Below, one piece after another: positions 1 through 49,642 of a DNA stretch of 49,642 nt. The notes below the pieces were generated by a model, which was not told the DNA's origin, did not search any database, and worked only from the letters and a program-made list of their open reading frames with translations. The DNA lies in contig NZ_NFJR01000016.1 in assembly GCF_002159975.1 (NCBI RefSeq), positions 1 through 49,642 of the forward strand, read 5' to 3'. This DNA is from Barnesiella sp. An22 (GTDB taxonomy: Bacteria > Bacteroidota > Bacteroidia > Bacteroidales > Barnesiellaceae). The translations under genes were made by a program, and so were the position numbers. Numbering within the stretch: position 1 is the first letter of the stretch; every line of letters starts with the position of its first letter.

Positions 1-14
1 TAAACCAGCCCTTC

Positions 15-34
15 CCGGAGACTTCCTGCTCCGG
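15..34. repeat. Small hairpin at the window edge
   Basis: CCGGAG at 15-20 is matched by its reverse complement CTCCGG at 29-34 around an 8-base loop. The gene it belongs to lies to the left of the window, so its role (terminator of a gene coming from the left, or chance) cannot be decided. Confidence 0.3.
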
Positions 35-74
35 TAAAAAGTAATGTGGTCATCTTTTTCTATAATAAAACAAA

Positions 75-107
75 GAGACCGCCCAAAATCTCTTTTGGGT
101 CGGCCTC
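75..107 (-). terminator. Rho-independent terminator of the acpP-fabF-rnc-GH3 operon
   Basis: An imperfect hairpin has arms 75-88 and 93-107, with an uninterrupted CCCAAAA/TTTTGGG core and loop TCTC. Read on the minus strand it is followed by a T-rich tail (CTTTGTTTTATT) and lies about 60 bases beyond the stop of the GH3-like gene. A second short hairpin (AGAGCC 142-147 / GGCTCT 155-160) sits between stop and terminator. Confidence 0.6.
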
Positions 108-169
108 TTCGTATGGTTGAAGAAGAGAGCGAGAGACTCGTAGAGCCCTATTTCGGCTCTTCTGTGGCC

Positions 170-1672
170 TTATCGGTTGTTGTACTGGAGTATCTCCTCG
201 ATGATGTCGCGACGGTTGTAGAGACGCGGAATCTTGTGCTGGCCGCCCAGTTTGTTGTGGTCGCGCAGCCAGTCGTCGAATATGCCCGGTTTGGCCGGGA
301 TTACCTCGAGGCACTCGAGGGCGATGCTCTTGAATCGCTTGGCTTCGTAGTCGGAGTTGAGGTTTTGCAGGTTCTGGTCGAGCCGTTGGGCAAACTCCTC
401 GACCGGTACGGGCAGTTTGCTGAACTCGATGAGCCACTGGTGCCGCCCCTTGCTGTGGTCGGTCATGTATACCGGGGCTGCCGTGTAGTTGAGCACGCTG
501 GCGCCCGTCTGCTCGCAGGTGCGGGCAATGGCCTGCTCGGCATTGTCGACCATCAGCTCCTCGCCGAAGGCGTTGATGTAGTGCTTGGTGCGGCCCGATA
601 CGCAAATCTTCAGCGGGTGTGTCGAGAGCACCTTTACGGTGTCGCCCATGCGGTACCGCCACAAGCCGCCGTTCGAGGTGATGACCAGTTCGTAGTTGTG
701 CCCGGCCTCCACCTCCCACAGGGGAACCGCCTGCTCGAGCGCTCCGCCCAGGGGGATAAATTCGAAGAAGATACCCAGGTCGATGAGCAGTAGCATGCCG
801 GGTGTGGTCAGGTCGTTCTGCACGGCAAAGAAGCCCTCCGAGGCGTTGTAGGTCTCGACATAGTGCATCCGGGGGCTGGAGATAAGCTGGCGGTATTGCT
901 CGCGATAGGGGGCAAAGCTGATGCCTCCGTGGAAAAACACCTCGAGGTTGGGCCACACCTCCGAAAGGTCCTGCCGTCCGCTCTTGTTCAGGATATGCTT
1001 GATGAGGACCAGGAACCACGAGGGGACCCCCGAGAGGTTGGTGATGTCGCGCCGGCCGATGGTGCTGTTGGCGATGGCCTCGAGTTTGGTGTCCCACTCG
1101 CTCATGAGGGCAATCTTTTTCGAGGGCACCCGGATGAGGTTGACCAGCGGGCTGATGTTCTGGATGAGGATGGCCGAGAGGTCGCCGCAATAGGCCTGCC
1201 CGAAAGGATTCTGTGCCCGGCTGCCTCCCAGTATGAGCCCTTTGCCCGAGAAGAAGCGGCTTTCGGGGTTGGCTCGCAGATAGAGGGCCACGCAATCGGC
1301 TCCTCCCTGATAGTGGCAATAGCGCAGCGCCTCGGCGCTCACGGGGATGAACTTGCTCTTGTCGTTGGTCGTGCCCGACGATTTGGCAAAGTGCCGTATG
1401 GGGGTAGGCCACAGGATATTCTGCTCGCCTTGCATCGTGCGTTCGATGTAGGGCTTCAGCTCCTCGTAGCCGCTGATGGGTACGCGCTCGGTGAAACTTT
1501 TGTAGGAGTTTATTTCGTCGAACCGGAAGGTGGTGCCCAGTCGTGTTTTCCGGGCCTTTCGCAGCAGGTCGATCAGTGTTTTTTGTTGTATGATGTCGCC
1601 ATATTCGGCATAGCGATCGATTTGGGCGAGTCGTTTGTCAAATACCGGGCGTAACCACTTCGTGAGATTCAT
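170..1672 (-). CDS. GH3 auxin-responsive promoter family protein (acyl-adenylate-forming enzyme-like)
   Basis: The product is 500 residues when started at the ATG at 1672 (MNLTKWLRPVF), which I prefer because family members begin this way; an in-frame ATG at 1699 would add nine residues. Near residue 97 it has the adenylate-forming signature SSGTTNDKSK, and the length fits the GH3 family. Plant GH3 proteins join amino acids to acyl acids through an acyl-AMP; the substrate of the many Bacteroidetes homologues is unknown to me, so no reaction is assigned. It is the last gene of a minus-strand run behind rnc (71-base gap) and is followed by a terminator. Cytoplasmic; no signal peptide or membrane segment seen. 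The family call is firm, the function is not. Confidence 0.85.
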   Translation of the reverse strand: MNLTKWLRPVFDKRLAQIDRYAEYGDIIQQKTLIDLLRKARKTRLGTTFRFDEINSYKSFTERVPISGYEELKPYIERTMQGEQNILWPTPIRHFAKSSGTTNDKSKFIPVSAEALRYCHYQGGADCVALYLRANPESRFFSGKGLILGGSRAQNPFGQAYCGDLSAILIQNISPLVNLIRVPSKKIALMSEWDTKLEAIANSTIGRRDITNLSGVPSWFLVLIKHILNKSGRQDLSEVWPNLEVFFHGGISFAPYREQYRQLISSPRMHYVETYNASEGFFAVQNDLTTPGMLLLIDLGIFFEFIPLGGALEQAVPLWEVEAGHNYELVITSNGGLWRYRMGDTVKVLSTHPLKICVSGRTKHYINAFGEELMVDNAEQAIARTCEQTGASVLNYTAAPVYMTDHSKGRHQWLIEFSKLPVPVEEFAQRLDQNLQNLNSDYEAKRFKSIALECLEVIPAKPGIFDDWLRDHNKLGGQHKIPRLYNRRDIIEEILQYNNR

Positions 1673-1743
1673 TTGTCGCAAGTTTTCAATGCGGAGCAAA
1701 AATAAAAAATTCTCGTGTGATTCCTATCGTAGGCTTGTGATTT

Positions 1744-2535
1744 TTATATGACAATCTCGGGATTGTCGTTTTTGTGGACGGTTGCCAGTACCATTTGCCG
1801 AAACTCTTTGTCTTTGTGGAGCCGGCCTATGGCAATGTGGGCCGCATTCTGTTGCGACTCTTTTTTGGAGTATCCGATACCGATGCCGCCCGAGATGCCG
1901 CCCAGCAGGGCTTGCGACTGGAATACCGGGTTGTTGTTCTGGTCGACCAGCGTTTCGACCAGGGCAAACTGGATGTCGATTTTGTGTTTCTGGCACCACT
2001 CGATAAGTCGTGATTTGAAGTTGCTCTCCTCTTTCGAGAGTTTGTCGAGGTCGATAAACGAGTCGATGATGCGTGTCTCGACAAACCGCTTGCAAAACTC
2101 ATATCCCTGGTCGAGGTAGATGGCGCCGATGAGGGCCTCGAAGGCATTGCCATACAGGTAGCTGTTGTGCGAGCTGATGTGCATGGAGCAGGTGATAAAG
2201 CGGTCGAGCCCAATCTTCAGGGCAATCTCGTTGAGCGACTCGCGCTTGACAATCTTGGCTCGCGTGTTGGTGAGGAACCCCTCCTTGCGGTCGCCGAACC
2301 GGTGGAAGAGGATGTCGGCCACGATGGCATCGAGAATGGCGTCGCCCAGGAACTCGAGGCGCTCGTTGTTGATGCGTTTCCCCTGTTCGCAAATCGACGA
2401 GGAGCTGTGCAGGCAGGCCACCTCGTACAGGTGTATGTCGTTGGGCCAGAACCCCAACAGGTCGTGGTATAGAACATAAGGCTCCTTATGACGAAGCATA
2501 AGGAGCCTTATACGGTTATAAATCGTTTTAAGCAC
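1744..2535 (-). CDS. rnc: Ribonuclease III
   Basis: A 263-residue protein. The RNase III signature NERLEFLGDAI lies near residues 57-67, and the second conserved acidic cluster (NAFEALIGAIYLDQG) follows about 70 residues later. A double-stranded-RNA-binding domain (about residues 175-245, ending SKKESQQNAAHIAIGRL) closes the protein. It cuts double-stranded RNA in rRNA and mRNA processing as a homodimer in the cytoplasm. The start is two bases after the fabF stop, so translation is probably coupled; acpP-fabF-rnc is a conserved order in Bacteroidetes. An ATG at codon 13 (MLRHKEPY) is an alternative start. The extra N-terminal stretch is usual for Bacteroidales RNase III. Confidence 0.95.
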   Translation of the reverse strand: MLKTIYNRIRLLMLRHKEPYVLYHDLLGFWPNDIHLYEVACLHSSSSICEQGKRINNERLEFLGDAILDAIVADILFHRFGDRKEGFLTNTRAKIVKRESLNEIALKIGLDRFITCSMHISSHNSYLYGNAFEALIGAIYLDQGYEFCKRFVETRIIDSFIDLDKLSKEESNFKSRLIEWCQKHKIDIQFALVETLVDQNNNPVFQSQALLGGISGGIGIGYSKKESQQNAAHIAIGRLHKDKEFRQMVLATVHKNDNPEIVI

Positions 2536-2537
2536 GT

Positions 2538-3800
2538 TTATTTCGTGAATTTCTTTACGATTATGCTGGCATTGTGTCCGCCGAAACCAAAGGTGTTGGA
2601 CAGAGCGGCGTTTACTTCGCGTTTCTGTGCCTGGTTGAATGTGAAATTCAACTTGCTGTCGATTTCGGGATCGTCGTCGCCCTCGGCATGATTGATGGTG
2701 GGAGGTACGATGCTTTCGTCGATAGTCTTCACGCAGATAAGAGCCTCGAGTGCGCCGGTAGCGCCCAGCAGGTGACCGGTCATCGACTTGGTCGAGCTGA
2801 TGTTGAGGTTATAGGCGTGATCGCCGAATACTTCCAAAATCGCTTTGGCTTCTGATTTGTCACCGACGGGGGTCGATGTACCGTGCACGTTGATGTAGTC
2901 AATCTCTTCGGGAGCCATGTGGGCATCGTCGAGAGCGTTTTGCATCACGAGTTTGGCACCTAAGCCTTCGGGGTGAGTAGCCGTCAGGTGATAAGCGTCG
3001 GCCGACATACCGCCACCTACGACTTCGGCATAGATCTTAGCCCCACGGGCCAATGCGTGTTCCAGTTCTTCAAGAATAAGGCAGGCACTACCTTCACCCA
3101 TTACGAAGCCGTCGCGCGAAGCGCTGAACGGACGCGATGCCGTCGTGGGCGAATCGTTGCGGGTAGAGAGTGCGTGCATGGCATTGAATCCACCTACTCC
3201 CGATACTGTGATTGCAGCTTCGGCACCACCCGATACGATCAAGTCGGCTTTGCCCAGACGGATATAGTTATAAGCGTCGATAAGGGCATGGGTGGACGAT
3301 GCGCAGGCCGATACGATACCGAAGTTGGGACCCCGGAAACCGTACTGCATGGAGATTTGTCCTGCGGCAATGTCGGCAATCATCTTGGGAATGAAGAAGG
3401 GGCTGAAGCGCGGCCCTTTTTCGGGGGCAACGGCATAGTTTCCTACCTCTTGCTCAAAGGTGCTGATACCGCCGATACCGGCCGAGAAGATAACACCGGC
3501 ACGGTCTTTGTTTACTTTCTCGAGGTCGAGACCCGAGTCGGCCATGCTCTCTTGCGTAGCGGCCAGAGCAAACTGGGTATAGCGGTCGAGTTTACGAACC
3601 TCCTTGGCGTTGAAGTATTTCAGCGGGTCGAAGTCCTTTACCTCGCAAGCGAATTGAGTCTTGAATTCAGATGCGTCGAAAAGCGTAATAGGTCCTGCTC
3701 CGCTTACTCCTTTCAGCAGGTTGTCCCATGTCGTGGGGACATCGTTTCCCAGCGGAGTGATTGCGCCAAGACCTGTTACTACAACTCTTTTAAGCTCCAT
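2538..3800 (-). CDS. fabF: 3-oxoacyl-[acyl-carrier-protein] synthase II
   Basis: A 420-residue condensing enzyme of fatty-acid elongation, joining malonyl-ACP to acyl-ACP. The catalytic triad is visible: cysteine in SACASSTHA near residue 165, histidine in VHGTSTPVGD near 302 and histidine in TGHLLGATGA near 338. The N terminus reads MELKRVVVTGLGAITPLG, the normal FabF start. An upstream in-frame ATG at 3857 would run into acpP and is rejected. It lies four bases after acpP, its substrate carrier, and two bases before rnc, so the three are very likely one transcript. Acts in the cytoplasm. Confidence 0.97.
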   Translation of the reverse strand: MELKRVVVTGLGAITPLGNDVPTTWDNLLKGVSGAGPITLFDASEFKTQFACEVKDFDPLKYFNAKEVRKLDRYTQFALAATQESMADSGLDLEKVNKDRAGVIFSAGIGGISTFEQEVGNYAVAPEKGPRFSPFFIPKMIADIAAGQISMQYGFRGPNFGIVSACASSTHALIDAYNYIRLGKADLIVSGGAEAAITVSGVGGFNAMHALSTRNDSPTTASRPFSASRDGFVMGEGSACLILEELEHALARGAKIYAEVVGGGMSADAYHLTATHPEGLGAKLVMQNALDDAHMAPEEIDYINVHGTSTPVGDKSEAKAILEVFGDHAYNLNISSTKSMTGHLLGATGALEALICVKTIDESIVPPTINHAEGDDDPEIDSKLNFTFNQAQKREVNAALSNTFGFGGHNASIIVKKFTK

Positions 3801-3804
3801 AAAA

Positions 3805-4056
3805 TTATTTATTCTCTTTCTCTGCGATAGCTTTTTCGATGTGAGCGATAGCCTCACCTACAGTCGTAATTTTTTCTGCTTGATCGTCAGGGATCTTGAT
3901 GTCGAACTTAGTCTCGAACTCCATGATCATTTCAACAGTGTCCAAAGAATCGGCACCGAGGTCGTTGGTGAAGTTGGCTTCGGGAGTTACCTCTGATTCT
4001 TTAACACCCAATTTTTCTACGATAATTTCTTTTACTGTTGATGCTACGTCAGACAT
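3805..4056 (-). CDS. acpP: Acyl carrier protein
   Basis: An 83-residue acidic protein. The phosphopantetheine attachment serine is Ser37 in [10 protein letters not shown]. It carries growing acyl chains through the FAS II cycle as a thioester. The start MSDVAST at 4056 is the usual ACP N terminus; an ATG three codons earlier (4065) is possible but less likely. It is the first gene of the operon and is followed immediately by fabF. A purine/AT-rich leader of about 55 bases separates it from a possible -7 box at 4110-4117. Confidence 0.97.
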
Positions 4057-4109
4057 AATTTTCAAATTTTAATTAATAAATAAATTAACGTTCTTATTTT
4101 TTGCAACTG

Positions 4110-4117
4110 CAAAGGAA
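4110..4117 (-). promoter_or_regulatory. Possible promoter of acpP operon
   Basis: On the minus strand the sequence reads TTCCTTTG, one mismatch from the Bacteroidetes -7 consensus TAnnTTTG, with a TTTG about 16 bases upstream (shorter than the usual 19-21). It lies about 55 bases before the acpP ATG. The remaining intergenic sequence up to 4295 is AT-rich and holds no gene I can support. Confidence 0.35.
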
Positions 4118-4295
4118 TATATTTTTCTCCGAACAAAAAAAATTTTCCCTTATAAATTACTCATTTTTTGCACATTTATCGGGTTTTTGTGCAAAAATAA
4201 GCCACTTTTATCCTCTTCTATGTTCTAAAACAGTCTCTTTTTGTTGTGTGGGACAATACTTTTTCTTTAAGTCCCGGCTATAAATATGTGTATAT

Positions 4296-5411
4296 TTATT
4301 CAATGCGAAAGCCTAATTTTTCTAAAATGATACGGTCGGTTGTCGATGCTCCCGCTACGTGGTAGGCTCCGAATTCCCGCCGCAACGGATAGAGTCCGCG
4401 TTGCATCTCGAAGGTCTCGGGCGACTTGCGCAGCCTGAGGTCGTCGTCGAAGGGGTTGTAGGTGTCCCACACCGCCTTTTGCAGAGGCGTAGGTATACCG
4501 GCGAGGTCGATATGCGGTTGCGCCGGGGCAGGGGGAGCGATGTGTTGTGTGGGAATGTTGCACCCGATCCACTGGCTCACGGCCTCGACAATCATGCGGG
4601 TAGCGGTCGACTTGCCGTCGGCCGAATATCCGGCGATGTGGGGGGTGGCGATGAAAGCCTGTTCGAGCAGTTCCCGGTCGATGCGGGGTTCGTTTTCCCA
4701 GCAGTCGAGCACGACGGCTGCCACCTGCTTCTGCTTCAAGGCCTGTTTCAGGGCCTCGGTCTCCACGATTTCGCCCCGGGCCGTATTGATGAGGAGCGGC
4801 GAGCGGGAGAGCGCATCGAAGAACCGGGTATCGGCCAGGTGGTAGGTGGGATATTTGCCGGTTCGAGTCAGCGGGGTGTGAAAGGTGATGATGTCGGCTT
4901 CGCGACAGACGGTCTCGAGCGGGGTAAACCCGGCCGTACCCTCGGCCTCCTCGCGCGGAGGGTCGTTCAGGAGAACCCGCATGCCCAGCAACCGGGCATA
5001 CCGGGCCACGATGCTGCCCACATGGCCTACACCCACCACGCCCAGTGTGCATTCGTGCAGCGGCTTGCGGTGGCTCTTGCTCCAGGCCAGCAGCGAGGCG
5101 AGTATGTATTGGCCCACCGATGCGGCGTTGCAGCCGGGGCAGTTCACCCACTCGATGCCCCGTTCGCGGCAATAGGCGGCGTCGATGTGGTCGTATCCGA
5201 TTGTAGCCGTGGCAATGTATCGGCAACGGCTCTGGTCGAGCAGTTGGCTGTTGCACTTCGTGCGGGTACGTATCAAAAGAATGTCGGCGTCGCGCACGGC
5301 GTCGGCGTCTATCCGGTCGGGCGAAAGGTAGTCGATACGGGCATAGGGCTCGAGTACACCCTTTAAATAGGGTATCTTGTTATCGGCTATAATGTATGGA
5401 ATCGTAGTCAT
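4296..5411 (-). CDS. pdxB: 4-phosphoerythronate dehydrogenase
   Basis: A 371-residue D-2-hydroxyacid dehydrogenase that oxidises 4-phosphoerythronate in the DXP-dependent pyridoxal-phosphate pathway. It shows the NAD-binding glycine motif GVVGVGHVGSIVA, the catalytic arginine region NTARGEIVETEAL, a glutamate in CWENEPRID and the histidine in ATPHIAGYSADGK. The last 80 residues form the extra C-terminal dimerisation domain that separates PdxB from other family members. The start chosen is the ATG at 5411 (MTTIPYIIADNKIPYLKG); an ATG seven codons upstream is in frame. It is monocistronic on the minus strand, with a consensus-like -7 box 19 bases upstream. Confidence 0.92.
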   Translation of the reverse strand: MTTIPYIIADNKIPYLKGVLEPYARIDYLSPDRIDADAVRDADILLIRTRTKCNSQLLDQSRCRYIATATIGYDHIDAAYCRERGIEWVNCPGCNAASVGQYILASLLAWSKSHRKPLHECTLGVVGVGHVGSIVARYARLLGMRVLLNDPPREEAEGTAGFTPLETVCREADIITFHTPLTRTGKYPTYHLADTRFFDALSRSPLLINTARGEIVETEALKQALKQKQVAAVVLDCWENEPRIDRELLEQAFIATPHIAGYSADGKSTATRMIVEAVSQWIGCNIPTQHIAPPAPAQPHIDLAGIPTPLQKAVWDTYNPFDDDLRLRKSPETFEMQRGLYPLRREFGAYHVAGASTTDRIILEKLGFRIE

Positions 5412-5429
5412 AATTGTCTGCTTTTTATC

Positions 5430-5437
5430 CAAAGGTA
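5430..5437 (-). promoter_or_regulatory. Putative -7 box of pdxB promoter
   Basis: The minus strand reads TACCTTTG, a full match to the Bacteroidetes -7 consensus TAnnTTTG, 19 bases before the chosen pdxB ATG. No clear -33 TTTG is found at the expected spacing, so this is a one-box prediction implying a very short leader. Confidence 0.4.
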
Positions 5438-5544
5438 CGAAATTTTTGCAGGATTGTATCGAAGAACTATTTTTATATTGTGAAAATAATGGTTTTTCCT
5501 AAAACTATTCTTATGTTTGTAAAATGAAACCCGGGTACACCAGG

Positions 5545-5556
5545 CTTGTCGACAAG
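5545..5556. repeat. 12-base perfect palindrome in the pdxB / DUF4254 divergent region
   Basis: CTTGTCGACAAG is a perfect palindrome 43 bases upstream of the DUF4254 start and within the divergent intergenic region. It could be an operator or a chance palindrome; nothing else in the window shares it. Confidence 0.3.
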
Positions 5557-5598
5557 AGCCTTACAGAAAAACAGGTGTGCTCATAACGATTGGGAACT

Positions 5599-6201
5599 AT
5601 GACTTTTGCAGAAACCTGTAATCACATTTTTTGGAACACCACACAATATTATCATCGGTTCGATAATGTGGATGCTTCGTTGGAAAATCCGTATGCCGAA
5701 GGAAGTATTGAATATTATCTGTGTCTGAAAAACTGGATCGATGTGGTTCAATGGCACCTGGAAGATATTATCCGCAACCCCGACATCGACCCCAAGGAGG
5801 CGTTGGCTATCAAGCGGCGTATCGACAAGTCGAATCAGGAACGTACCGATTTGGTCGAGATGATCGACGACTATTTTCTGAAGAAATATGCCGACGTCGA
5901 GGTGAAGAGCGATGCTACCATAAATACCGAGAGCCCGGCTTGGGCCATAGACCGGCTGTCGATTCTGGCCGTGAAAATCTATCACATGCAGCAGGAGGTA
6001 GAGCGCAAGGATGCGTCGCCCGAGCATGTGGAGAAGTGCCGGGCCAAGTTGCGCGTGCTGATCGAACAGCGAGCCGACCTCTCTGCGGCCATTGACCAAC
6101 TGCTCGACGAGATCGAGGCCGGCCGTAAATATATGAAGGTATATAAACAGATGAAGATGTACAACGATCCGGCTCTGAACCCGGTTTTGTATAAGAAGTA
6201 G
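5599..6201 (+). CDS. DUF4254 domain-containing protein
   Basis: A 200-residue, mostly helical cytoplasmic protein that I recognise as DUF4254 from its start MTFAETCNHIFWNTTQYYH, the stretch IEYYLCLKNWIDVVQWHLED and the charged IKRRIDKSNQERTDLVE helix. The family is Bacteroidetes-typical and usually sits beside glycosyltransferase genes, as here: the GT9 gene starts 14 bases downstream. No catalytic motif is evident. The context suggests a role in envelope glycan synthesis, which is inference. ATG at 5599 is preferred over a TTG three codons upstream. Confidence 0.85.
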   Translation: MTFAETCNHIFWNTTQYYHRFDNVDASLENPYAEGSIEYYLCLKNWIDVVQWHLEDIIRNPDIDPKEALAIKRRIDKSNQERTDLVEMIDDYFLKKYADVEVKSDATINTESPAWAIDRLSILAVKIYHMQQEVERKDASPEHVEKCRAKLRVLIEQRADLSAAIDQLLDEIEAGRKYMKVYKQMKMYNDPALNPVLYKK

Positions 6202-6215
6202 CAGGGGTCGGGAGT

Positions 6216-7274
6216 ATGTCGTATAGCAAGGTTTTAATTGTTCGACTGTCGGCTCTGGGCGATGTAGCCATGACCATACCTATTGTTTACTCGGTGTGTA
6301 GGGCCAATCCCGACACGACTTTCGTCATGCTCACCCAGAAGGTGGCTTCGCAACTTTTTCTGCAGGCTCCGCGCAATTTGCAAGTAGTGGTGGCCGATGT
6401 GAAGGGTCGCCACAAAGGTATCGGCGGGCTCTACGAACTGGCCAAAGAGATGCGGGCACTGTCGATTGACGCCGTGGCCGATTTGCACGATGTGTTGCGC
6501 ACGAAGTTCCTGCGAATTTTTTTTAAGATGTGGGGCATTCGGGTAGCCGTCATCGACAAGGGCCGCCAGGAGAAAAAGCAGATTACCGCCCGCCACAAGT
6601 GCGAGGCGTTGCATCCGCTGCGCACTTCGTTCGAACGCTATGGCGAGGTATTCACCGCGTTGGGATTCAAGTTCACGCCCGATTTCGGTTCGCTGTTCGG
6701 CACCGAAAAGGGCGACGAGGGGCTCTACTCTCACTTGACGCCGCCCAAGCAACCGGGCGAGTATTGGGTAGGCATAGCCCCCTTTGCCAAGCATGAGGGT
6801 AAGATTTATCCGCTCGACCGTATGGAAAATGTGGTGGCCAAGCTGGCTGCCGAACCGCATGTAAAGCTGTTCTTGTTCGGGTCGGGCGAACGTGAGCGCG
6901 ACATCCTCTCCGTCTGGCAGGAGCGCTATCCCCATGTAACTTCCCTGGCCGACAAACGTCACGGTTTTGCCATCGAGCTGGCATTGATGAGTCATCTCGA
7001 CGTGATGGTCTCGATGGACTCGGCCAACATGCACTTGGCCTCGCTGGTAGCGGTGCCGGTCGTTTCGGTGTGGGGAGCCACCCATCCCTGTTGCGGATTC
7101 CTGGGGTGGCACCAGAGCGAGGCGAATGTAGTGCAGTTGTCGCTCGATTGCCGTCCTTGTTCCATCTTTGGCAACAAACCGTGCTATCGGAAAGACTATG
7201 CCTGCCTGGATATAGCACCGGCTGTCATTGTCGAGCGGGTGAAAAATCTGCGGGCTCGGGCCTCGCAAGCGTAA
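6216..7274 (+). CDS. Glycosyltransferase family 9 (heptosyltransferase-like)
   Basis: A 352-residue GT-B enzyme of the ADP-heptose:LPS heptosyltransferase family. The N-terminal motif VLIVRLSALGDVAMTIPIV is typical of GT9. The C-terminal nucleotide-sugar region includes VSMDSANMHLASLVAVPVVSVWGATHP. It probably adds a heptose or similar sugar to the lipid A core at the inner face of the cytoplasmic membrane. It follows DUF4254 by 14 bases and is followed by an InaA/Kdo-kinase-like gene, an order that fits LPS-core assembly. The exact acceptor cannot be read from sequence. Confidence 0.88.
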   Translation: MSYSKVLIVRLSALGDVAMTIPIVYSVCRANPDTTFVMLTQKVASQLFLQAPRNLQVVVADVKGRHKGIGGLYELAKEMRALSIDAVADLHDVLRTKFLRIFFKMWGIRVAVIDKGRQEKKQITARHKCEALHPLRTSFERYGEVFTALGFKFTPDFGSLFGTEKGDEGLYSHLTPPKQPGEYWVGIAPFAKHEGKIYPLDRMENVVAKLAAEPHVKLFLFGSGERERDILSVWQERYPHVTSLADKRHGFAIELALMSHLDVMVSMDSANMHLASLVAVPVVSVWGATHPCCGFLGWHQSEANVVQLSLDCRPCSIFGNKPCYRKDYACLDIAPAVIVERVKNLRARASQA

Positions 7275-7351
7275 TAGTAGAGATAGGCTGCCGGGTCGAA
7301 ACCCGAAATTCCCCGGTACGTTTAGTTGATAAATAATTATTCGGGAAGAAG

Positions 7352-8104
7352 ATGAAACTGGTATTGAATCCGGCATATCGCCGGCTCGAGAAGTTTATGC
7401 AGCAACTGCCGCTCGCATTCCCTACGTTGGGCGAGTGTATCTACAAGGCTCGTAACGAGCTTCGTCAATTTTCGTACGAGGGGCAGAACTATGTGGTGAA
7501 GGGGTACAAGGTACCGATTTTCATCAATCGGATAGCCTACACGTTTTTCCGCCCGAGTAAGGCCGAGCGAGCCTACAAGTATGCCCTCAGGCTGCGGGCC
7601 ATGGGCATAGAGACTCCGGCTCCGATCGCTTATATCGAGGTGAAGCGGGGCGGACTGTTGTGGCATTCGTATTTCGTGTCGGAGACCTGTCCCTATACCC
7701 GCATGATGCGCGAGTTCGACGGCGGTGGCGTAGCAGGGCGCGAAGATATACTCAAGGCTTTTGCCGCCTTTACCGTCGAGTTGCACGAGAAGGGGGTGCA
7801 GCATCTCGACTATTCGGCCGGGAATATCTTGTTCGACAAGCAAGACGGGCAGATACGATTCTCGCTTCTCGACCTCAACCGCATGCGATTTCACGCCATG
7901 ACCCCGAAGATGTGTCTGGCCAACTTCAGCCGCTTCTGCCACGACGAGGTCATTGTGCGCTACGTGGTGGCCGAGTATGCCCGGTTGCGGGGTTGGGACC
8001 CGCAGCGTTCGGTCGACGAGGCCCTGGTGGCCTATCGCGAGTTCTGGTCGCGCATCGAGCGGAAAGAGGAGCTGAAGCGCCGTCACAAGAGTTTAGCCTC
8101 GTAA
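7352..8104 (+). CDS. Lipopolysaccharide kinase (InaA/KdkA-like) family protein
   Basis: A 250-residue small kinase-fold protein. The catalytic loop HLDYSAGNILF (about residues 151-161) and the metal-binding LLDLNRMRF (about 171-179) are those of the lipopolysaccharide kinase/InaA family, with N in DYSAGN placed as in the eukaryotic-like kinase loop. The N-terminal VVKGYKVP supplies a likely ATP-binding lysine. Relatives phosphorylate Kdo or heptose in LPS core. Its position 77 bases behind a GT9 heptosyltransferase supports a core-modification role. Note that the metal-binding segment has DLNR, not DFG. Cytoplasmic or membrane-associated; no signal peptide. Confidence 0.82.
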   Translation: MKLVLNPAYRRLEKFMQQLPLAFPTLGECIYKARNELRQFSYEGQNYVVKGYKVPIFINRIAYTFFRPSKAERAYKYALRLRAMGIETPAPIAYIEVKRGGLLWHSYFVSETCPYTRMMREFDGGGVAGREDILKAFAAFTVELHEKGVQHLDYSAGNILFDKQDGQIRFSLLDLNRMRFHAMTPKMCLANFSRFCHDEVIVRYVVAEYARLRGWDPQRSVDEALVAYREFWSRIERKEELKRRHKSLAS

Positions 8105-8169
8105 AATAGCGGGAATCACAAAATAAATTGCTAAGTTTGCTGTCGAAATGCGGTGAACGTAAAACATCT

Positions 8170-9195
8170 GTGGAAAATAATCGCTTCGACATACGAGAAC
8201 AGAGAATATCGGATACCGAACGGGAATTCGAGAAGGCGTTGCGTCCCCTGTCGTTCGACGACTTCAGCGGGCAAGACAAGATAATCGAGAACCTGCGGGT
8301 ATTCGTGATGGCCGCCCGCATGCGTCAGGAGCCCCTCGACCATGTGTTGCTGCACGGCCCTCCCGGGTTGGGTAAAACGACGCTGGCCAATATCGTGGCC
8401 AACGAGTTGGGCGTGGGGTTCAAAATCACATCGGGACCGGTGCTCGACAAGCCTGGCGATCTGGCCGGTCTGTTGACTTCGCTCGAGGAGAACGACGTGC
8501 TCTTTATCGACGAGATACACCGGTTGAGTCCCGTGGTGGAGGAGTATCTTTACTCGGCAATGGAAGATTTCCGCATCGACATCATGATAGACAAGGGGCC
8601 GAGTGCCCGGTCGATACAGATCGAGCTGAATCCCTTCACGCTGGTGGGTGCCACCACCCGCAGCGGTTTGCTCACCAGCCCGTTGCGGGCCCGGTTTGGG
8701 ATTAACTGTCACCTCGAGTATTACGACCACGCTGTGCTGACGCACATCATCGAGCGATCGTCGAGCCTGCTGGGGGTACCCTGCACCCGCGAAGCGGCTA
8801 CCGAGATAGCCATGCGCAGCCGCGGTACACCCCGTATCGGCAACGCCCTGTTACGGCGGGTACGCGACTTTGCCCAGGTGAAGGGGTCGGGCAGTATCGA
8901 CCTCGAGATAGCCCGTTATGCGCTCGAGTCGCTCAATATCGACCAGTACGGTCTCGACGAAATCGACAACAAGATACTCTCGATTATCATCGACAAGTTC
9001 AAGGGCGGCCCCGTGGGGCTCACCACGATAGCTACGGCACTGGGCGAGGACCCCGGTACGCTCGAGGAGGTGTATGAGCCCTATCTCATCAAAGAGGGAT
9101 TTATCAAACGTACGCCCCGGGGACGCGAGGTGACCGACTTGGCCTATACCCACTTGAATCGTCACCGCCTCTCGGAACAGGGTACATTGTTTTAA
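8170..9195 (+). CDS. ruvB: Holliday junction branch migration DNA helicase RuvB
   Basis: A 341-residue AAA+ motor of RuvABC recombinational repair. Walker A is [14 protein letters not shown] near residue 63, Walker B is DEIHRL and sensor 1 is GATTRSGLL. The arginine-finger region and the C-terminal winged helix ([19 protein letters not shown]) complete the protein. The start is the GTG at 8170 ([15 protein letters not shown]); the frame also opens at a TTG at 8128, but the added residues do not look like RuvB. It lies 66 bases downstream of the kinase gene and 20 bases upstream of a flippase gene, so this repair gene is embedded in envelope genes. Confidence 0.96.
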
Positions 9196-9215
9196 TCGAA
9201 AAAATATAGACGCTT

Positions 9216-10718
9216 ATGGCCGGCATGAAGAGTTTGGCAAAGGATACCGCAATATACGGTTTGAGCAGTATATTGGGGCGGTTTCTCAACTGGTGTTTTG
9301 TATTCCTCTATGTAAACGTGTTGAAGACCACGGCCGAGTATGGTATCGTGACCAACCTCTACGCCTACATGGCCTTGCTGTTGATTATTCTCACCTACGG
9401 CATGGAGACGGGCTTCTTCCGCTTTGCCAACGACAAGGAGGAGAAAGACCCGCAGAAGGTCTACACCACCGGCCTCATCTCGCTGGCTACCACCTCGACC
9501 CTCTTTTTCGTGCTCGTGTGGCTCTTCCTCTCGCCGCTGTCGAGGCTGCTGGGCTATCCCGGGCATGAAGATTATGTGCTGATGATGGCCCTGATTATCG
9601 CCATCGATGCCTTCACGGCGTTGCCCTTTGCCTACCTGCGTTACCAGCGCCGCCCCATCCGGTTTGCCGCCGTCAAGTTGCTGTCGATTTTTCTCAACAT
9701 TGCGTTGAATCTCTTTTTTATCCTGCTCTGCCCGTGGCTCTATGGCATTCACCCCGAGTGGATTTCGTGGTTCTTCGACCCCGACTTCCTGGTGGGGTAT
9801 ATCCTGGTGTCGAACGTCATCAGTTCGGGCGTGGTGCTGCTGGTGCTTTTTCCCGAGATATTCCGGGTGCGCTACCGGTTCGACGGCCGTCTGCTGTCGT
9901 GCATGCTCAAATACTCCTTCCCGTTGCTTATTCTGGGAATTGCCGGCATCATGAACCAAACCTTCGATAAGATGTTTTATCCTGTGCTGGCAGGGAGTCG
10001 CCCCGACGCCATGTCGGAACTGGGTATATACGGGGCAGTTTACAAGATTGCGATAGTGATGGTGATGTTTACACAAGCCTTTCGATTTGCCTACGAGCCC
10101 TTCATCTTTGCGCGAAACAAGGAGGCGGGCAACGAGAACAAGAAGTCCTATTCCGAGGCGATGAAATATTTTATCATCTTCGGCCTCTTCATCTTCCTGG
10201 CGGTGATGTTTTATATCGACATCGTGCGCTTCTTCATGCCGGCGACCTACTGCACGGGGTTGAAGGTGGTGCCTATCGTCATGCTGGCCGAACTCTTCTT
10301 CGGCATCTTCTTCAACCTGTCGTTGTGGTACAAGCTCACCGACCGCACGCAGTGGGGGGCCTGGTTCTCGCTGTTCGGGTTTGCCATTACGGCGGTAATC
10401 AATATCGTGGGTGTGCCCCGTTACGGCTATATGGCGTGTGCCTGGGCGGCATTTGCCTGCTACCTGTGCATGATGCTGGCCTCGTTTTTCATCGGGCAAC
10501 GGGTCTATCCCATCAAGTACGAGCTGGGCAATGCGCTGCGTTACACGCTGCTCACGGCCGTTCTCTATGCGGTAGGTACTCTGGTGCCCATCGAGTCGCT
10601 GGCGTTGCGCCTGGCCTTCCGCACGGTGCTCTTGGCCCTGTTCCTGATCTATCTGTTCCGCCACGATTTGCCGTTGCGCGAAATTCCGGTATTGAATCGT
10701 TTTGTGTCCAGGTCGTGA
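9216..10718 (+). CDS. Polysaccharide biosynthesis protein / oligosaccharide flippase (MOP superfamily)
   Basis: A 500-residue integral membrane protein with about 13-14 hydrophobic segments across its length. The N-terminal stretch MKSLAKDTAIYGLSSILGRFLNWC is typical of Wzx-like flippases in Bacteroidetes. It probably moves undecaprenyl-linked oligosaccharide across the cytoplasmic membrane. It follows ruvB by 20 bases and precedes a DUF389 membrane protein. It is not linked to a full capsule operon here, so the transported glycan is unknown. A lipid II flippase (MurJ-like) role is less likely given the Wzx-like sequence, but cannot be excluded. Confidence 0.85.
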   Translation: MAGMKSLAKDTAIYGLSSILGRFLNWCFVFLYVNVLKTTAEYGIVTNLYAYMALLLIILTYGMETGFFRFANDKEEKDPQKVYTTGLISLATTSTLFFVLVWLFLSPLSRLLGYPGHEDYVLMMALIIAIDAFTALPFAYLRYQRRPIRFAAVKLLSIFLNIALNLFFILLCPWLYGIHPEWISWFFDPDFLVGYILVSNVISSGVVLLVLFPEIFRVRYRFDGRLLSCMLKYSFPLLILGIAGIMNQTFDKMFYPVLAGSRPDAMSELGIYGAVYKIAIVMVMFTQAFRFAYEPFIFARNKEAGNENKKSYSEAMKYFIIFGLFIFLAVMFYIDIVRFFMPATYCTGLKVVPIVMLAELFFGIFFNLSLWYKLTDRTQWGAWFSLFGFAITAVINIVGVPRYGYMACAWAAFACYLCMMLASFFIGQRVYPIKYELGNALRYTLLTAVLYAVGTLVPIESLALRLAFRTVLLALFLIYLFRHDLPLREIPVLNRFVSRS

Positions 10719-10762
10719 AACCCGTGCGGGAGGCACGCAGGACTATCCTAATAGTTTAGACT

Positions 10763-12124
10763 ATGACATTTTCCAATTTTATCGATTCGGTCAAACGATT
10801 TTTGACCCACTACCTCGACATGAGCCAAGATCGAGAGGACGAAGCCGCCTCGGTAGAGGCTATCCGGGCCGGGGTAGAGTTCAAGGGCTCGACCATCCTC
10901 ATTCTGGTTTTTGCCATATTTATCGCCTCGCTGGGGTTGAACACCAACTCGGCGGCGGTCATCATCGGCGCCATGTTGATTTCGCCCCTCATGGGCCCCA
11001 TTATGGGTATAGGTCTGGGGTTGGGCATCAACGACTACGAACTCATCAAGCGGTCGTTCCGCAACCTGGCGGTGGCCACACTCTTCAGTGTGATTACCTC
11101 GACCGTCTACTTCTGGATTTCGCCCCTGAACGAAGCCCGCAGCGAGCTGCTGGCCCGTACTTCGCCCACCATCTACGACGTGCTCATCGCCTTCTTCGGC
11201 GGGTTGGCCGGCATCGTGGCCATGTCGTCGAAGCAGAAGGGCAACGTGCTGCCCGGTGTGGCCATTGCCACGGCATTGATGCCGCCCCTGTGTACGGCCG
11301 GATTCGGGTTGGCCACGGGCAACTTCTACTATTTCTTCGGGGCCTTCTACCTCTTTTTCATCAACTCGGTGTTCATTGCCTTTGCCACCACGCTGGGGGT
11401 GAAGCTGATGAAGTATTCGAAGAAGGAGTTTGTCGATGACGAGCGCCGCAAAAAGGTCGAGCGCATTGTCTATACGATTCTTATCCTCACGATGGCCCCC
11501 AGCATCTACCTCACCTACAACATGGTGAAGGAGAACTTTTTCGAGGTCGCCGCCGCACGGTTTGTCTCGCAGAACTTCAACTACCCCGATACCCAGGTGT
11601 TGAGCAAGAGTGCCGAGATAGAGCATGGCAAGCGCATCATACGGGTGTCGCTGGTGGGGGCCGAGATACCGCAGGATTCCATCGCCGTGGCCCAGGCGCG
11701 GTTGCCGCAGTATGGTCTGGGAGGCGCCGTGCTGGAGGTTCGTCAGGGATACGGCTCCAACTCGATGGACATGACGACGCTCAGCAGTACGATGTTCAAG
11801 GATATTTATCTGCACAACCAGGAGCAGATAACCCGCCAGCAGCAGGTGATTGACTCGCTGGAAAATGTGACCTCGCATTACCAGCAATACGACTCGGTGG
11901 GTATTTCGGTGGCTCCCGAGATTAAGGTGCTTTTCCCCAACGTCACCGATATTGCCATCTCGAAAACCATCTTCAGCAGCATCGAGACCGATGTGCGCGA
12001 TACCACCACGCTGGCCGTCGTGCGCTACTCGCGAGCCTTCTCGGCCACCGAGCAGAAGCAGTTTCAGGAGTGGTTGCAGGCCCGGTTGGGAGCCAAAAAG
12101 GTACAGCTCGTTCTGGAGCATTGA
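10763..12124 (+). CDS. TIGR00341/DUF389 family membrane protein
   Basis: A 453-residue protein. The DUF389 membrane core spans about residues 35-215 with five or six segments. It includes the hallmark stretches NSAAVIIGAMLISPLMGPIM and FFGGLAGIVAMSSKQKG, and PGVAIATALMPPLCTAGFGLA. A soluble C-terminal half (about 240-453) follows one more hydrophobic segment (YTILILTMAPSIYLTYNMV) and probably sits in the periplasm. The biochemical function of the family is not established to my knowledge. It is the last gene of the plus-strand run and ends 111 bases before a strong terminator. Confidence 0.88.
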   Translation: MTFSNFIDSVKRFLTHYLDMSQDREDEAASVEAIRAGVEFKGSTILILVFAIFIASLGLNTNSAAVIIGAMLISPLMGPIMGIGLGLGINDYELIKRSFRNLAVATLFSVITSTVYFWISPLNEARSELLARTSPTIYDVLIAFFGGLAGIVAMSSKQKGNVLPGVAIATALMPPLCTAGFGLATGNFYYFFGAFYLFFINSVFIAFATTLGVKLMKYSKKEFVDDERRKKVERIVYTILILTMAPSIYLTYNMVKENFFEVAAARFVSQNFNYPDTQVLSKSAEIEHGKRIIRVSLVGAEIPQDSIAVAQARLPQYGLGGAVLEVRQGYGSNSMDMTTLSSTMFKDIYLHNQEQITRQQQVIDSLENVTSHYQQYDSVGISVAPEIKVLFPNVTDIAISKTIFSSIETDVRDTTTLAVVRYSRAFSATEQKQFQEWLQARLGAKKVQLVLEH

Positions 12125-12235
12125 GCCGGATAGCCGTGCCGCGTAGCGCATGGCTATCGTTGAGGCTTGGCAATCGCCTGTACCTTGGGTCCCGAGTTAT
12201 TTCCTCTCGTACCTGTCAAACCCTTGTATAAAAGC

Positions 12236-12275
12236 AGAGAACCCTAAAAGTCTCTCAGGACTTTTAGGGTTCTCT
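12236..12275. terminator. Bidirectional Rho-independent terminator
   Basis: A perfect 17-base inverted repeat has arms 12236-12252 and 12259-12275 and a 6-base loop. The stem pairs AGAGAACCCTAAAAGTC with its complement. It lies between the convergent DUF389 gene (plus) and the SusC-like chimera (minus) and can end transcription from both sides. Confidence 0.85.
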
Positions 12276-12325
12276 CTATGTAATGGGCCGTGCAACCCCG
12301 AGGGGCTGCGCGGTGTGTTTGGGGA

Positions 12326-14758
12326 TTACTTCACGATCACTTTCACGGTCTCGGTGTAGTCGGCACCCTTGACAACCATGAAGTAGATGCCCGGCGTCAG
12401 GTCGTCGGTCGAGACGAAGGTGATGGTCTCTTTGGCCCGTTCGGCTTTCACCAAAGCACCCTGCATCGAATAGATTTCGATGCTTTCGGCCTGGTCGGCA
12501 GCTACGGCCATCTTTTGGCCCTGGTTGACGGGGTTGGGAGCTACCAGTACGCGGCTTACCGTAATCTCGTCGATAGCCGTTCCATCCTTGCCATAGACTT
12601 CGAGTTCGGCAATCGGGGTAGTCATCCATAATCCGAGGCCGATGGTAAAGGCTACAGCCTTGGTGTCGCGGGCTTCGGGCAGGTTGTACGACACGTCGGT
12701 ACCCGCGGCTGCGGTGTTGACAACGTCGAAGTCGGTACCGTTTTCCGAAACTTCAAATTTCACTTCGGTAGGCAGTGCGGACTCGATATTGTCGGGCTCC
12801 AGGAAGTAGGCCTGGAAGCGGCTGACACTCTTCGGGGCGTCGAAGGTGTAGACAAAGCGTACCGACTGACCAGCTGCGGCGTAGAAGTCGGGCAGGTAGG
12901 CCGTCGAGTGGTTGCCGTCGGTCAGGTTGGTGGCCACCTCGCCCGAGGCAGCTATTTCGCCGCTCACGTCCTCGATGTCCTTACCCAGGGCCGAGTTGTG
13001 GTACCAGATGCCCTCCTTGGCCATGTTCTCGGAGTAGCCCGTCAGGCCGCTGGTGCGCTGGTACATGATGTTTCCACCCAGCGAGTATCCCAGGCGGAAG
13101 CGCTCGGCAAAGGTGTTGTGTCCCAAAATCATACCCTCGATGTTGTGCTCGTAGTAGCGTTGTTCCATCGACTTGTACGACTCCTTGCTCTGGTCGTCGA
13201 TACCGTTGGTGCGGTTCTGCTCTTCGATGCTGGTATCGTAGTAGTCGAAGGAGTATTTACCTGTGGCATAGAGCCAGGGGGTGAAGTCGATCTTGATCGT
13301 GTAGTAACCGAAGGCGCGCCAACGCTCGTCCATGTTGCTGTACTGGTAGTTGATGTAGTAGGGATTCAACTCCTGCAACGTGGGGTTCACGTAGTAGATG
13401 TGACGCTGGGTGTCGCTGCGGAAGGTCTTCAGGTCGTTCAACGGGATGTTGCGGGGAATGTAGAGCAGTTGGTATACCTCGCCGCCCTTACCGTATTGGG
13501 GACGGTCGGTGGCCTTGGTGCGGCTCAGCGAGATTTTCGAGTCCATGCTCAGGTATTTGTTCATCTTCATGCCGGCCTTGAGGTCGATGTTGATTTTGCT
13601 CAACCCCTCGCCGTCGAAGAGGCCCTGGCTCTCGGTGCTGCCGAACGAGGTCCGGTAGTTGTAGTTCTCTTCGGCCTTGCCGATGGCTACGTTGTGGGTC
13701 TGGGTAAAGCCGGTGTTGAAATATTGGTCGAACTTGTTGCCGTAGTCCTTGTACTGCAGCTCCTGACCCAGCCAGCCGGTATAGGTGTGGCCGTCGAGCG
13801 GGGCGCCGAAACTCTCGAATACGTTCGGGTCGAATACGCCGCCTTTACCTTGTCCGTAGGTGGTCTGCTGCTCGAGCGAAGAGGCTACGCTGGTCCAGGT
13901 GAAGTTGCCCGAGTAGGTGACGCCGAATCCTTTCTCCTTGACACCGCGTTTCGTGGTGATGAGGATGACACCGTTTCCGGCTCGTGAACCGTAGAGGGCG
14001 GCTGCATTCGGGCCCTTCAGTACCGAGATCGACTCGATGTCTTCGGGGTTGATGTCGACAGCCGAGCCTCCCCGGTCGACACCGCCGAAGAGCGAAGCGT
14101 CGGAGCTGCTGTTGTCGCTGAAGGGTACACCGTCGACAACCCACAGCGGCTGGTTGTTGTCGGTCAACGACGAGTTACCGCGCAGGGTAATCTTGGTCGA
14201 ACCGCTCAAACCGGTGCCGGCCGTGTTCATTTGCAGACCGGCCACCTTGCCGCTCAAGGCTCCGATGACCGAGGGGTCGCCGGTCGTGTTCAGTTTGTCG
14301 GCCTTGATGTCTTGCACGGCATAGCCCAACATCTTCTTTTCACGTTTGATACCGAGAGCCGTTACCACGACCTCGTCGAGATTCTGGGTGCTTTCGCCCA
14401 TCTCGATGGCAAAGAAGGTACGGTCGCCTACCTTCACACTCACGGGGTTGTAGCCGACGTAGCTGAATTCGAGTACGGCTTCGGGACTCGAAACCGACAG
14501 ACCGAAGTTTCCGTCCAAGTCGGTAATCATGCCATTGGTCGTTCCCTTTTCCACTACACTTACGCCGATTAACGGCTCGCCATTCTTATCCTTGACGGTT
14601 CCAGAGACAGCAATCTTTCCTTGCACGACTCCCGAAGCCGATGAATCGGCCATGGAATCCGCGCTCTTTTCGGTTGCATAAGCTGTCAGGCTGGAAGAAA
14701 ATAAAGCGGCACAAAGCAACACACAGTTTGCTCCTGTCATTTTCAGTTTAAATACCAT
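12326..14758 (-). CDS. Chimeric outer-membrane protein: truncated SusC/RagA receptor fused to discoidin-like domain and T9SS-type sorting tail
   Basis: An open frame of 810 residues. Order: signal peptide (1-28, hydrophobic core VLLCAALFSSSLTA); carboxypeptidase-regulatory-like domain (about 50-120); SusC-type plug (about 130-255, with DEVVVTALGI and LRGNSSLTDNNQPLWVVDGVP); then the first part of a TonB-dependent barrel to about residue 590. There the receptor stops abruptly, where SusC proteins normally run on to about 1000 residues. After the junction near 12970-12990 comes a beta-rich F5/8-type-C-like domain (about 600-720, LTDGNHSTAYLPDFY). Next is a C-terminal sorting domain resembling Por_Secre_tail (about 733-810, APNPVNQGQKM, IEIYSMQGALV and LTPGIYFMVV). 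No SusD gene is adjacent. A half barrel should not form a normal pore, and a sorting tail on a receptor is contradictory. It may be an in-frame deletion scar of a glycan-utilisation locus, and its product may be non-functional. Confidence 0.8.
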   Translation of the reverse strand: MVFKLKMTGANCVLLCAALFSSSLTAYATEKSADSMADSSASGVVQGKIAVSGTVKDKNGEPLIGVSVVEKGTTNGMITDLDGNFGLSVSSPEAVLEFSYVGYNPVSVKVGDRTFFAIEMGESTQNLDEVVVTALGIKREKKMLGYAVQDIKADKLNTTGDPSVIGALSGKVAGLQMNTAGTGLSGSTKITLRGNSSLTDNNQPLWVVDGVPFSDNSSSDASLFGGVDRGGSAVDINPEDIESISVLKGPNAAALYGSRAGNGVILITTKRGVKEKGFGVTYSGNFTWTSVASSLEQQTTYGQGKGGVFDPNVFESFGAPLDGHTYTGWLGQELQYKDYGNKFDQYFNTGFTQTHNVAIGKAEENYNYRTSFGSTESQGLFDGEGLSKINIDLKAGMKMNKYLSMDSKISLSRTKATDRPQYGKGGEVYQLLYIPRNIPLNDLKTFRSDTQRHIYYVNPTLQELNPYYINYQYSNMDERWRAFGYYTIKIDFTPWLYATGKYSFDYYDTSIEEQNRTNGIDDQSKESYKSMEQRYYEHNIEGMILGHNTFAERFRLGYSLGGNIMYQRTSGLTGYSENMAKEGIWYHNSALGKDIEDVSGEIAASGEVATNLTDGNHSTAYLPDFYAAAGQSVRFVYTFDAPKSVSRFQAYFLEPDNIESALPTEVKFEVSENGTDFDVVNTAAAGTDVSYNLPEARDTKAVAFTIGLGLWMTTPIAELEVYGKDGTAIDEITVSRVLVAPNPVNQGQKMAVAADQAESIEIYSMQGALVKAERAKETITFVSTDDLTPGIYFMVVKGADYTETVKVIVK

Positions 14759-15180
14759 AGAACACTTATTAGATTTTTATATGATTAGATTCCTCTTTAT
14801 ATCTTGTTTTTCAAATAATTAGAATAGGTACATAACTCTCGTAAGGTATAATTCGACAAAAAAATTATACAGGTTAAAACTATTTTACAAAAATTTACTG
14901 TTAATATTTGGGTTTGCGATTATTAACATAAAATTGGATTTCTCGCATACCTGTTGATACAGGCGGGTAGAGCCGGTATGGCCCTTGAGTAGGAAAGGGG
15001 GAAAGTGTTGATTGACAGTTTGCAAGTGATAAATCGAAAGAGCCGTAACAGGTTCCGCATTTGCGGGCTTGTTACGACTCTCTATTGGACGATTCGAGGA
15101 AGTTTGGTTTCAATTTGAAAGTAGCGAGGTCTTTGTTTCAAGAGGGAACCGTGCACTTTCACCGAATGGGATTATTGTGC
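14759..15180. other. Intergenic region between TIR-Sel1 gene and SusC-like chimera
   Basis: This 422-base stretch has no supportable gene. The part next to the chimera (14759-14950) is AT-rich and presumably holds its promoter, but no full TAnnTTTG box was found there. The part next to the TIR gene holds one hairpin (15039-15081). Confidence 0.6.
15039..15081 (-). terminator. Probable terminator of the TIR-Sel1 gene
   Basis: The arms AGAGCCGTAACA...CCGC (15039-15058) and GCGGGC..GTTACGACTCT (15063-15081) pair with two or three mismatches around a short loop. Read on the minus strand the stem is followed by TTTCGATTT. It lies about 100 bases past the TIR-Sel1 stop, so it could end that transcript before the chimera gene. 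Confidence 0.5.
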
Positions 15181-18100
15181 TCAACAGTATTTGTCGAGGC
15201 GGTCGAGTGCCTGTTGGGCATCTTCGTATCCCAGTTCGAGCGCCTGTTGATACAGTTTTTTGGCCTGCGGGTAATTCTGCTCGACTCCCAGTCCGTATTC
15301 AAAAGCTTCGCCCAGTACCTGATAGGCCCGGCCATACTTCTCGTTCAGGCAGGGTTCCAGCAGGTCGTAGGCTTTCTCCGGGTCTTGTTGCGTGCCTTGT
15401 CCGTAGAAAAACATTCGGGCCAGGTCGATGCGGGCCGACATGTTTCCGTGCTCGACGGCCTTTGCCAGGTAGGAGCAGGCCCGTTTGTAATCTTTGGGCA
15501 GACCTTTGCCCTCGAGGTAGTTGAGTGCCAGGTAGCGCATCGAGCCCGAGTCGCCCAGTTCGCACCCTCTGAGGTACATCTTGTTGGCCAACTCGATATT
15601 CTGGGCCGTTGCGGTACCTTGTTCGTAGAGCAGCCCCAACAGGCAGCAGGCCTCGGGGTAGTTGGCATCGTAGGCCTTTTGCAGATAGTCGAGGGCCACC
15701 TTCATGTTGCGGGCTACGCCTTCGCCAAAGTAGTAGATGCGTCCCAGATGGTACATGGCCCAGGCGTTGCCCTTGTCGGCAGCCTTTCGCAGGTAGAAGG
15801 CGGCCATGGCGTTGTTCTGGGGAACGCCTTGCCCCATCATGTAGAGCGAGGCCATGCCTTTGATGGCGTTTATCTCGTCGGCATCGATACCCTTCTGGTA
15901 GTAACGTTTGGCCTCGGCATAGTCGCGAATCTCGTCGGGGCCGTTGCGGTAGATGTCGCCGATGAAGCCCAGGGCGTAGGTGTATCCCCGTTGGGCCGCT
16001 TTTTTCAGGTATTGCAGTGCCAGTTGGGGGTCATGTATTTCGTTGGGACCGTTCCAGTAGAGGAACCCCAGGTTGAAGTAGCCGTAGACGCTGTCGCGCT
16101 CGGCTGCCTGTTTGTACAGTTCGAGCGCCTTCGTCTCGTCGGCAGCGACGCCCCGGCCGTAGAAATACATGTCGCCCAGTTGGTTGAACGACTCGGCGTG
16201 ACCCTTTTCCGCCAGGTGCGAGAAGTAGGCGAAGGCCGTCTTGAACTGAGCCTTGTCGAGAGCCTCCTTGGCCTCGTTGAACAGTTCGTCGTCGCTCTTG
16301 TCGGGAATCTCGACCTCGCTGGTGTTCTCGTCGACCAGGTTCTGTTGCAGCTGTTCGAGCCACTCCCGGGCATTCTCGAAGCCTTGCGCGATTGCCTTCT
16401 GGTAGTATTCGATTGCCTTGCGGGTATCCTTTTCGAGTTGCCCGATGCCGTCGGTGTGGAGGCGCCCCAGCCAGTAGGAGGACTTGCCGTATCCCTTGTC
16501 CGAGGCCGTCGAGAAGCAGGCGATGGCTTTGGAGATGTTGGCGGGGACAATCTCGCCGAAGAGGTAGAGCTCGCCTATCTTGTTGATGGCCGCCTCTACA
16601 CCGTTGTCGGCCGCCAGCTGGTAGTATCGGATAGCCGCTTCGGGGTTGGGCTCTATCCCTTCGATACCCCCTTCGAAGAGGAGACCCAGTTGGAAAGAGG
16701 CCTGGTGGTTGCCCCGTCGGGAGGCTTCGGTGAGGAGTGCGACCTCGCGTTGGCTGTCGGGCTGCAGGCCGCCGCGTCCGTTGTGCAGGTAGTAACAGAA
16801 GCGTCGCATGGCGTTGGAGTCGCCCTGCTCGATAGCCTTTTGCAGGTAGTAGACTGCCATCCGCTCGTTTTCGTCGTTCTCCTCGGCATTCATGTAGATA
16901 CCTCCCAGGAAGTTGTTGGCCTGTCCCGTTTCGTCGTATTCGGCGGCGCGTTCGTAGTACTTCTTGGCCAGTTCGATGTCGCAGGGAACCCCCAGCCCGG
17001 TCTCGTAAATGAGCCCGATGTGAATCAGAGCACTGGCATCTTTGGGATACTCTTCGATGTATTGCTGGTAGTAGTCGAGAGCCTGCCGGGCCCCCTCCTC
17101 GGTATCGAGCATGTCGTAGTATCGGGCCAGGTCGCGGTTGGCGGCCGTGTAGCCTTGCTCAACGGCCAGACGGAGCATGGCCAGCCCCTTGTCGATGTCG
17201 CGGGGCACCTCGTCGGCTCCGCGCAGGAGCATGAACCCGCAACTGTACGAACCGTAGCCCGACCCCTTTTGCGAGGCTTTTGCAAAGTAGTCGTAGGCCT
17301 TGGCCATGTCGGCGGGTACCGACTCGCCGTTGAAGTAGAGGTCGCCCAGGTCGTTCAAGGCTTGGATGTATCCCAGATTGGCCGCCTGGGTGAGCAGATT
17401 GACATATCGTTCGGTCTCTTTCGCCTCGAGCGCCTGACGGGCGTCGAGGTAGGCCTGTTTGGCAAAGGGGTCTACCCCTTGCTCTTCGTCGGGCGAGGCT
17501 TGGTCGGCCTCCATCTGGTTGAGCAGCTGGAAGGCGCTCTCGTTGCCCATGGCGGCCGCCTGGCTCAGGTATTCCATCGCCTTTTCGCGGTTGGGGGCGG
17601 TCCCCTGGCCGCGCAGGTACATGAATCCTACCGAGTAGAAGGCGTAGGGATAGCCCTCGTCGCAGGCCTTCAGGTAATATTCCAGCGCTTTGGCGAAGTC
17701 TCGTTCTACCCCCTTGCCGGCATAGTAGAGGTCGCCCAGCTCGGTCAGGGCCCGGTAGTGGTTGGCCTCGGCCGCTTTTCCATACCAGTAGAGCGCCTTT
17801 TCGTAGTCGACGGTGAGCCCGTCTTCGGCCGAGTACATGTCGCCCAGGTTGCACATGGCGTCGGGCAGATTCTGCTCGGCCGCCTTGGTAAACCAGTTGG
17901 TGGCCCTCACGGGGTTTACCTTGACATTCCAGCCGAAGCGGTAGGCTTTGCCCATGTAGTTCTGGGCGTAGGAGTATCCGGCCTCGGCGGCCTGTTGTAT
18001 GAGACTGAAACCCTTTTCGGTCTCACCGGCAACCTCTTTCTCAATCATGAGCATGCCCAGCCGGTAAAGGCACGAGGGGATACCGGCGTTAGCTCCCCGC

Positions 18101-20853
18101 TGGTACCATTCGGTGGCTTTGAGTATGTTTTTCTGCACGCCGTCGCCCTCTTCGTAGATGAGGCCGAGGGTGAAGAGGCAGGTAGGCTCGTTGTTGCGGG
18201 CGCCCATCTCGTACCATTTGATGGCCTCCTTCATGTCGCGACGACAGCCGAAAGAGCCGTAGTAATGGTATTCGCCCATGTTTTTCTGGGCCTCGGTGTA
18301 GCCGTTTTCGGCGGCGAGTTTCATGTATTTGATGACTTGAGCATGGTCCTGCTCGACAAAGAGCCCCTTCATGTACATGAAAGCGAGGGAGTATTGGGCG
18401 TAGGCGTTGTTGCTTTGGGCGGCATTGGAGAACCAGTAGTAGGCCTGTTCGTAGTCGACCTCGACCCCGGTGCCGTAGAAGTAGATGTCGCCCAAGCGGT
18501 TGGCCGCCTCGGCTTCACCCATCTGAGCCGCTTGCAGCAGCGGGGCGATGGCCTCGGTGTACCGTTCGATGTCGCACAGGTCGATGCCACGTTGCAGAAA
18601 CTCGTGGCTGAGGCTCTGGGTCATGCCTGCCTGTCGGCCGGCCTGCTCGAACTTCAGGGCCTTCTGGTAGAGTTCGCTGGCCTGGGGGGCGGCATAGTCC
18701 TGGGGTGTCATCTTTTCGACGGCAATGCGCATGAGTCCCTCGTAGGCAATGTCGGCATGTTCGCCCTCGGCGATATGGGTCAGATAGGCGATGGCCTTTT
18801 CGTATCCGTTTTCCTGTCCCGACTGCATGTAGAGTTCGGCAATGGCCTTGATGGCGTCGACATATCCAGCCTCGGCCGCTTTCTGGAAATACTCCTCGGC
18901 CTTCTGCAGGTTGGGGCTGACTACCCCCTTGGCCTCGTAGTAGGCCAAACCCAGGAAGTAGTAGGCGTCGGGGATTTGCAGGGCCTCGGCCTTGCGGAAG
19001 TAGTCCATCGCCTTGAATTCGTCCATCTCGGTGCCGCGGCCGTAGAAGTAGAGCTCGCCCAGTTTGCAGAGGCAGATGCCGTCGTTGAGTTGGGCGCCCC
19101 GCTTGCACCAGTCGAAGAGTTCGCTCAGGCGGTCGGGGTCGTCCTGGATGTGGCGGATGACCTCGTGGATGGCATCGATGTCGTTGCGCTTGGCAGCTTT
19201 GATGTAGAACTCGAGCTCGCGGCCGGCGAAGGAGGCGGGGGCCTCTCCGCTCTCAATGAGTTGGGCTATCTTGAGGTAGGCGGGCGAGAAGCGCTGCTCG
19301 GCCGAGGCCAGATAGAGGCTCCAGGCCTTTGGCTTGTTGACCGGGGTGCCGAAGCCCCCTTCGTACATGGTGGCCAGGTAGTAGAGCCCGAGGCTGTCGC
19401 CCAGGTCGGCCGACTTGGTGAACCAGCGGAATGCCTGGGAATTGCCTTTGTTGTCGGGCATGTTGTAGTAGATGAGGGCCAACCCGTTCATGCCGTCGGG
19501 GTTCCCCATCTGCGCGGCACGGTAGTAGGCTTGTTGTGCCTTCTCGAGGTCCTGGTATTTCTCGTCGAACTGATAGAGAAGGCCCAGTTCGAAGTAGGCG
19601 TCGATATACTCCTTGTCGAGGGCGCGCTGTATCCACTCGAGTCGTTTGTCCGAGTTGCCCCGTTCCATCTCGAGGTAGGAGAGCTTGATCATCGACCACT
19701 CGTCGTCGCGCTCTTCGGCCAGTTGGCGATATGTCTTTTCGGCCTCTTCCCGGTTTATGGGCAGGCCGTAGCCGTTTTCCTTCATGTAGGCAATCTCGCC
19801 CAGGGCCATGATGTTGTTCTGGGCGGCGGCATTTTTGTAGTAGGAGAGGGCCGTGTCGTAGTTTTGCTCGACATGGATGCCGTTTTCGTACATGTTGCCC
19901 AGCAGGTATTGGGCGTAGGAGTTGCCTTTCTCGGCCGCTTTCTGGAACCATTCGTAGGCCTTCCCGTAGTCGCGCCCTTTCAGGCTGCCCCGATAGTAGA
20001 CCCTCCCCACGATGACCTGGGCGAAGTCCATGCCCTCTTCGGCATAGGGAAGGAAGGTATCCAGAATTTCGGGCCACAACTGGTAGCCCCGCACCTTGTT
20101 GCAGAGGATGTCGCAGAGCAGATGCTGAGCCTCGATGTTGTTGGCGACGGCCAGCTTCAACAGCATCTCCGAGGCCTCTTTGTATTTGTGGTTGCGGTAG
20201 AGCTTCACGGCCTCCTGGTAGATGGCCGGGCTGACTCCGCTGCCGGTGGCTGCCACCTTGTTGGGGCTCTTTCCTTCACCCCCTTCGGCCGCAGCGCTTG
20301 TGGGGCGGAACTCGGTCCGGAGCGGAGCTGGTTGGGGCTCGGGCTGACGCTCGCTGAGCAGTTGTGCCTCGAGTGCCTGGTCTATCTTCGAGTCAATGAT
20401 GTTGAGGATGCTCGTAATCATGTGGTCCCACTGGGCCTTGTCGTTGAGGTAGTTGCACAGGGGCTGCGTCTCCGAGGGGTGAATCTGCCGCTGGTAAATC
20501 CAGTCGATGATGCGCTTTGACTTCTCGGTGATGTTGCCGATGAGCAGAGGCACGATTTTCATGTCGTTCTGCTCGACCTGCTCCCGTATCCATACCAGTT
20601 CCTTGTTGACGATATAGTCCGACGAGACGAAGCTCTCGCTGATGAGCAGAATGGAGATGTGCGCCTGGACGATGTGGCTGTGAATCTCTTCGTCCCACTT
20701 TTCGCCGATGACCAAACCTTCGTCGAACCATATTTCGGCGTCGGGGCTGGTGTGGCGTCTGATGCGGGGAATGAGGTGAATATTACCGGGACCTTCGAGA
20801 ACCCACTCCTTGTCTTCGTGGGCATAACTGATGAAAATGCGAGCTTTAGCCAT
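15181..20853 (-). CDS. Giant TIR-domain protein with about forty Sel1-like repeats
   Basis: A 1890-residue protein with no signal peptide. Residues 1 to about 145 form a TIR domain: ARIFISYAHEDKEWV (strand A/box 1), AEIWFDEGLVIGEKW (BB-loop region), ISILLISESFVSSDY and NKELVWI, where Glu85 sits at the place of the catalytic glutamate of NAD-cleaving TIRs. A P/E/G-rich linker (about 165-210) leads into Sel1-like (TPR-type) repeats of about 36 residues (LGDMYFYGRGV..D..KA..YY.KAA..G type) running to the C terminus. By eye there are about forty. They fall into four blocks starting near residues 215, 720, 1130 and 1520. Acidic linkers precede the last two (QASPDEEQGVDPF and NTSEVEIPDKSDDE). Expected role: sensing or scaffolding by the solenoid and NAD hydrolysis or signalling by TIR, which is inference. 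GC content matches the core genes, so it need not be recently acquired. Confidence 0.88.
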   Translation of the reverse strand: MAKARIFISYAHEDKEWVLEGPGNIHLIPRIRRHTSPDAEIWFDEGLVIGEKWDEEIHSHIVQAHISILLISESFVSSDYIVNKELVWIREQVEQNDMKIVPLLIGNITEKSKRIIDWIYQRQIHPSETQPLCNYLNDKAQWDHMITSILNIIDSKIDQALEAQLLSERQPEPQPAPLRTEFRPTSAAAEGGEGKSPNKVAATGSGVSPAIYQEAVKLYRNHKYKEASEMLLKLAVANNIEAQHLLCDILCNKVRGYQLWPEILDTFLPYAEEGMDFAQVIVGRVYYRGSLKGRDYGKAYEWFQKAAEKGNSYAQYLLGNMYENGIHVEQNYDTALSYYKNAAAQNNIMALGEIAYMKENGYGLPINREEAEKTYRQLAEERDDEWSMIKLSYLEMERGNSDKRLEWIQRALDKEYIDAYFELGLLYQFDEKYQDLEKAQQAYYRAAQMGNPDGMNGLALIYYNMPDNKGNSQAFRWFTKSADLGDSLGLYYLATMYEGGFGTPVNKPKAWSLYLASAEQRFSPAYLKIAQLIESGEAPASFAGRELEFYIKAAKRNDIDAIHEVIRHIQDDPDRLSELFDWCKRGAQLNDGICLCKLGELYFYGRGTEMDEFKAMDYFRKAEALQIPDAYYFLGLAYYEAKGVVSPNLQKAEEYFQKAAEAGYVDAIKAIAELYMQSGQENGYEKAIAYLTHIAEGEHADIAYEGLMRIAVEKMTPQDYAAPQASELYQKALKFEQAGRQAGMTQSLSHEFLQRGIDLCDIERYTEAIAPLLQAAQMGEAEAANRLGDIYFYGTGVEVDYEQAYYWFSNAAQSNNAYAQYSLAFMYMKGLFVEQDHAQVIKYMKLAAENGYTEAQKNMGEYHYYGSFGCRRDMKEAIKWYEMGARNNEPTCLFTLGLIYEEGDGVQKNILKATEWYQRGANAGIPSCLYRLGMLMIEKEVAGETEKGFSLIQQAAEAGYSYAQNYMGKAYRFGWNVKVNPVRATNWFTKAAEQNLPDAMCNLGDMYSAEDGLTVDYEKALYWYGKAAEANHYRALTELGDLYYAGKGVERDFAKALEYYLKACDEGYPYAFYSVGFMYLRGQGTAPNREKAMEYLSQAAAMGNESAFQLLNQMEADQASPDEEQGVDPFAKQAYLDARQALEAKETERYVNLLTQAANLGYIQALNDLGDLYFNGESVPADMAKAYDYFAKASQKGSGYGSYSCGFMLLRGADEVPRDIDKGLAMLRLAVEQGYTAANRDLARYYDMLDTEEGARQALDYYQQYIEEYPKDASALIHIGLIYETGLGVPCDIELAKKYYERAAEYDETGQANNFLGGIYMNAEENDENERMAVYYLQKAIEQGDSNAMRRFCYYLHNGRGGLQPDSQREVALLTEASRRGNHQASFQLGLLFEGGIEGIEPNPEAAIRYYQLAADNGVEAAINKIGELYLFGEIVPANISKAIACFSTASDKGYGKSSYWLGRLHTDGIGQLEKDTRKAIEYYQKAIAQGFENAREWLEQLQQNLVDENTSEVEIPDKSDDELFNEAKEALDKAQFKTAFAYFSHLAEKGHAESFNQLGDMYFYGRGVAADETKALELYKQAAERDSVYGYFNLGFLYWNGPNEIHDPQLALQYLKKAAQRGYTYALGFIGDIYRNGPDEIRDYAEAKRYYQKGIDADEINAIKGMASLYMMGQGVPQNNAMAAFYLRKAADKGNAWAMYHLGRIYYFGEGVARNMKVALDYLQKAYDANYPEACCLLGLLYEQGTATAQNIELANKMYLRGCELGDSGSMRYLALNYLEGKGLPKDYKRACSYLAKAVEHGNMSARIDLARMFFYGQGTQQDPEKAYDLLEPCLNEKYGRAYQVLGEAFEYGLGVEQNYPQAKKLYQQALELGYEDAQQALDRLDKYC

Positions 20854-20932
20854 GGCATGTAAGATTTATCTGTTGTTGTATTATTCGATTGTTATAAATA
20901 GAGAGGGTGTGTGATTATGATATCTATCGTAA

Positions 20933-20940
20933 CAAAGATA
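20933..20940 (-). promoter_or_regulatory. Putative -7 box for the TIR-Sel1 gene
   Basis: The minus strand reads TATCTTTG, an exact match to the Bacteroidetes -7 consensus TAnnTTTG, about 80 bases before the ATG and downstream of the hexosaminidase terminator. No good -33 box was found at 19-21 bases. It supports separate transcription of the TIR gene. Confidence 0.45.
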
Positions 20941-20984
20941 ATTCTTTTCGGCTCCAGACCGTCGGGATGGCATTATGTTCTATA

Positions 20985-21018
20985 ACACAAAAGGCTGCCT
21001 GCGGGCAGCCTTTTGTGT
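20985..21018 (-). terminator. Rho-independent terminator of the GH20 gene
   Basis: A perfect 15-base inverted repeat (arms 20985-20999 and 21004-21018, ACACAAAAGGCTGCC with loop TGCG) gives a stem with a G+C core and an A/T-rich base. It starts 18 bases after the hexosaminidase stop on the minus strand. It separates this gene from the TIR gene. Confidence 0.85.
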
Positions 21019-21035
21019 AGAATTTATGGAGGAGC

Positions 21036-23255
21036 TTATTGGGCCTCTTTGCGGATAAATACCAGTCCCGAGGTGTCGTTGCCGCCTTCGCCCCAGGCTT
21101 CGACTTCGATGAAGAAGGGGGTACCGGCCTCGAACGCGTCGACCGAGAAACGGTATGCGGTGGTACCATCGTTCGAGTCGGAGGTCGACGATTGGGCTAC
21201 CTCGGCCAGCAGTTCGTCACGTTTGTAGAGTTTCAGTCCGCCCAGTTGCAGCGAGTTTTCGCCCTTGGTAGGAATGAAGGTGATGACGTAGTCGCCGTTC
21301 CCGGCAATCTTGCCCGTGCACTCGAATCTCCACGGGGCCTTTTGGGTCTGGACGATGAGGGGTTTCCATTCGGCGGTGAACTCGCCGTACGGCTTGTAGG
21401 CTGAGTAGTCGGGGGCAAAGTAGATGGGCAGCGAGTAGTGGGTGTCGGTCACTACGGTGATGGCGTGGAAGTCGCTCTTGTCGGCTACCGTTACCGGGCC
21501 GGTGTAGATGGGCGAGTGTACCGTGGGATAGGAACCGTCGGTGGTGTAGCGTATGACAGCCTGGTCGATGGCCGGAGTCAGGGTGAATCGCAGGGCTCCG
21601 TTATCGACCGTCTCCATCTTCTCGATATGAGGTTCGGGTACGCGGTAGTGGCACCCCTTGGCATCGAGCCGGGCAAAGTGAGTGGCCAGGCGGTAGCTGA
21701 AGTCGGGGTAGTTGCGGGCGGCTTGCGGGGTCCAGGCTACCTCGGAGAGGGCGAGCAGACGGGGGAAGGTGAGGTATTCGGCATAGTTCTCAGACCGGTT
21801 CTCGTCGAGGCAGTCAATCTCTTGCAGCACGGTCCCGTGGATGAACTGGTCGCTCCAGAAGCAGCCTTGCACACCGAGTACGGTCGACTCGGGGGAGTAG
21901 TCGTTGACCTCCATGCCGTAGCACTTCTCGACCGAAATCGGGGGCATCCAGGTGGCCGCTTTCACCTCGCCGGGAGTCGAGCTCTCGGGGAAGTCGAAAT
22001 ACATGTGCGTGGCCGGTGAGAGTATGGCCTTGTGTCCGGTCTTGGTCGCCTCGATGGTGTCGGCCACATTGTGCCAGAACACCCCTACGACAGGCGTTTT
22101 TACCTCGCCCCGGAGCAGAATCTCTTCCCACCCTACGACGGTGCGGTTCTTCTCTTTCATCATCTCGGCCACGACATTGGTCAGATAGCCTTGCAGGTCC
22201 GAGGCCTTTTTCAATCCTTCTCGCTGGATGATTGCCTGGCAGTGGGGACACGATTCCCACCGCACATAGTTGGCCTCGTCGCCGCCGATGTTGATGTAGG
22301 CGCTGGGGAAGAGAGCCACCGTCTCGTCCAGAATATCGCGCAGGAACTGGATAGAGCTCTCTTTGCCCACACACAGCAGGTCTTTGCTGATGAAGTGTTG
22401 CGTGGGGACCTCGTGTTGCAGGCCGGTGCAACTGAGCCAGGGGTAGGCCACGATGGCCGACAGGATATGGGCCGGGAACTCAATCTCGGGGATAATCTCG
22501 ACATTGCGCACCTGGGCGTAGGCAATCAGCTCCTTGATATCTTCCTGGGTATAGTATCCGCCCAGACGCTTGGCATCGGTACCGGCCCAGGCTCCCACCT
22601 CGGTGAGGCGGGGATACTTCTTGATTTCGAGGCGCCAACCCGAGTCGTCGATGAGGTGCAGCTGCAGTTTGTTGAGTTTGTACATGGCCATCATGTCGAT
22701 ATACTTCTTTACAAAATCCTTGTGGTAGAAGTAGCGGGCCACGTCGAGCATCATGCCCCGCCACGGCCGGTTGGGGGCATCGTATACCGTCACGGCCGGA
22801 GCCGACCACACGACATCGTGCTGGCGACGGTCGCTGTACACCTCGGTCGGGAAGAGTTGCAGCAACGTCTGTATGCCGTAGAAGACACCCCCGCGGTCTT
22901 CGCCCGTCACGGTGATGCCCTTGGGGGTCACAGTCAGGCGGTACCCTTCGGGGTGGCCCACCTCGCCCGGTTTCAGTTCGAGGCGGATGGTCGCCTTGCG
23001 GGCCTCGGGTTTCAGCGTCAGGTCCCAGCCGGTCGACTGACCGAGCAGCTGTTGCAGATATTCGGCCTGCTCCTCGAGCGCGGCATCGTAGCCGATGGTC
23101 GCTTTGGCGGTGAGCACGAAGTGGCCTTCGCCCTCTTCGACCCGGAGCGGTTTGGGTATCAGGTTGAGTTCGCCGGCCCAGGCCGTTGAGAGGGAACAAA
23201 TGGTTACCAGCAGGGCTACCAGTCGTTTCCCTCGTAGAATGATGTCATGTTTCAT
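21036..23255 (-). CDS. Secreted beta-N-acetylhexosaminidase, glycoside hydrolase family 20
   Basis: A 739-residue protein starting at ATG 23255 (MKHDIILRGKR); a GTG two codons upstream is also in frame. Order: signal peptide (LVALLVTICSLSTAWA); GH20 N-terminal domain (about 25-150); (beta/alpha)8 catalytic domain (about 160-510) with HLIDDSGWRLEIKKYPRLTE and the catalytic Asp-Glu pair in INIGGDEANYVRW near residues 324-330; a chitobiase-type C-terminal domain (ITVVTDTHYSLPIYF); and a final beta-rich carbohydrate-binding-like module. It releases terminal beta-GlcNAc/GalNAc from glycans such as mucin or host N-glycans by substrate-assisted catalysis in the periplasm or outside. No lipobox and no type IX sorting tail is seen. 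It has its own terminator; no SusC/D pair is adjacent. Confidence 0.94.
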   Translation of the reverse strand: MKHDIILRGKRLVALLVTICSLSTAWAGELNLIPKPLRVEEGEGHFVLTAKATIGYDAALEEQAEYLQQLLGQSTGWDLTLKPEARKATIRLELKPGEVGHPEGYRLTVTPKGITVTGEDRGGVFYGIQTLLQLFPTEVYSDRRQHDVVWSAPAVTVYDAPNRPWRGMMLDVARYFYHKDFVKKYIDMMAMYKLNKLQLHLIDDSGWRLEIKKYPRLTEVGAWAGTDAKRLGGYYTQEDIKELIAYAQVRNVEIIPEIEFPAHILSAIVAYPWLSCTGLQHEVPTQHFISKDLLCVGKESSIQFLRDILDETVALFPSAYINIGGDEANYVRWESCPHCQAIIQREGLKKASDLQGYLTNVVAEMMKEKNRTVVGWEEILLRGEVKTPVVGVFWHNVADTIEATKTGHKAILSPATHMYFDFPESSTPGEVKAATWMPPISVEKCYGMEVNDYSPESTVLGVQGCFWSDQFIHGTVLQEIDCLDENRSENYAEYLTFPRLLALSEVAWTPQAARNYPDFSYRLATHFARLDAKGCHYRVPEPHIEKMETVDNGALRFTLTPAIDQAVIRYTTDGSYPTVHSPIYTGPVTVADKSDFHAITVVTDTHYSLPIYFAPDYSAYKPYGEFTAEWKPLIVQTQKAPWRFECTGKIAGNGDYVITFIPTKGENSLQLGGLKLYKRDELLAEVAQSSTSDSNDGTTAYRFSVDAFEAGTPFFIEVEAWGEGGNDTSGLVFIRKEAQ

Positions 23256-23724
23256 AAGCACTTTATGGTTTTTAAATTTGAAAAATCGGGAGATAACGGT
23301 ATCGTGTAGAATGTTTTTCAGATGATATTAACTTGTTGTTTCTTATGGATTTACGTTTGTATTCTTTCTTGCGGGGCTTTCTGAGCAAGTAAAGATACGT
23401 AAATATTTTTATTCCCCACGCATCGGTTGGGGAAAAATGGGAACAGGTATATTATGATGCGGCATTTCTTTTCTGATATATGTGGTGTAGATAGGGGTGG
23501 TAGAGGTGTATTGGGAGTGCATGAATTGGAGAAAGGGGTGATGGAAAAGTGGGCAATATGGCTTTTGTTAACCGTATTTAACTGTTGTAAGAGAGATAAT
23601 GGTGACGATTAGACTTATATTTAACAACCATAAAATTATTTGAATAGCGGGGGCACAAGACCGGAAAAAACGGCGGAAGTCTGACTGTTGAATCATCTAT
23701 GGATAAAACCTTAATTTTATAATC
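23256..23724. other. Intergenic region between divergent GH20 and DUF262 genes
   Basis: This 469-base stretch has no convincing gene. A 61-codon frame at 23427-23612 has a non-ATG start and no recognisable product. There is a short inverted repeat TTCCCCA/TGGGGAA (23412-23418 / 23428-23434). A TATCTTTA sequence on the minus strand (23390-23397) is one mismatch from a -7 box for GH20. Otherwise the region looks like two promoter zones. Confidence 0.5.
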
Positions 23725-25536
23725 ATGTCGATTTTGAATCTGAAGTATCCTGAAGCAAATTTTCTTGAGAACTTGAGAAATAGGTTCGATGAGGAATTTC
23801 CCGGTGTAGTGGTTGGGAAGATTCAGTATTGGGGGAATGCTCGTTATTATCATCACTATTATATACAATTTACGCCTGCGAATTTTTTACCGGGTATTCA
23901 TTTCGAATATTATGTACAGAATAGGGTGGGTAGACTTGAATTTCATTTGGAGCCTGACCCGAACAATGATGAGCAGTGCCGTTTGTATAGGGATATGGGT
24001 ATATCGTTGATGCATGGTCTTTTGGACCAGGGTGTCGAGTGGAATCCACAACTTGAATCTTTCTGGCTTAAAGACTGTCGTATCGATAGCCTGGATTCTT
24101 TGCTGAAGAGTTACCAGGAATTGAGTTGCCTGGTGGAACCTTTGTTGGCGAAATCGCTTATGGCCAATCGTGAAATCAAGTTAGAGCTATTGTCGTATCC
24201 CAAACAAGAGACCGGACATGTAGCGTTAATAGAACGAGGGGAGGACGTTTCGGTGAGGATCATGAATCTGGCCGAGGTTATGAAACTCGACCTGTCTCTT
24301 CCCGACTATCAGCGTGACTATTGTTGGGAAGATAGAAATATCACCGATTTATGGAACAGTCTCCTGAAGATAGAACCGGATAATCCATTTCACTTGGGAA
24401 CTGTTATTCTCCACGATAACCAGCAGCATTATGATATTATTGATGGCCAGCAACGGTTGATAACGCTTACCCTTATTCTTCTGGCTTTGGGCTATGACGA
24501 TTATTTGCCGCTGCTGAACGAATCGTACGAGTCGGCAGAGGCTCAAGACCACATAGCTAACTGTAAATATGTAGTGAAGATTCTGGTACAGTCATGCAAG
24601 AATCGTGAAGCTCTGCTCGACAAGATAGCCCGTCAGGTTTCGTTTGCCGTGCTTGTAGTCAGTGAGGCTAATCTGGATCTTGCATATACCTTCTTTTCGA
24701 ATCAAAACTCAAAGGGCGTGCCATTGACCGATTTTGACCTGCTGAAGGCTCATCATTTACGATTTATTGCTGACGAAAAGCAGGCCGAGCATGTGGCTGT
24801 CAAGTGGAACAAGATATTGCAGCTGCCCCCTGTATATCACGATAGTAACGCCTTGTTCCGTACAATTGGAATACATATATACCGGTTAAGACGGTGGATG
24901 CGCAAAAGGGGATCAGCCGAGAATAGTTACCGATATATACAGCATGAATACCAGGCTGCACCCTCGATGCCCGATATTCCGCCGTTTGGAGAGCGGCTCG
25001 ATTTTTATGAAAAGATACAAGGGGGCACCCATTTTTTTATGTATGTAGAGACCTTCATCCAACGCTATGAAGATTTTGTGCGGGAACCGTTTGTTCAGGA
25101 AGTGAGGGATAGGCTGTCCTACGGCCCTTACGAGATATTTGCCGATACCCTGGCAACATTGCTATTCGGGTATTATCTTAAGTTTGGACGTTCCTATCTG
25201 GTCGAAGCATTCTTTTGTTTTTCTCAAATGATGGCTTTGTATCGGTACAATTCGGACCGGGTTGCCACTAACGGGTCTGGGGTGAGAGATTGGGCCATGA
25301 ATAGCGAATTTCTGCTTATGATCGACCAAGCCTCTTCTCCCACATTCTTTTTGGCCGAAGCTCTTGCCGCCAGTGAAAACAAGTTCCAGATAAACAGTGG
25401 ACTATATCTGCCGGAAACCAAAGGGGTGAAGTGGGGCATGTATGTGGCCCTTAGAAATATCTGGAACTATGCTTTGCCCTTGGTTTCGGATACGACGATA
25501 AGAAATAAAATTATAGAAGAGTATGGTATACAATAA
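23725..25536 (+). CDS. DUF262 (GmrS-like/ParB-fold) protein with N-terminal extension
   Basis: A 603-residue cytoplasmic protein. Residues 1 to about 165 form an unassigned domain (HFEYYVQNRVGRLEFHLEP looks beta-rich and faintly recalls DUF4268-type restriction accessory domains). The DUF262 domain starts near 185: LPDYQRDYCWE (about 192), the ParB-like catalytic DIIDGQQRLITL (about 240) and NSKGVPLTDFDLLKAHHL (about 330). The rest is helical and I see no HNH motif. DUF262 proteins are the NTP-hydrolysing halves of GmrSD, SspE and BrxU nucleases that attack modified phage DNA. Here the stop overlaps the start of a second DUF262 gene by 14 bases, so the two probably act as a pair. GC is lower than in the neighbouring core genes. 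Confidence 0.82.
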   Translation: MSILNLKYPEANFLENLRNRFDEEFPGVVVGKIQYWGNARYYHHYYIQFTPANFLPGIHFEYYVQNRVGRLEFHLEPDPNNDEQCRLYRDMGISLMHGLLDQGVEWNPQLESFWLKDCRIDSLDSLLKSYQELSCLVEPLLAKSLMANREIKLELLSYPKQETGHVALIERGEDVSVRIMNLAEVMKLDLSLPDYQRDYCWEDRNITDLWNSLLKIEPDNPFHLGTVILHDNQQHYDIIDGQQRLITLTLILLALGYDDYLPLLNESYESAEAQDHIANCKYVVKILVQSCKNREALLDKIARQVSFAVLVVSEANLDLAYTFFSNQNSKGVPLTDFDLLKAHHLRFIADEKQAEHVAVKWNKILQLPPVYHDSNALFRTIGIHIYRLRRWMRKRGSAENSYRYIQHEYQAAPSMPDIPPFGERLDFYEKIQGGTHFFMYVETFIQRYEDFVREPFVQEVRDRLSYGPYEIFADTLATLLFGYYLKFGRSYLVEAFFCFSQMMALYRYNSDRVATNGSGVRDWAMNSEFLLMIDQASSPTFFLAEALAASENKFQINSGLYLPETKGVKWGMYVALRNIWNYALPLVSDTTIRNKIIEEYGIQ

Positions 25537-27346
25537 GATAACACCGGAACTTATTGCCGGGAAAAACATTCGGTTCTGTATCCCTCTATATCAAAGATTG
25601 TTTACGTGGCCGACTTCTCAGGTAGAGCAGTTGTTGGATGATTTGCGGTCTCATTTTGACAAGAATCCGGACAAGCCCTATTATTTGGGAATGATTACGG
25701 TTGTGCACCGGGAAGGTCGGGAAGATCGATGGGACCTTATTGACGGGCAGCAGCGTATAACGGTACTGATGTTGCTCTCCATCGGGTTCTTGCTCAGTGG
25801 CAGGACCGATTCGACTGAAGAGTGGATTGCGTTTTTTGATGATTCCAATCGGTTGTATTTCAAAGGCCGGAGCCAGGACCGTGAATTCTTAAAATACCTC
25901 GCGGATCGTAAGCCTTCGACCTATCGGAATATCAATATGGAGAATGGGCTCTCTTGTATCGAGGAATATCTGAGAAAACATTTCAGTGAGGAGGGCGCTC
26001 TCGACTTGTTTGCCAGTCGGGTATATCGTAATCTGACGCTGTTTGTTACCGAACTGCCAGGCCACTATGTTGCGTCACCGGCTTCTTTGAACGAATATTT
26101 CGAGGCAATGAACTCGAGCGGCAAGTCGCTTGAGCAACATGAGATTCTCAAAGTCGATTTGTTGCGTGGTCAAGATGATAATGATAAATTGCGCTTTACC
26201 CGCCTTTGGAACACGGTGTCGAATTTCGAGTTGCCATTGATTAAGGAATCGGAGAAAATCGACCGTGGAGAGCAAATCCGGAGATATAAAGAGGCTATAT
26301 CCATGTGCCGTGAAGGCGATTTCGACGGTCTGATACGCAACTTATGTTCCAAGACAAATGAGCGGGATTCCCGTGGATCCAAGTCTATTGCCGAAATAAG
26401 AGTAGAGAAAAGGGATTTCGGGAAACCCTCCTACGACGACAGGGAAGATGCGATTATCTCGTTCCCTCAGTTTTTGCTGATGATTTTGGCTATCCACCTG
26501 AATGAAGACCGCATAGCCCGGATTCACCCCTCGAAGTTGCTCGATACTTTCAGAGATAATCCCTTGACGTGTGTTCCCCGCTTTTATCAGCAACTTGTTC
26601 TTTATCGGCTTTTGATGGATTTATATGTGGTGAGAATGAAATACTCTTCCTCATCGGGCTATCACAAACTCATGGTTAAAGACGAAGAAAATCTCTGTCA
26701 TGAGCATGAACGGTTAAAACAATTCGAATCGATGTTCGATGTCTCTACCGAGCCTCATCGCTGGATATTACCCTTGTTGAAGTATGTTGCAGGGCTCGAT
26801 CATGAACCCGGACAGGCAGAGTTGCTTGCTTTTTTGATGAACCTGGATAAAGAGTTGAATCATCAAGGACAATGCCCTGATGTATCGAAATTGGGTTACG
26901 AGGCCAAGCCTCGGTATTGGCTGTGGCGGCTCGATTATGCTTTGTGGGAGAAGGTGCTGCTCGAGGGCAAAGACGCGTTGGGATTTTCAAATCTTGATGC
27001 AGAGTCTGTTCGGCAATACGAGTTTCGTCAGAATCGCTCTATCGAACATCTGCATCCACAAAATGAAAATTATAACGACAAATGGTCTTGGCACGACATT
27101 AACTCATTGGGAAACCTGGCTATGATTTCGCAGAGTTTCAATTCTGCACAAAGCAATCTGCCGGTGCATGTAAAGTTTGCCAATCTGGAGGTCCAGGTCA
27201 ACAGCCGTAACCTGCAAAGTATCAAACTGTATCTTATGTATCTCGAAGCCAAATGTTCCGACCAGGAGTGGACCGTGGAAACCATGCGATTGCATGAACG
27301 CAAGATGATGAAAATATTGAAGGAGAGTATCGAAGCCGCTGGCTAA
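25523..27346 (+). CDS. DUF262 protein with C-terminal DUF1524/HNH-like nuclease domain
   Basis: A 607-residue protein. DUF262 is at the N terminus: CIPLYQRLFTWP (about 18-29), DLIDGQQRITVL (about 72-83) and the MNSSGKSLEQHEILKVDLL segment (about 195-213). After a long helical middle part, the C terminus carries an HNH-like core: SIEHLHPQNEN near residue 506 and NSLGNLAMISQSFNSAQSN near 527. These match DUF1524 arrangements in which the His in the first motif and the later Asn/Ser-rich motif build the beta-beta-alpha-metal nuclease. Predicted activity: nucleotide-dependent DNA cleavage, perhaps of modified phage DNA, as for the GmrSD and SspE relatives. The start overlaps the upstream DUF262 gene by 14 bases. 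Confidence 0.82.
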   Translation: MVYNKITPELIAGKNIRFCIPLYQRLFTWPTSQVEQLLDDLRSHFDKNPDKPYYLGMITVVHREGREDRWDLIDGQQRITVLMLLSIGFLLSGRTDSTEEWIAFFDDSNRLYFKGRSQDREFLKYLADRKPSTYRNINMENGLSCIEEYLRKHFSEEGALDLFASRVYRNLTLFVTELPGHYVASPASLNEYFEAMNSSGKSLEQHEILKVDLLRGQDDNDKLRFTRLWNTVSNFELPLIKESEKIDRGEQIRRYKEAISMCREGDFDGLIRNLCSKTNERDSRGSKSIAEIRVEKRDFGKPSYDDREDAIISFPQFLLMILAIHLNEDRIARIHPSKLLDTFRDNPLTCVPRFYQQLVLYRLLMDLYVVRMKYSSSSGYHKLMVKDEENLCHEHERLKQFESMFDVSTEPHRWILPLLKYVAGLDHEPGQAELLAFLMNLDKELNHQGQCPDVSKLGYEAKPRYWLWRLDYALWEKVLLEGKDALGFSNLDAESVRQYEFRQNRSIEHLHPQNENYNDKWSWHDINSLGNLAMISQSFNSAQSNLPVHVKFANLEVQVNSRNLQSIKLYLMYLEAKCSDQEWTVETMRLHERKMMKILKESIEAAG

Positions 27347-27417
27347 CAAAAAATCAAGACCGTAGTACCCATATGGGGCGGTAGCAGACTTGTGTTTAAC
27401 ATCGTAAATTGGATAGT

Positions 27418-28056
27418 ATGGAAACAAAATCACCTGTCTACATTCATTTGGGCGAGGCGGTTGAAAACCCGCCGGTGGGCAGCAGCCACTGGTTTGGCTA
27501 TCCCGACCTGCCGCCCGACGTGGAGATTCCGCAAATCGAGGAGGGCGGAGAGTCGTATGCGTTGACTCTGGTCTGCCAGATCAATCTGTCGGAGCTCCCG
27601 TTGCAGCCGGCACAGAAGGGGCTTCTGCTCTTTTTTGCCGATATTGCCTACTATGGCGGTCATTGGGACGAGCCGTCGATTGGCTCGGATATTTCGGACA
27701 ATCGGGTCTGCCGGGTGGTCTATGTGCCGGCCGAGAAGATGGGCACACTGGTGAGTTGCCGCGAATACTTTTTCGAACAGGATGAGCCGAAGGCCATTGG
27801 TCTGATTTTCAACCGGGAGAAGCCGACGTTGGCCGAGCCCGAGCTGCAGCTGTTCGGGCGAACCGATCACCTGGAGTGGGAAGACTGGCCGAGCCCTTGC
27901 GAAGGGTGGCAACTGCTCTTGATGATGGACTCGATGTCGGGAGCAGACTATTCTTATAATTTCATCGACTGGGGTGTCTTGTGTTTCCTGATTGAGTGTG
28001 AGGCCCTCGAACGTAAAGATTTTTCCAATGTTAAAACCATAATTTTATCCACATGA
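27418..28056 (+). CDS. DUF1963 family protein
   Basis: A 212-residue protein recognised as DUF1963 (YwqG-like) by SHWFGYPDLPPDVEIP near the N terminus, the CQINLSEL segment and LLLFFADIAYYGG. The family is widespread, often duplicated in genomes and without an established function. ATG at 27418 is preferred over the TTG three codons upstream. Its stop overlaps the next ATG (ATGA at 28053-28056), so both are translationally coupled. It lies 71 bases behind the DUF262 pair, but its GC content is more like the core genome than the pair, so membership of the same system is open. Confidence 0.75.
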   Translation: METKSPVYIHLGEAVENPPVGSSHWFGYPDLPPDVEIPQIEEGGESYALTLVCQINLSELPLQPAQKGLLLFFADIAYYGGHWDEPSIGSDISDNRVCRVVYVPAEKMGTLVSCREYFFEQDEPKAIGLIFNREKPTLAEPELQLFGRTDHLEWEDWPSPCEGWQLLLMMDSMSGADYSYNFIDWGVLCFLIECEALERKDFSNVKTIILST

Positions 28057-28868
28057 TACTGTTTGTTACTCTTGAGACCGATGCGTTGGGCACTGTTTCG
28101 CGCGACCATTACAGTGTTTCGCCCGACGCCGTAGACCGGGGCATCTATGTGAATGCTCTTTTTCCGGAGAGTTATGGCGATTTTGTCAAGGCTATCCGTG
28201 TACAGACCGTAGACGAGGGGGCGGCGGTGCAGATTACGAGCGAGTATGGCTCGTGCAAATATTCGGCATATGAACACGCCCAATGGGAATCGGGCTCAAT
28301 CGGGTTGAGCTATGCTTCGTGCAAGGTGTTCATAAGTTTGGTCCCCAAGTATATGCCCACCTGGGACATCTTGACCGTCAAGCACGAGGGGGCTACCATG
28401 GTGTTCCAACGCGAAGACATTGTGGCCGGAGCTCATCTCGGGACTGTCCGTCCTCGTGTAGACGGCAGCCAGATTCCTTGGTTGGATACGCGGGTTGAAT
28501 TTGCCGGCGACGACAGGGTTATGCTCAGCGCCTCCGAGCGAATTATGGTTGTCTTGGGGGGAGAGCCTGTCGTATCGGGTGAGGAGACGTATGAATTGTG
28601 CTCCTTCTCGACCATCGTCTACGAATGGGACGACCTGGAGAACAAACCCGTGAAGTTCGTGGTCGATACCCAGGACCTGACTGCCAGTGCCGACGATGCC
28701 GAGGCCGCACTCCGGGTGGCCGACTCTATCGAAGAGCAGCAGCCCGAGATGCTCGAGATTGTGGCCCGCTATATGGAGCATGCCGCCGACCTGGGCTCGG
28801 CCGAGGCCTTGGCCTGGTTGCGCGACTATCACGAGGTAGACGACTCGCGGCATCACCCGTATGTGTAG
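28053..28868 (+). CDS. Unrecognised protein with a single Sel1-like helix pair at its C terminus
   Basis: I do not recognise this 271-residue protein. The first about 200 residues look like mixed beta structure (for example CKVFISLVPKYMPTWDILTV and RIMVVLGGEPVVSG). After a short acidic spacer the C terminus has helices (LEIVARYMEHAADLGSAEALAWLRDYHEVDD) that resemble one Sel1 repeat, the motif that fills the giant TIR protein 8 kb away. No signal peptide or membrane segment. The ATG overlaps the DUF1963 stop (ATGA), so the two proteins are probably made together. It is the last gene of the plus-strand run and no terminator is evident behind it. Confidence 0.65.
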   Translation: MILFVTLETDALGTVSRDHYSVSPDAVDRGIYVNALFPESYGDFVKAIRVQTVDEGAAVQITSEYGSCKYSAYEHAQWESGSIGLSYASCKVFISLVPKYMPTWDILTVKHEGATMVFQREDIVAGAHLGTVRPRVDGSQIPWLDTRVEFAGDDRVMLSASERIMVVLGGEPVVSGEETYELCSFSTIVYEWDDLENKPVKFVVDTQDLTASADDAEAALRVADSIEEQQPEMLEIVARYMEHAADLGSAEALAWLRDYHEVDDSRHHPYV

Positions 28869-28976
28869 CCGACCCGATTAGTTGGATATAGTTTTATCTA
28901 TTTCTTCTCATGTTTATAAGCGATATGATAGGCAATATCTTTTGCAATAAGCCATCGCTTTAAAACCACCGGCGCG

Positions 28977-29000
28977 ACAAACAAACCGCACAGTCTGAGA
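28977..29000. repeat. Copy 1 of a short dispersed sequence flanking the sigma-factor pair
   Basis: The sequence from ACAAACAAAC to GTCTGAGA here resembles that at 30441-30464: both read AAACAAAC, two bases, CAC or CA, then GTCTGAGA, followed by G/A-rich DNA. The copies bracket the ECF sigma and membrane genes. They could be the scar of an insertion or a shared regulatory piece. Confidence 0.3.
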
Positions 29001-29045
29001 GGGAGTAGGGATGAGGAAGCAAACAGATACCATGCTATTCTGGGA

Positions 29046-29081
29046 GAGTAGAAGGCAAACTAAGTTGTTTGCCCTCTACTC
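29046..29081 (-). terminator. Terminator downstream of the sigma-factor operon
   Basis: A 15-base inverted repeat with one mismatch has arms 29046-29060 (GAGTAGAAGGCAAAC) and 29067-29081. It lies 30 bases past the stop of the minus-strand membrane protein. There is no long T-tract, so efficiency is uncertain. Confidence 0.6.
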
Positions 29082-29110
29082 GATTATTGTCTATCGAAAG
29101 ATGTGCTCTT

Positions 29111-29704
29111 TTATGGCTTGACCTTCAACTGTTTGATGATGTCGTCGCAGGCCCTAAGCACTTTTCGGTCAATGAAATACTGGATACAGATACCGGCAAA
29201 GATAGCCACGCACATGAAGGTGATGGCAGCGATGCCCCGCTCCGGGACGCGGAATGTGTTGTAGATTGCCGGAAATATGAAGCACATGAGACCTATCGCC
29301 AGAACCCACGAGACTGTATTGACAATCATGTAGTTCCGTTTGAATTTCCGTAATCGGGTTACCGTCGAGAGCAGGTCGTCTGCGCCGTATTCTATTTTCC
29401 CGAGTTTGTGGTATATGAATACATAACCCATCAGCAGCAGTACATAGAACGCTGCAAGCATGCCGGCAAGGCACATGTCAAGTCCCTTGATATAGGAGGC
29501 TGCCAATATAATCAGTATCGCTGCACCTACACCGGCCAGGGTGGTTCTCCTGTTTGAATCCAGCACATCGACATGGTTCCGCAAAACCAGTTCCATAAGT
29601 TGCCGGTTGATAATCAACTGTTTGTCCATATCTGCCTTGAGATAGTCATAGTCCGACTTCATTTGCCGGAGTTCATCATACATGGATAAATTGTCGTTCT
29701 GCAT
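29111..29704 (-). CDS. Four-helix membrane protein next to an ECF sigma factor (possible anti-sigma partner)
   Basis: A 197-residue protein. A charged, probably coiled N terminus (about 1-55, DELRQMKSDYDYLKADMDKQ) is followed by two close membrane segments (about 57-72 and 75-95), a polar stretch, and two further segments (about 128-148 and 155-172). It starts 10 bases after the sigma-factor stop, in the position where Bacteroidetes ECF operons carry a regulator or anti-sigma protein. It has no FecR or zinc-finger (ZAS) motif, so an anti-sigma role is inference from position only. Confidence 0.6.
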   Translation of the reverse strand: MQNDNLSMYDELRQMKSDYDYLKADMDKQLIINRQLMELVLRNHVDVLDSNRRTTLAGVGAAILIILAASYIKGLDMCLAGMLAAFYVLLLMGYVFIYHKLGKIEYGADDLLSTVTRLRKFKRNYMIVNTVSWVLAIGLMCFIFPAIYNTFRVPERGIAAITFMCVAIFAGICIQYFIDRKVLRACDDIIKQLKVKP

Positions 29705-29714
29705 AGCCTTTTAC

Positions 29715-30197
29715 TTAATTGTTCATTTTCTTAAGTTCCTCTTTAATCCTGTAGAGTTGGAAGGAGACATTCTTTACGGAAATGCCTATGACCGCCCCGA
29801 TTTCTTCATAAGACAATCCTTCAAGCCACAGGAGAATCAGAGCACGGTCAACCAGTCCGAGGCGGTTTATCCTGTCATACAGACGTCTTACTTGCAGGGT
29901 CCTGTCGCTTATTTCTTCAAAGAAATCGACATCGATGCTTAACGGGATATGTTTGATTCCCTTTCTTTTCCTTTTCTGTCCGTTAATGCAGGTGTTGAGG
30001 CTTACACGGTAGATCCAGGTTCTGGCATCTGACTCTCCGCGGAATGCGTCATATCCTTTCCAGAGCCTGATCAGCACATCTTGAAAAAGGTCTTCCGCCT
30101 CCTCTCTGCTTCCGGAAAACATATAGCAGACGGTATAGATAACGGTCTTGTGCTGCTCTACCAATTGGGTGAATTGCTGTTCCTTCTGTTCCATCAT
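29715..30197 (-). CDS. ECF-type RNA polymerase sigma-70 factor
   Basis: A 160-residue protein with only sigma regions 2 and 4. Region 2 contains EEAEDLFQDVLIRLWKGYDAF (core RNA polymerase binding and -10 recognition). Region 4 contains LSYEEIGAVIGISVKNVSFQ and LYRIKEELKK (helix-turn-helix for the -35 element). It directs transcription of a small regulon. Two adjacent ATG codons open the frame at 30197 and 30194; either may be used. It is followed after 17 bases of intergenic sequence and stop by a membrane protein gene. The regulon cannot be read from this window. Confidence 0.9.
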   Translation of the reverse strand: MMEQKEQQFTQLVEQHKTVIYTVCYMFSGSREEAEDLFQDVLIRLWKGYDAFRGESDARTWIYRVSLNTCINGQKRKRKGIKHIPLSIDVDFFEEISDRTLQVRRLYDRINRLGLVDRALILLWLEGLSYEEIGAVIGISVKNVSFQLYRIKEELKKMNN

Positions 30198-30297
30198 GAT
30201 TTCAGATTTCTACTATATTAGACAACAGAGTATTTGAAAAACTATAAATCATCGGTTATATTTTCGTCGTTTGAGGCTATCAAACACGTTTGGATAA

Positions 30298-30344
30298 ACA
30301 AATAAATCCCTGCTAATCTGTTCGATTAACAGGGATTTATTTGT
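30298..30344. terminator. Long 21-base hairpin, terminator-like
   Basis: The arms 30298-30318 and 30324-30344 are reverse complements with a single mismatch (core AAATAAATCCCTG) and loop TGTTC. It lies about 190 bases beyond the SIR2-like gene stop and about 100 bases before the sigma-factor ATG on the same strand. It may end SIR2 transcription or mark an insertion boundary. Confidence 0.55.
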
Positions 30345-30440
30345 TATCTTGCGCTTAAGAACGCATCAATATTCTTCCTCGTTGAAGAAATTTATACATA
30401 TTGATTATCAATATATTATGCAGCAATCAATGAAATTTGC

Positions 30441-30464
30441 GCAAACAAACAGCACCGTCTGAGA
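30441..30464. repeat. Copy 2 of the short dispersed sequence flanking the sigma-factor pair
   Basis: Partner of 28977-29000, with AAACAAAC and GTCTGAGA in the same order and spacing to within one or two bases. See that entry for interpretation. Confidence 0.3.
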
Positions 30465-30533
30465 CGGTCTGAGGCGATGGGAGGAAAGACGAGACAAACT
30501 TATTATCAAAGAGAGCACATAATAATATCTTGT

Positions 30534-31748
30534 TTATATCCCAGTAAAACATTGATATAAGTTATTGAAATCTCTAATTTCAATAACTTCAAAGCCTAAT
30601 TGTTCAAGGAAAAACTTCTTACCCGGAGATATATTATTGTCAATATACCATCCTTTTAATCTTTTATCATACATCTGACTATACTTAGCACGTTGGATAA
30701 GCAACCATCTTAAAAAAACCTCATTTTCTTCAAGAGCAAGTCCAAAAATGAAAAAATCCTTATTAAATATCACATGCAGCCAAGTATTGTACCCAATCCA
30801 ATTATTCCGATTCTTTCCATCGAACAATTCATTGAATCCATCACTTTGTATCATTTTACGAGCTCGTTCTACGCATCCCATATAGTCGCTTAATCCTAAT
30901 CTTATACTTCTTGGATAGTCTGTCAACCCATTAATATGCCATATACCGAACCCATCTAAAGGATTTTCTATCTCATTTATACCGTAATATACATTCCATG
31001 GATAAAAATCAGTGAACTTATATTGATTTCCGTTTGGAGACAGTATGCGGCGTTTAGCCTTTATAGATTTTCCAATATAAACATCAAAGTTTGTTGTGAG
31101 AATAGGTGACTCAAATTCCTTAATTTTTGTAATCAAGTCACTCACATTATATTCTTGCTTATCAGGAAATTTACTGGCAACATTCTTTTTTATTGAATTT
31201 TTCAGGATCTGCTGTTTGGCACTATTAGTAAATAGTCCCATTACAATCTGCACGCAGTCTTGATCCGACAAAGAATCTGTACTTTCATAGTTCTGCATAC
31301 AAATGTTTCTGCTGGTAGCTACAAATTCTTTATAGACATTATTAAATTGATCAATTTTTTCTTTATCTATATTATCAATATCAAATTTTGCGGGAGGTAA
31401 TTTAAGGGCAAAATCAAGCATTTTTTTATGTGCAGATACATCTATCTTTTTATCTTTTATCTCATTTGCAATTCTTTTTAGCCGATCTTCATACGATATA
31501 TTCGGCCTGAGTGTAATCAACTCTATTATATCATAAAACTCTGTGAACGATATCCCAGTTGGAATTTCTTCTTGTTTTCCTGTATACTCTGACCACAAAT
31601 CTTCCAGCAATTTTTTCCAAGGTATATTGCAATCTTTATATTGATAATGAATACCATTTCCAATTAAAAATGCTGTTGTTGCTTTATGATTATTAAGTAT
31701 AGTTCTAATTCTAGAAATGTTATTCTCATCATTATTTATAACACTCAT
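30534..31748 (-). CDS. SIR2-like domain protein, probable NAD-dependent defence effector
   Basis: A 404-residue protein started at ATG 31748 (MSVINNDENN); the frame extends 16 codons further upstream. SIR2 features are visible: the Rossmann-type TTAFLIGNGIHYQ (about 25-35), the SPILTTNFDVYIG segment (about residue 217, the TTN(F/Y)D motif of SIR2_2 proteins), GIWHINGL (about 266) with the histidine at the place of the catalytic His, and FFIFGLALEENE near the C terminus. SIR2-like proteins in defence islands (for example with pAgo, DSR or Thoeris) deplete NAD after phage sensing; assignment here is to the fold, not to one of those systems. It is AT-rich compared with the core genes and divergent from an XRE regulator gene across repeated palindromes. 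No partner domain is fused. Confidence 0.78.
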   Translation of the reverse strand: MSVINNDENNISRIRTILNNHKATTAFLIGNGIHYQYKDCNIPWKKLLEDLWSEYTGKQEEIPTGISFTEFYDIIELITLRPNISYEDRLKRIANEIKDKKIDVSAHKKMLDFALKLPPAKFDIDNIDKEKIDQFNNVYKEFVATSRNICMQNYESTDSLSDQDCVQIVMGLFTNSAKQQILKNSIKKNVASKFPDKQEYNVSDLITKIKEFESPILTTNFDVYIGKSIKAKRRILSPNGNQYKFTDFYPWNVYYGINEIENPLDGFGIWHINGLTDYPRSIRLGLSDYMGCVERARKMIQSDGFNELFDGKNRNNWIGYNTWLHVIFNKDFFIFGLALEENEVFLRWLLIQRAKYSQMYDKRLKGWYIDNNISPGKKFFLEQLGFEVIEIRDFNNLYQCFTGI

Positions 31749-31790
31749 ATGCTTAGCTTTATAGATATTAATATCTACAAAAGTAACATA

Positions 31791-31876
31791 TATCAATCAC
31801 AATTGATTTAAAATATTGCATCGAAATAATTGTCTTGTTTTTAGCGATATCAATCACCTATTCAAAATTGATATTT
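31791..31876. promoter_or_regulatory. Two operator-like palindromes between SIR2-like and XRE genes
   Basis: Two related inverted repeats are present: ATCAAT..ATTGAT at 31792-31807 and ATATCAAT...ATTGATAT at 31847-31874. Each starts with the same ten bases TATCAATCAC (31791-31800 and 31848-31857), so the copies are 57 bases apart. They sit in the 205-base divergent region, one next to the SIR2 start. They are good candidates for binding sites of the XRE protein encoded beside them. Confidence 0.55.
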
Positions 31877-31923
31877 TAATCATATTTTTGTTGATTATGA
31901 CCATATAAGATACAAATAATCAT

Positions 31924-31931
31924 TATCTTTG
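31924..31931 (+). promoter_or_regulatory. -7 box of the XRE-type I restriction operon promoter
   Basis: TATCTTTG matches the Bacteroidetes -7 consensus TAnnTTTG exactly and lies 22 bases before the XRE ATG. A -33 TTTG at the usual distance is not seen. Transcription from here would cross or leave just past the operator-like palindromes, which would allow repression. Confidence 0.55.
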
Positions 31932-31953
31932 TAAAAACGAAAATTGTAACGAC

Positions 31954-32157
31954 ATGGAGCGTAAAATGCTAAATCGAATAAAGATTGTTCTCGCCGAGAA
32001 AGATAAAACTAACAAATGGCTTGCTGAACAATTGGACAAGGATCCGGCAATGGTATCCAAATGGGTTACGAATAAAACTCAGCCCAGTGTCGAAACTCTT
32101 ATTCAGATTGCAAAAGTACTGGAAGTTAGAGTTGACGATTTATTGAGAACCGAATAA
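31954..32157 (+). CDS. XRE-family (Cro/CI-type) transcriptional regulator
   Basis: A 67-residue single-domain DNA-binding protein. The helix-turn-helix is NKWLAEQLDKDPAMVSKWVT (about residues 20-40), followed by TQPSVETLIQIAKVLEVRVD, the typical third and fourth helices of HTH_3. It is the first gene of the plus-strand defence run, eight bases before DUF2971, and faces the SIR2-like gene. Like controller proteins of restriction systems, it probably represses its own operon and possibly the SIR2 gene through the palindromes upstream. That is inference from size, position and repeats. Confidence 0.88.
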   Translation: MERKMLNRIKIVLAEKDKTNKWLAEQLDKDPAMVSKWVTNKTQPSVETLIQIAKVLEVRVDDLLRTE

Positions 32158-32165
32158 ATGAATAT

Positions 32166-32930
32166 ATGGGGACAGATAAATTATATAAATATCTGGATTT
32201 TAACGGTGGACTGATGATGCTGCATTATGGCAATCTTCAATTCACTAACGCTACGCAATTAAATGACCCGTTTGATTGCCATCCCTCGTTAATTGATTTT
32301 TCCGATGTTCCGAAAGAAGCATGTGGAGGATGGACTCCGGAAATAATTGAAGAATTGAGAAGAGATCCATTTCGTAGAACCAGAGAAGAGGCATGGATAT
32401 GTAGTCTTTCTAAGATATATGATTCAATTTTGATGTGGAGCTATTACAGCAAGCATAAAGGTATTTGCATCGGTCTGGATATGGAGAAAGTTAGAAAGTA
32501 TCTTTCTCGCATGTATGGCAATGTCATGATCGGCTGCTCGGAAGTGGAGGTACAATATAAAGATATTGTAGAGAAGCCCGATTATTTCAGGGATGCAAAA
32601 GACTTTTTCCATTATCAAATATCTACAAAAGCAAAGGCATGGGAACATGAACAAGAGGTCAGATTGTTTATTTTAAATCCTTCTCCCGCATATATGGCAT
32701 TATTGCCAGGGCAAAATGACGATAAAGGTCCAATTGATTGGAAAGAAGTAAGAGCATTCCCCGAAATTGGAGGAGAGTGTTTCGAATCCGTTTATCTGGG
32801 AATCAATATGGATGTCGAAGAAAAATCAAAAATAATCCGTGTTGCCCGAAAGCTGAATCCCGACATTAAGATTTTCCAAATGGAGATTGATGCAAATGCT
32901 TTTAGGTTAAACACCAAACTAATAGAGTAA
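32166..32930 (+). CDS. DUF2971 domain-containing protein
   Basis: A 254-residue protein with the DUF2971 pattern: an N-terminal LYKYLDFNGGLMML and LQFTNATQLNDPFDCHP, a central ICSLSKIYDSILMWSYYSKHKGICIGL, and AKAWEHEQEVRLF. The conserved E/H-containing positions suggest an enzyme, but no reaction is established. The family is common in mobile and restriction loci. It lies eight bases behind the XRE gene and five bases before hsdM, so it is part of the type I restriction transcript. A role as an accessory or abortive-infection toxin is inference. Confidence 0.8.
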   Translation: MGTDKLYKYLDFNGGLMMLHYGNLQFTNATQLNDPFDCHPSLIDFSDVPKEACGGWTPEIIEELRRDPFRRTREEAWICSLSKIYDSILMWSYYSKHKGICIGLDMEKVRKYLSRMYGNVMIGCSEVEVQYKDIVEKPDYFRDAKDFFHYQISTKAKAWEHEQEVRLFILNPSPAYMALLPGQNDDKGPIDWKEVRAFPEIGGECFESVYLGINMDVEEKSKIIRVARKLNPDIKIFQMEIDANAFRLNTKLIE

Positions 32931-32935
32931 ATACG

Positions 32936-34525
32936 ATGGCCAAGAAACAAACAAAAATAACAAAGGAGGAGACCTTAGAAACCATACTTTTCAACTGTCG
33001 CAACAGTTTGAGAGGGCGTGCGGCCATGACCGACAAGCGCGATTTGTTGCTGACTCTTGTGTTTTTGAAATTCATCGGGGAACGCTTCAAGCAGCAAAAG
33101 GATAAAATCAGGCATGAGATTATAGAGGTTCAAGGCATTCACGACGAGGCTTTTGTTGAAATGCAGCTGTCCCGTCCCAATCAGTATATGCAGGACGGAG
33201 TGTTTTTCCTGACTGACGAAACATTTTGGGACAAGCTGATTCTTACGGCACCTACCGGTATGGCCATCGCTTTCGATACAGCCATAAAGACGTTGGACGA
33301 CAATGAACCTAAGCTGAAGAACGCCCTTCCACAGCAGATTTTCACGAAAACGGCTCTTGAACCGGGTGTCTTGAAAAGTGTGGTGGACGAGATTAACAAG
33401 ATAGATCCCAAAAAGTTCACCGATCACGACCTCATAGGGCGTGTATATGAATATTTCTTGCAGGCTTTCTCAATCAATGCCGACAAGGAGGAAGGTGAGT
33501 TCTACACGCCGCATTCTATCGTGGAGCTTATTGCCTCACTCATCGAGCCGTTCGACGGTACGGTCTATGACCCGTGCTGCGGGTCAGGCGGTATGTTCGT
33601 GCAGGCAACCAAGTTTATTGAAGCACATGGCGGCAACACCAAAGCGGTCAACGTGTATGGACAGGAATCCGAACCGGCGACCTATCGTCTGGCAAAGATG
33701 AATCTTGCTATCCGCGGTATATCCTACCATTTGGGAGACAAAGCTGTATCCACTTTCTCCGACGACCAGCATAAAGACCTCAAGTTCGACTATATCATGG
33801 CAAATCCGCCATTCAATTTGAAGAAATATGCCGAGTATGGAGAATTTGAGACGGACCCCCGCTGGAAAGGTTATGGAGTTCCACCGACCAGCAATGCCAA
33901 CTACGCATGGATTCTCCATATCCTGAACAAACTGGATGTCAATCACGGAATTGCAGGATTTCTGCTTGCCAATGGGGCATTGGACGACAGCGACACGCTT
34001 GAAATACGCAAACAATTGATCGAAAACGACAAAATCGAGGCTATCATCGTTCTGCCGCGCAACATGTTCTATTCTACCGATATATCCGTTACGTTATGGA
34101 TTCTGAACAATAATAAGAAAGGTGGTCCCTGGCATGGCAGACAACTGCGTAACCGAACGGGCGAGATCTTGTTTATTGACCTGCGCACATGGAACAGTAA
34201 CATATACGAAAAGAAATATGTTCGCCTGTCTGAAACGGAAATTAGCCGGGTTTGCCAAATCTATTTCAATTGGCAGACTAAAAATTTCGCCGAGTATGCC
34301 GAGCCTGAGTTATACTATGCCGCTCATCTTGACGAAATCCAACAGAAAGGATATTCGCTTGTACCCTCCAGATATATCGAGTTTATCGACCGCGATACGG
34401 AAATTGATTATAAATCAGCCCTCACCGAGATGAGCCGTAAATTTGACGAACTGAAGAAAAGATGGGATGCAAATGAAGCCGAACTCGTGAATGCCTTCAA
34501 AATTTTGGGATATGGAAAAGAATAA
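32936..34525 (+). CDS. hsdM: Type I restriction-modification system methyltransferase subunit HsdM
   Basis: A 529-residue DNA N6-adenine methyltransferase. Order: helical HsdM N-terminal domain (about 10-145, SLRGRAAMTDKRDLLLTLVF); SAM-binding motif I YDPCCGSGGMF near residue 211; catalytic motif IV NPPF near 288; and target segments to the end. Together with HsdS it methylates adenines in the bipartite recognition site and, with HsdR, forms the restriction complex. It starts five bases after DUF2971 and its end overlaps the YhcG-type nuclease gene by 14 bases. Length is normal for the family. Confidence 0.96.
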   Translation: MAKKQTKITKEETLETILFNCRNSLRGRAAMTDKRDLLLTLVFLKFIGERFKQQKDKIRHEIIEVQGIHDEAFVEMQLSRPNQYMQDGVFFLTDETFWDKLILTAPTGMAIAFDTAIKTLDDNEPKLKNALPQQIFTKTALEPGVLKSVVDEINKIDPKKFTDHDLIGRVYEYFLQAFSINADKEEGEFYTPHSIVELIASLIEPFDGTVYDPCCGSGGMFVQATKFIEAHGGNTKAVNVYGQESEPATYRLAKMNLAIRGISYHLGDKAVSTFSDDQHKDLKFDYIMANPPFNLKKYAEYGEFETDPRWKGYGVPPTSNANYAWILHILNKLDVNHGIAGFLLANGALDDSDTLEIRKQLIENDKIEAIIVLPRNMFYSTDISVTLWILNNNKKGGPWHGRQLRNRTGEILFIDLRTWNSNIYEKKYVRLSETEISRVCQIYFNWQTKNFAEYAEPELYYAAHLDEIQQKGYSLVPSRYIEFIDRDTEIDYKSALTEMSRKFDELKKRWDANEAELVNAFKILGYGKE

Positions 34526-35558
34526 GCAACAAACTGATATAATAACCGAGAATTTTGTTTCCGATATTAGAACCATCATAGAGCAAGGACGGAAACAAGC
34601 TTATGCCGCAACTGGTCAAATAGCCATTATGACTTATTGGAACATTGGACGGCGTATCGTGGAAGAAGAACAGCAGGGGGCAAGCAGGGCGGCATACGGA
34701 CAAAAGCTTATTCCGGCTCTTGCTGTCAGACTTGCTGCTGAATACGGAACCGGCTATGGTAAGCGTAACTTGGCATATTACCGAAAGTTCTATTTGGAAT
34801 TCAAGGATGTAGAAATTTTGCACACGCGTGTGCAAAATCTTACTTGGTCACATGTTCGCAGACTTCTTTCCGTCAGCAATGTGCAAGCAAGGGAATGGTA
34901 TTTGAAGACAGCCGCCGAGGATATGTGGAGTGTGGACGACCTTGACAGAAATATCTCCACCCAATATTATGAACGACGGCTTGCGGCTCAAAGGGAAAGT
35001 TCAACTCTGCCCGTACCTTATGTCGGTCAAACAGATCCGTTGGAATATATAAAGAATCCAATGGTGGCCGAATTTATGGGATTCCATCGGGATACTAATT
35101 ATTCAGAATCAGAATTGGAGCAGGCACTAATTGACAACCTTGAGAAGTTCATCATGGAACTCGGTCGTGGATTTGCTTTCGTAGAAAGGCAGCAACACAT
35201 TGTGACCGATACGGCTGATTTCTATATCGACCTTGTATTCTATAATTACAAGATGAAGCGGTTCGTTATCTTTGAACTGAAAACCCATAAGCTGACTCAT
35301 CAGGACATCGGACAGTTGGATATGTACATCCGTATGTACGATGATTTGGTTAAAGGAGATGATGACAATCCGACCATCGGTGTGTTACTCTGCACGGATA
35401 CGGACAACACCATAGCAAAATATTCAGTGTTACATGACAGCGACCAGATTTTTGCCGCTAAGTATATGACATATATGCCTACCGAAGAGGAACTGCGCCG
35501 AGAAATCGAACAGCAGAAACGCTTCTTTATGGAACAGCGTGGAAAAGAAGAGGTGTGA
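34512..35558 (+). CDS. YhcG/DUF1016 family PD-(D/E)XK nuclease
   Basis: A 348-residue protein starting at ATG 34512 (MEKNKQQTD). The N-terminal DUF1016 domain (about 10-150) contains GQIAIMTYWNIGRRIVEEEQ and YGTGYGKRNLAYYRKFY. The C-terminal nuclease domain carries DFYIDLVFYN (near 235) and FVIFELKTHK (near 255), the D...E-x-K core. Such proteins often lie within type I restriction operons in Bacteroidetes and are thought to be accessory nucleases. It overlaps hsdM by 14 bases and ends one base before hsdS, so it is inserted between methylase and specificity genes of the same transcript. Its substrate is unknown. Confidence 0.88.
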   Translation: MEKNKQQTDIITENFVSDIRTIIEQGRKQAYAATGQIAIMTYWNIGRRIVEEEQQGASRAAYGQKLIPALAVRLAAEYGTGYGKRNLAYYRKFYLEFKDVEILHTRVQNLTWSHVRRLLSVSNVQAREWYLKTAAEDMWSVDDLDRNISTQYYERRLAAQRESSTLPVPYVGQTDPLEYIKNPMVAEFMGFHRDTNYSESELEQALIDNLEKFIMELGRGFAFVERQQHIVTDTADFYIDLVFYNYKMKRFVIFELKTHKLTHQDIGQLDMYIRMYDDLVKGDDDNPTIGVLLCTDTDNTIAKYSVLHDSDQIFAAKYMTYMPTEEELRREIEQQKRFFMEQRGKEEV

Positions 35559-35559
35559 T

Positions 35560-36687
35560 ATGGAAAGTGGCGGTGTAAAATGGGGCCGGATCGGGGATTA
35601 TATCGAGTGGTGTGACGAAAGGAATACGGCCGGTCGTAACTATCCTGTTATCGGCATAAATAGAGATAAAACATTTATGCCAACGGTTGCCAATCTGGAT
35701 GGTGTTGATATTACTAAATACAAAATTGTTTCCAAAGGGATGTTTGTATTTAGTGGTATGCAAACAGGTCGTGATATATGCATTCGAATTGGATTATACG
35801 ACAAAGCACAACCCGCTTTGATTTCGCCTGCATATACGACTTTTTTCATCAATAAAGAGAACGACGTTTTACCGGAATACTTTTTTATGTATTTCAATCG
35901 AGAGGAAAGCGACCGTTATGGCTGGTTTATTAGTGATTCTAGCGTCCGAGCCAATTTGGACTGGCCTCGTTTCCTTGATATTGAGATTCCTCTTCCATCT
36001 GTTGCCGAACAGCAGAAAGTGGTGAACGCATGGAGAGCATTCCGGGAAATTAAAGAGCAAAACGAAGCTAAGGCAGCCCCGCTTATGCAACTCTGCCAAA
36101 GCTATATCCAAGAAATAAGAAAGAAGAAGAATGTACGAAATTATCGTATTGGTAATGCTATAGAAGTCATAGATAAGACCAATAAAGATGGTTCTCCCTA
36201 TGAAGTATTAGGATTAAACAATAATAAAATGTTTATGCCGACTGTTGCTTCTATGGACACAATAAACACAAGCAAATATAAAATTATTAGAAAAGGAGAA
36301 TTTGCATTTAGTGGCATGCAGACAGGCCGAGATAAGTGTATTCGTATCGCTTTGTACGACAAAGATATTCCAGCTTTAATTTCGCCTGCTTATACAACTT
36401 TCATCTTTGATAAGAAAGAGCCTATTCTTCCAGAATATTTTATGATGATATTCAAAAATTCAGAAATGGATAGATTAGGCTGGTTTTATAGTGACTCAAG
36501 TGTGAGAGCAAATTTGGATTGGAATAGATTTATTGACATAGAAATACCTCTTCCCCTCATTGAAGTTCAACAGGCTATTGTTAATATCTACAAATGCGCC
36601 AACGAGGCAAGGCAGATAGCCGAAGAAGCCGACCGGCTTTCTCGTGAAGTGTGTCCGGCATTGCTTCAACACGTTATACATTCTTAA
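35560..36687 (+). CDS. hsdS: Type I restriction specificity subunit HsdS with duplicated target-recognition domains
   Basis: A 375-residue specificity subunit started at ATG 35560; a GTG seven codons upstream overlaps the nuclease gene. The protein has two target-recognition domains separated by a conserved helix (VAEQQKVVNAWRAFREIKEQ and, at the end, VQQAIVNIYKCANEARQIAE). The two domains (about residues 28-155 and 210-340) are about two thirds identical by eye and share FSGMQTGRD, CIRI, PALISPAYTTF and SDSSVRANLDW. Since each domain reads one half-site, similar domains predict a palindromic bipartite target. The DNA of the halves has diverged, so the duplication is old. Two nearly equal halves resemble dimerised half-S proteins. 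Confidence 0.93.
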   Translation: MESGGVKWGRIGDYIEWCDERNTAGRNYPVIGINRDKTFMPTVANLDGVDITKYKIVSKGMFVFSGMQTGRDICIRIGLYDKAQPALISPAYTTFFINKENDVLPEYFFMYFNREESDRYGWFISDSSVRANLDWPRFLDIEIPLPSVAEQQKVVNAWRAFREIKEQNEAKAAPLMQLCQSYIQEIRKKKNVRNYRIGNAIEVIDKTNKDGSPYEVLGLNNNKMFMPTVASMDTINTSKYKIIRKGEFAFSGMQTGRDKCIRIALYDKDIPALISPAYTTFIFDKKEPILPEYFMMIFKNSEMDRLGWFYSDSSVRANLDWNRFIDIEIPLPLIEVQQAIVNIYKCANEARQIAEEADRLSREVCPALLQHVIHS

Positions 36688-36699
36688 ATCGCAGCGATT

Positions 36700-39600
36700 A
36701 TGGTAGGCAAAGGGAAATATTATGAAAGCCAGTTTGAGGAGGCGACTATCGAACTCCTCCGCGAGTCGCATTGGCAATATACATTTGGTGATGAAATCCA
36801 CCGGAAATATACCGACCCGCTTATTGAAGAAGACCTGCGGACATTTCTTGCCGCTCAATACAAGGACAAAAAACTGACCGTAACCGAAGTGGACGGCATT
36901 GTTGCCAATCTGCGGAACACGGGCGGCCAGAACGATTATTATGCCCTGCAAAACACCTTCCTGCTCTATCGGGACGGATACGATTTTACATACAGCGATG
37001 GCAGGGACAATCCGTTCCGCCTGCAATACATCGACTTCGAGCATCCCGACCATAATATTTTCCGTTGCGTCAACCAATTTATCATGGAACAAGGCCGTGA
37101 GAACCGCCGGCCCGACATCCTGCTTTTTGTAAACGGCATACCGGTCTGCATCGTCGAACTCAAAAACCCGACCAAGCAGAATGCCACCATACGCGATGCC
37201 CACACGCAGATTTGTACCCGTTATATGCGGGATATACCAGCCTTGCTGAAATATTGTGCACTGGCAGTTATCAGCGACGGAGCAAAGAACGAATTGGGAA
37301 CGCCCTACACGCCATTCGAATTTTTCTACGAATGGAAGAAAATCGACAATGAAGACAAAGCCGGCAAGGGGCTTGATACGCTTCGGACCCTTGTTCGCGG
37401 AGCGCTTTCGCCGGAACGTATCTTGGAGATCCTGCGCGACTATGTCTATTTCCCCGATCCGACGAAAGAGGATGACACGACCGAAGTTGTGTGCCGCTAT
37501 CCACAATTCTTTGCCACTCGTAAGTTACGAGACCATATCCTCTCCCATTTGCGCTCTGTTGGCGGCGATGGTAAGGGGGGCACCTATTTCGGCGCCACCG
37601 GGTGTGGAAAGACCTATACCATGCTGTTCCTTGCTCGCCAGTTGGCACTGCGTTGCCGAGAGCAACTGGGTAGTCCAACAATCCTTATTATCGTTGATCG
37701 GGAAGATTTGGAGACTCAGAGCGGAAAACTGTTCTGCCGCTCGAAACGCTACCTTGAAGACGAGGCCGTAAAGGTATTTGAGACCCGCAAGGAACTTGCC
37801 GAAGAGATGAGTATGCGCAAGACCGGCGGGGTCTATATTACCACGATCCAGAAATTTGCAGAGTCCACTGGATTGCTTACGGAGCGTTCCAATGTGATTT
37901 GTCTGAGCGACGAGGCGCACCGTTCTCAAAACAACCTCGGGTCGAAACTGTCGATACAGACAGAAGGCGACACCGGGAAAATAGGGGCAAAAATTACATA
38001 CGGATTTGCCAAATACCTGCGTGATGCCTTGCCTAACGCCACATATGTGGGCTTTACCGGAACACCCATCGACGAGACCATACATGTATTTGGAGATGTC
38101 GTAGATCAATACACGATGAAGGAGTCGGAAGATGACGGCATCACCGTACCTATCAAATACGATCCCCGACTGGCGCGTGTTTTCTTGAACAAGGAGCAAG
38201 CCGAGAAGGTTGAGGAATACTACCGGATCTGTGCGGACGAAGGGGCTACGCCTGAAGATATTGCCAAGAGCAAAGCCGCCATGTCGAGCATGGAGGTAAT
38301 TATCGGCGATGAAGATGTGTTGCGCCGGGTTGCTAAGGACATTATCGATGACTACAAACGCCGAACAGAAACAACCGACCGTCTGCAAAAAGCGATGATT
38401 ACCTGCGCCGACCGCACAATCGCGTTCCGATTGTATAAAATCATGCGGGAGCTGCAACCCGATTGGTTCGAGAAGAAAAAGGCTTTGAATGAACTTGTAT
38501 TAACGGCAGATGAAAAGGACAAACTCAATGACATCGCTTTTGTCAATATGGTCATGACCCGCGACAAGGACGATGAAAAGGAGTTATACAATTTGCTTGG
38601 AGACAAGGAATATCGCAAATTTCTTGATGCCGAGTTCAAATCAGAGAAATCCAATTTTCATATCTCCATCAATGTTGATATGTGGATTACTGGATTCGAT
38701 GTGCCGTGCCTGACCATGCTTTACAACGATAAGCCTCTGTCGAAACACACATTGATACAGACCATATCGCGAGTGAACCGTCGATACGGCACTAAGGAAT
38801 TTGGCTTCATCATCGACTACATCGGTATCCGCGAGGAGATGAAGAAGGCCATGAAGAAATACGGAGGTGAGGTAGGACCACAAGAGGATTTGGATACAGC
38901 CCATGATATACTGAAAAACGAATTGCAGCTTTTACAGGAGAGATTGTCTGGCCTTTCATTCAAACGCTTTTTCGGAGACAATGACCTTGCGCGGCTTCAG
39001 TTCATTCAGGAGGCGGCCGAATATATCCTTGCCAACAGCGTGGAACGGAAAGGAGAAGTGTCATTCCTCAAACTTTTCAAAGAACACGTCAAACGACTGC
39101 GCTCGGCATACAACATCTGCAATCCGGCCGGAATCCTGACTGATGAAGAGGTGACATGGAGCCAATGTTTTATGGGAATCTGTTCATACGTCAACAAAAT
39201 GACCGCCACCGAGCACGATACGGAAAGTATGAACCGACATGTGGAACAGATGGTTCAGGAGGCTATCCTCGCCAGTGGTGTGGAACGGGTTATGAACGAA
39301 GGTGTTGAAGAAAACATTTTTAGCGACTCGTTTTCCAAAGAAGTGGAAGAGATAAAGATGCCGTTCACCAAGTTCCAGATTCTTTGTAAACTTGTAGCCA
39401 AAGCGATCAGAGCATACAGTCGGACAAACAAGATACAGGCCGAACATTTTCAGAAGATGCTCGAGGAAACGATTGACGCATATAATACCCGTGATAAGCT
39501 GACATTCACCAATGATGTGACCCAGAATGTTGTAAATGATGTTTATGACATTGTTTCATACAAAATTAACGGACTTTCTAACAAACTGATGGGTATCCTG

Positions 39601-39927
39601 AAAGAACTTAAAACAGACAGTGAAAAGTTCAAGGTATTGGGCATCACATTCGAGGAAAAGGCATTCTTTGATGTACTTGTTGAAGTCCGTGGTAAACATG
39701 GCTTTGAGTATGCAGATGATCGTTGTATTGAGTTGGCCAAGAAAATCAAAGCACTGATAGACGACACTGCCATCTATGCAGACTGGCTGAACAATGACAA
39801 CCTCAAAAGCAAACTTGCCAGCCAGCTTACTTTCCTTCTGTATAAAGAGGGTTATCCGCCCCAGTGGGATGAAGAAGTCTTCCAGAAAGTACTGGAGCAG
39901 GTGGAGAATTACAAGAAATATGAATAG
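36700..39927 (+). CDS. hsdR: Type I restriction endonuclease subunit HsdR
   Basis: A 1075-residue restriction and DNA-translocating subunit. N-terminal nuclease domain: RRPDILLFVNGIPVCIVELK, with the E-L-K of the PD-(D/E)XK core near residue 152. Helicase motor: Walker A FGATGCGKT near 297-305, DEAH-type box SDEAHRSQ near 404, VGFTGTPID near 453 and motif VI region QTISRVNRRY. The C-terminal helical part contacts HsdM. In the complex it pulls DNA past the unmethylated site and cuts far away. It follows hsdS by 12 bases and precedes abiH by 17, within the same transcript. It appears complete. Confidence 0.96.
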   Translation: MVGKGKYYESQFEEATIELLRESHWQYTFGDEIHRKYTDPLIEEDLRTFLAAQYKDKKLTVTEVDGIVANLRNTGGQNDYYALQNTFLLYRDGYDFTYSDGRDNPFRLQYIDFEHPDHNIFRCVNQFIMEQGRENRRPDILLFVNGIPVCIVELKNPTKQNATIRDAHTQICTRYMRDIPALLKYCALAVISDGAKNELGTPYTPFEFFYEWKKIDNEDKAGKGLDTLRTLVRGALSPERILEILRDYVYFPDPTKEDDTTEVVCRYPQFFATRKLRDHILSHLRSVGGDGKGGTYFGATGCGKTYTMLFLARQLALRCREQLGSPTILIIVDREDLETQSGKLFCRSKRYLEDEAVKVFETRKELAEEMSMRKTGGVYITTIQKFAESTGLLTERSNVICLSDEAHRSQNNLGSKLSIQTEGDTGKIGAKITYGFAKYLRDALPNATYVGFTGTPIDETIHVFGDVVDQYTMKESEDDGITVPIKYDPRLARVFLNKEQAEKVEEYYRICADEGATPEDIAKSKAAMSSMEVIIGDEDVLRRVAKDIIDDYKRRTETTDRLQKAMITCADRTIAFRLYKIMRELQPDWFEKKKALNELVLTADEKDKLNDIAFVNMVMTRDKDDEKELYNLLGDKEYRKFLDAEFKSEKSNFHISINVDMWITGFDVPCLTMLYNDKPLSKHTLIQTISRVNRRYGTKEFGFIIDYIGIREEMKKAMKKYGGEVGPQEDLDTAHDILKNELQLLQERLSGLSFKRFFGDNDLARLQFIQEAAEYILANSVERKGEVSFLKLFKEHVKRLRSAYNICNPAGILTDEEVTWSQCFMGICSYVNKMTATEHDTESMNRHVEQMVQEAILASGVERVMNEGVEENIFSDSFSKEVEEIKMPFTKFQILCKLVAKAIRAYSRTNKIQAEHFQKMLEETIDAYNTRDKLTFTNDVTQNVVNDVYDIVSYKINGLSNKLMGILKELKTDSEKFKVLGITFEEKAFFDVLVEVRGKHGFEYADDRCIELAKKIKALIDDTAIYADWLNNDNLKSKLASQLTFLLYKEGYPPQWDEEVFQKVLEQVENYKKYE

Positions 39928-39944
39928 GAACTAACTACTTTAGA

Positions 39945-40925
39945 ATGAATATACTTTACATCTTTGGTAATGGCTTTGATAAAGCACAAGGGATGGCAAC
40001 CAGTTATCCTGAGTTTTATAAATATTTGCAGGATCATGTAACAAGTGGCAGCAATTTATTAAATCAGATGAAAGTTGAAATAACTGAAGATCAAAAGCTG
40101 TGGTCCGATATGGAAGAACGTTTGGGTGCTTTTACAGATGTATCTAACAACGCTGATGAGTTTTACGATTTCTATTTTGAATTGAACGAACATCTTCAAA
40201 GATATCTAACAAAAGAGAATGAGAAGTTTTTACCAACGCATAAACTTAAGACAAAATTTCAGGACGATTTTATTAACATCAGCAAATATCTAGGGGCATC
40301 AGATAAAGAGCGTTTTAATAGATTTATGAAGAAACACAACTTTTCTTCCAAAGATATCTCTGTTATTACACTAAATTATACAAATACTCTCGAAAAAATA
40401 TTAGACCTTAGTGGCGGCGCAACAACCAAAGTATTTAATAGTATTAATACACTACGTAATCTTATTCACGTTCATGGCCTATTGGGCCAATCGATCATCG
40501 TAGGTGTCGATAATGAAACTCAAATTAAAAATGAAGAGTTCAAAAAAAATGACGATATTAAAGATTTGATGATAAAAGAACAATCGAATCTGGTGATGAA
40601 AGAGACAAGGCATATACAATGCGAGACTTTAATTAATAATGCGAATGTAATTATATTGTTTGGAGTCTCACTTGGAGATACTGATGCTCGGTGGTGGAAG
40701 ATAATAGGGAATAACCTCATTAACAGAACGAATATAGCTATTATTCAACATCTGTATGAACCTAAAGCGATTAGTCGCACACAATTACAGAAACGAGGAC
40801 GATTGGAACGAGAACAACAAAAATGCTTTATGCAGAAAATGAGAATAGAAGAAAAAAACTGGTCTGAGGATTTAACAAGCAGATTGTTTTTCACAGTAAA
40901 TGAACCGACATTCATTTTAAAATAA
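39945..40925 (+). CDS. AbiH-family abortive phage infection protein
   Basis: A 326-residue protein of the AbiH family. It shows the starting motif MNILYIFGNGFDKAQGM, then SYPEFYKYL and LWSDMEERLGAF, and the later VITLNYTNTLEKIL, IHVHG and ILFGVSLGDTDARWW. The GNG start and TLNYT/HVHG motifs give it a SIR2-like fold feel, as often noted for AbiH. Family members stop phage by killing or arresting the infected cell; the mechanism is unresolved. It is AT-rich, lies 17 bases behind hsdR and ends the defence operon just before a hairpin. Confidence 0.88.
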   Translation: MNILYIFGNGFDKAQGMATSYPEFYKYLQDHVTSGSNLLNQMKVEITEDQKLWSDMEERLGAFTDVSNNADEFYDFYFELNEHLQRYLTKENEKFLPTHKLKTKFQDDFINISKYLGASDKERFNRFMKKHNFSSKDISVITLNYTNTLEKILDLSGGATTKVFNSINTLRNLIHVHGLLGQSIIVGVDNETQIKNEEFKKNDDIKDLMIKEQSNLVMKETRHIQCETLINNANVIILFGVSLGDTDARWWKIIGNNLINRTNIAIIQHLYEPKAISRTQLQKRGRLEREQQKCFMQKMRIEEKNWSEDLTSRLFFTVNEPTFILK

Positions 40926-40979
40926 TTATATAGGCCATATAAATAGTTCTGTATCAACAATACTAATAATTTCCATCAA

Positions 40980-41021
40980 AATCCTCCGATGAAACACAAT
41001 CAACATGTTTATCGGAGGATT
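40980..41021. terminator. Bidirectional terminator between AbiH and relaxase genes
   Basis: Perfect 11-base arms (AATCCTCCGAT at 40980-40990 and ATCGGAGGATT at 41011-41021) are joined by a further AAACA/TGTTT pairing with one bulged base. They lie between two convergent genes. This ends the defence operon on one side and the mobilisation operon on the other. Confidence 0.7.
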
Positions 41022-41029
41022 CTTAGAAT

Positions 41030-42580
41030 TTAACGCGTTTTCTTACACATAATTCTCTTTTGAGAATTATGGACGATTCGTGCCACATATAATAGACACC
41101 TTCTCCTATACACCTCTTTCTCCTCATCCGGCCTTCTTCCGTCCCAGCGAAGGTCTGAATCGGAGTTGCCACCGCCAGATGAAACAGCAACAGGTTGTCC
41201 GCCAATCAAAGCATCAGCGATGGTGAAGATTCGTTCCCGCACAGAAGGCTCAGCCAGCTGGTCAAGAAATGTCTGCATCTGTTCAGTCTGATTATTGTTG
41301 AGATCCGTCAGTCGTGCATACTCCTGTTGCAGCCATTTAAGCTCCCGATAGTCCAGCAACGTATTACTCTGCACCGCTTGTATTTGCTGTTCGGCATCCT
41401 TCCGATACAGTTCTTCAATCTGACGGACAATCTTCACGAATCGGCTGGCGATAGACCTGTTCTGCTCCTCAATCCATTTGTCAACCCCGAATATCGGAGG
41501 TTTACCAGTGATTCGTGGCGGCTCAAAATCTATCTTGTGATTGCGGAAAGGTTGCGCCACTCTACCGACACGGTCTATATTCTTTGTCATCTTCTCCAGT
41601 TCCTGCTCCTTTTCTTGAAGCTTACCTGCCTTGTCTTCAAGCTTGGACTGGTATTCGGAAATCTGTTTTTGTATCCTGGTCTTTTGAATTTCATATTCCT
41701 GAAGAGCGATTTTGCCGGAAGTCAGAGACTTCTCAATTTCTTCAAGTTGGGATTGAGACCTGAATATCTGTGCTTCCAACCTCCGTATCATAGTCTGCAG
41801 CCCCTTGACTGCTTTCTCCGCCTGTTTCGCATCTTTGGACAGTTTCCGGATATAATCGCGTTTACTAAGATGGTTGACGTTCCGGCCTTCAATACTGTCA
41901 CCACGTTCCAGCCCGTACTTGCTCCCAACCTCTTCATATAGCGAGGTGTGCATTTCCCGAAGAATATGGCCATACTCATAACGGCTCTTCCCAAACTTAG
42001 CCGACCACATGACGCATTCGCGTCCGCTTTTGGCTCGTTGTCCGACCGGAACAATCAAGGCATGGATATGCGGGCTGCTCTCATCGAGATGAACCTGGAA
42101 GCCGATGATGTTCTCCTGCCCGTATCGTCGGGCGCACCAGTCATAGACATCTTTTGCCCATTGTTCGATTTCCGGACATCGCTGGATATGACTGTTATCT
42201 GCACCCTTTTCCAGATTTACGGTTTGGGTCCCAAATGCCATCTCAAGTGTACGGTCATGATTGCCTCCAAAGATAAATTTCGCACAACAGTTTGGTTGAA
42301 TTTTGCTGTCCGGCTTGAAGGGTTTCCAGCCCAGTTCAGTCAACCGTTCCTGCAAACGTACTTCAAGCGATTTCTCTTGATAGCCTAACGGATGAACTTT
42401 CCCATCGGGCCCAATCTCGAAATTCAGTTTCATTCGGGTCTTGTCATAGTGATTGGTCGGATCCTGATTCTTTCTGTCAATCTTGTCGTCATTCCAATGC
42501 CTTTCGTTTTCATTCGCCTCTGATGTGCCGAATGACTTCCCGGCTTCAACATGCATGGCCTGTTTAATATCTGTATTCAT
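41030..42580 (-). CDS. MobV-type relaxase (plasmid/transposon mobilisation protein)
   Basis: A 516-residue protein. The relaxase motif HLDESSPHIHALIVP near residue 163 has the H.DE..PH.H metal-binding pattern of the MobV (Pre/Mob) family. Earlier conserved residues are seen in KFIFGGNHDRTLEMAFG. The C-terminal half is a long coiled coil (about 245-350, QTRIQKQISEYQSKLED type) as in Bacteroides mobilisation proteins such as those of NBU elements. It nicks at oriT and pilots the strand during transfer by a helper conjugative element. It ends at a shared terminator and starts downstream of a possible oriT. No type IV secretion genes are in the window. Confidence 0.9.
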   Translation of the reverse strand: MNTDIKQAMHVEAGKSFGTSEANENERHWNDDKIDRKNQDPTNHYDKTRMKLNFEIGPDGKVHPLGYQEKSLEVRLQERLTELGWKPFKPDSKIQPNCCAKFIFGGNHDRTLEMAFGTQTVNLEKGADNSHIQRCPEIEQWAKDVYDWCARRYGQENIIGFQVHLDESSPHIHALIVPVGQRAKSGRECVMWSAKFGKSRYEYGHILREMHTSLYEEVGSKYGLERGDSIEGRNVNHLSKRDYIRKLSKDAKQAEKAVKGLQTMIRRLEAQIFRSQSQLEEIEKSLTSGKIALQEYEIQKTRIQKQISEYQSKLEDKAGKLQEKEQELEKMTKNIDRVGRVAQPFRNHKIDFEPPRITGKPPIFGVDKWIEEQNRSIASRFVKIVRQIEELYRKDAEQQIQAVQSNTLLDYRELKWLQQEYARLTDLNNNQTEQMQTFLDQLAEPSVRERIFTIADALIGGQPVAVSSGGGNSDSDLRWDGRRPDEEKEVYRRRCLLYVARIVHNSQKRIMCKKTR

Positions 42581-42599
42581 ATAGGGTATTCTTTTGATA

Positions 42600-42702
42600 A
42601 ATGATTAATATTTGAGCTTGCTCTTGTGCCAGTCCGCTCTGCGGGACAATGACCGGATTTTATTGCCGTCAGGCAAAAAGTCCTTATTGTGTTAAGGACT
42701 TT
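42600..42702 (-). promoter_or_regulatory. Possible oriT region upstream of the relaxase gene
   Basis: Between primase-like and mob genes there are three small inverted repeats: GTCCGC..GCGGGAC (near 42630-42645), TTGCC/GGCAA (42663-42676) and a perfect AAAGTCCTTA/TAAGGACTTT pair (42677-42686 / 42693-42702). Mobilisable elements of this type place oriT next to mob. The last hairpin could equally be a terminator of the upstream operon. No nic site was identified. Confidence 0.35.
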
Positions 42703-42730
42703 CTATAAATCCTCGGAACAAGTTCCTTTA

Positions 42731-43759
42731 CTATTCAATAAGTTCCAAATCCAGTTCATCAATGAGCAACTGCAATGTTGGATTACGTTGTATCATCTGA
42801 TGGAGTATCTGTCTCTTTGATGGTGAATACAGGAAGAAGTCTGCAATATCCAATCCTTGGCTGCGTTGCTCTTCATCGGATGTACATTCCAAAACATTGG
42901 ACACAACAACCCGTTTGCATATTCCAGACAACAAAGCAGACTTTTCTTGCCATTGTTCTGTTGCTCCTAAATCAGGGATGAGAGTAACCTCCCTGCCTTT
43001 GAGGACCTGCATGGCTTCACTATTGAAACAACCGTTCTTTCCGCCTGTTGCCAACCATATATAATCGGGAATAAAATGGCTCATTACGACAGCGGTCTTT
43101 TCACTTTCCACCAGCATTACCGGAGACGATGAGCTTTTCAGAAGATGTTCCCCGTACAGACATTGCTTCAAATGGAAATCCTGCAATTTCAACTCGGAGT
43201 GCGCCCAACTGACAAAAGCCTGAGGCACTTTAACCCGGTGTCCTGTCTCCGCATTATAGCACATTACCTTACCAGTTCTTACCTGTCCATTTATATCTAT
43301 CTGCCAGAAAACCGCTGAACCTCCCCATTTTGCGGATGTCCCTATACGATACATTCCAAACAACCTGTCTGTCTCATCTTCACCAAATACATGGCAGAAA
43401 TATTGATACAAAGGGTTAATAGAATAATGCGACTGACTTTTTAACACATAAGATAAAGGAATATACGAAGGGGCAATACATACGGATGTTTTATCTACCG
43501 TCTTATAAGGGGCAGAAAGGAGTGACTTGTTAGATTCTTTATTCATTTCCAACACATCAGGATTATCCTTGAAGTATTCCTTAGGTGTATAGTGGTAGCC
43601 GCAACTGTTCTCGTGATCACACTTGCCGACATTACCGGGAAAGCTAATGCTGCCTTGTTCATCAATATACCTGACAAAACATCGGCTTTTACCACAGTTC
43701 GGACAAGTAGTCTTGCTTCCAGGGCGGTATTTCTGCAAATGGAATCTGTATTCACTCAT
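42731..43759 (-). CDS. Primase-like DUF6371-type protein with zinc ribbon
   Basis: A 342-residue protein. A zinc-ribbon-like N terminus has cysteines at about 19, 22 and 27 (TTCPNCGKSRC) and a later C/H cluster (CDHENSCGYHY), as in primase zinc domains. The middle and C-terminal parts contain a toprim-like segment (SPVMLVESEKTAVVMSHF and TLIPDLGATEQWQ). It corresponds to the primase (prm) gene of NBU-like elements and probably primes lagging-strand synthesis of the element after transfer. The start overlaps the upstream DUF3987 gene by 8 bases, so the two are coupled. Confidence 0.78.
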   Translation of the reverse strand: MSEYRFHLQKYRPGSKTTCPNCGKSRCFVRYIDEQGSISFPGNVGKCDHENSCGYHYTPKEYFKDNPDVLEMNKESNKSLLSAPYKTVDKTSVCIAPSYIPLSYVLKSQSHYSINPLYQYFCHVFGEDETDRLFGMYRIGTSAKWGGSAVFWQIDINGQVRTGKVMCYNAETGHRVKVPQAFVSWAHSELKLQDFHLKQCLYGEHLLKSSSSPVMLVESEKTAVVMSHFIPDYIWLATGGKNGCFNSEAMQVLKGREVTLIPDLGATEQWQEKSALLSGICKRVVVSNVLECTSDEEQRSQGLDIADFFLYSPSKRQILHQMIQRNPTLQLLIDELDLELIE

Positions 43760-45245
43760 GGTCTTCTGATTTTAGTGTGGTTGCACTCTGCACTTTTGCA
43801 CTTTGAGAAGATTGCACGGTATCTTGACAAGATGAAAGTGCAATAGTGCAAGGTGCATCAGTATTTTCTGTCATAAGTTTGCGATAGACTCCATGCTGAA
43901 GCTTTTCTATAAGAGGGTGCTTAAGCCGGCATAATTGGTCAAGCGCATAATAGACGGTACGTCGGGACATATCAACTTTTCTACCGGCAATAACAGCATC
44001 CCCGGAAGTGAACCGATCTTCCAACAGAGAAAGCCAGGCTTCTTTCGTTTCGCCGATACTGTTTATGACAATGGTTTCCTGAATCCTCCTGTATGTTTCC
44101 TCATAATAATCAATCATACGGATCGCCGATTCTACGGAATCCCGCTCAATATATTGCATATCTCCACTATCAGTAGCCCATTTCATTACCTGAAACAACA
44201 GGGCAAGACGTGCTACATGGCCGTTGAGTTTCATCTTCCGGCTTTCAACATCCGCATCATCCTCAATGGCATTTACAGCATCTATAATTCCATTGTACCA
44301 TTCATAAAAATATTCTTCCGCATCGTCAGACATTGTAATGATACGGGGATTGACCGTTGTACCCTTATCATCAAGGATACAGGGGATGCTTAGGATTCTG
44401 TTGATTATTGTCCTCCATTGATTCATGATATCAGGACGGGCTGTATCTTCCCGTCTCCATCCGGATATCTTCCTGTTTTTAGGATAGACAAACAGAAAAC
44501 GGTCAAGCAATCCGTTGGCAAGGAACTCTGCACGGAAGACTTCCTGCAGCATATTCGTCTGTACTGAACCGATGACATTTATACATGGATTCTTGATTAG
44601 AACAGGACGTGATTCTGATTTGCGGATAATCTTTAACGGCTGTCCGCTATAAGCTGTCAGCAGATCTTCAATGAGGTTGTTCTTGCTGTTGTACCTTTTG
44701 ACGGAATTGAACAAAGCCAGGATTTCATCGACGACCAATGTTATCCCACGCTGATTATGCTGATGAATATTCATCATCGCCTCCGGGGTGGAATCATAAA
44801 TGACCGTCGTTACAAAATTCGGTTTCTTGAGCAGTTGTTCTTCCCCGTCACTTCCGTGCTTGCCTGCTGACATGGCTCTTTCATATTCGTCATATTCCTC
44901 GTTATATTTCTCATGCAGCCGGTCATCATACTCATTAATCGGCTTATAAATAAAACCGAGAGGAGGTGTTTTCCCAAGCCCTGGACGACCGACCAACATC
45001 ATATAAATGGATGGACAAGTTTTCCACTCGCCCTTTATACGGATATGACAAGAGTTGCCTATTGCAGTAGCAACAGCGGAAAGAATAATAGACGCAGTAT
45101 ATTCCACATTGAAATTTTCGTATCTGGCAAGATTGAGGATAATCTCCTGTATCCTGTCCGGAAAGGCATCCAACGGAAGACCTGTTTCCGGAATGCCTTC
45201 CACTTCCGAACGAAGCATGTTGGTCAAATGAATGGTGTCAAACAT
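43752..45245 (-). CDS. DUF3987 domain-containing ATPase (mobile-element replication protein)
   Basis: A 497-residue protein started at ATG 45245. A strong ribosome site (AGGAGGT on the minus strand) stands just before it, and the frame opens 38 codons further upstream without such a site. It shows Walker A GRPGLGKT (residues 86-93), a likely Walker B/sensor region (GITLVVDEILALFNS) and the later DRFLFVYPKNR. It resembles helicase-like ATPases encoded by Bacteroidales integrative and mobilisable elements, where it works with the adjacent primase-like gene in element replication. Its start overlaps the HTH gene stop and its end overlaps the primase gene. Confidence 0.85.
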   Translation of the reverse strand: MFDTIHLTNMLRSEVEGIPETGLPLDAFPDRIQEIILNLARYENFNVEYTASIILSAVATAIGNSCHIRIKGEWKTCPSIYMMLVGRPGLGKTPPLGFIYKPINEYDDRLHEKYNEEYDEYERAMSAGKHGSDGEEQLLKKPNFVTTVIYDSTPEAMMNIHQHNQRGITLVVDEILALFNSVKRYNSKNNLIEDLLTAYSGQPLKIIRKSESRPVLIKNPCINVIGSVQTNMLQEVFRAEFLANGLLDRFLFVYPKNRKISGWRREDTARPDIMNQWRTIINRILSIPCILDDKGTTVNPRIITMSDDAEEYFYEWYNGIIDAVNAIEDDADVESRKMKLNGHVARLALLFQVMKWATDSGDMQYIERDSVESAIRMIDYYEETYRRIQETIVINSIGETKEAWLSLLEDRFTSGDAVIAGRKVDMSRRTVYYALDQLCRLKHPLIEKLQHGVYRKLMTENTDAPCTIALSSCQDTVQSSQSAKVQSATTLKSEDHE

Positions 45246-45570
45246 AGCCACCTCCTTCCTGTTTGGGAAGTTCATCACCAATAGCGAAAGCTTCATAATG
45301 GAAACGACGCAGAAAGCGGTCCACGTCTTCCTGCGTGTACCAGTATTTATCACCTTCACGCGAGTAGCCGAGATAACCGTTGTCTCGCAACTTTTTCAGA
45401 TACTTATCTTTAATGTTCAACATCTCCATCAAAGACTTGTTGTCATAAAGACGATGCCCACTTTCATGAGCGAGAGGCGGCAGTTTCTCCTGTTTCTCTA
45501 CTATGCTGAGAATCTTTTCAAGCAGTTCCCGGTCGCATAGTTTCTTTTCTCCATTTAATTTTTGAGCCAT
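45238..45570 (-). CDS. Helix-turn-helix (excisionase-like) protein
   Basis: A 110-residue basic protein. A MerR/excisionase-type helix-turn-helix is suggested by LYDNKSLMEMLNIKDKYLKKLRDNGYLGYSREGDKYWYTQEDV around residues 40-88, ending in the wing that family members use for minor-groove contact. Such proteins stand at the head of replication/mobilisation operons of NBU-like elements. They act as directionality factors or regulators. It overlaps DUF3987 by eight bases. The region upstream (45571-45814) carries repeated motifs that it might bind. Confidence 0.75.
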   Translation of the reverse strand: MAQKLNGEKKLCDRELLEKILSIVEKQEKLPPLAHESGHRLYDNKSLMEMLNIKDKYLKKLRDNGYLGYSREGDKYWYTQEDVDRFLRRFHYEAFAIGDELPKQEGGGYV

Positions 45571-45601
45571 AGTTTATAGTATTATGGCTTAACCTTCCTT
45601 A

Positions 45602-45757
45602 TGCACACTCGGACTGTAAGCCGGGTTTACGTGCTATGATACGACTGTGCACATCGTACCAAAAGCTCGGTGCAAAGGTTCAAACTCCTTAGGAATCTTG
45701 GTGTTAGAATGAATTAGATACTATGTTAGAGGTCGTGTTAGAGTTGTATATAACACG
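45602..45757. promoter_or_regulatory. Repeat-rich control region of the mobilisable element
   Basis: This 244-base gap holds TGCACA/TGTGCA (45602-45607 / 45646-45651) enclosing an imperfect GTAAGCC/GGGTTTAC hairpin (45616-45630), three copies of TGTTAGA (45702, 45724, 45736) and CGTGTTA/TAACACG (45734-45740 / 45751-45757). It may be an operator cluster, iteron-like origin or attachment-arm sites. No gene is seen. Confidence 0.45.
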
Positions 45758-45814
45758 GAGGTGATGAATTTATAATCTGCTGCTTATCAAACAAAAAAAA
45801 GAGTAGCACATTGG

Positions 45815-46492
45815 CTACTCAAATAACTTGTCAATTTTCTCGGATCCTGTGGGCGCAGCTTTGTTTTTTCGGGTATGCCTTGATTGAGTCAGATCTTTCA
45901 TGTTAAATAACTTATCTAATTCAGTACCCGGAAATAATTCCACCCTGCCAGGCATCCAGTACATCTTCTCATCATATATTGTTTTCTCAGGATAATCTTC
46001 GCAATAGATACGTCCACACATATATGCAAGAAGAACTTTGTTCAAAGTCCACTCATAATGATCATCGTCGATAATGATATATCCTTCTTCAATGGCTTTA
46101 TCAAAGATCTTTCTTGCCAATTCAGTATCAAGCCGAGGCGGTAAAGTCACTTTATGGTGGTCTGGAACCATATCTTTTTGCACAGATTCAGTTTCTGCGA
46201 TTTTCTTTCCCTTAATTCGCTTCTTTTGATACAAGTCCTCTGCTGCATAGATCAACGTTATTGCACATCCGATAGCAGTACTGATTCCGACAATGACAGC
46301 CGTGCCGGTTTCTGTTCCCCAAGATGGACGAAGCACCCCTAAGCCAAGAAGAATGAGGATACCGATAATGGTAGTGAGTCCTACTCCCCAGAATACCTTA
46401 CGGCTGTTTAACTTGTATATATAGGTTACAGCCAGTACAATAAGGAATCCTGCTATCAGGATACATGCAACTCGAAATGGCAATGATATCAT
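45815..46492 (-). CDS. Membrane protein of unknown function with soluble C-terminal domain
   Basis: I do not recognise this 225-residue protein. Three hydrophobic segments lie in the first 85 residues (FRVACILIAGFLIVLAVTYI, then VGLTTIIGILILLGLGVL, then AVIVGISTAIGCAITLIYAA). A basic linker (KKRIKGKKIAE) and an acidic soluble domain of about 120 residues follow (LDTELARKIFDKAIEEGYII type), likely cytoplasmic. It lies 22 bases behind the integrase stump and before the HTH gene of the mobilisable element. Its codon use and AT content are like the element's other genes, so it is probably a cargo or maintenance gene. Confidence 0.7.
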   Translation of the reverse strand: MISLPFRVACILIAGFLIVLAVTYIYKLNSRKVFWGVGLTTIIGILILLGLGVLRPSWGTETGTAVIVGISTAIGCAITLIYAAEDLYQKKRIKGKKIAETESVQKDMVPDHHKVTLPPRLDTELARKIFDKAIEEGYIIIDDDHYEWTLNKVLLAYMCGRIYCEDYPEKTIYDEKMYWMPGRVELFPGTELDKLFNMKDLTQSRHTRKNKAAPTGSEKIDKLFE

Positions 46493-46515
46493 GTTTCTTT
46501 ATCTTTTCACAGTGA

Positions 46516-46704
46516 TTATATAGTCAAGTTGATTAATTCTCCGCTTAGTTTTGCCACCTCTGCCGATAGTGTTTCCGGCAGGAAACGGGCATAAACCTTC
46601 TCTGTAATATCCGTGCTGCTATGTCCGAGCAGACGACTGACAACCGACATGGAAAGCCCCTTGTTAAGCGCAAAAACCGCAAATGAGTGCCGGGCCGTGT
46701 GCAT
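46516..46704 (-). pseudogene. 3' remnant of a tyrosine integrase, truncated near 46.70 kb
   Basis: Only about the last 60 codons are homologous: HTARHSF (the H..R box), LLGHSSTDITEKVYARF (the H box and the nucleophilic tyrosine) and a normal stop. Full-length relatives have about 400 residues. Upstream of the codons for HTARH the frame continues for about twenty codons, but the sequence no longer looks like an integrase. The break is therefore at about 46,700. This was the integrase of the NBU-like element carrying mob; its loss implies that the element can no longer excise by itself unless another integrase acts. Confidence 0.8.
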
Positions 46705-46828
46705 AAGTAACAGGAAAGCAAGCGATAACAGAAATGAGTAGATAAAACTTAAATGGTTGGTATTTAGTATATTTGCTGGATTCTGCCAAATGAGTAAAAC
46801 GCAAAAAAGGTGATTTGTAGTATTTGTT

Positions 46829-46875
46829 CAGTTACCAAAGCGTTAGCTGTCCAGTTACCGAAGCATACAGGTAAC
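46829..46875. repeat. Direct and inverted repeats upstream of integrase 1
   Basis: CAGTTACC, A or G, AAGC occurs at 46829-46841 and 46852-46864, 23 bases apart, and an inverted GGTAAC follows at 46870-46875. The cluster lies between the integrase stump and the first integrase gene. It resembles recombinase arm sites or an attachment core, but no matching copy was found at the other end of the window. Confidence 0.45.
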
Positions 46876-46988
46876 GCAATGAGGAGTACAGAAGTTATCA
46901 CGATGGGCTATTATTCACTGGTTGTCAATATTTTGCATATCAAAGAACGCTTATAAATTAGGTAATTTTGCCATTAAAGAATAAGCGT

Positions 46989-48218
46989 ATGAAAATAGAA
47001 AAATTCAAGGTGTTGCTCTACCTGAAAAAGAGCGGTCTTGACAAGTTCGGAAAGGCTCCAATTATGGGACGAATAACGGTGAACAACACGATGGCGCAAT
47101 TCAGTTGCAAGCTGTCATGTACTCCAGAGTTATGGAATCCACGTGAGAGTCGGTTGAATGGAAAAAGTAAAGAAGCGGTGGAAACCAATGCAAAAATCGA
47201 CAGGTTGCTATTGGCTGTAAACGCTGCCTTTGATTCTCTCGTGGAACGGAAACATGATTTTAATGCAACGGATGTAAAAGAAATGCTTCAAGGTAGCAAA
47301 GATACCCAAATGACATTGCTCAAGCTGTTCGACAGGCATATCGAGGAAGTGAAGTCCCGTGTGGGGATAGACATATCCCACCGTACACTTCCAAACTATA
47401 TTTATACCCGTAACCGTCTTGCAGAATTCATAAATTGCAGATTCAAGGTGTCAGACCTTGCCTTTTGCCAGCTTAATGAGCTGTTTATACGTGAATTTCA
47501 GGAATATGTTGTAATTGAGAAACGACTGGGAGTCCAGACTGTACGTCACTATCTGGCCATACTGAAAAAGATTTGCCGTATCGCATTCAAGGAAGGGCAT
47601 TCGGACAAGTCCTATTTTGAACACTACCAGCTGCCAAAACAGAAAGAGACACCCCCGAGAGCATTGAGCAAGGATGATTTCGAAAAAATAAGAGATGTAG
47701 AGCTTACCGGCTGCCGCCCCGAACACTCTATAGTCAGGGATATGTTTCTTTTCGCCTGCTACACCGGGACTTCGTATGTTGACGTAGTTGCAATTACTCC
47801 TGATAACCTATCCAAGGATGATCAGGGAGCGCCATGGTTGAAATACCGAAGAGGCAAAAACGGACAACTGTGCCGTGTCAAGCTGTTGCCGGAAGCCGTG
47901 GCTCTTATTGAAAAGTACAAGGATGAGACAAGGGCTACCTTGTTTCCTGTCATCCCCTACCAGGCTTTGAAATGGTGTCTTACAAGCATCAAAATGAAAG
48001 TCGGGATAAAAGGCCGTTTGTCATACCACATGGGGAGACATTCGTTCTCGACCCTTATGACATTGGAAAACGGTGTGCCGATTGAAACTGTCAGCAGGAT
48101 GCTGGGACACGCGGATATAGGTACAACCCAAGTATATGCCCGTGTGACTCCCAAAAAACTTTTTGAGGACATGGACAAATATATCGAGGCGACAAAAGAC
48201 CTGAAACTGATTCTATAA
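46989..48218 (+). CDS. Tyrosine integrase 1 (Bacteroidales CTn/NBU type)
   Basis: A 409-residue recombinase started at ATG 46989. It has an arm-binding N terminus (about 1-90), core-binding SAM-like domain (about 100-205) and catalytic domain (about 220-400). Catalytic boxes: HMGRHSF (H..R), LGHADIGTTQVYARV (second His and the tyrosine). The usual first arginine is replaced: the segment reads CYTGTSYVDV. A serine there is a known trait of IntDOT-like Bacteroides integrases. It is followed after 19 bases by a second integrase. The start is marked by repeats upstream. Probably integrates or excises the element whose left end cut the older integrase. Confidence 0.9.
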   Translation: MKIEKFKVLLYLKKSGLDKFGKAPIMGRITVNNTMAQFSCKLSCTPELWNPRESRLNGKSKEAVETNAKIDRLLLAVNAAFDSLVERKHDFNATDVKEMLQGSKDTQMTLLKLFDRHIEEVKSRVGIDISHRTLPNYIYTRNRLAEFINCRFKVSDLAFCQLNELFIREFQEYVVIEKRLGVQTVRHYLAILKKICRIAFKEGHSDKSYFEHYQLPKQKETPPRALSKDDFEKIRDVELTGCRPEHSIVRDMFLFACYTGTSYVDVVAITPDNLSKDDQGAPWLKYRRGKNGQLCRVKLLPEAVALIEKYKDETRATLFPVIPYQALKWCLTSIKMKVGIKGRLSYHMGRHSFSTLMTLENGVPIETVSRMLGHADIGTTQVYARVTPKKLFEDMDKYIEATKDLKLIL

Positions 48219-48237
48219 CTCTTAAAATATTTAAACA

Positions 48238-49473
48238 ATGCGAAGTACATTTTCTATTCTCTACTATATTAACCGAGGCAAGGTTAAAGCCGACGGGACA
48301 ACAGCCATCATGTGCCGTATCACGATTGACGGCAAGAGCAGTGTATTTACTACCGGATATTATTGCAATCCTGAATGCTGGAATACCAAAAACGGAACGG
48401 TAAAAGATGGCAGGACAAACGGTCTTCTTGCAGACCTACGGGCAAGGCTTGAAACTTCTTACACGAACCTGTTAAAGGAAATGGGTATGATAACTGCTGA
48501 AATGCTGAAAAACGAAATAACATGTATAGGGACTGTTCCTGTAACTCTCTTGAAAGCCGGAGAAGAAGAACGTGAAAGGTTGAGAATCCGTTCCGTAGCG
48601 ATAAATTCTACCTCATCTTACCGTCAGTCCAAGTCTACTCAGGCATACCTGCACGAATTCCTCCTTTCTATGGGGAAGAATGACATAGCCTTTGAAGACA
48701 TTACAGAAGATTTCGGTTGGGAATACAAACGATATCTGAAAGGCAAAGGTTGCGGTGCGAGTCACATCAACCATTGTTTTACATGGCTGAACAGACTGAT
48801 ATATATTGCCGTTGACAGGGAGATTCTCCGTTTCAACCCGCTTGCGGATGTTCCTTACGAGAAAAAGCCTACAGGCAAATTGAAACATATAAGCAGGGCT
48901 GAGTTGCAAAGGATTATGGAACAGCCTATGCCAGAAAGATTACAGGAACTTACACGCAGGGCTTTCATATTTTCCTGCTTCACCGGATTGTCTTACGTTG
49001 ATGTTAAACGGCTCTATCCTTCACATATTGAAACGACTTTAGACGGAAGAAAGTACATCCGTATCAACCGTAAAAAAACGGATGTGGAGTCATTCATACC
49101 CCTTCATCCCATAGCTGAACAGATATTGGCTATGTATAACACAACGGATGAAAGCAACCCCATATTCCCATTGCCCAAACGTGACATGTTATGGTACTGC
49201 ATACATGAGATAGGTATCGTGGTTGGTATAAAGGAGAATTTGAGTTATCACGCCAGCAGGCATTCGTTCGGTACTTTGATGCTTTCTGCAGGTGTCCCGA
49301 TAGAAAGTATAAGTAAAATGATGGGACACACGAGTATTAAAACGACACAAGGATATGCCAAAGTAACCGATGATAAAATATCCGAGGACATGGACAAGCT
49401 GATGAAACGAAGACAAAAGCAAAAGGACAATCCCAGACAGTCGCCCGTTCCCTCTGCCGTCCATAGAAGTTAG
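48238..49473 (+). CDS. Tyrosine integrase 2 (Bacteroidales type)
   Basis: A 411-residue tyrosine recombinase. N-terminal arm-binding region; SAM-like domain (SKSTQAYLHEFLLSMGKNDI at about 125-145); catalytic part with SYHASRHSFGTL (H..R) and MGHTSIKTTQGYAKV (His and tyrosine). As in integrase 1 the first arginine position carries serine (CFTGLSYVDV). The two proteins are recognisably related but clearly not a recent duplicate. Tandem pairs are seen in Bacteroidales mobile elements and in DNA-inversion loci; which partner recombines what is not decidable here. It ends a two-gene transcript about 60 bases before an IS-like end. Confidence 0.9.
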   Translation: MRSTFSILYYINRGKVKADGTTAIMCRITIDGKSSVFTTGYYCNPECWNTKNGTVKDGRTNGLLADLRARLETSYTNLLKEMGMITAEMLKNEITCIGTVPVTLLKAGEEERERLRIRSVAINSTSSYRQSKSTQAYLHEFLLSMGKNDIAFEDITEDFGWEYKRYLKGKGCGASHINHCFTWLNRLIYIAVDREILRFNPLADVPYEKKPTGKLKHISRAELQRIMEQPMPERLQELTRRAFIFSCFTGLSYVDVKRLYPSHIETTLDGRKYIRINRKKTDVESFIPLHPIAEQILAMYNTTDESNPIFPLPKRDMLWYCIHEIGIVVGIKENLSYHASRHSFGTLMLSAGVPIESISKMMGHTSIKTTQGYAKVTDDKISEDMDKLMKRRQKQKDNPRQSPVPSAVHRS

Positions 49474-49536
49474 TACAGACTCTATTGAAAGCGAAAAGGT
49501 CAGGCAGCTATGATATTTCGGACTGAATATACTTTA

Positions 49537-49642
49537 GGGACTGTCGTAAAAAGAATAAAACTTTATAATAAATTGATTGCCAATGTAATATAAAATTTGT
49601 ATCTTAGCTAAAGATAAAAAGAATACCTCCAATTGCCCTAGA
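49537..49642 (+). mobile_element. Possible left end of an insertion sequence
   Basis: GGGACTGTCGTAAAAAG at 49537-49553 resembles the terminal inverted repeats of several Bacteroidetes insertion sequences (a G/C-rich start with GACTGTC followed by A-rich DNA). The rest of the window beyond it is AT-rich and contains a promoter-like sequence but no gene start. The transposase and right end would lie outside the window, so this is a weak call. Confidence 0.3.
49577..49608 (+). promoter_or_regulatory. Promoter-like sequence at the right edge
   Basis: TTG at 49577-49579, 21 bases of spacing and TATCTTAG at 49601-49608 fit the Bacteroidetes TTG-N19-21-TAnnTTTG pattern with one mismatch. It would drive a gene to the right of the window, perhaps a transposase. 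Confidence 0.35.

Follow-up and report, generated by a model that had tools for sequence, protein, structure and literature searches.

The window, a 49,642-nucleotide stretch of a Barnesiella sp. An22 contig, carries on its minus strand a single intact frame (15181..20853, ATG to TGA) that encodes a protein of 1890 amino acids, here termed TIR-Sel1. From the N-terminus, this protein consists of a TIR domain (aa 1-165; 20359..20853), supported by Pfam TIR_2, AlphaFold, Foldseek and a dN/dS of about 0.02, a linker that is weakly conserved by pairwise identity (aa 166-206; 20236..20358), and a solenoid of Sel1 repeats that continues to the C-terminus. All features described for this gene lie on the minus strand.

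On the promoter side, TATCTTTG (20933..20940), 79 nt upstream of the ATG, resembles the Bacteroidota -7 box (consensus TAnnTTTG), in agreement with the original prediction that the gene has its own -7 box. The same prediction placed terminators on both sides. Hairpins are indeed found between the GH20 gene and TIR-Sel1, at the end of the upstream unit (20988..21015; z -5.06), and downstream of the TIR-Sel1 stop codon (15037..15083; z -5.04), but a generic terminator scan lists neither of them. Judged from the promoter-like box and the flanking hairpins, TIR-Sel1 in the window is a separate transcription unit.

Pfam assigns residues 6-119 to TIR_2 (E 1.2e-10; 42.4 bits against a cut-off of 28). 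An AlphaFold model of the domain, computed from a 43-row alignment (pLDDT 86.8, pTM 0.85), has the TIR fold, the outcome on which the predicted N-terminal domain had been staked beforehand. When the model was submitted to Foldseek, all 16 matches with E ≤ 0.001 were TIR domains or TIR-containing complexes, among them plant L6, RPP1, RUN1, TLR1 and SPARTA, with TM-scores by query of 0.42-0.60. By fold and by a profile score above the curated cut-off, TIR-Sel1 belongs to the TIR-domain proteins. Four residues, F7, D44, S78 and E85, are invariant in 43/43 aligned TIRs. The Glu85 codon occupies 20599..20601; in the model the residue lies on helix 79-96, between strands three and four, and in profile alignments it falls on the glutamate of Cat1, AbTir and 7uxr. 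Glu85 had been proposed to occupy the catalytic-glutamate position, and by alignment it is the putative catalytic glutamate expected of TIR NADases. NADase or signal-making activity of TIR-Sel1 is plausible. Secretion into a host was also considered: the protein starts with a strand of the TIR fold, and a simple hydropathy scan of TIR-Sel1 gave no membrane-like segment. An NTPase domain was not found in the protein.

The Pfam Sel1 model matches the whole protein with E 1.1e-194 and 624.5 bits (cut-off 30.7) over 23 stretches, and TIR-Sel1 is therefore a Sel1-repeat protein, with tandem repeats of about 36 residues above the cut-off. A repeat HMM made from the family recovers 36 units in the window protein at E<0.01 and 42 at E<10, close to the forty or so that had been counted by inspection. 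With repeat borders drawn by hand from the HMM matches, the 36 clear units fall into the four anticipated blocks, nine per block: block 1 (aa 207-739; 18637..20235), which holds degenerate units as well, block 2 (aa 740-1128; 17470..18636), block 3 (aa 1129-1505; 16339..17469) and block 4 (aa 1506-1890; 15184..16338). The similar starter segments described for the blocks are present in all four, and the acidic linkers described for the last two are seen before block 3 (7 acidic and no basic residues in 26 aa) and at the start of block 4 (5 acidic and 1 basic in 22 aa). Sensing of a trigger by this solenoid is plausible. In a comparison of the blocks with one another, block 2 matches block 3 best in register and does not clearly do so with block 4; an origin of the solenoid by block duplication is thus only weakly supported and was set aside.

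Relatives, selection and chromosomal site

The full architecture recurs in relatives, for which a homologue search had been proposed. Full-length TIR-Sel1 is encoded in five of nine genomes of the genus (G000, which contains the window, and G003, G005, G006 and G007) and, outside the genus set, on contig L005. The proteins of the four other genus genomes and of L005 have 1886-1893 aa, and every one is intact. L005 is a 15.6-kb contig titled Rickettsiales and is probably a mis-binned Bacteroidales piece. Pairwise identity is 88-96% in the TIR domain, 15-50% in the linker (aa 166-205) and 60-90% in the blocks. Mean dN/dS is 0.02 for the TIR domain, 0.5 for the linker and 0.06-0.10 for the solenoid blocks; saturation of dS (mean pS 0.76-0.80) makes these values rough. 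Indels outside the linker are limited to 1-3 residues, and no repeat has thus been gained or lost. Because the repeat number is constant despite saturated synonymous sites, the aligned sequences indicate that the solenoid is conserved rather than diversifying, under purifying selection without repeat turnover. The lack of turnover is therefore evidence against a role of the solenoid in a fast arms race, and a conserved or host-derived trigger would fit purifying selection better than a fast-evolving phage trigger.

Such a long solenoid behind one TIR domain had been called uncommon, and our phylum-wide hunt bears this out: none of the 66 other TIR frames inspected carried Sel1 repeats, many of these frames being truncated where their loci end and some genes occurring twice in the set. 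Close relatives of the TIR domain were found neither on phage records nor in the scanned viral contigs, and the 19 plasmid records with TIRs all fell below 60% identity, the best reaching 31%.

In the five genus genomes, TIR-Sel1 is flanked on one side by a gene of 500 aa and on the other by a GH20 gene, identified by Pfam in the window copy. A 453-aa gene accompanies the 500-aa gene at some of these sites; we take the 500-aa and 453-aa products to be flippase-like and DUF389-like, respectively. Additional genes at the site are a TonB-receptor ORF in the window and two AraC-type genes in G005. The site is empty in G002, where 51 nt lie between the DUF389-like gene and the GH20 gene, and the corresponding region holds TonB-receptor-like genes in G004 and, as read by eye, what is presumably a DpnII-type restriction-modification set in G001 and G008. 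The flippase gene is present in 9/9 genus genomes and the GH20 gene in 7/9.

A RyR-domain protein and a channel with a shared distribution

Domains of the RyR family are found in animal calcium-release channels, and regulation of these channels by cADPR is a long-standing topic of discussion. On L005, one strand encodes in succession an AAA protein, a NYN protein, a 716-aa protein without a Pfam match, a RyR-domain protein of 101 aa (PF02026; 129.6 bits against a cut-off of 27.4) and TIR-Sel1. The 716-aa frame shares 4 nt with the RyR frame, and 137 nt separate the RyR gene from the start of TIR-Sel1. On the opposite strand, upstream of this cluster (positions 1-2285), are a Cas6b-like gene and a SH3/PARP-like frame.

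Within the genus, PF02026 proteins occur in five of the nine genomes, the same five that encode TIR-Sel1. Directly behind the RyR gene in all five is the gene for a channel of about 720 aa, related to the 716-aa protein of L005; the channel is missing from the four genomes without TIR-Sel1. Co-occurrence of TIR-Sel1 with the RyR-channel pair gives a Fisher p of 0.008 for nine genomes, phylogeny ignored; two other window genes lack the pattern (a GmrSD-like gene in 2/9, the GH20 gene in 7/9). The pair is unlinked to TIR-Sel1 in all five genomes that carry both, and in the window genome it lies on another contig (C55, about 72131-74587). A second RyR-domain frame of that genome (C23:110320-110586; L118) has no adjoining channel.

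On the flippase tree, the presence pattern amounts to three changes, of which starred branches force at least two in the DNA tree and one in the protein tree. G003 and G005 group together in the channel tree, in conflict with the TIR-Sel1 and flippase trees, which join G005 with G006; the channel locus has therefore also moved or recombined, and inheritance of the two loci is not simply shared. A MutS-like neighbour of the pair is present in 9/9 genus genomes, and the distance from it to the 407-aa gene that flanks the pair is 190 nt in G002 versus 2569 nt in G000. With short gaps and flanks in place, the TIR-Sel1 and RyR-channel sites are thus both empty in G002. Given the perfect co-occurrence with the unlinked pair in the genus and adjacency on L005, the original prediction that TIR-Sel1 works as a single gene probably does not hold.

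The small RyR protein on C55, of 98 aa, scores 115.7 bits against PF02026 (cut-off 27.4). Among 14 small RyR proteins, 11 have the pattern H-x2-W-x21-H-x16-D, and threonine replaces the second histidine in the remaining 3. According to PMC13232231, the phage RyR-domain protein RyDEP degrades or binds 2'/3'cADPR and contacts its ligand through H75, W78, H100 and D117. The genus proteins share PF02026 and the same intervals between the four residues, a match of spacing and not of aligned sequence. Unlike RyDEP, the genus RyR gene is bacterial and is paired with a channel that ends in a RyR-like domain. Instead of acting in counter-defence, its product may form part of the channel, serve as a sensor, or act as a brake by sequestering a messenger.

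For the channel, a profile of 23 rows (A3) matches GsuK (1.5e-4), a RyR1 construct (3.9e-4), DMI1 (0.001) and CASTOR (0.004). An AlphaFold model (pLDDT 86.6) retrieves with Foldseek GsuK (1.5e-8), including NAD- and ADP-bound entries, as well as CASTOR, DMI1, Slo1 and MthK, at TM-scores by query of 0.29-0.32 that denote a superfamily-level likeness. Pfam matches of the window genome's copy to RCK and RyR are below the cut-offs. Residues E646, R649, W650, H687 and D704 are kept in 23/23 rows and H647 in 22/23. With a pore module and an RCK fold in the model, the C55 protein is a predicted RCK-gated channel. Its modeled layout of pore and RCK gating ring is that of GsuK, CASTOR/DMI1 and Slo1, from which it differs by the added C-terminal RyR-like domain and by the pore loop. 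The selectivity filter of classical potassium channels is of the TxGYGD type; such a filter is absent from the channel, whose pore loop, read by eye, is FADPGNQ.

The channel occurs in 23 of 393 genomes of the order, 20 of them outside the genus, and 20 loci from 19 of these 20 genomes were compared with control stretches. A TIR gene lies near 7/20 channels versus 1/20 controls (one-sided Fisher 0.022) and a separate RyR gene at 8/20 channel loci versus 1/20 controls (one-sided Fisher 0.010), the controls being imperfectly matched, with 4/20 short and one located on a channel-locus contig and holding a RyR gene. The seven TIR genes (L154, L155, L156, L159, L166, L167 and L169) were confirmed by Pfam; four are immediate neighbours of the channel and the rest are one to five frames off. 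None of the seven carries Sel1 repeats. At the other 13 loci, a TIR gene was not found in the fetched stretch. Among order genomes outside the genus, 16 have a window-like TIR and 20 have the channel, with zero overlap. At L165, three RyR-bearing frames stand in a row on one strand (5047-10105): the channel, a 726-aa frame ending in RyR and a small RyR gene.

Beyond the order, 19 of 395 phylum genomes, G000 not counted, matched the channel profile, and 16 loci were examined. Fifteen of these homologues are without a C-terminal RyR domain, as judged from the EHxRW motif and a model of the channel C-terminus, since the initial RyR HMM misses most C-termini; the C-terminal model was built from an alignment that includes 17 order loci. 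A TIR gene is near none of the fifteen. The sixteenth, L222, has RyR (56.8 bits) and TrkA_N (47.5) matches and is preceded, at a distance of 4 nt, by a TIR gene. A partial channel, a RyR gene and upstream genes of the 400-aa type are also seen at 7375-8490 of L227 (MT836850.1), an unverified 8.5-kb faecal record titled 'Bacteriophage sp.' that is probably bacterial DNA filed as phage.

A candidate Thoeris-like circuit

Our preferred reading, to which we give a little under an even chance, is that TIR-Sel1 both senses and makes the signal in a Thoeris-like circuit with a RyR-gated channel as effector. A trigger would be bound by the Sel1 solenoid, whereupon the TIR domains would cluster and convert NAD+ to an ADP-ribose-type messenger. 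This messenger would be bound by the RyR domains of the small protein and of the channel C-terminus, and the tetrameric RCK-gated channel would open, the ion flux leading to growth arrest or cell death. The purpose would probably be phage defence. The architecture, the TIR fold, the invariance of Glu85, the channel domains and fold, the co-distribution, the L005 linkage and the TIR neighbours are computed results; from these we infer catalysis, messenger, gating, defence and trigger. Against the circuit stand the modest co-occurrence p from nine genus genomes, the unlinked loci in the genus and the discordant channel tree, as well as the lack of overlap between TIR-bearing and channel-bearing order genomes outside the genus, the absence of Sel1 from all seven channel-side TIRs, the 13 of 20 channel loci where no TIR was found in the fetched stretch, the sub-threshold RCK and RyR matches of the window genome's channel and the 3 of 14 RyR proteins that lack the second histidine.

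In Thoeris (a ThsB TIR with ThsA), as would be the case for TIR-Sel1, an ADP-ribose-type signal is made for a separate effector. The effectors reported in PMC11204291 are SIR2-SLOG and membrane-bound TM-macro proteins. No ThsA, whether SIR2-SLOG or macro, adjoins TIR-Sel1: the window neighbours are the GH20 and TonB-receptor genes (Pfam), and the flanks in relatives hold ordinary genes. Here the candidate effector is instead an unlinked RCK/RyR channel. A Sel1 solenoid of 1680 residues is attached to the TIR domain, and the PADLOC ThsB1 model matches only the TIR part of the protein.

TIR-Sel1 could instead be a stand-alone abortive-infection NADase, in which the solenoid senses and the TIR domain simply depletes NAD+, the RyR-channel pair working with a different partner or with none. 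The separate transcription unit with its -7 box and flanking hairpins is in keeping with this, as are the NAD-depleting Cat1 and AbTir among the best profile matches of the TIR family. Repeat sensors on NADases are moreover already known: Avs5, described in PMC12931631 as a SIR2-STAND protein with C-terminal TPR/Sel1-like repeats, likewise joins an N-terminal NAD-acting domain to a repeat sensor. TIR-Sel1 differs from Avs5 in that no NTPase domain was found, TIR replaces SIR2 and the repeat array is far longer. Similar in layout are the actinobacterial group-6 TIRs, which have many C-terminal TPRs (PMC7075850), and the solved TIR-TPR protein 9m0n: in each, a single large polypeptide runs from an N-terminal TIR into helical repeats. 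Their repeats are TPR and not Sel1, the match to 9m0n is weak (E 0.004), and the text of PMC7075850 does not mention 'Sel1'. A stand-alone NADase would make the perfect co-distribution and the L005 linkage coincidental, and we regard it as rather unlikely.

A conserved stress- or envelope-signalling switch, responding to an internal trigger through the same TIR-to-RyR-channel chemistry or through TIR scaffolding and not serving phage defence, would agree with the strong purifying selection, with repeats that do not turn over, with a chromosomal site that is fixed between one pair of neighbours across five species, and with the absence of relatives from phage records and scanned viral contigs. 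Dispensable defence-like genes, however, typically show repeated joint losses and empty sites of this kind, and in other systems TIR and RyR domains are part of immune signalling derived from NAD; such a switch is in our judgment unlikely. That the distribution is shared by chance or common ancestry, with the TIR domain inert or an adaptor, is very improbable: there are only nine genomes and unlinked loci, and a few-change accessory pattern can be common to unrelated genes, but the L005 linkage, the TIR neighbours of related channels and the invariant Glu85 speak against it.

The Thoeris-like circuit may extend further, into a bacterial equivalent of the cADPR-ryanodine-receptor axis in which a solenoid-triggered TIR makes cyclic ADP-ribose that opens a RyR-domain-gated channel. 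Modules with swappable TIR sensors would then form a new Thoeris-like class across Bacteroidota, represented here by two loci kept or lost jointly; we propose this only tentatively, as distinctly short of an even chance. TIR signalling with separate effectors, as in Thoeris, and repeat sensors on NAD-acting proteins are already known. In the literature searched we found neither a pairing of RyR channels with TIR genes nor a RyR-channel as TIR effector; nucleotide-centred conflict systems were surveyed by comparative genomics in a 2015 paper that may discuss RyR. If correct, the circuit would mean that a bacterial ADP-ribose messenger gates an ion channel via RyR domains. TIR effectors would gain an ion-channel class, orphan bacterial RyR domains would gain a function, and phage RyR-domain proteins that act against TIR signals would be accounted for.

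The window holds further genes of restriction and defence type. Beside the GH20 gene, on the plus strand (23725-27346), are two adjoining GmrSD_N genes, the second also with GmrSD_C, which constitute a type IV restriction-like pair. The low-GC region 30534-49473 contains a type I restriction-modification set (N6_Mtase/HsdM, YhcG nuclease, specificity subunit and HsdR) together with AbiH, Mob_Pre and two phage-type integrases, and is likely an integrated defence-carrying element. On the minus strand at 12326-14758, an 810-aa frame has a SusC/TonB plug at its start and F5_F8 and Por_Secre_tail at its end; because its parts match separate ORFs in G004, this frame may be a fused remnant.
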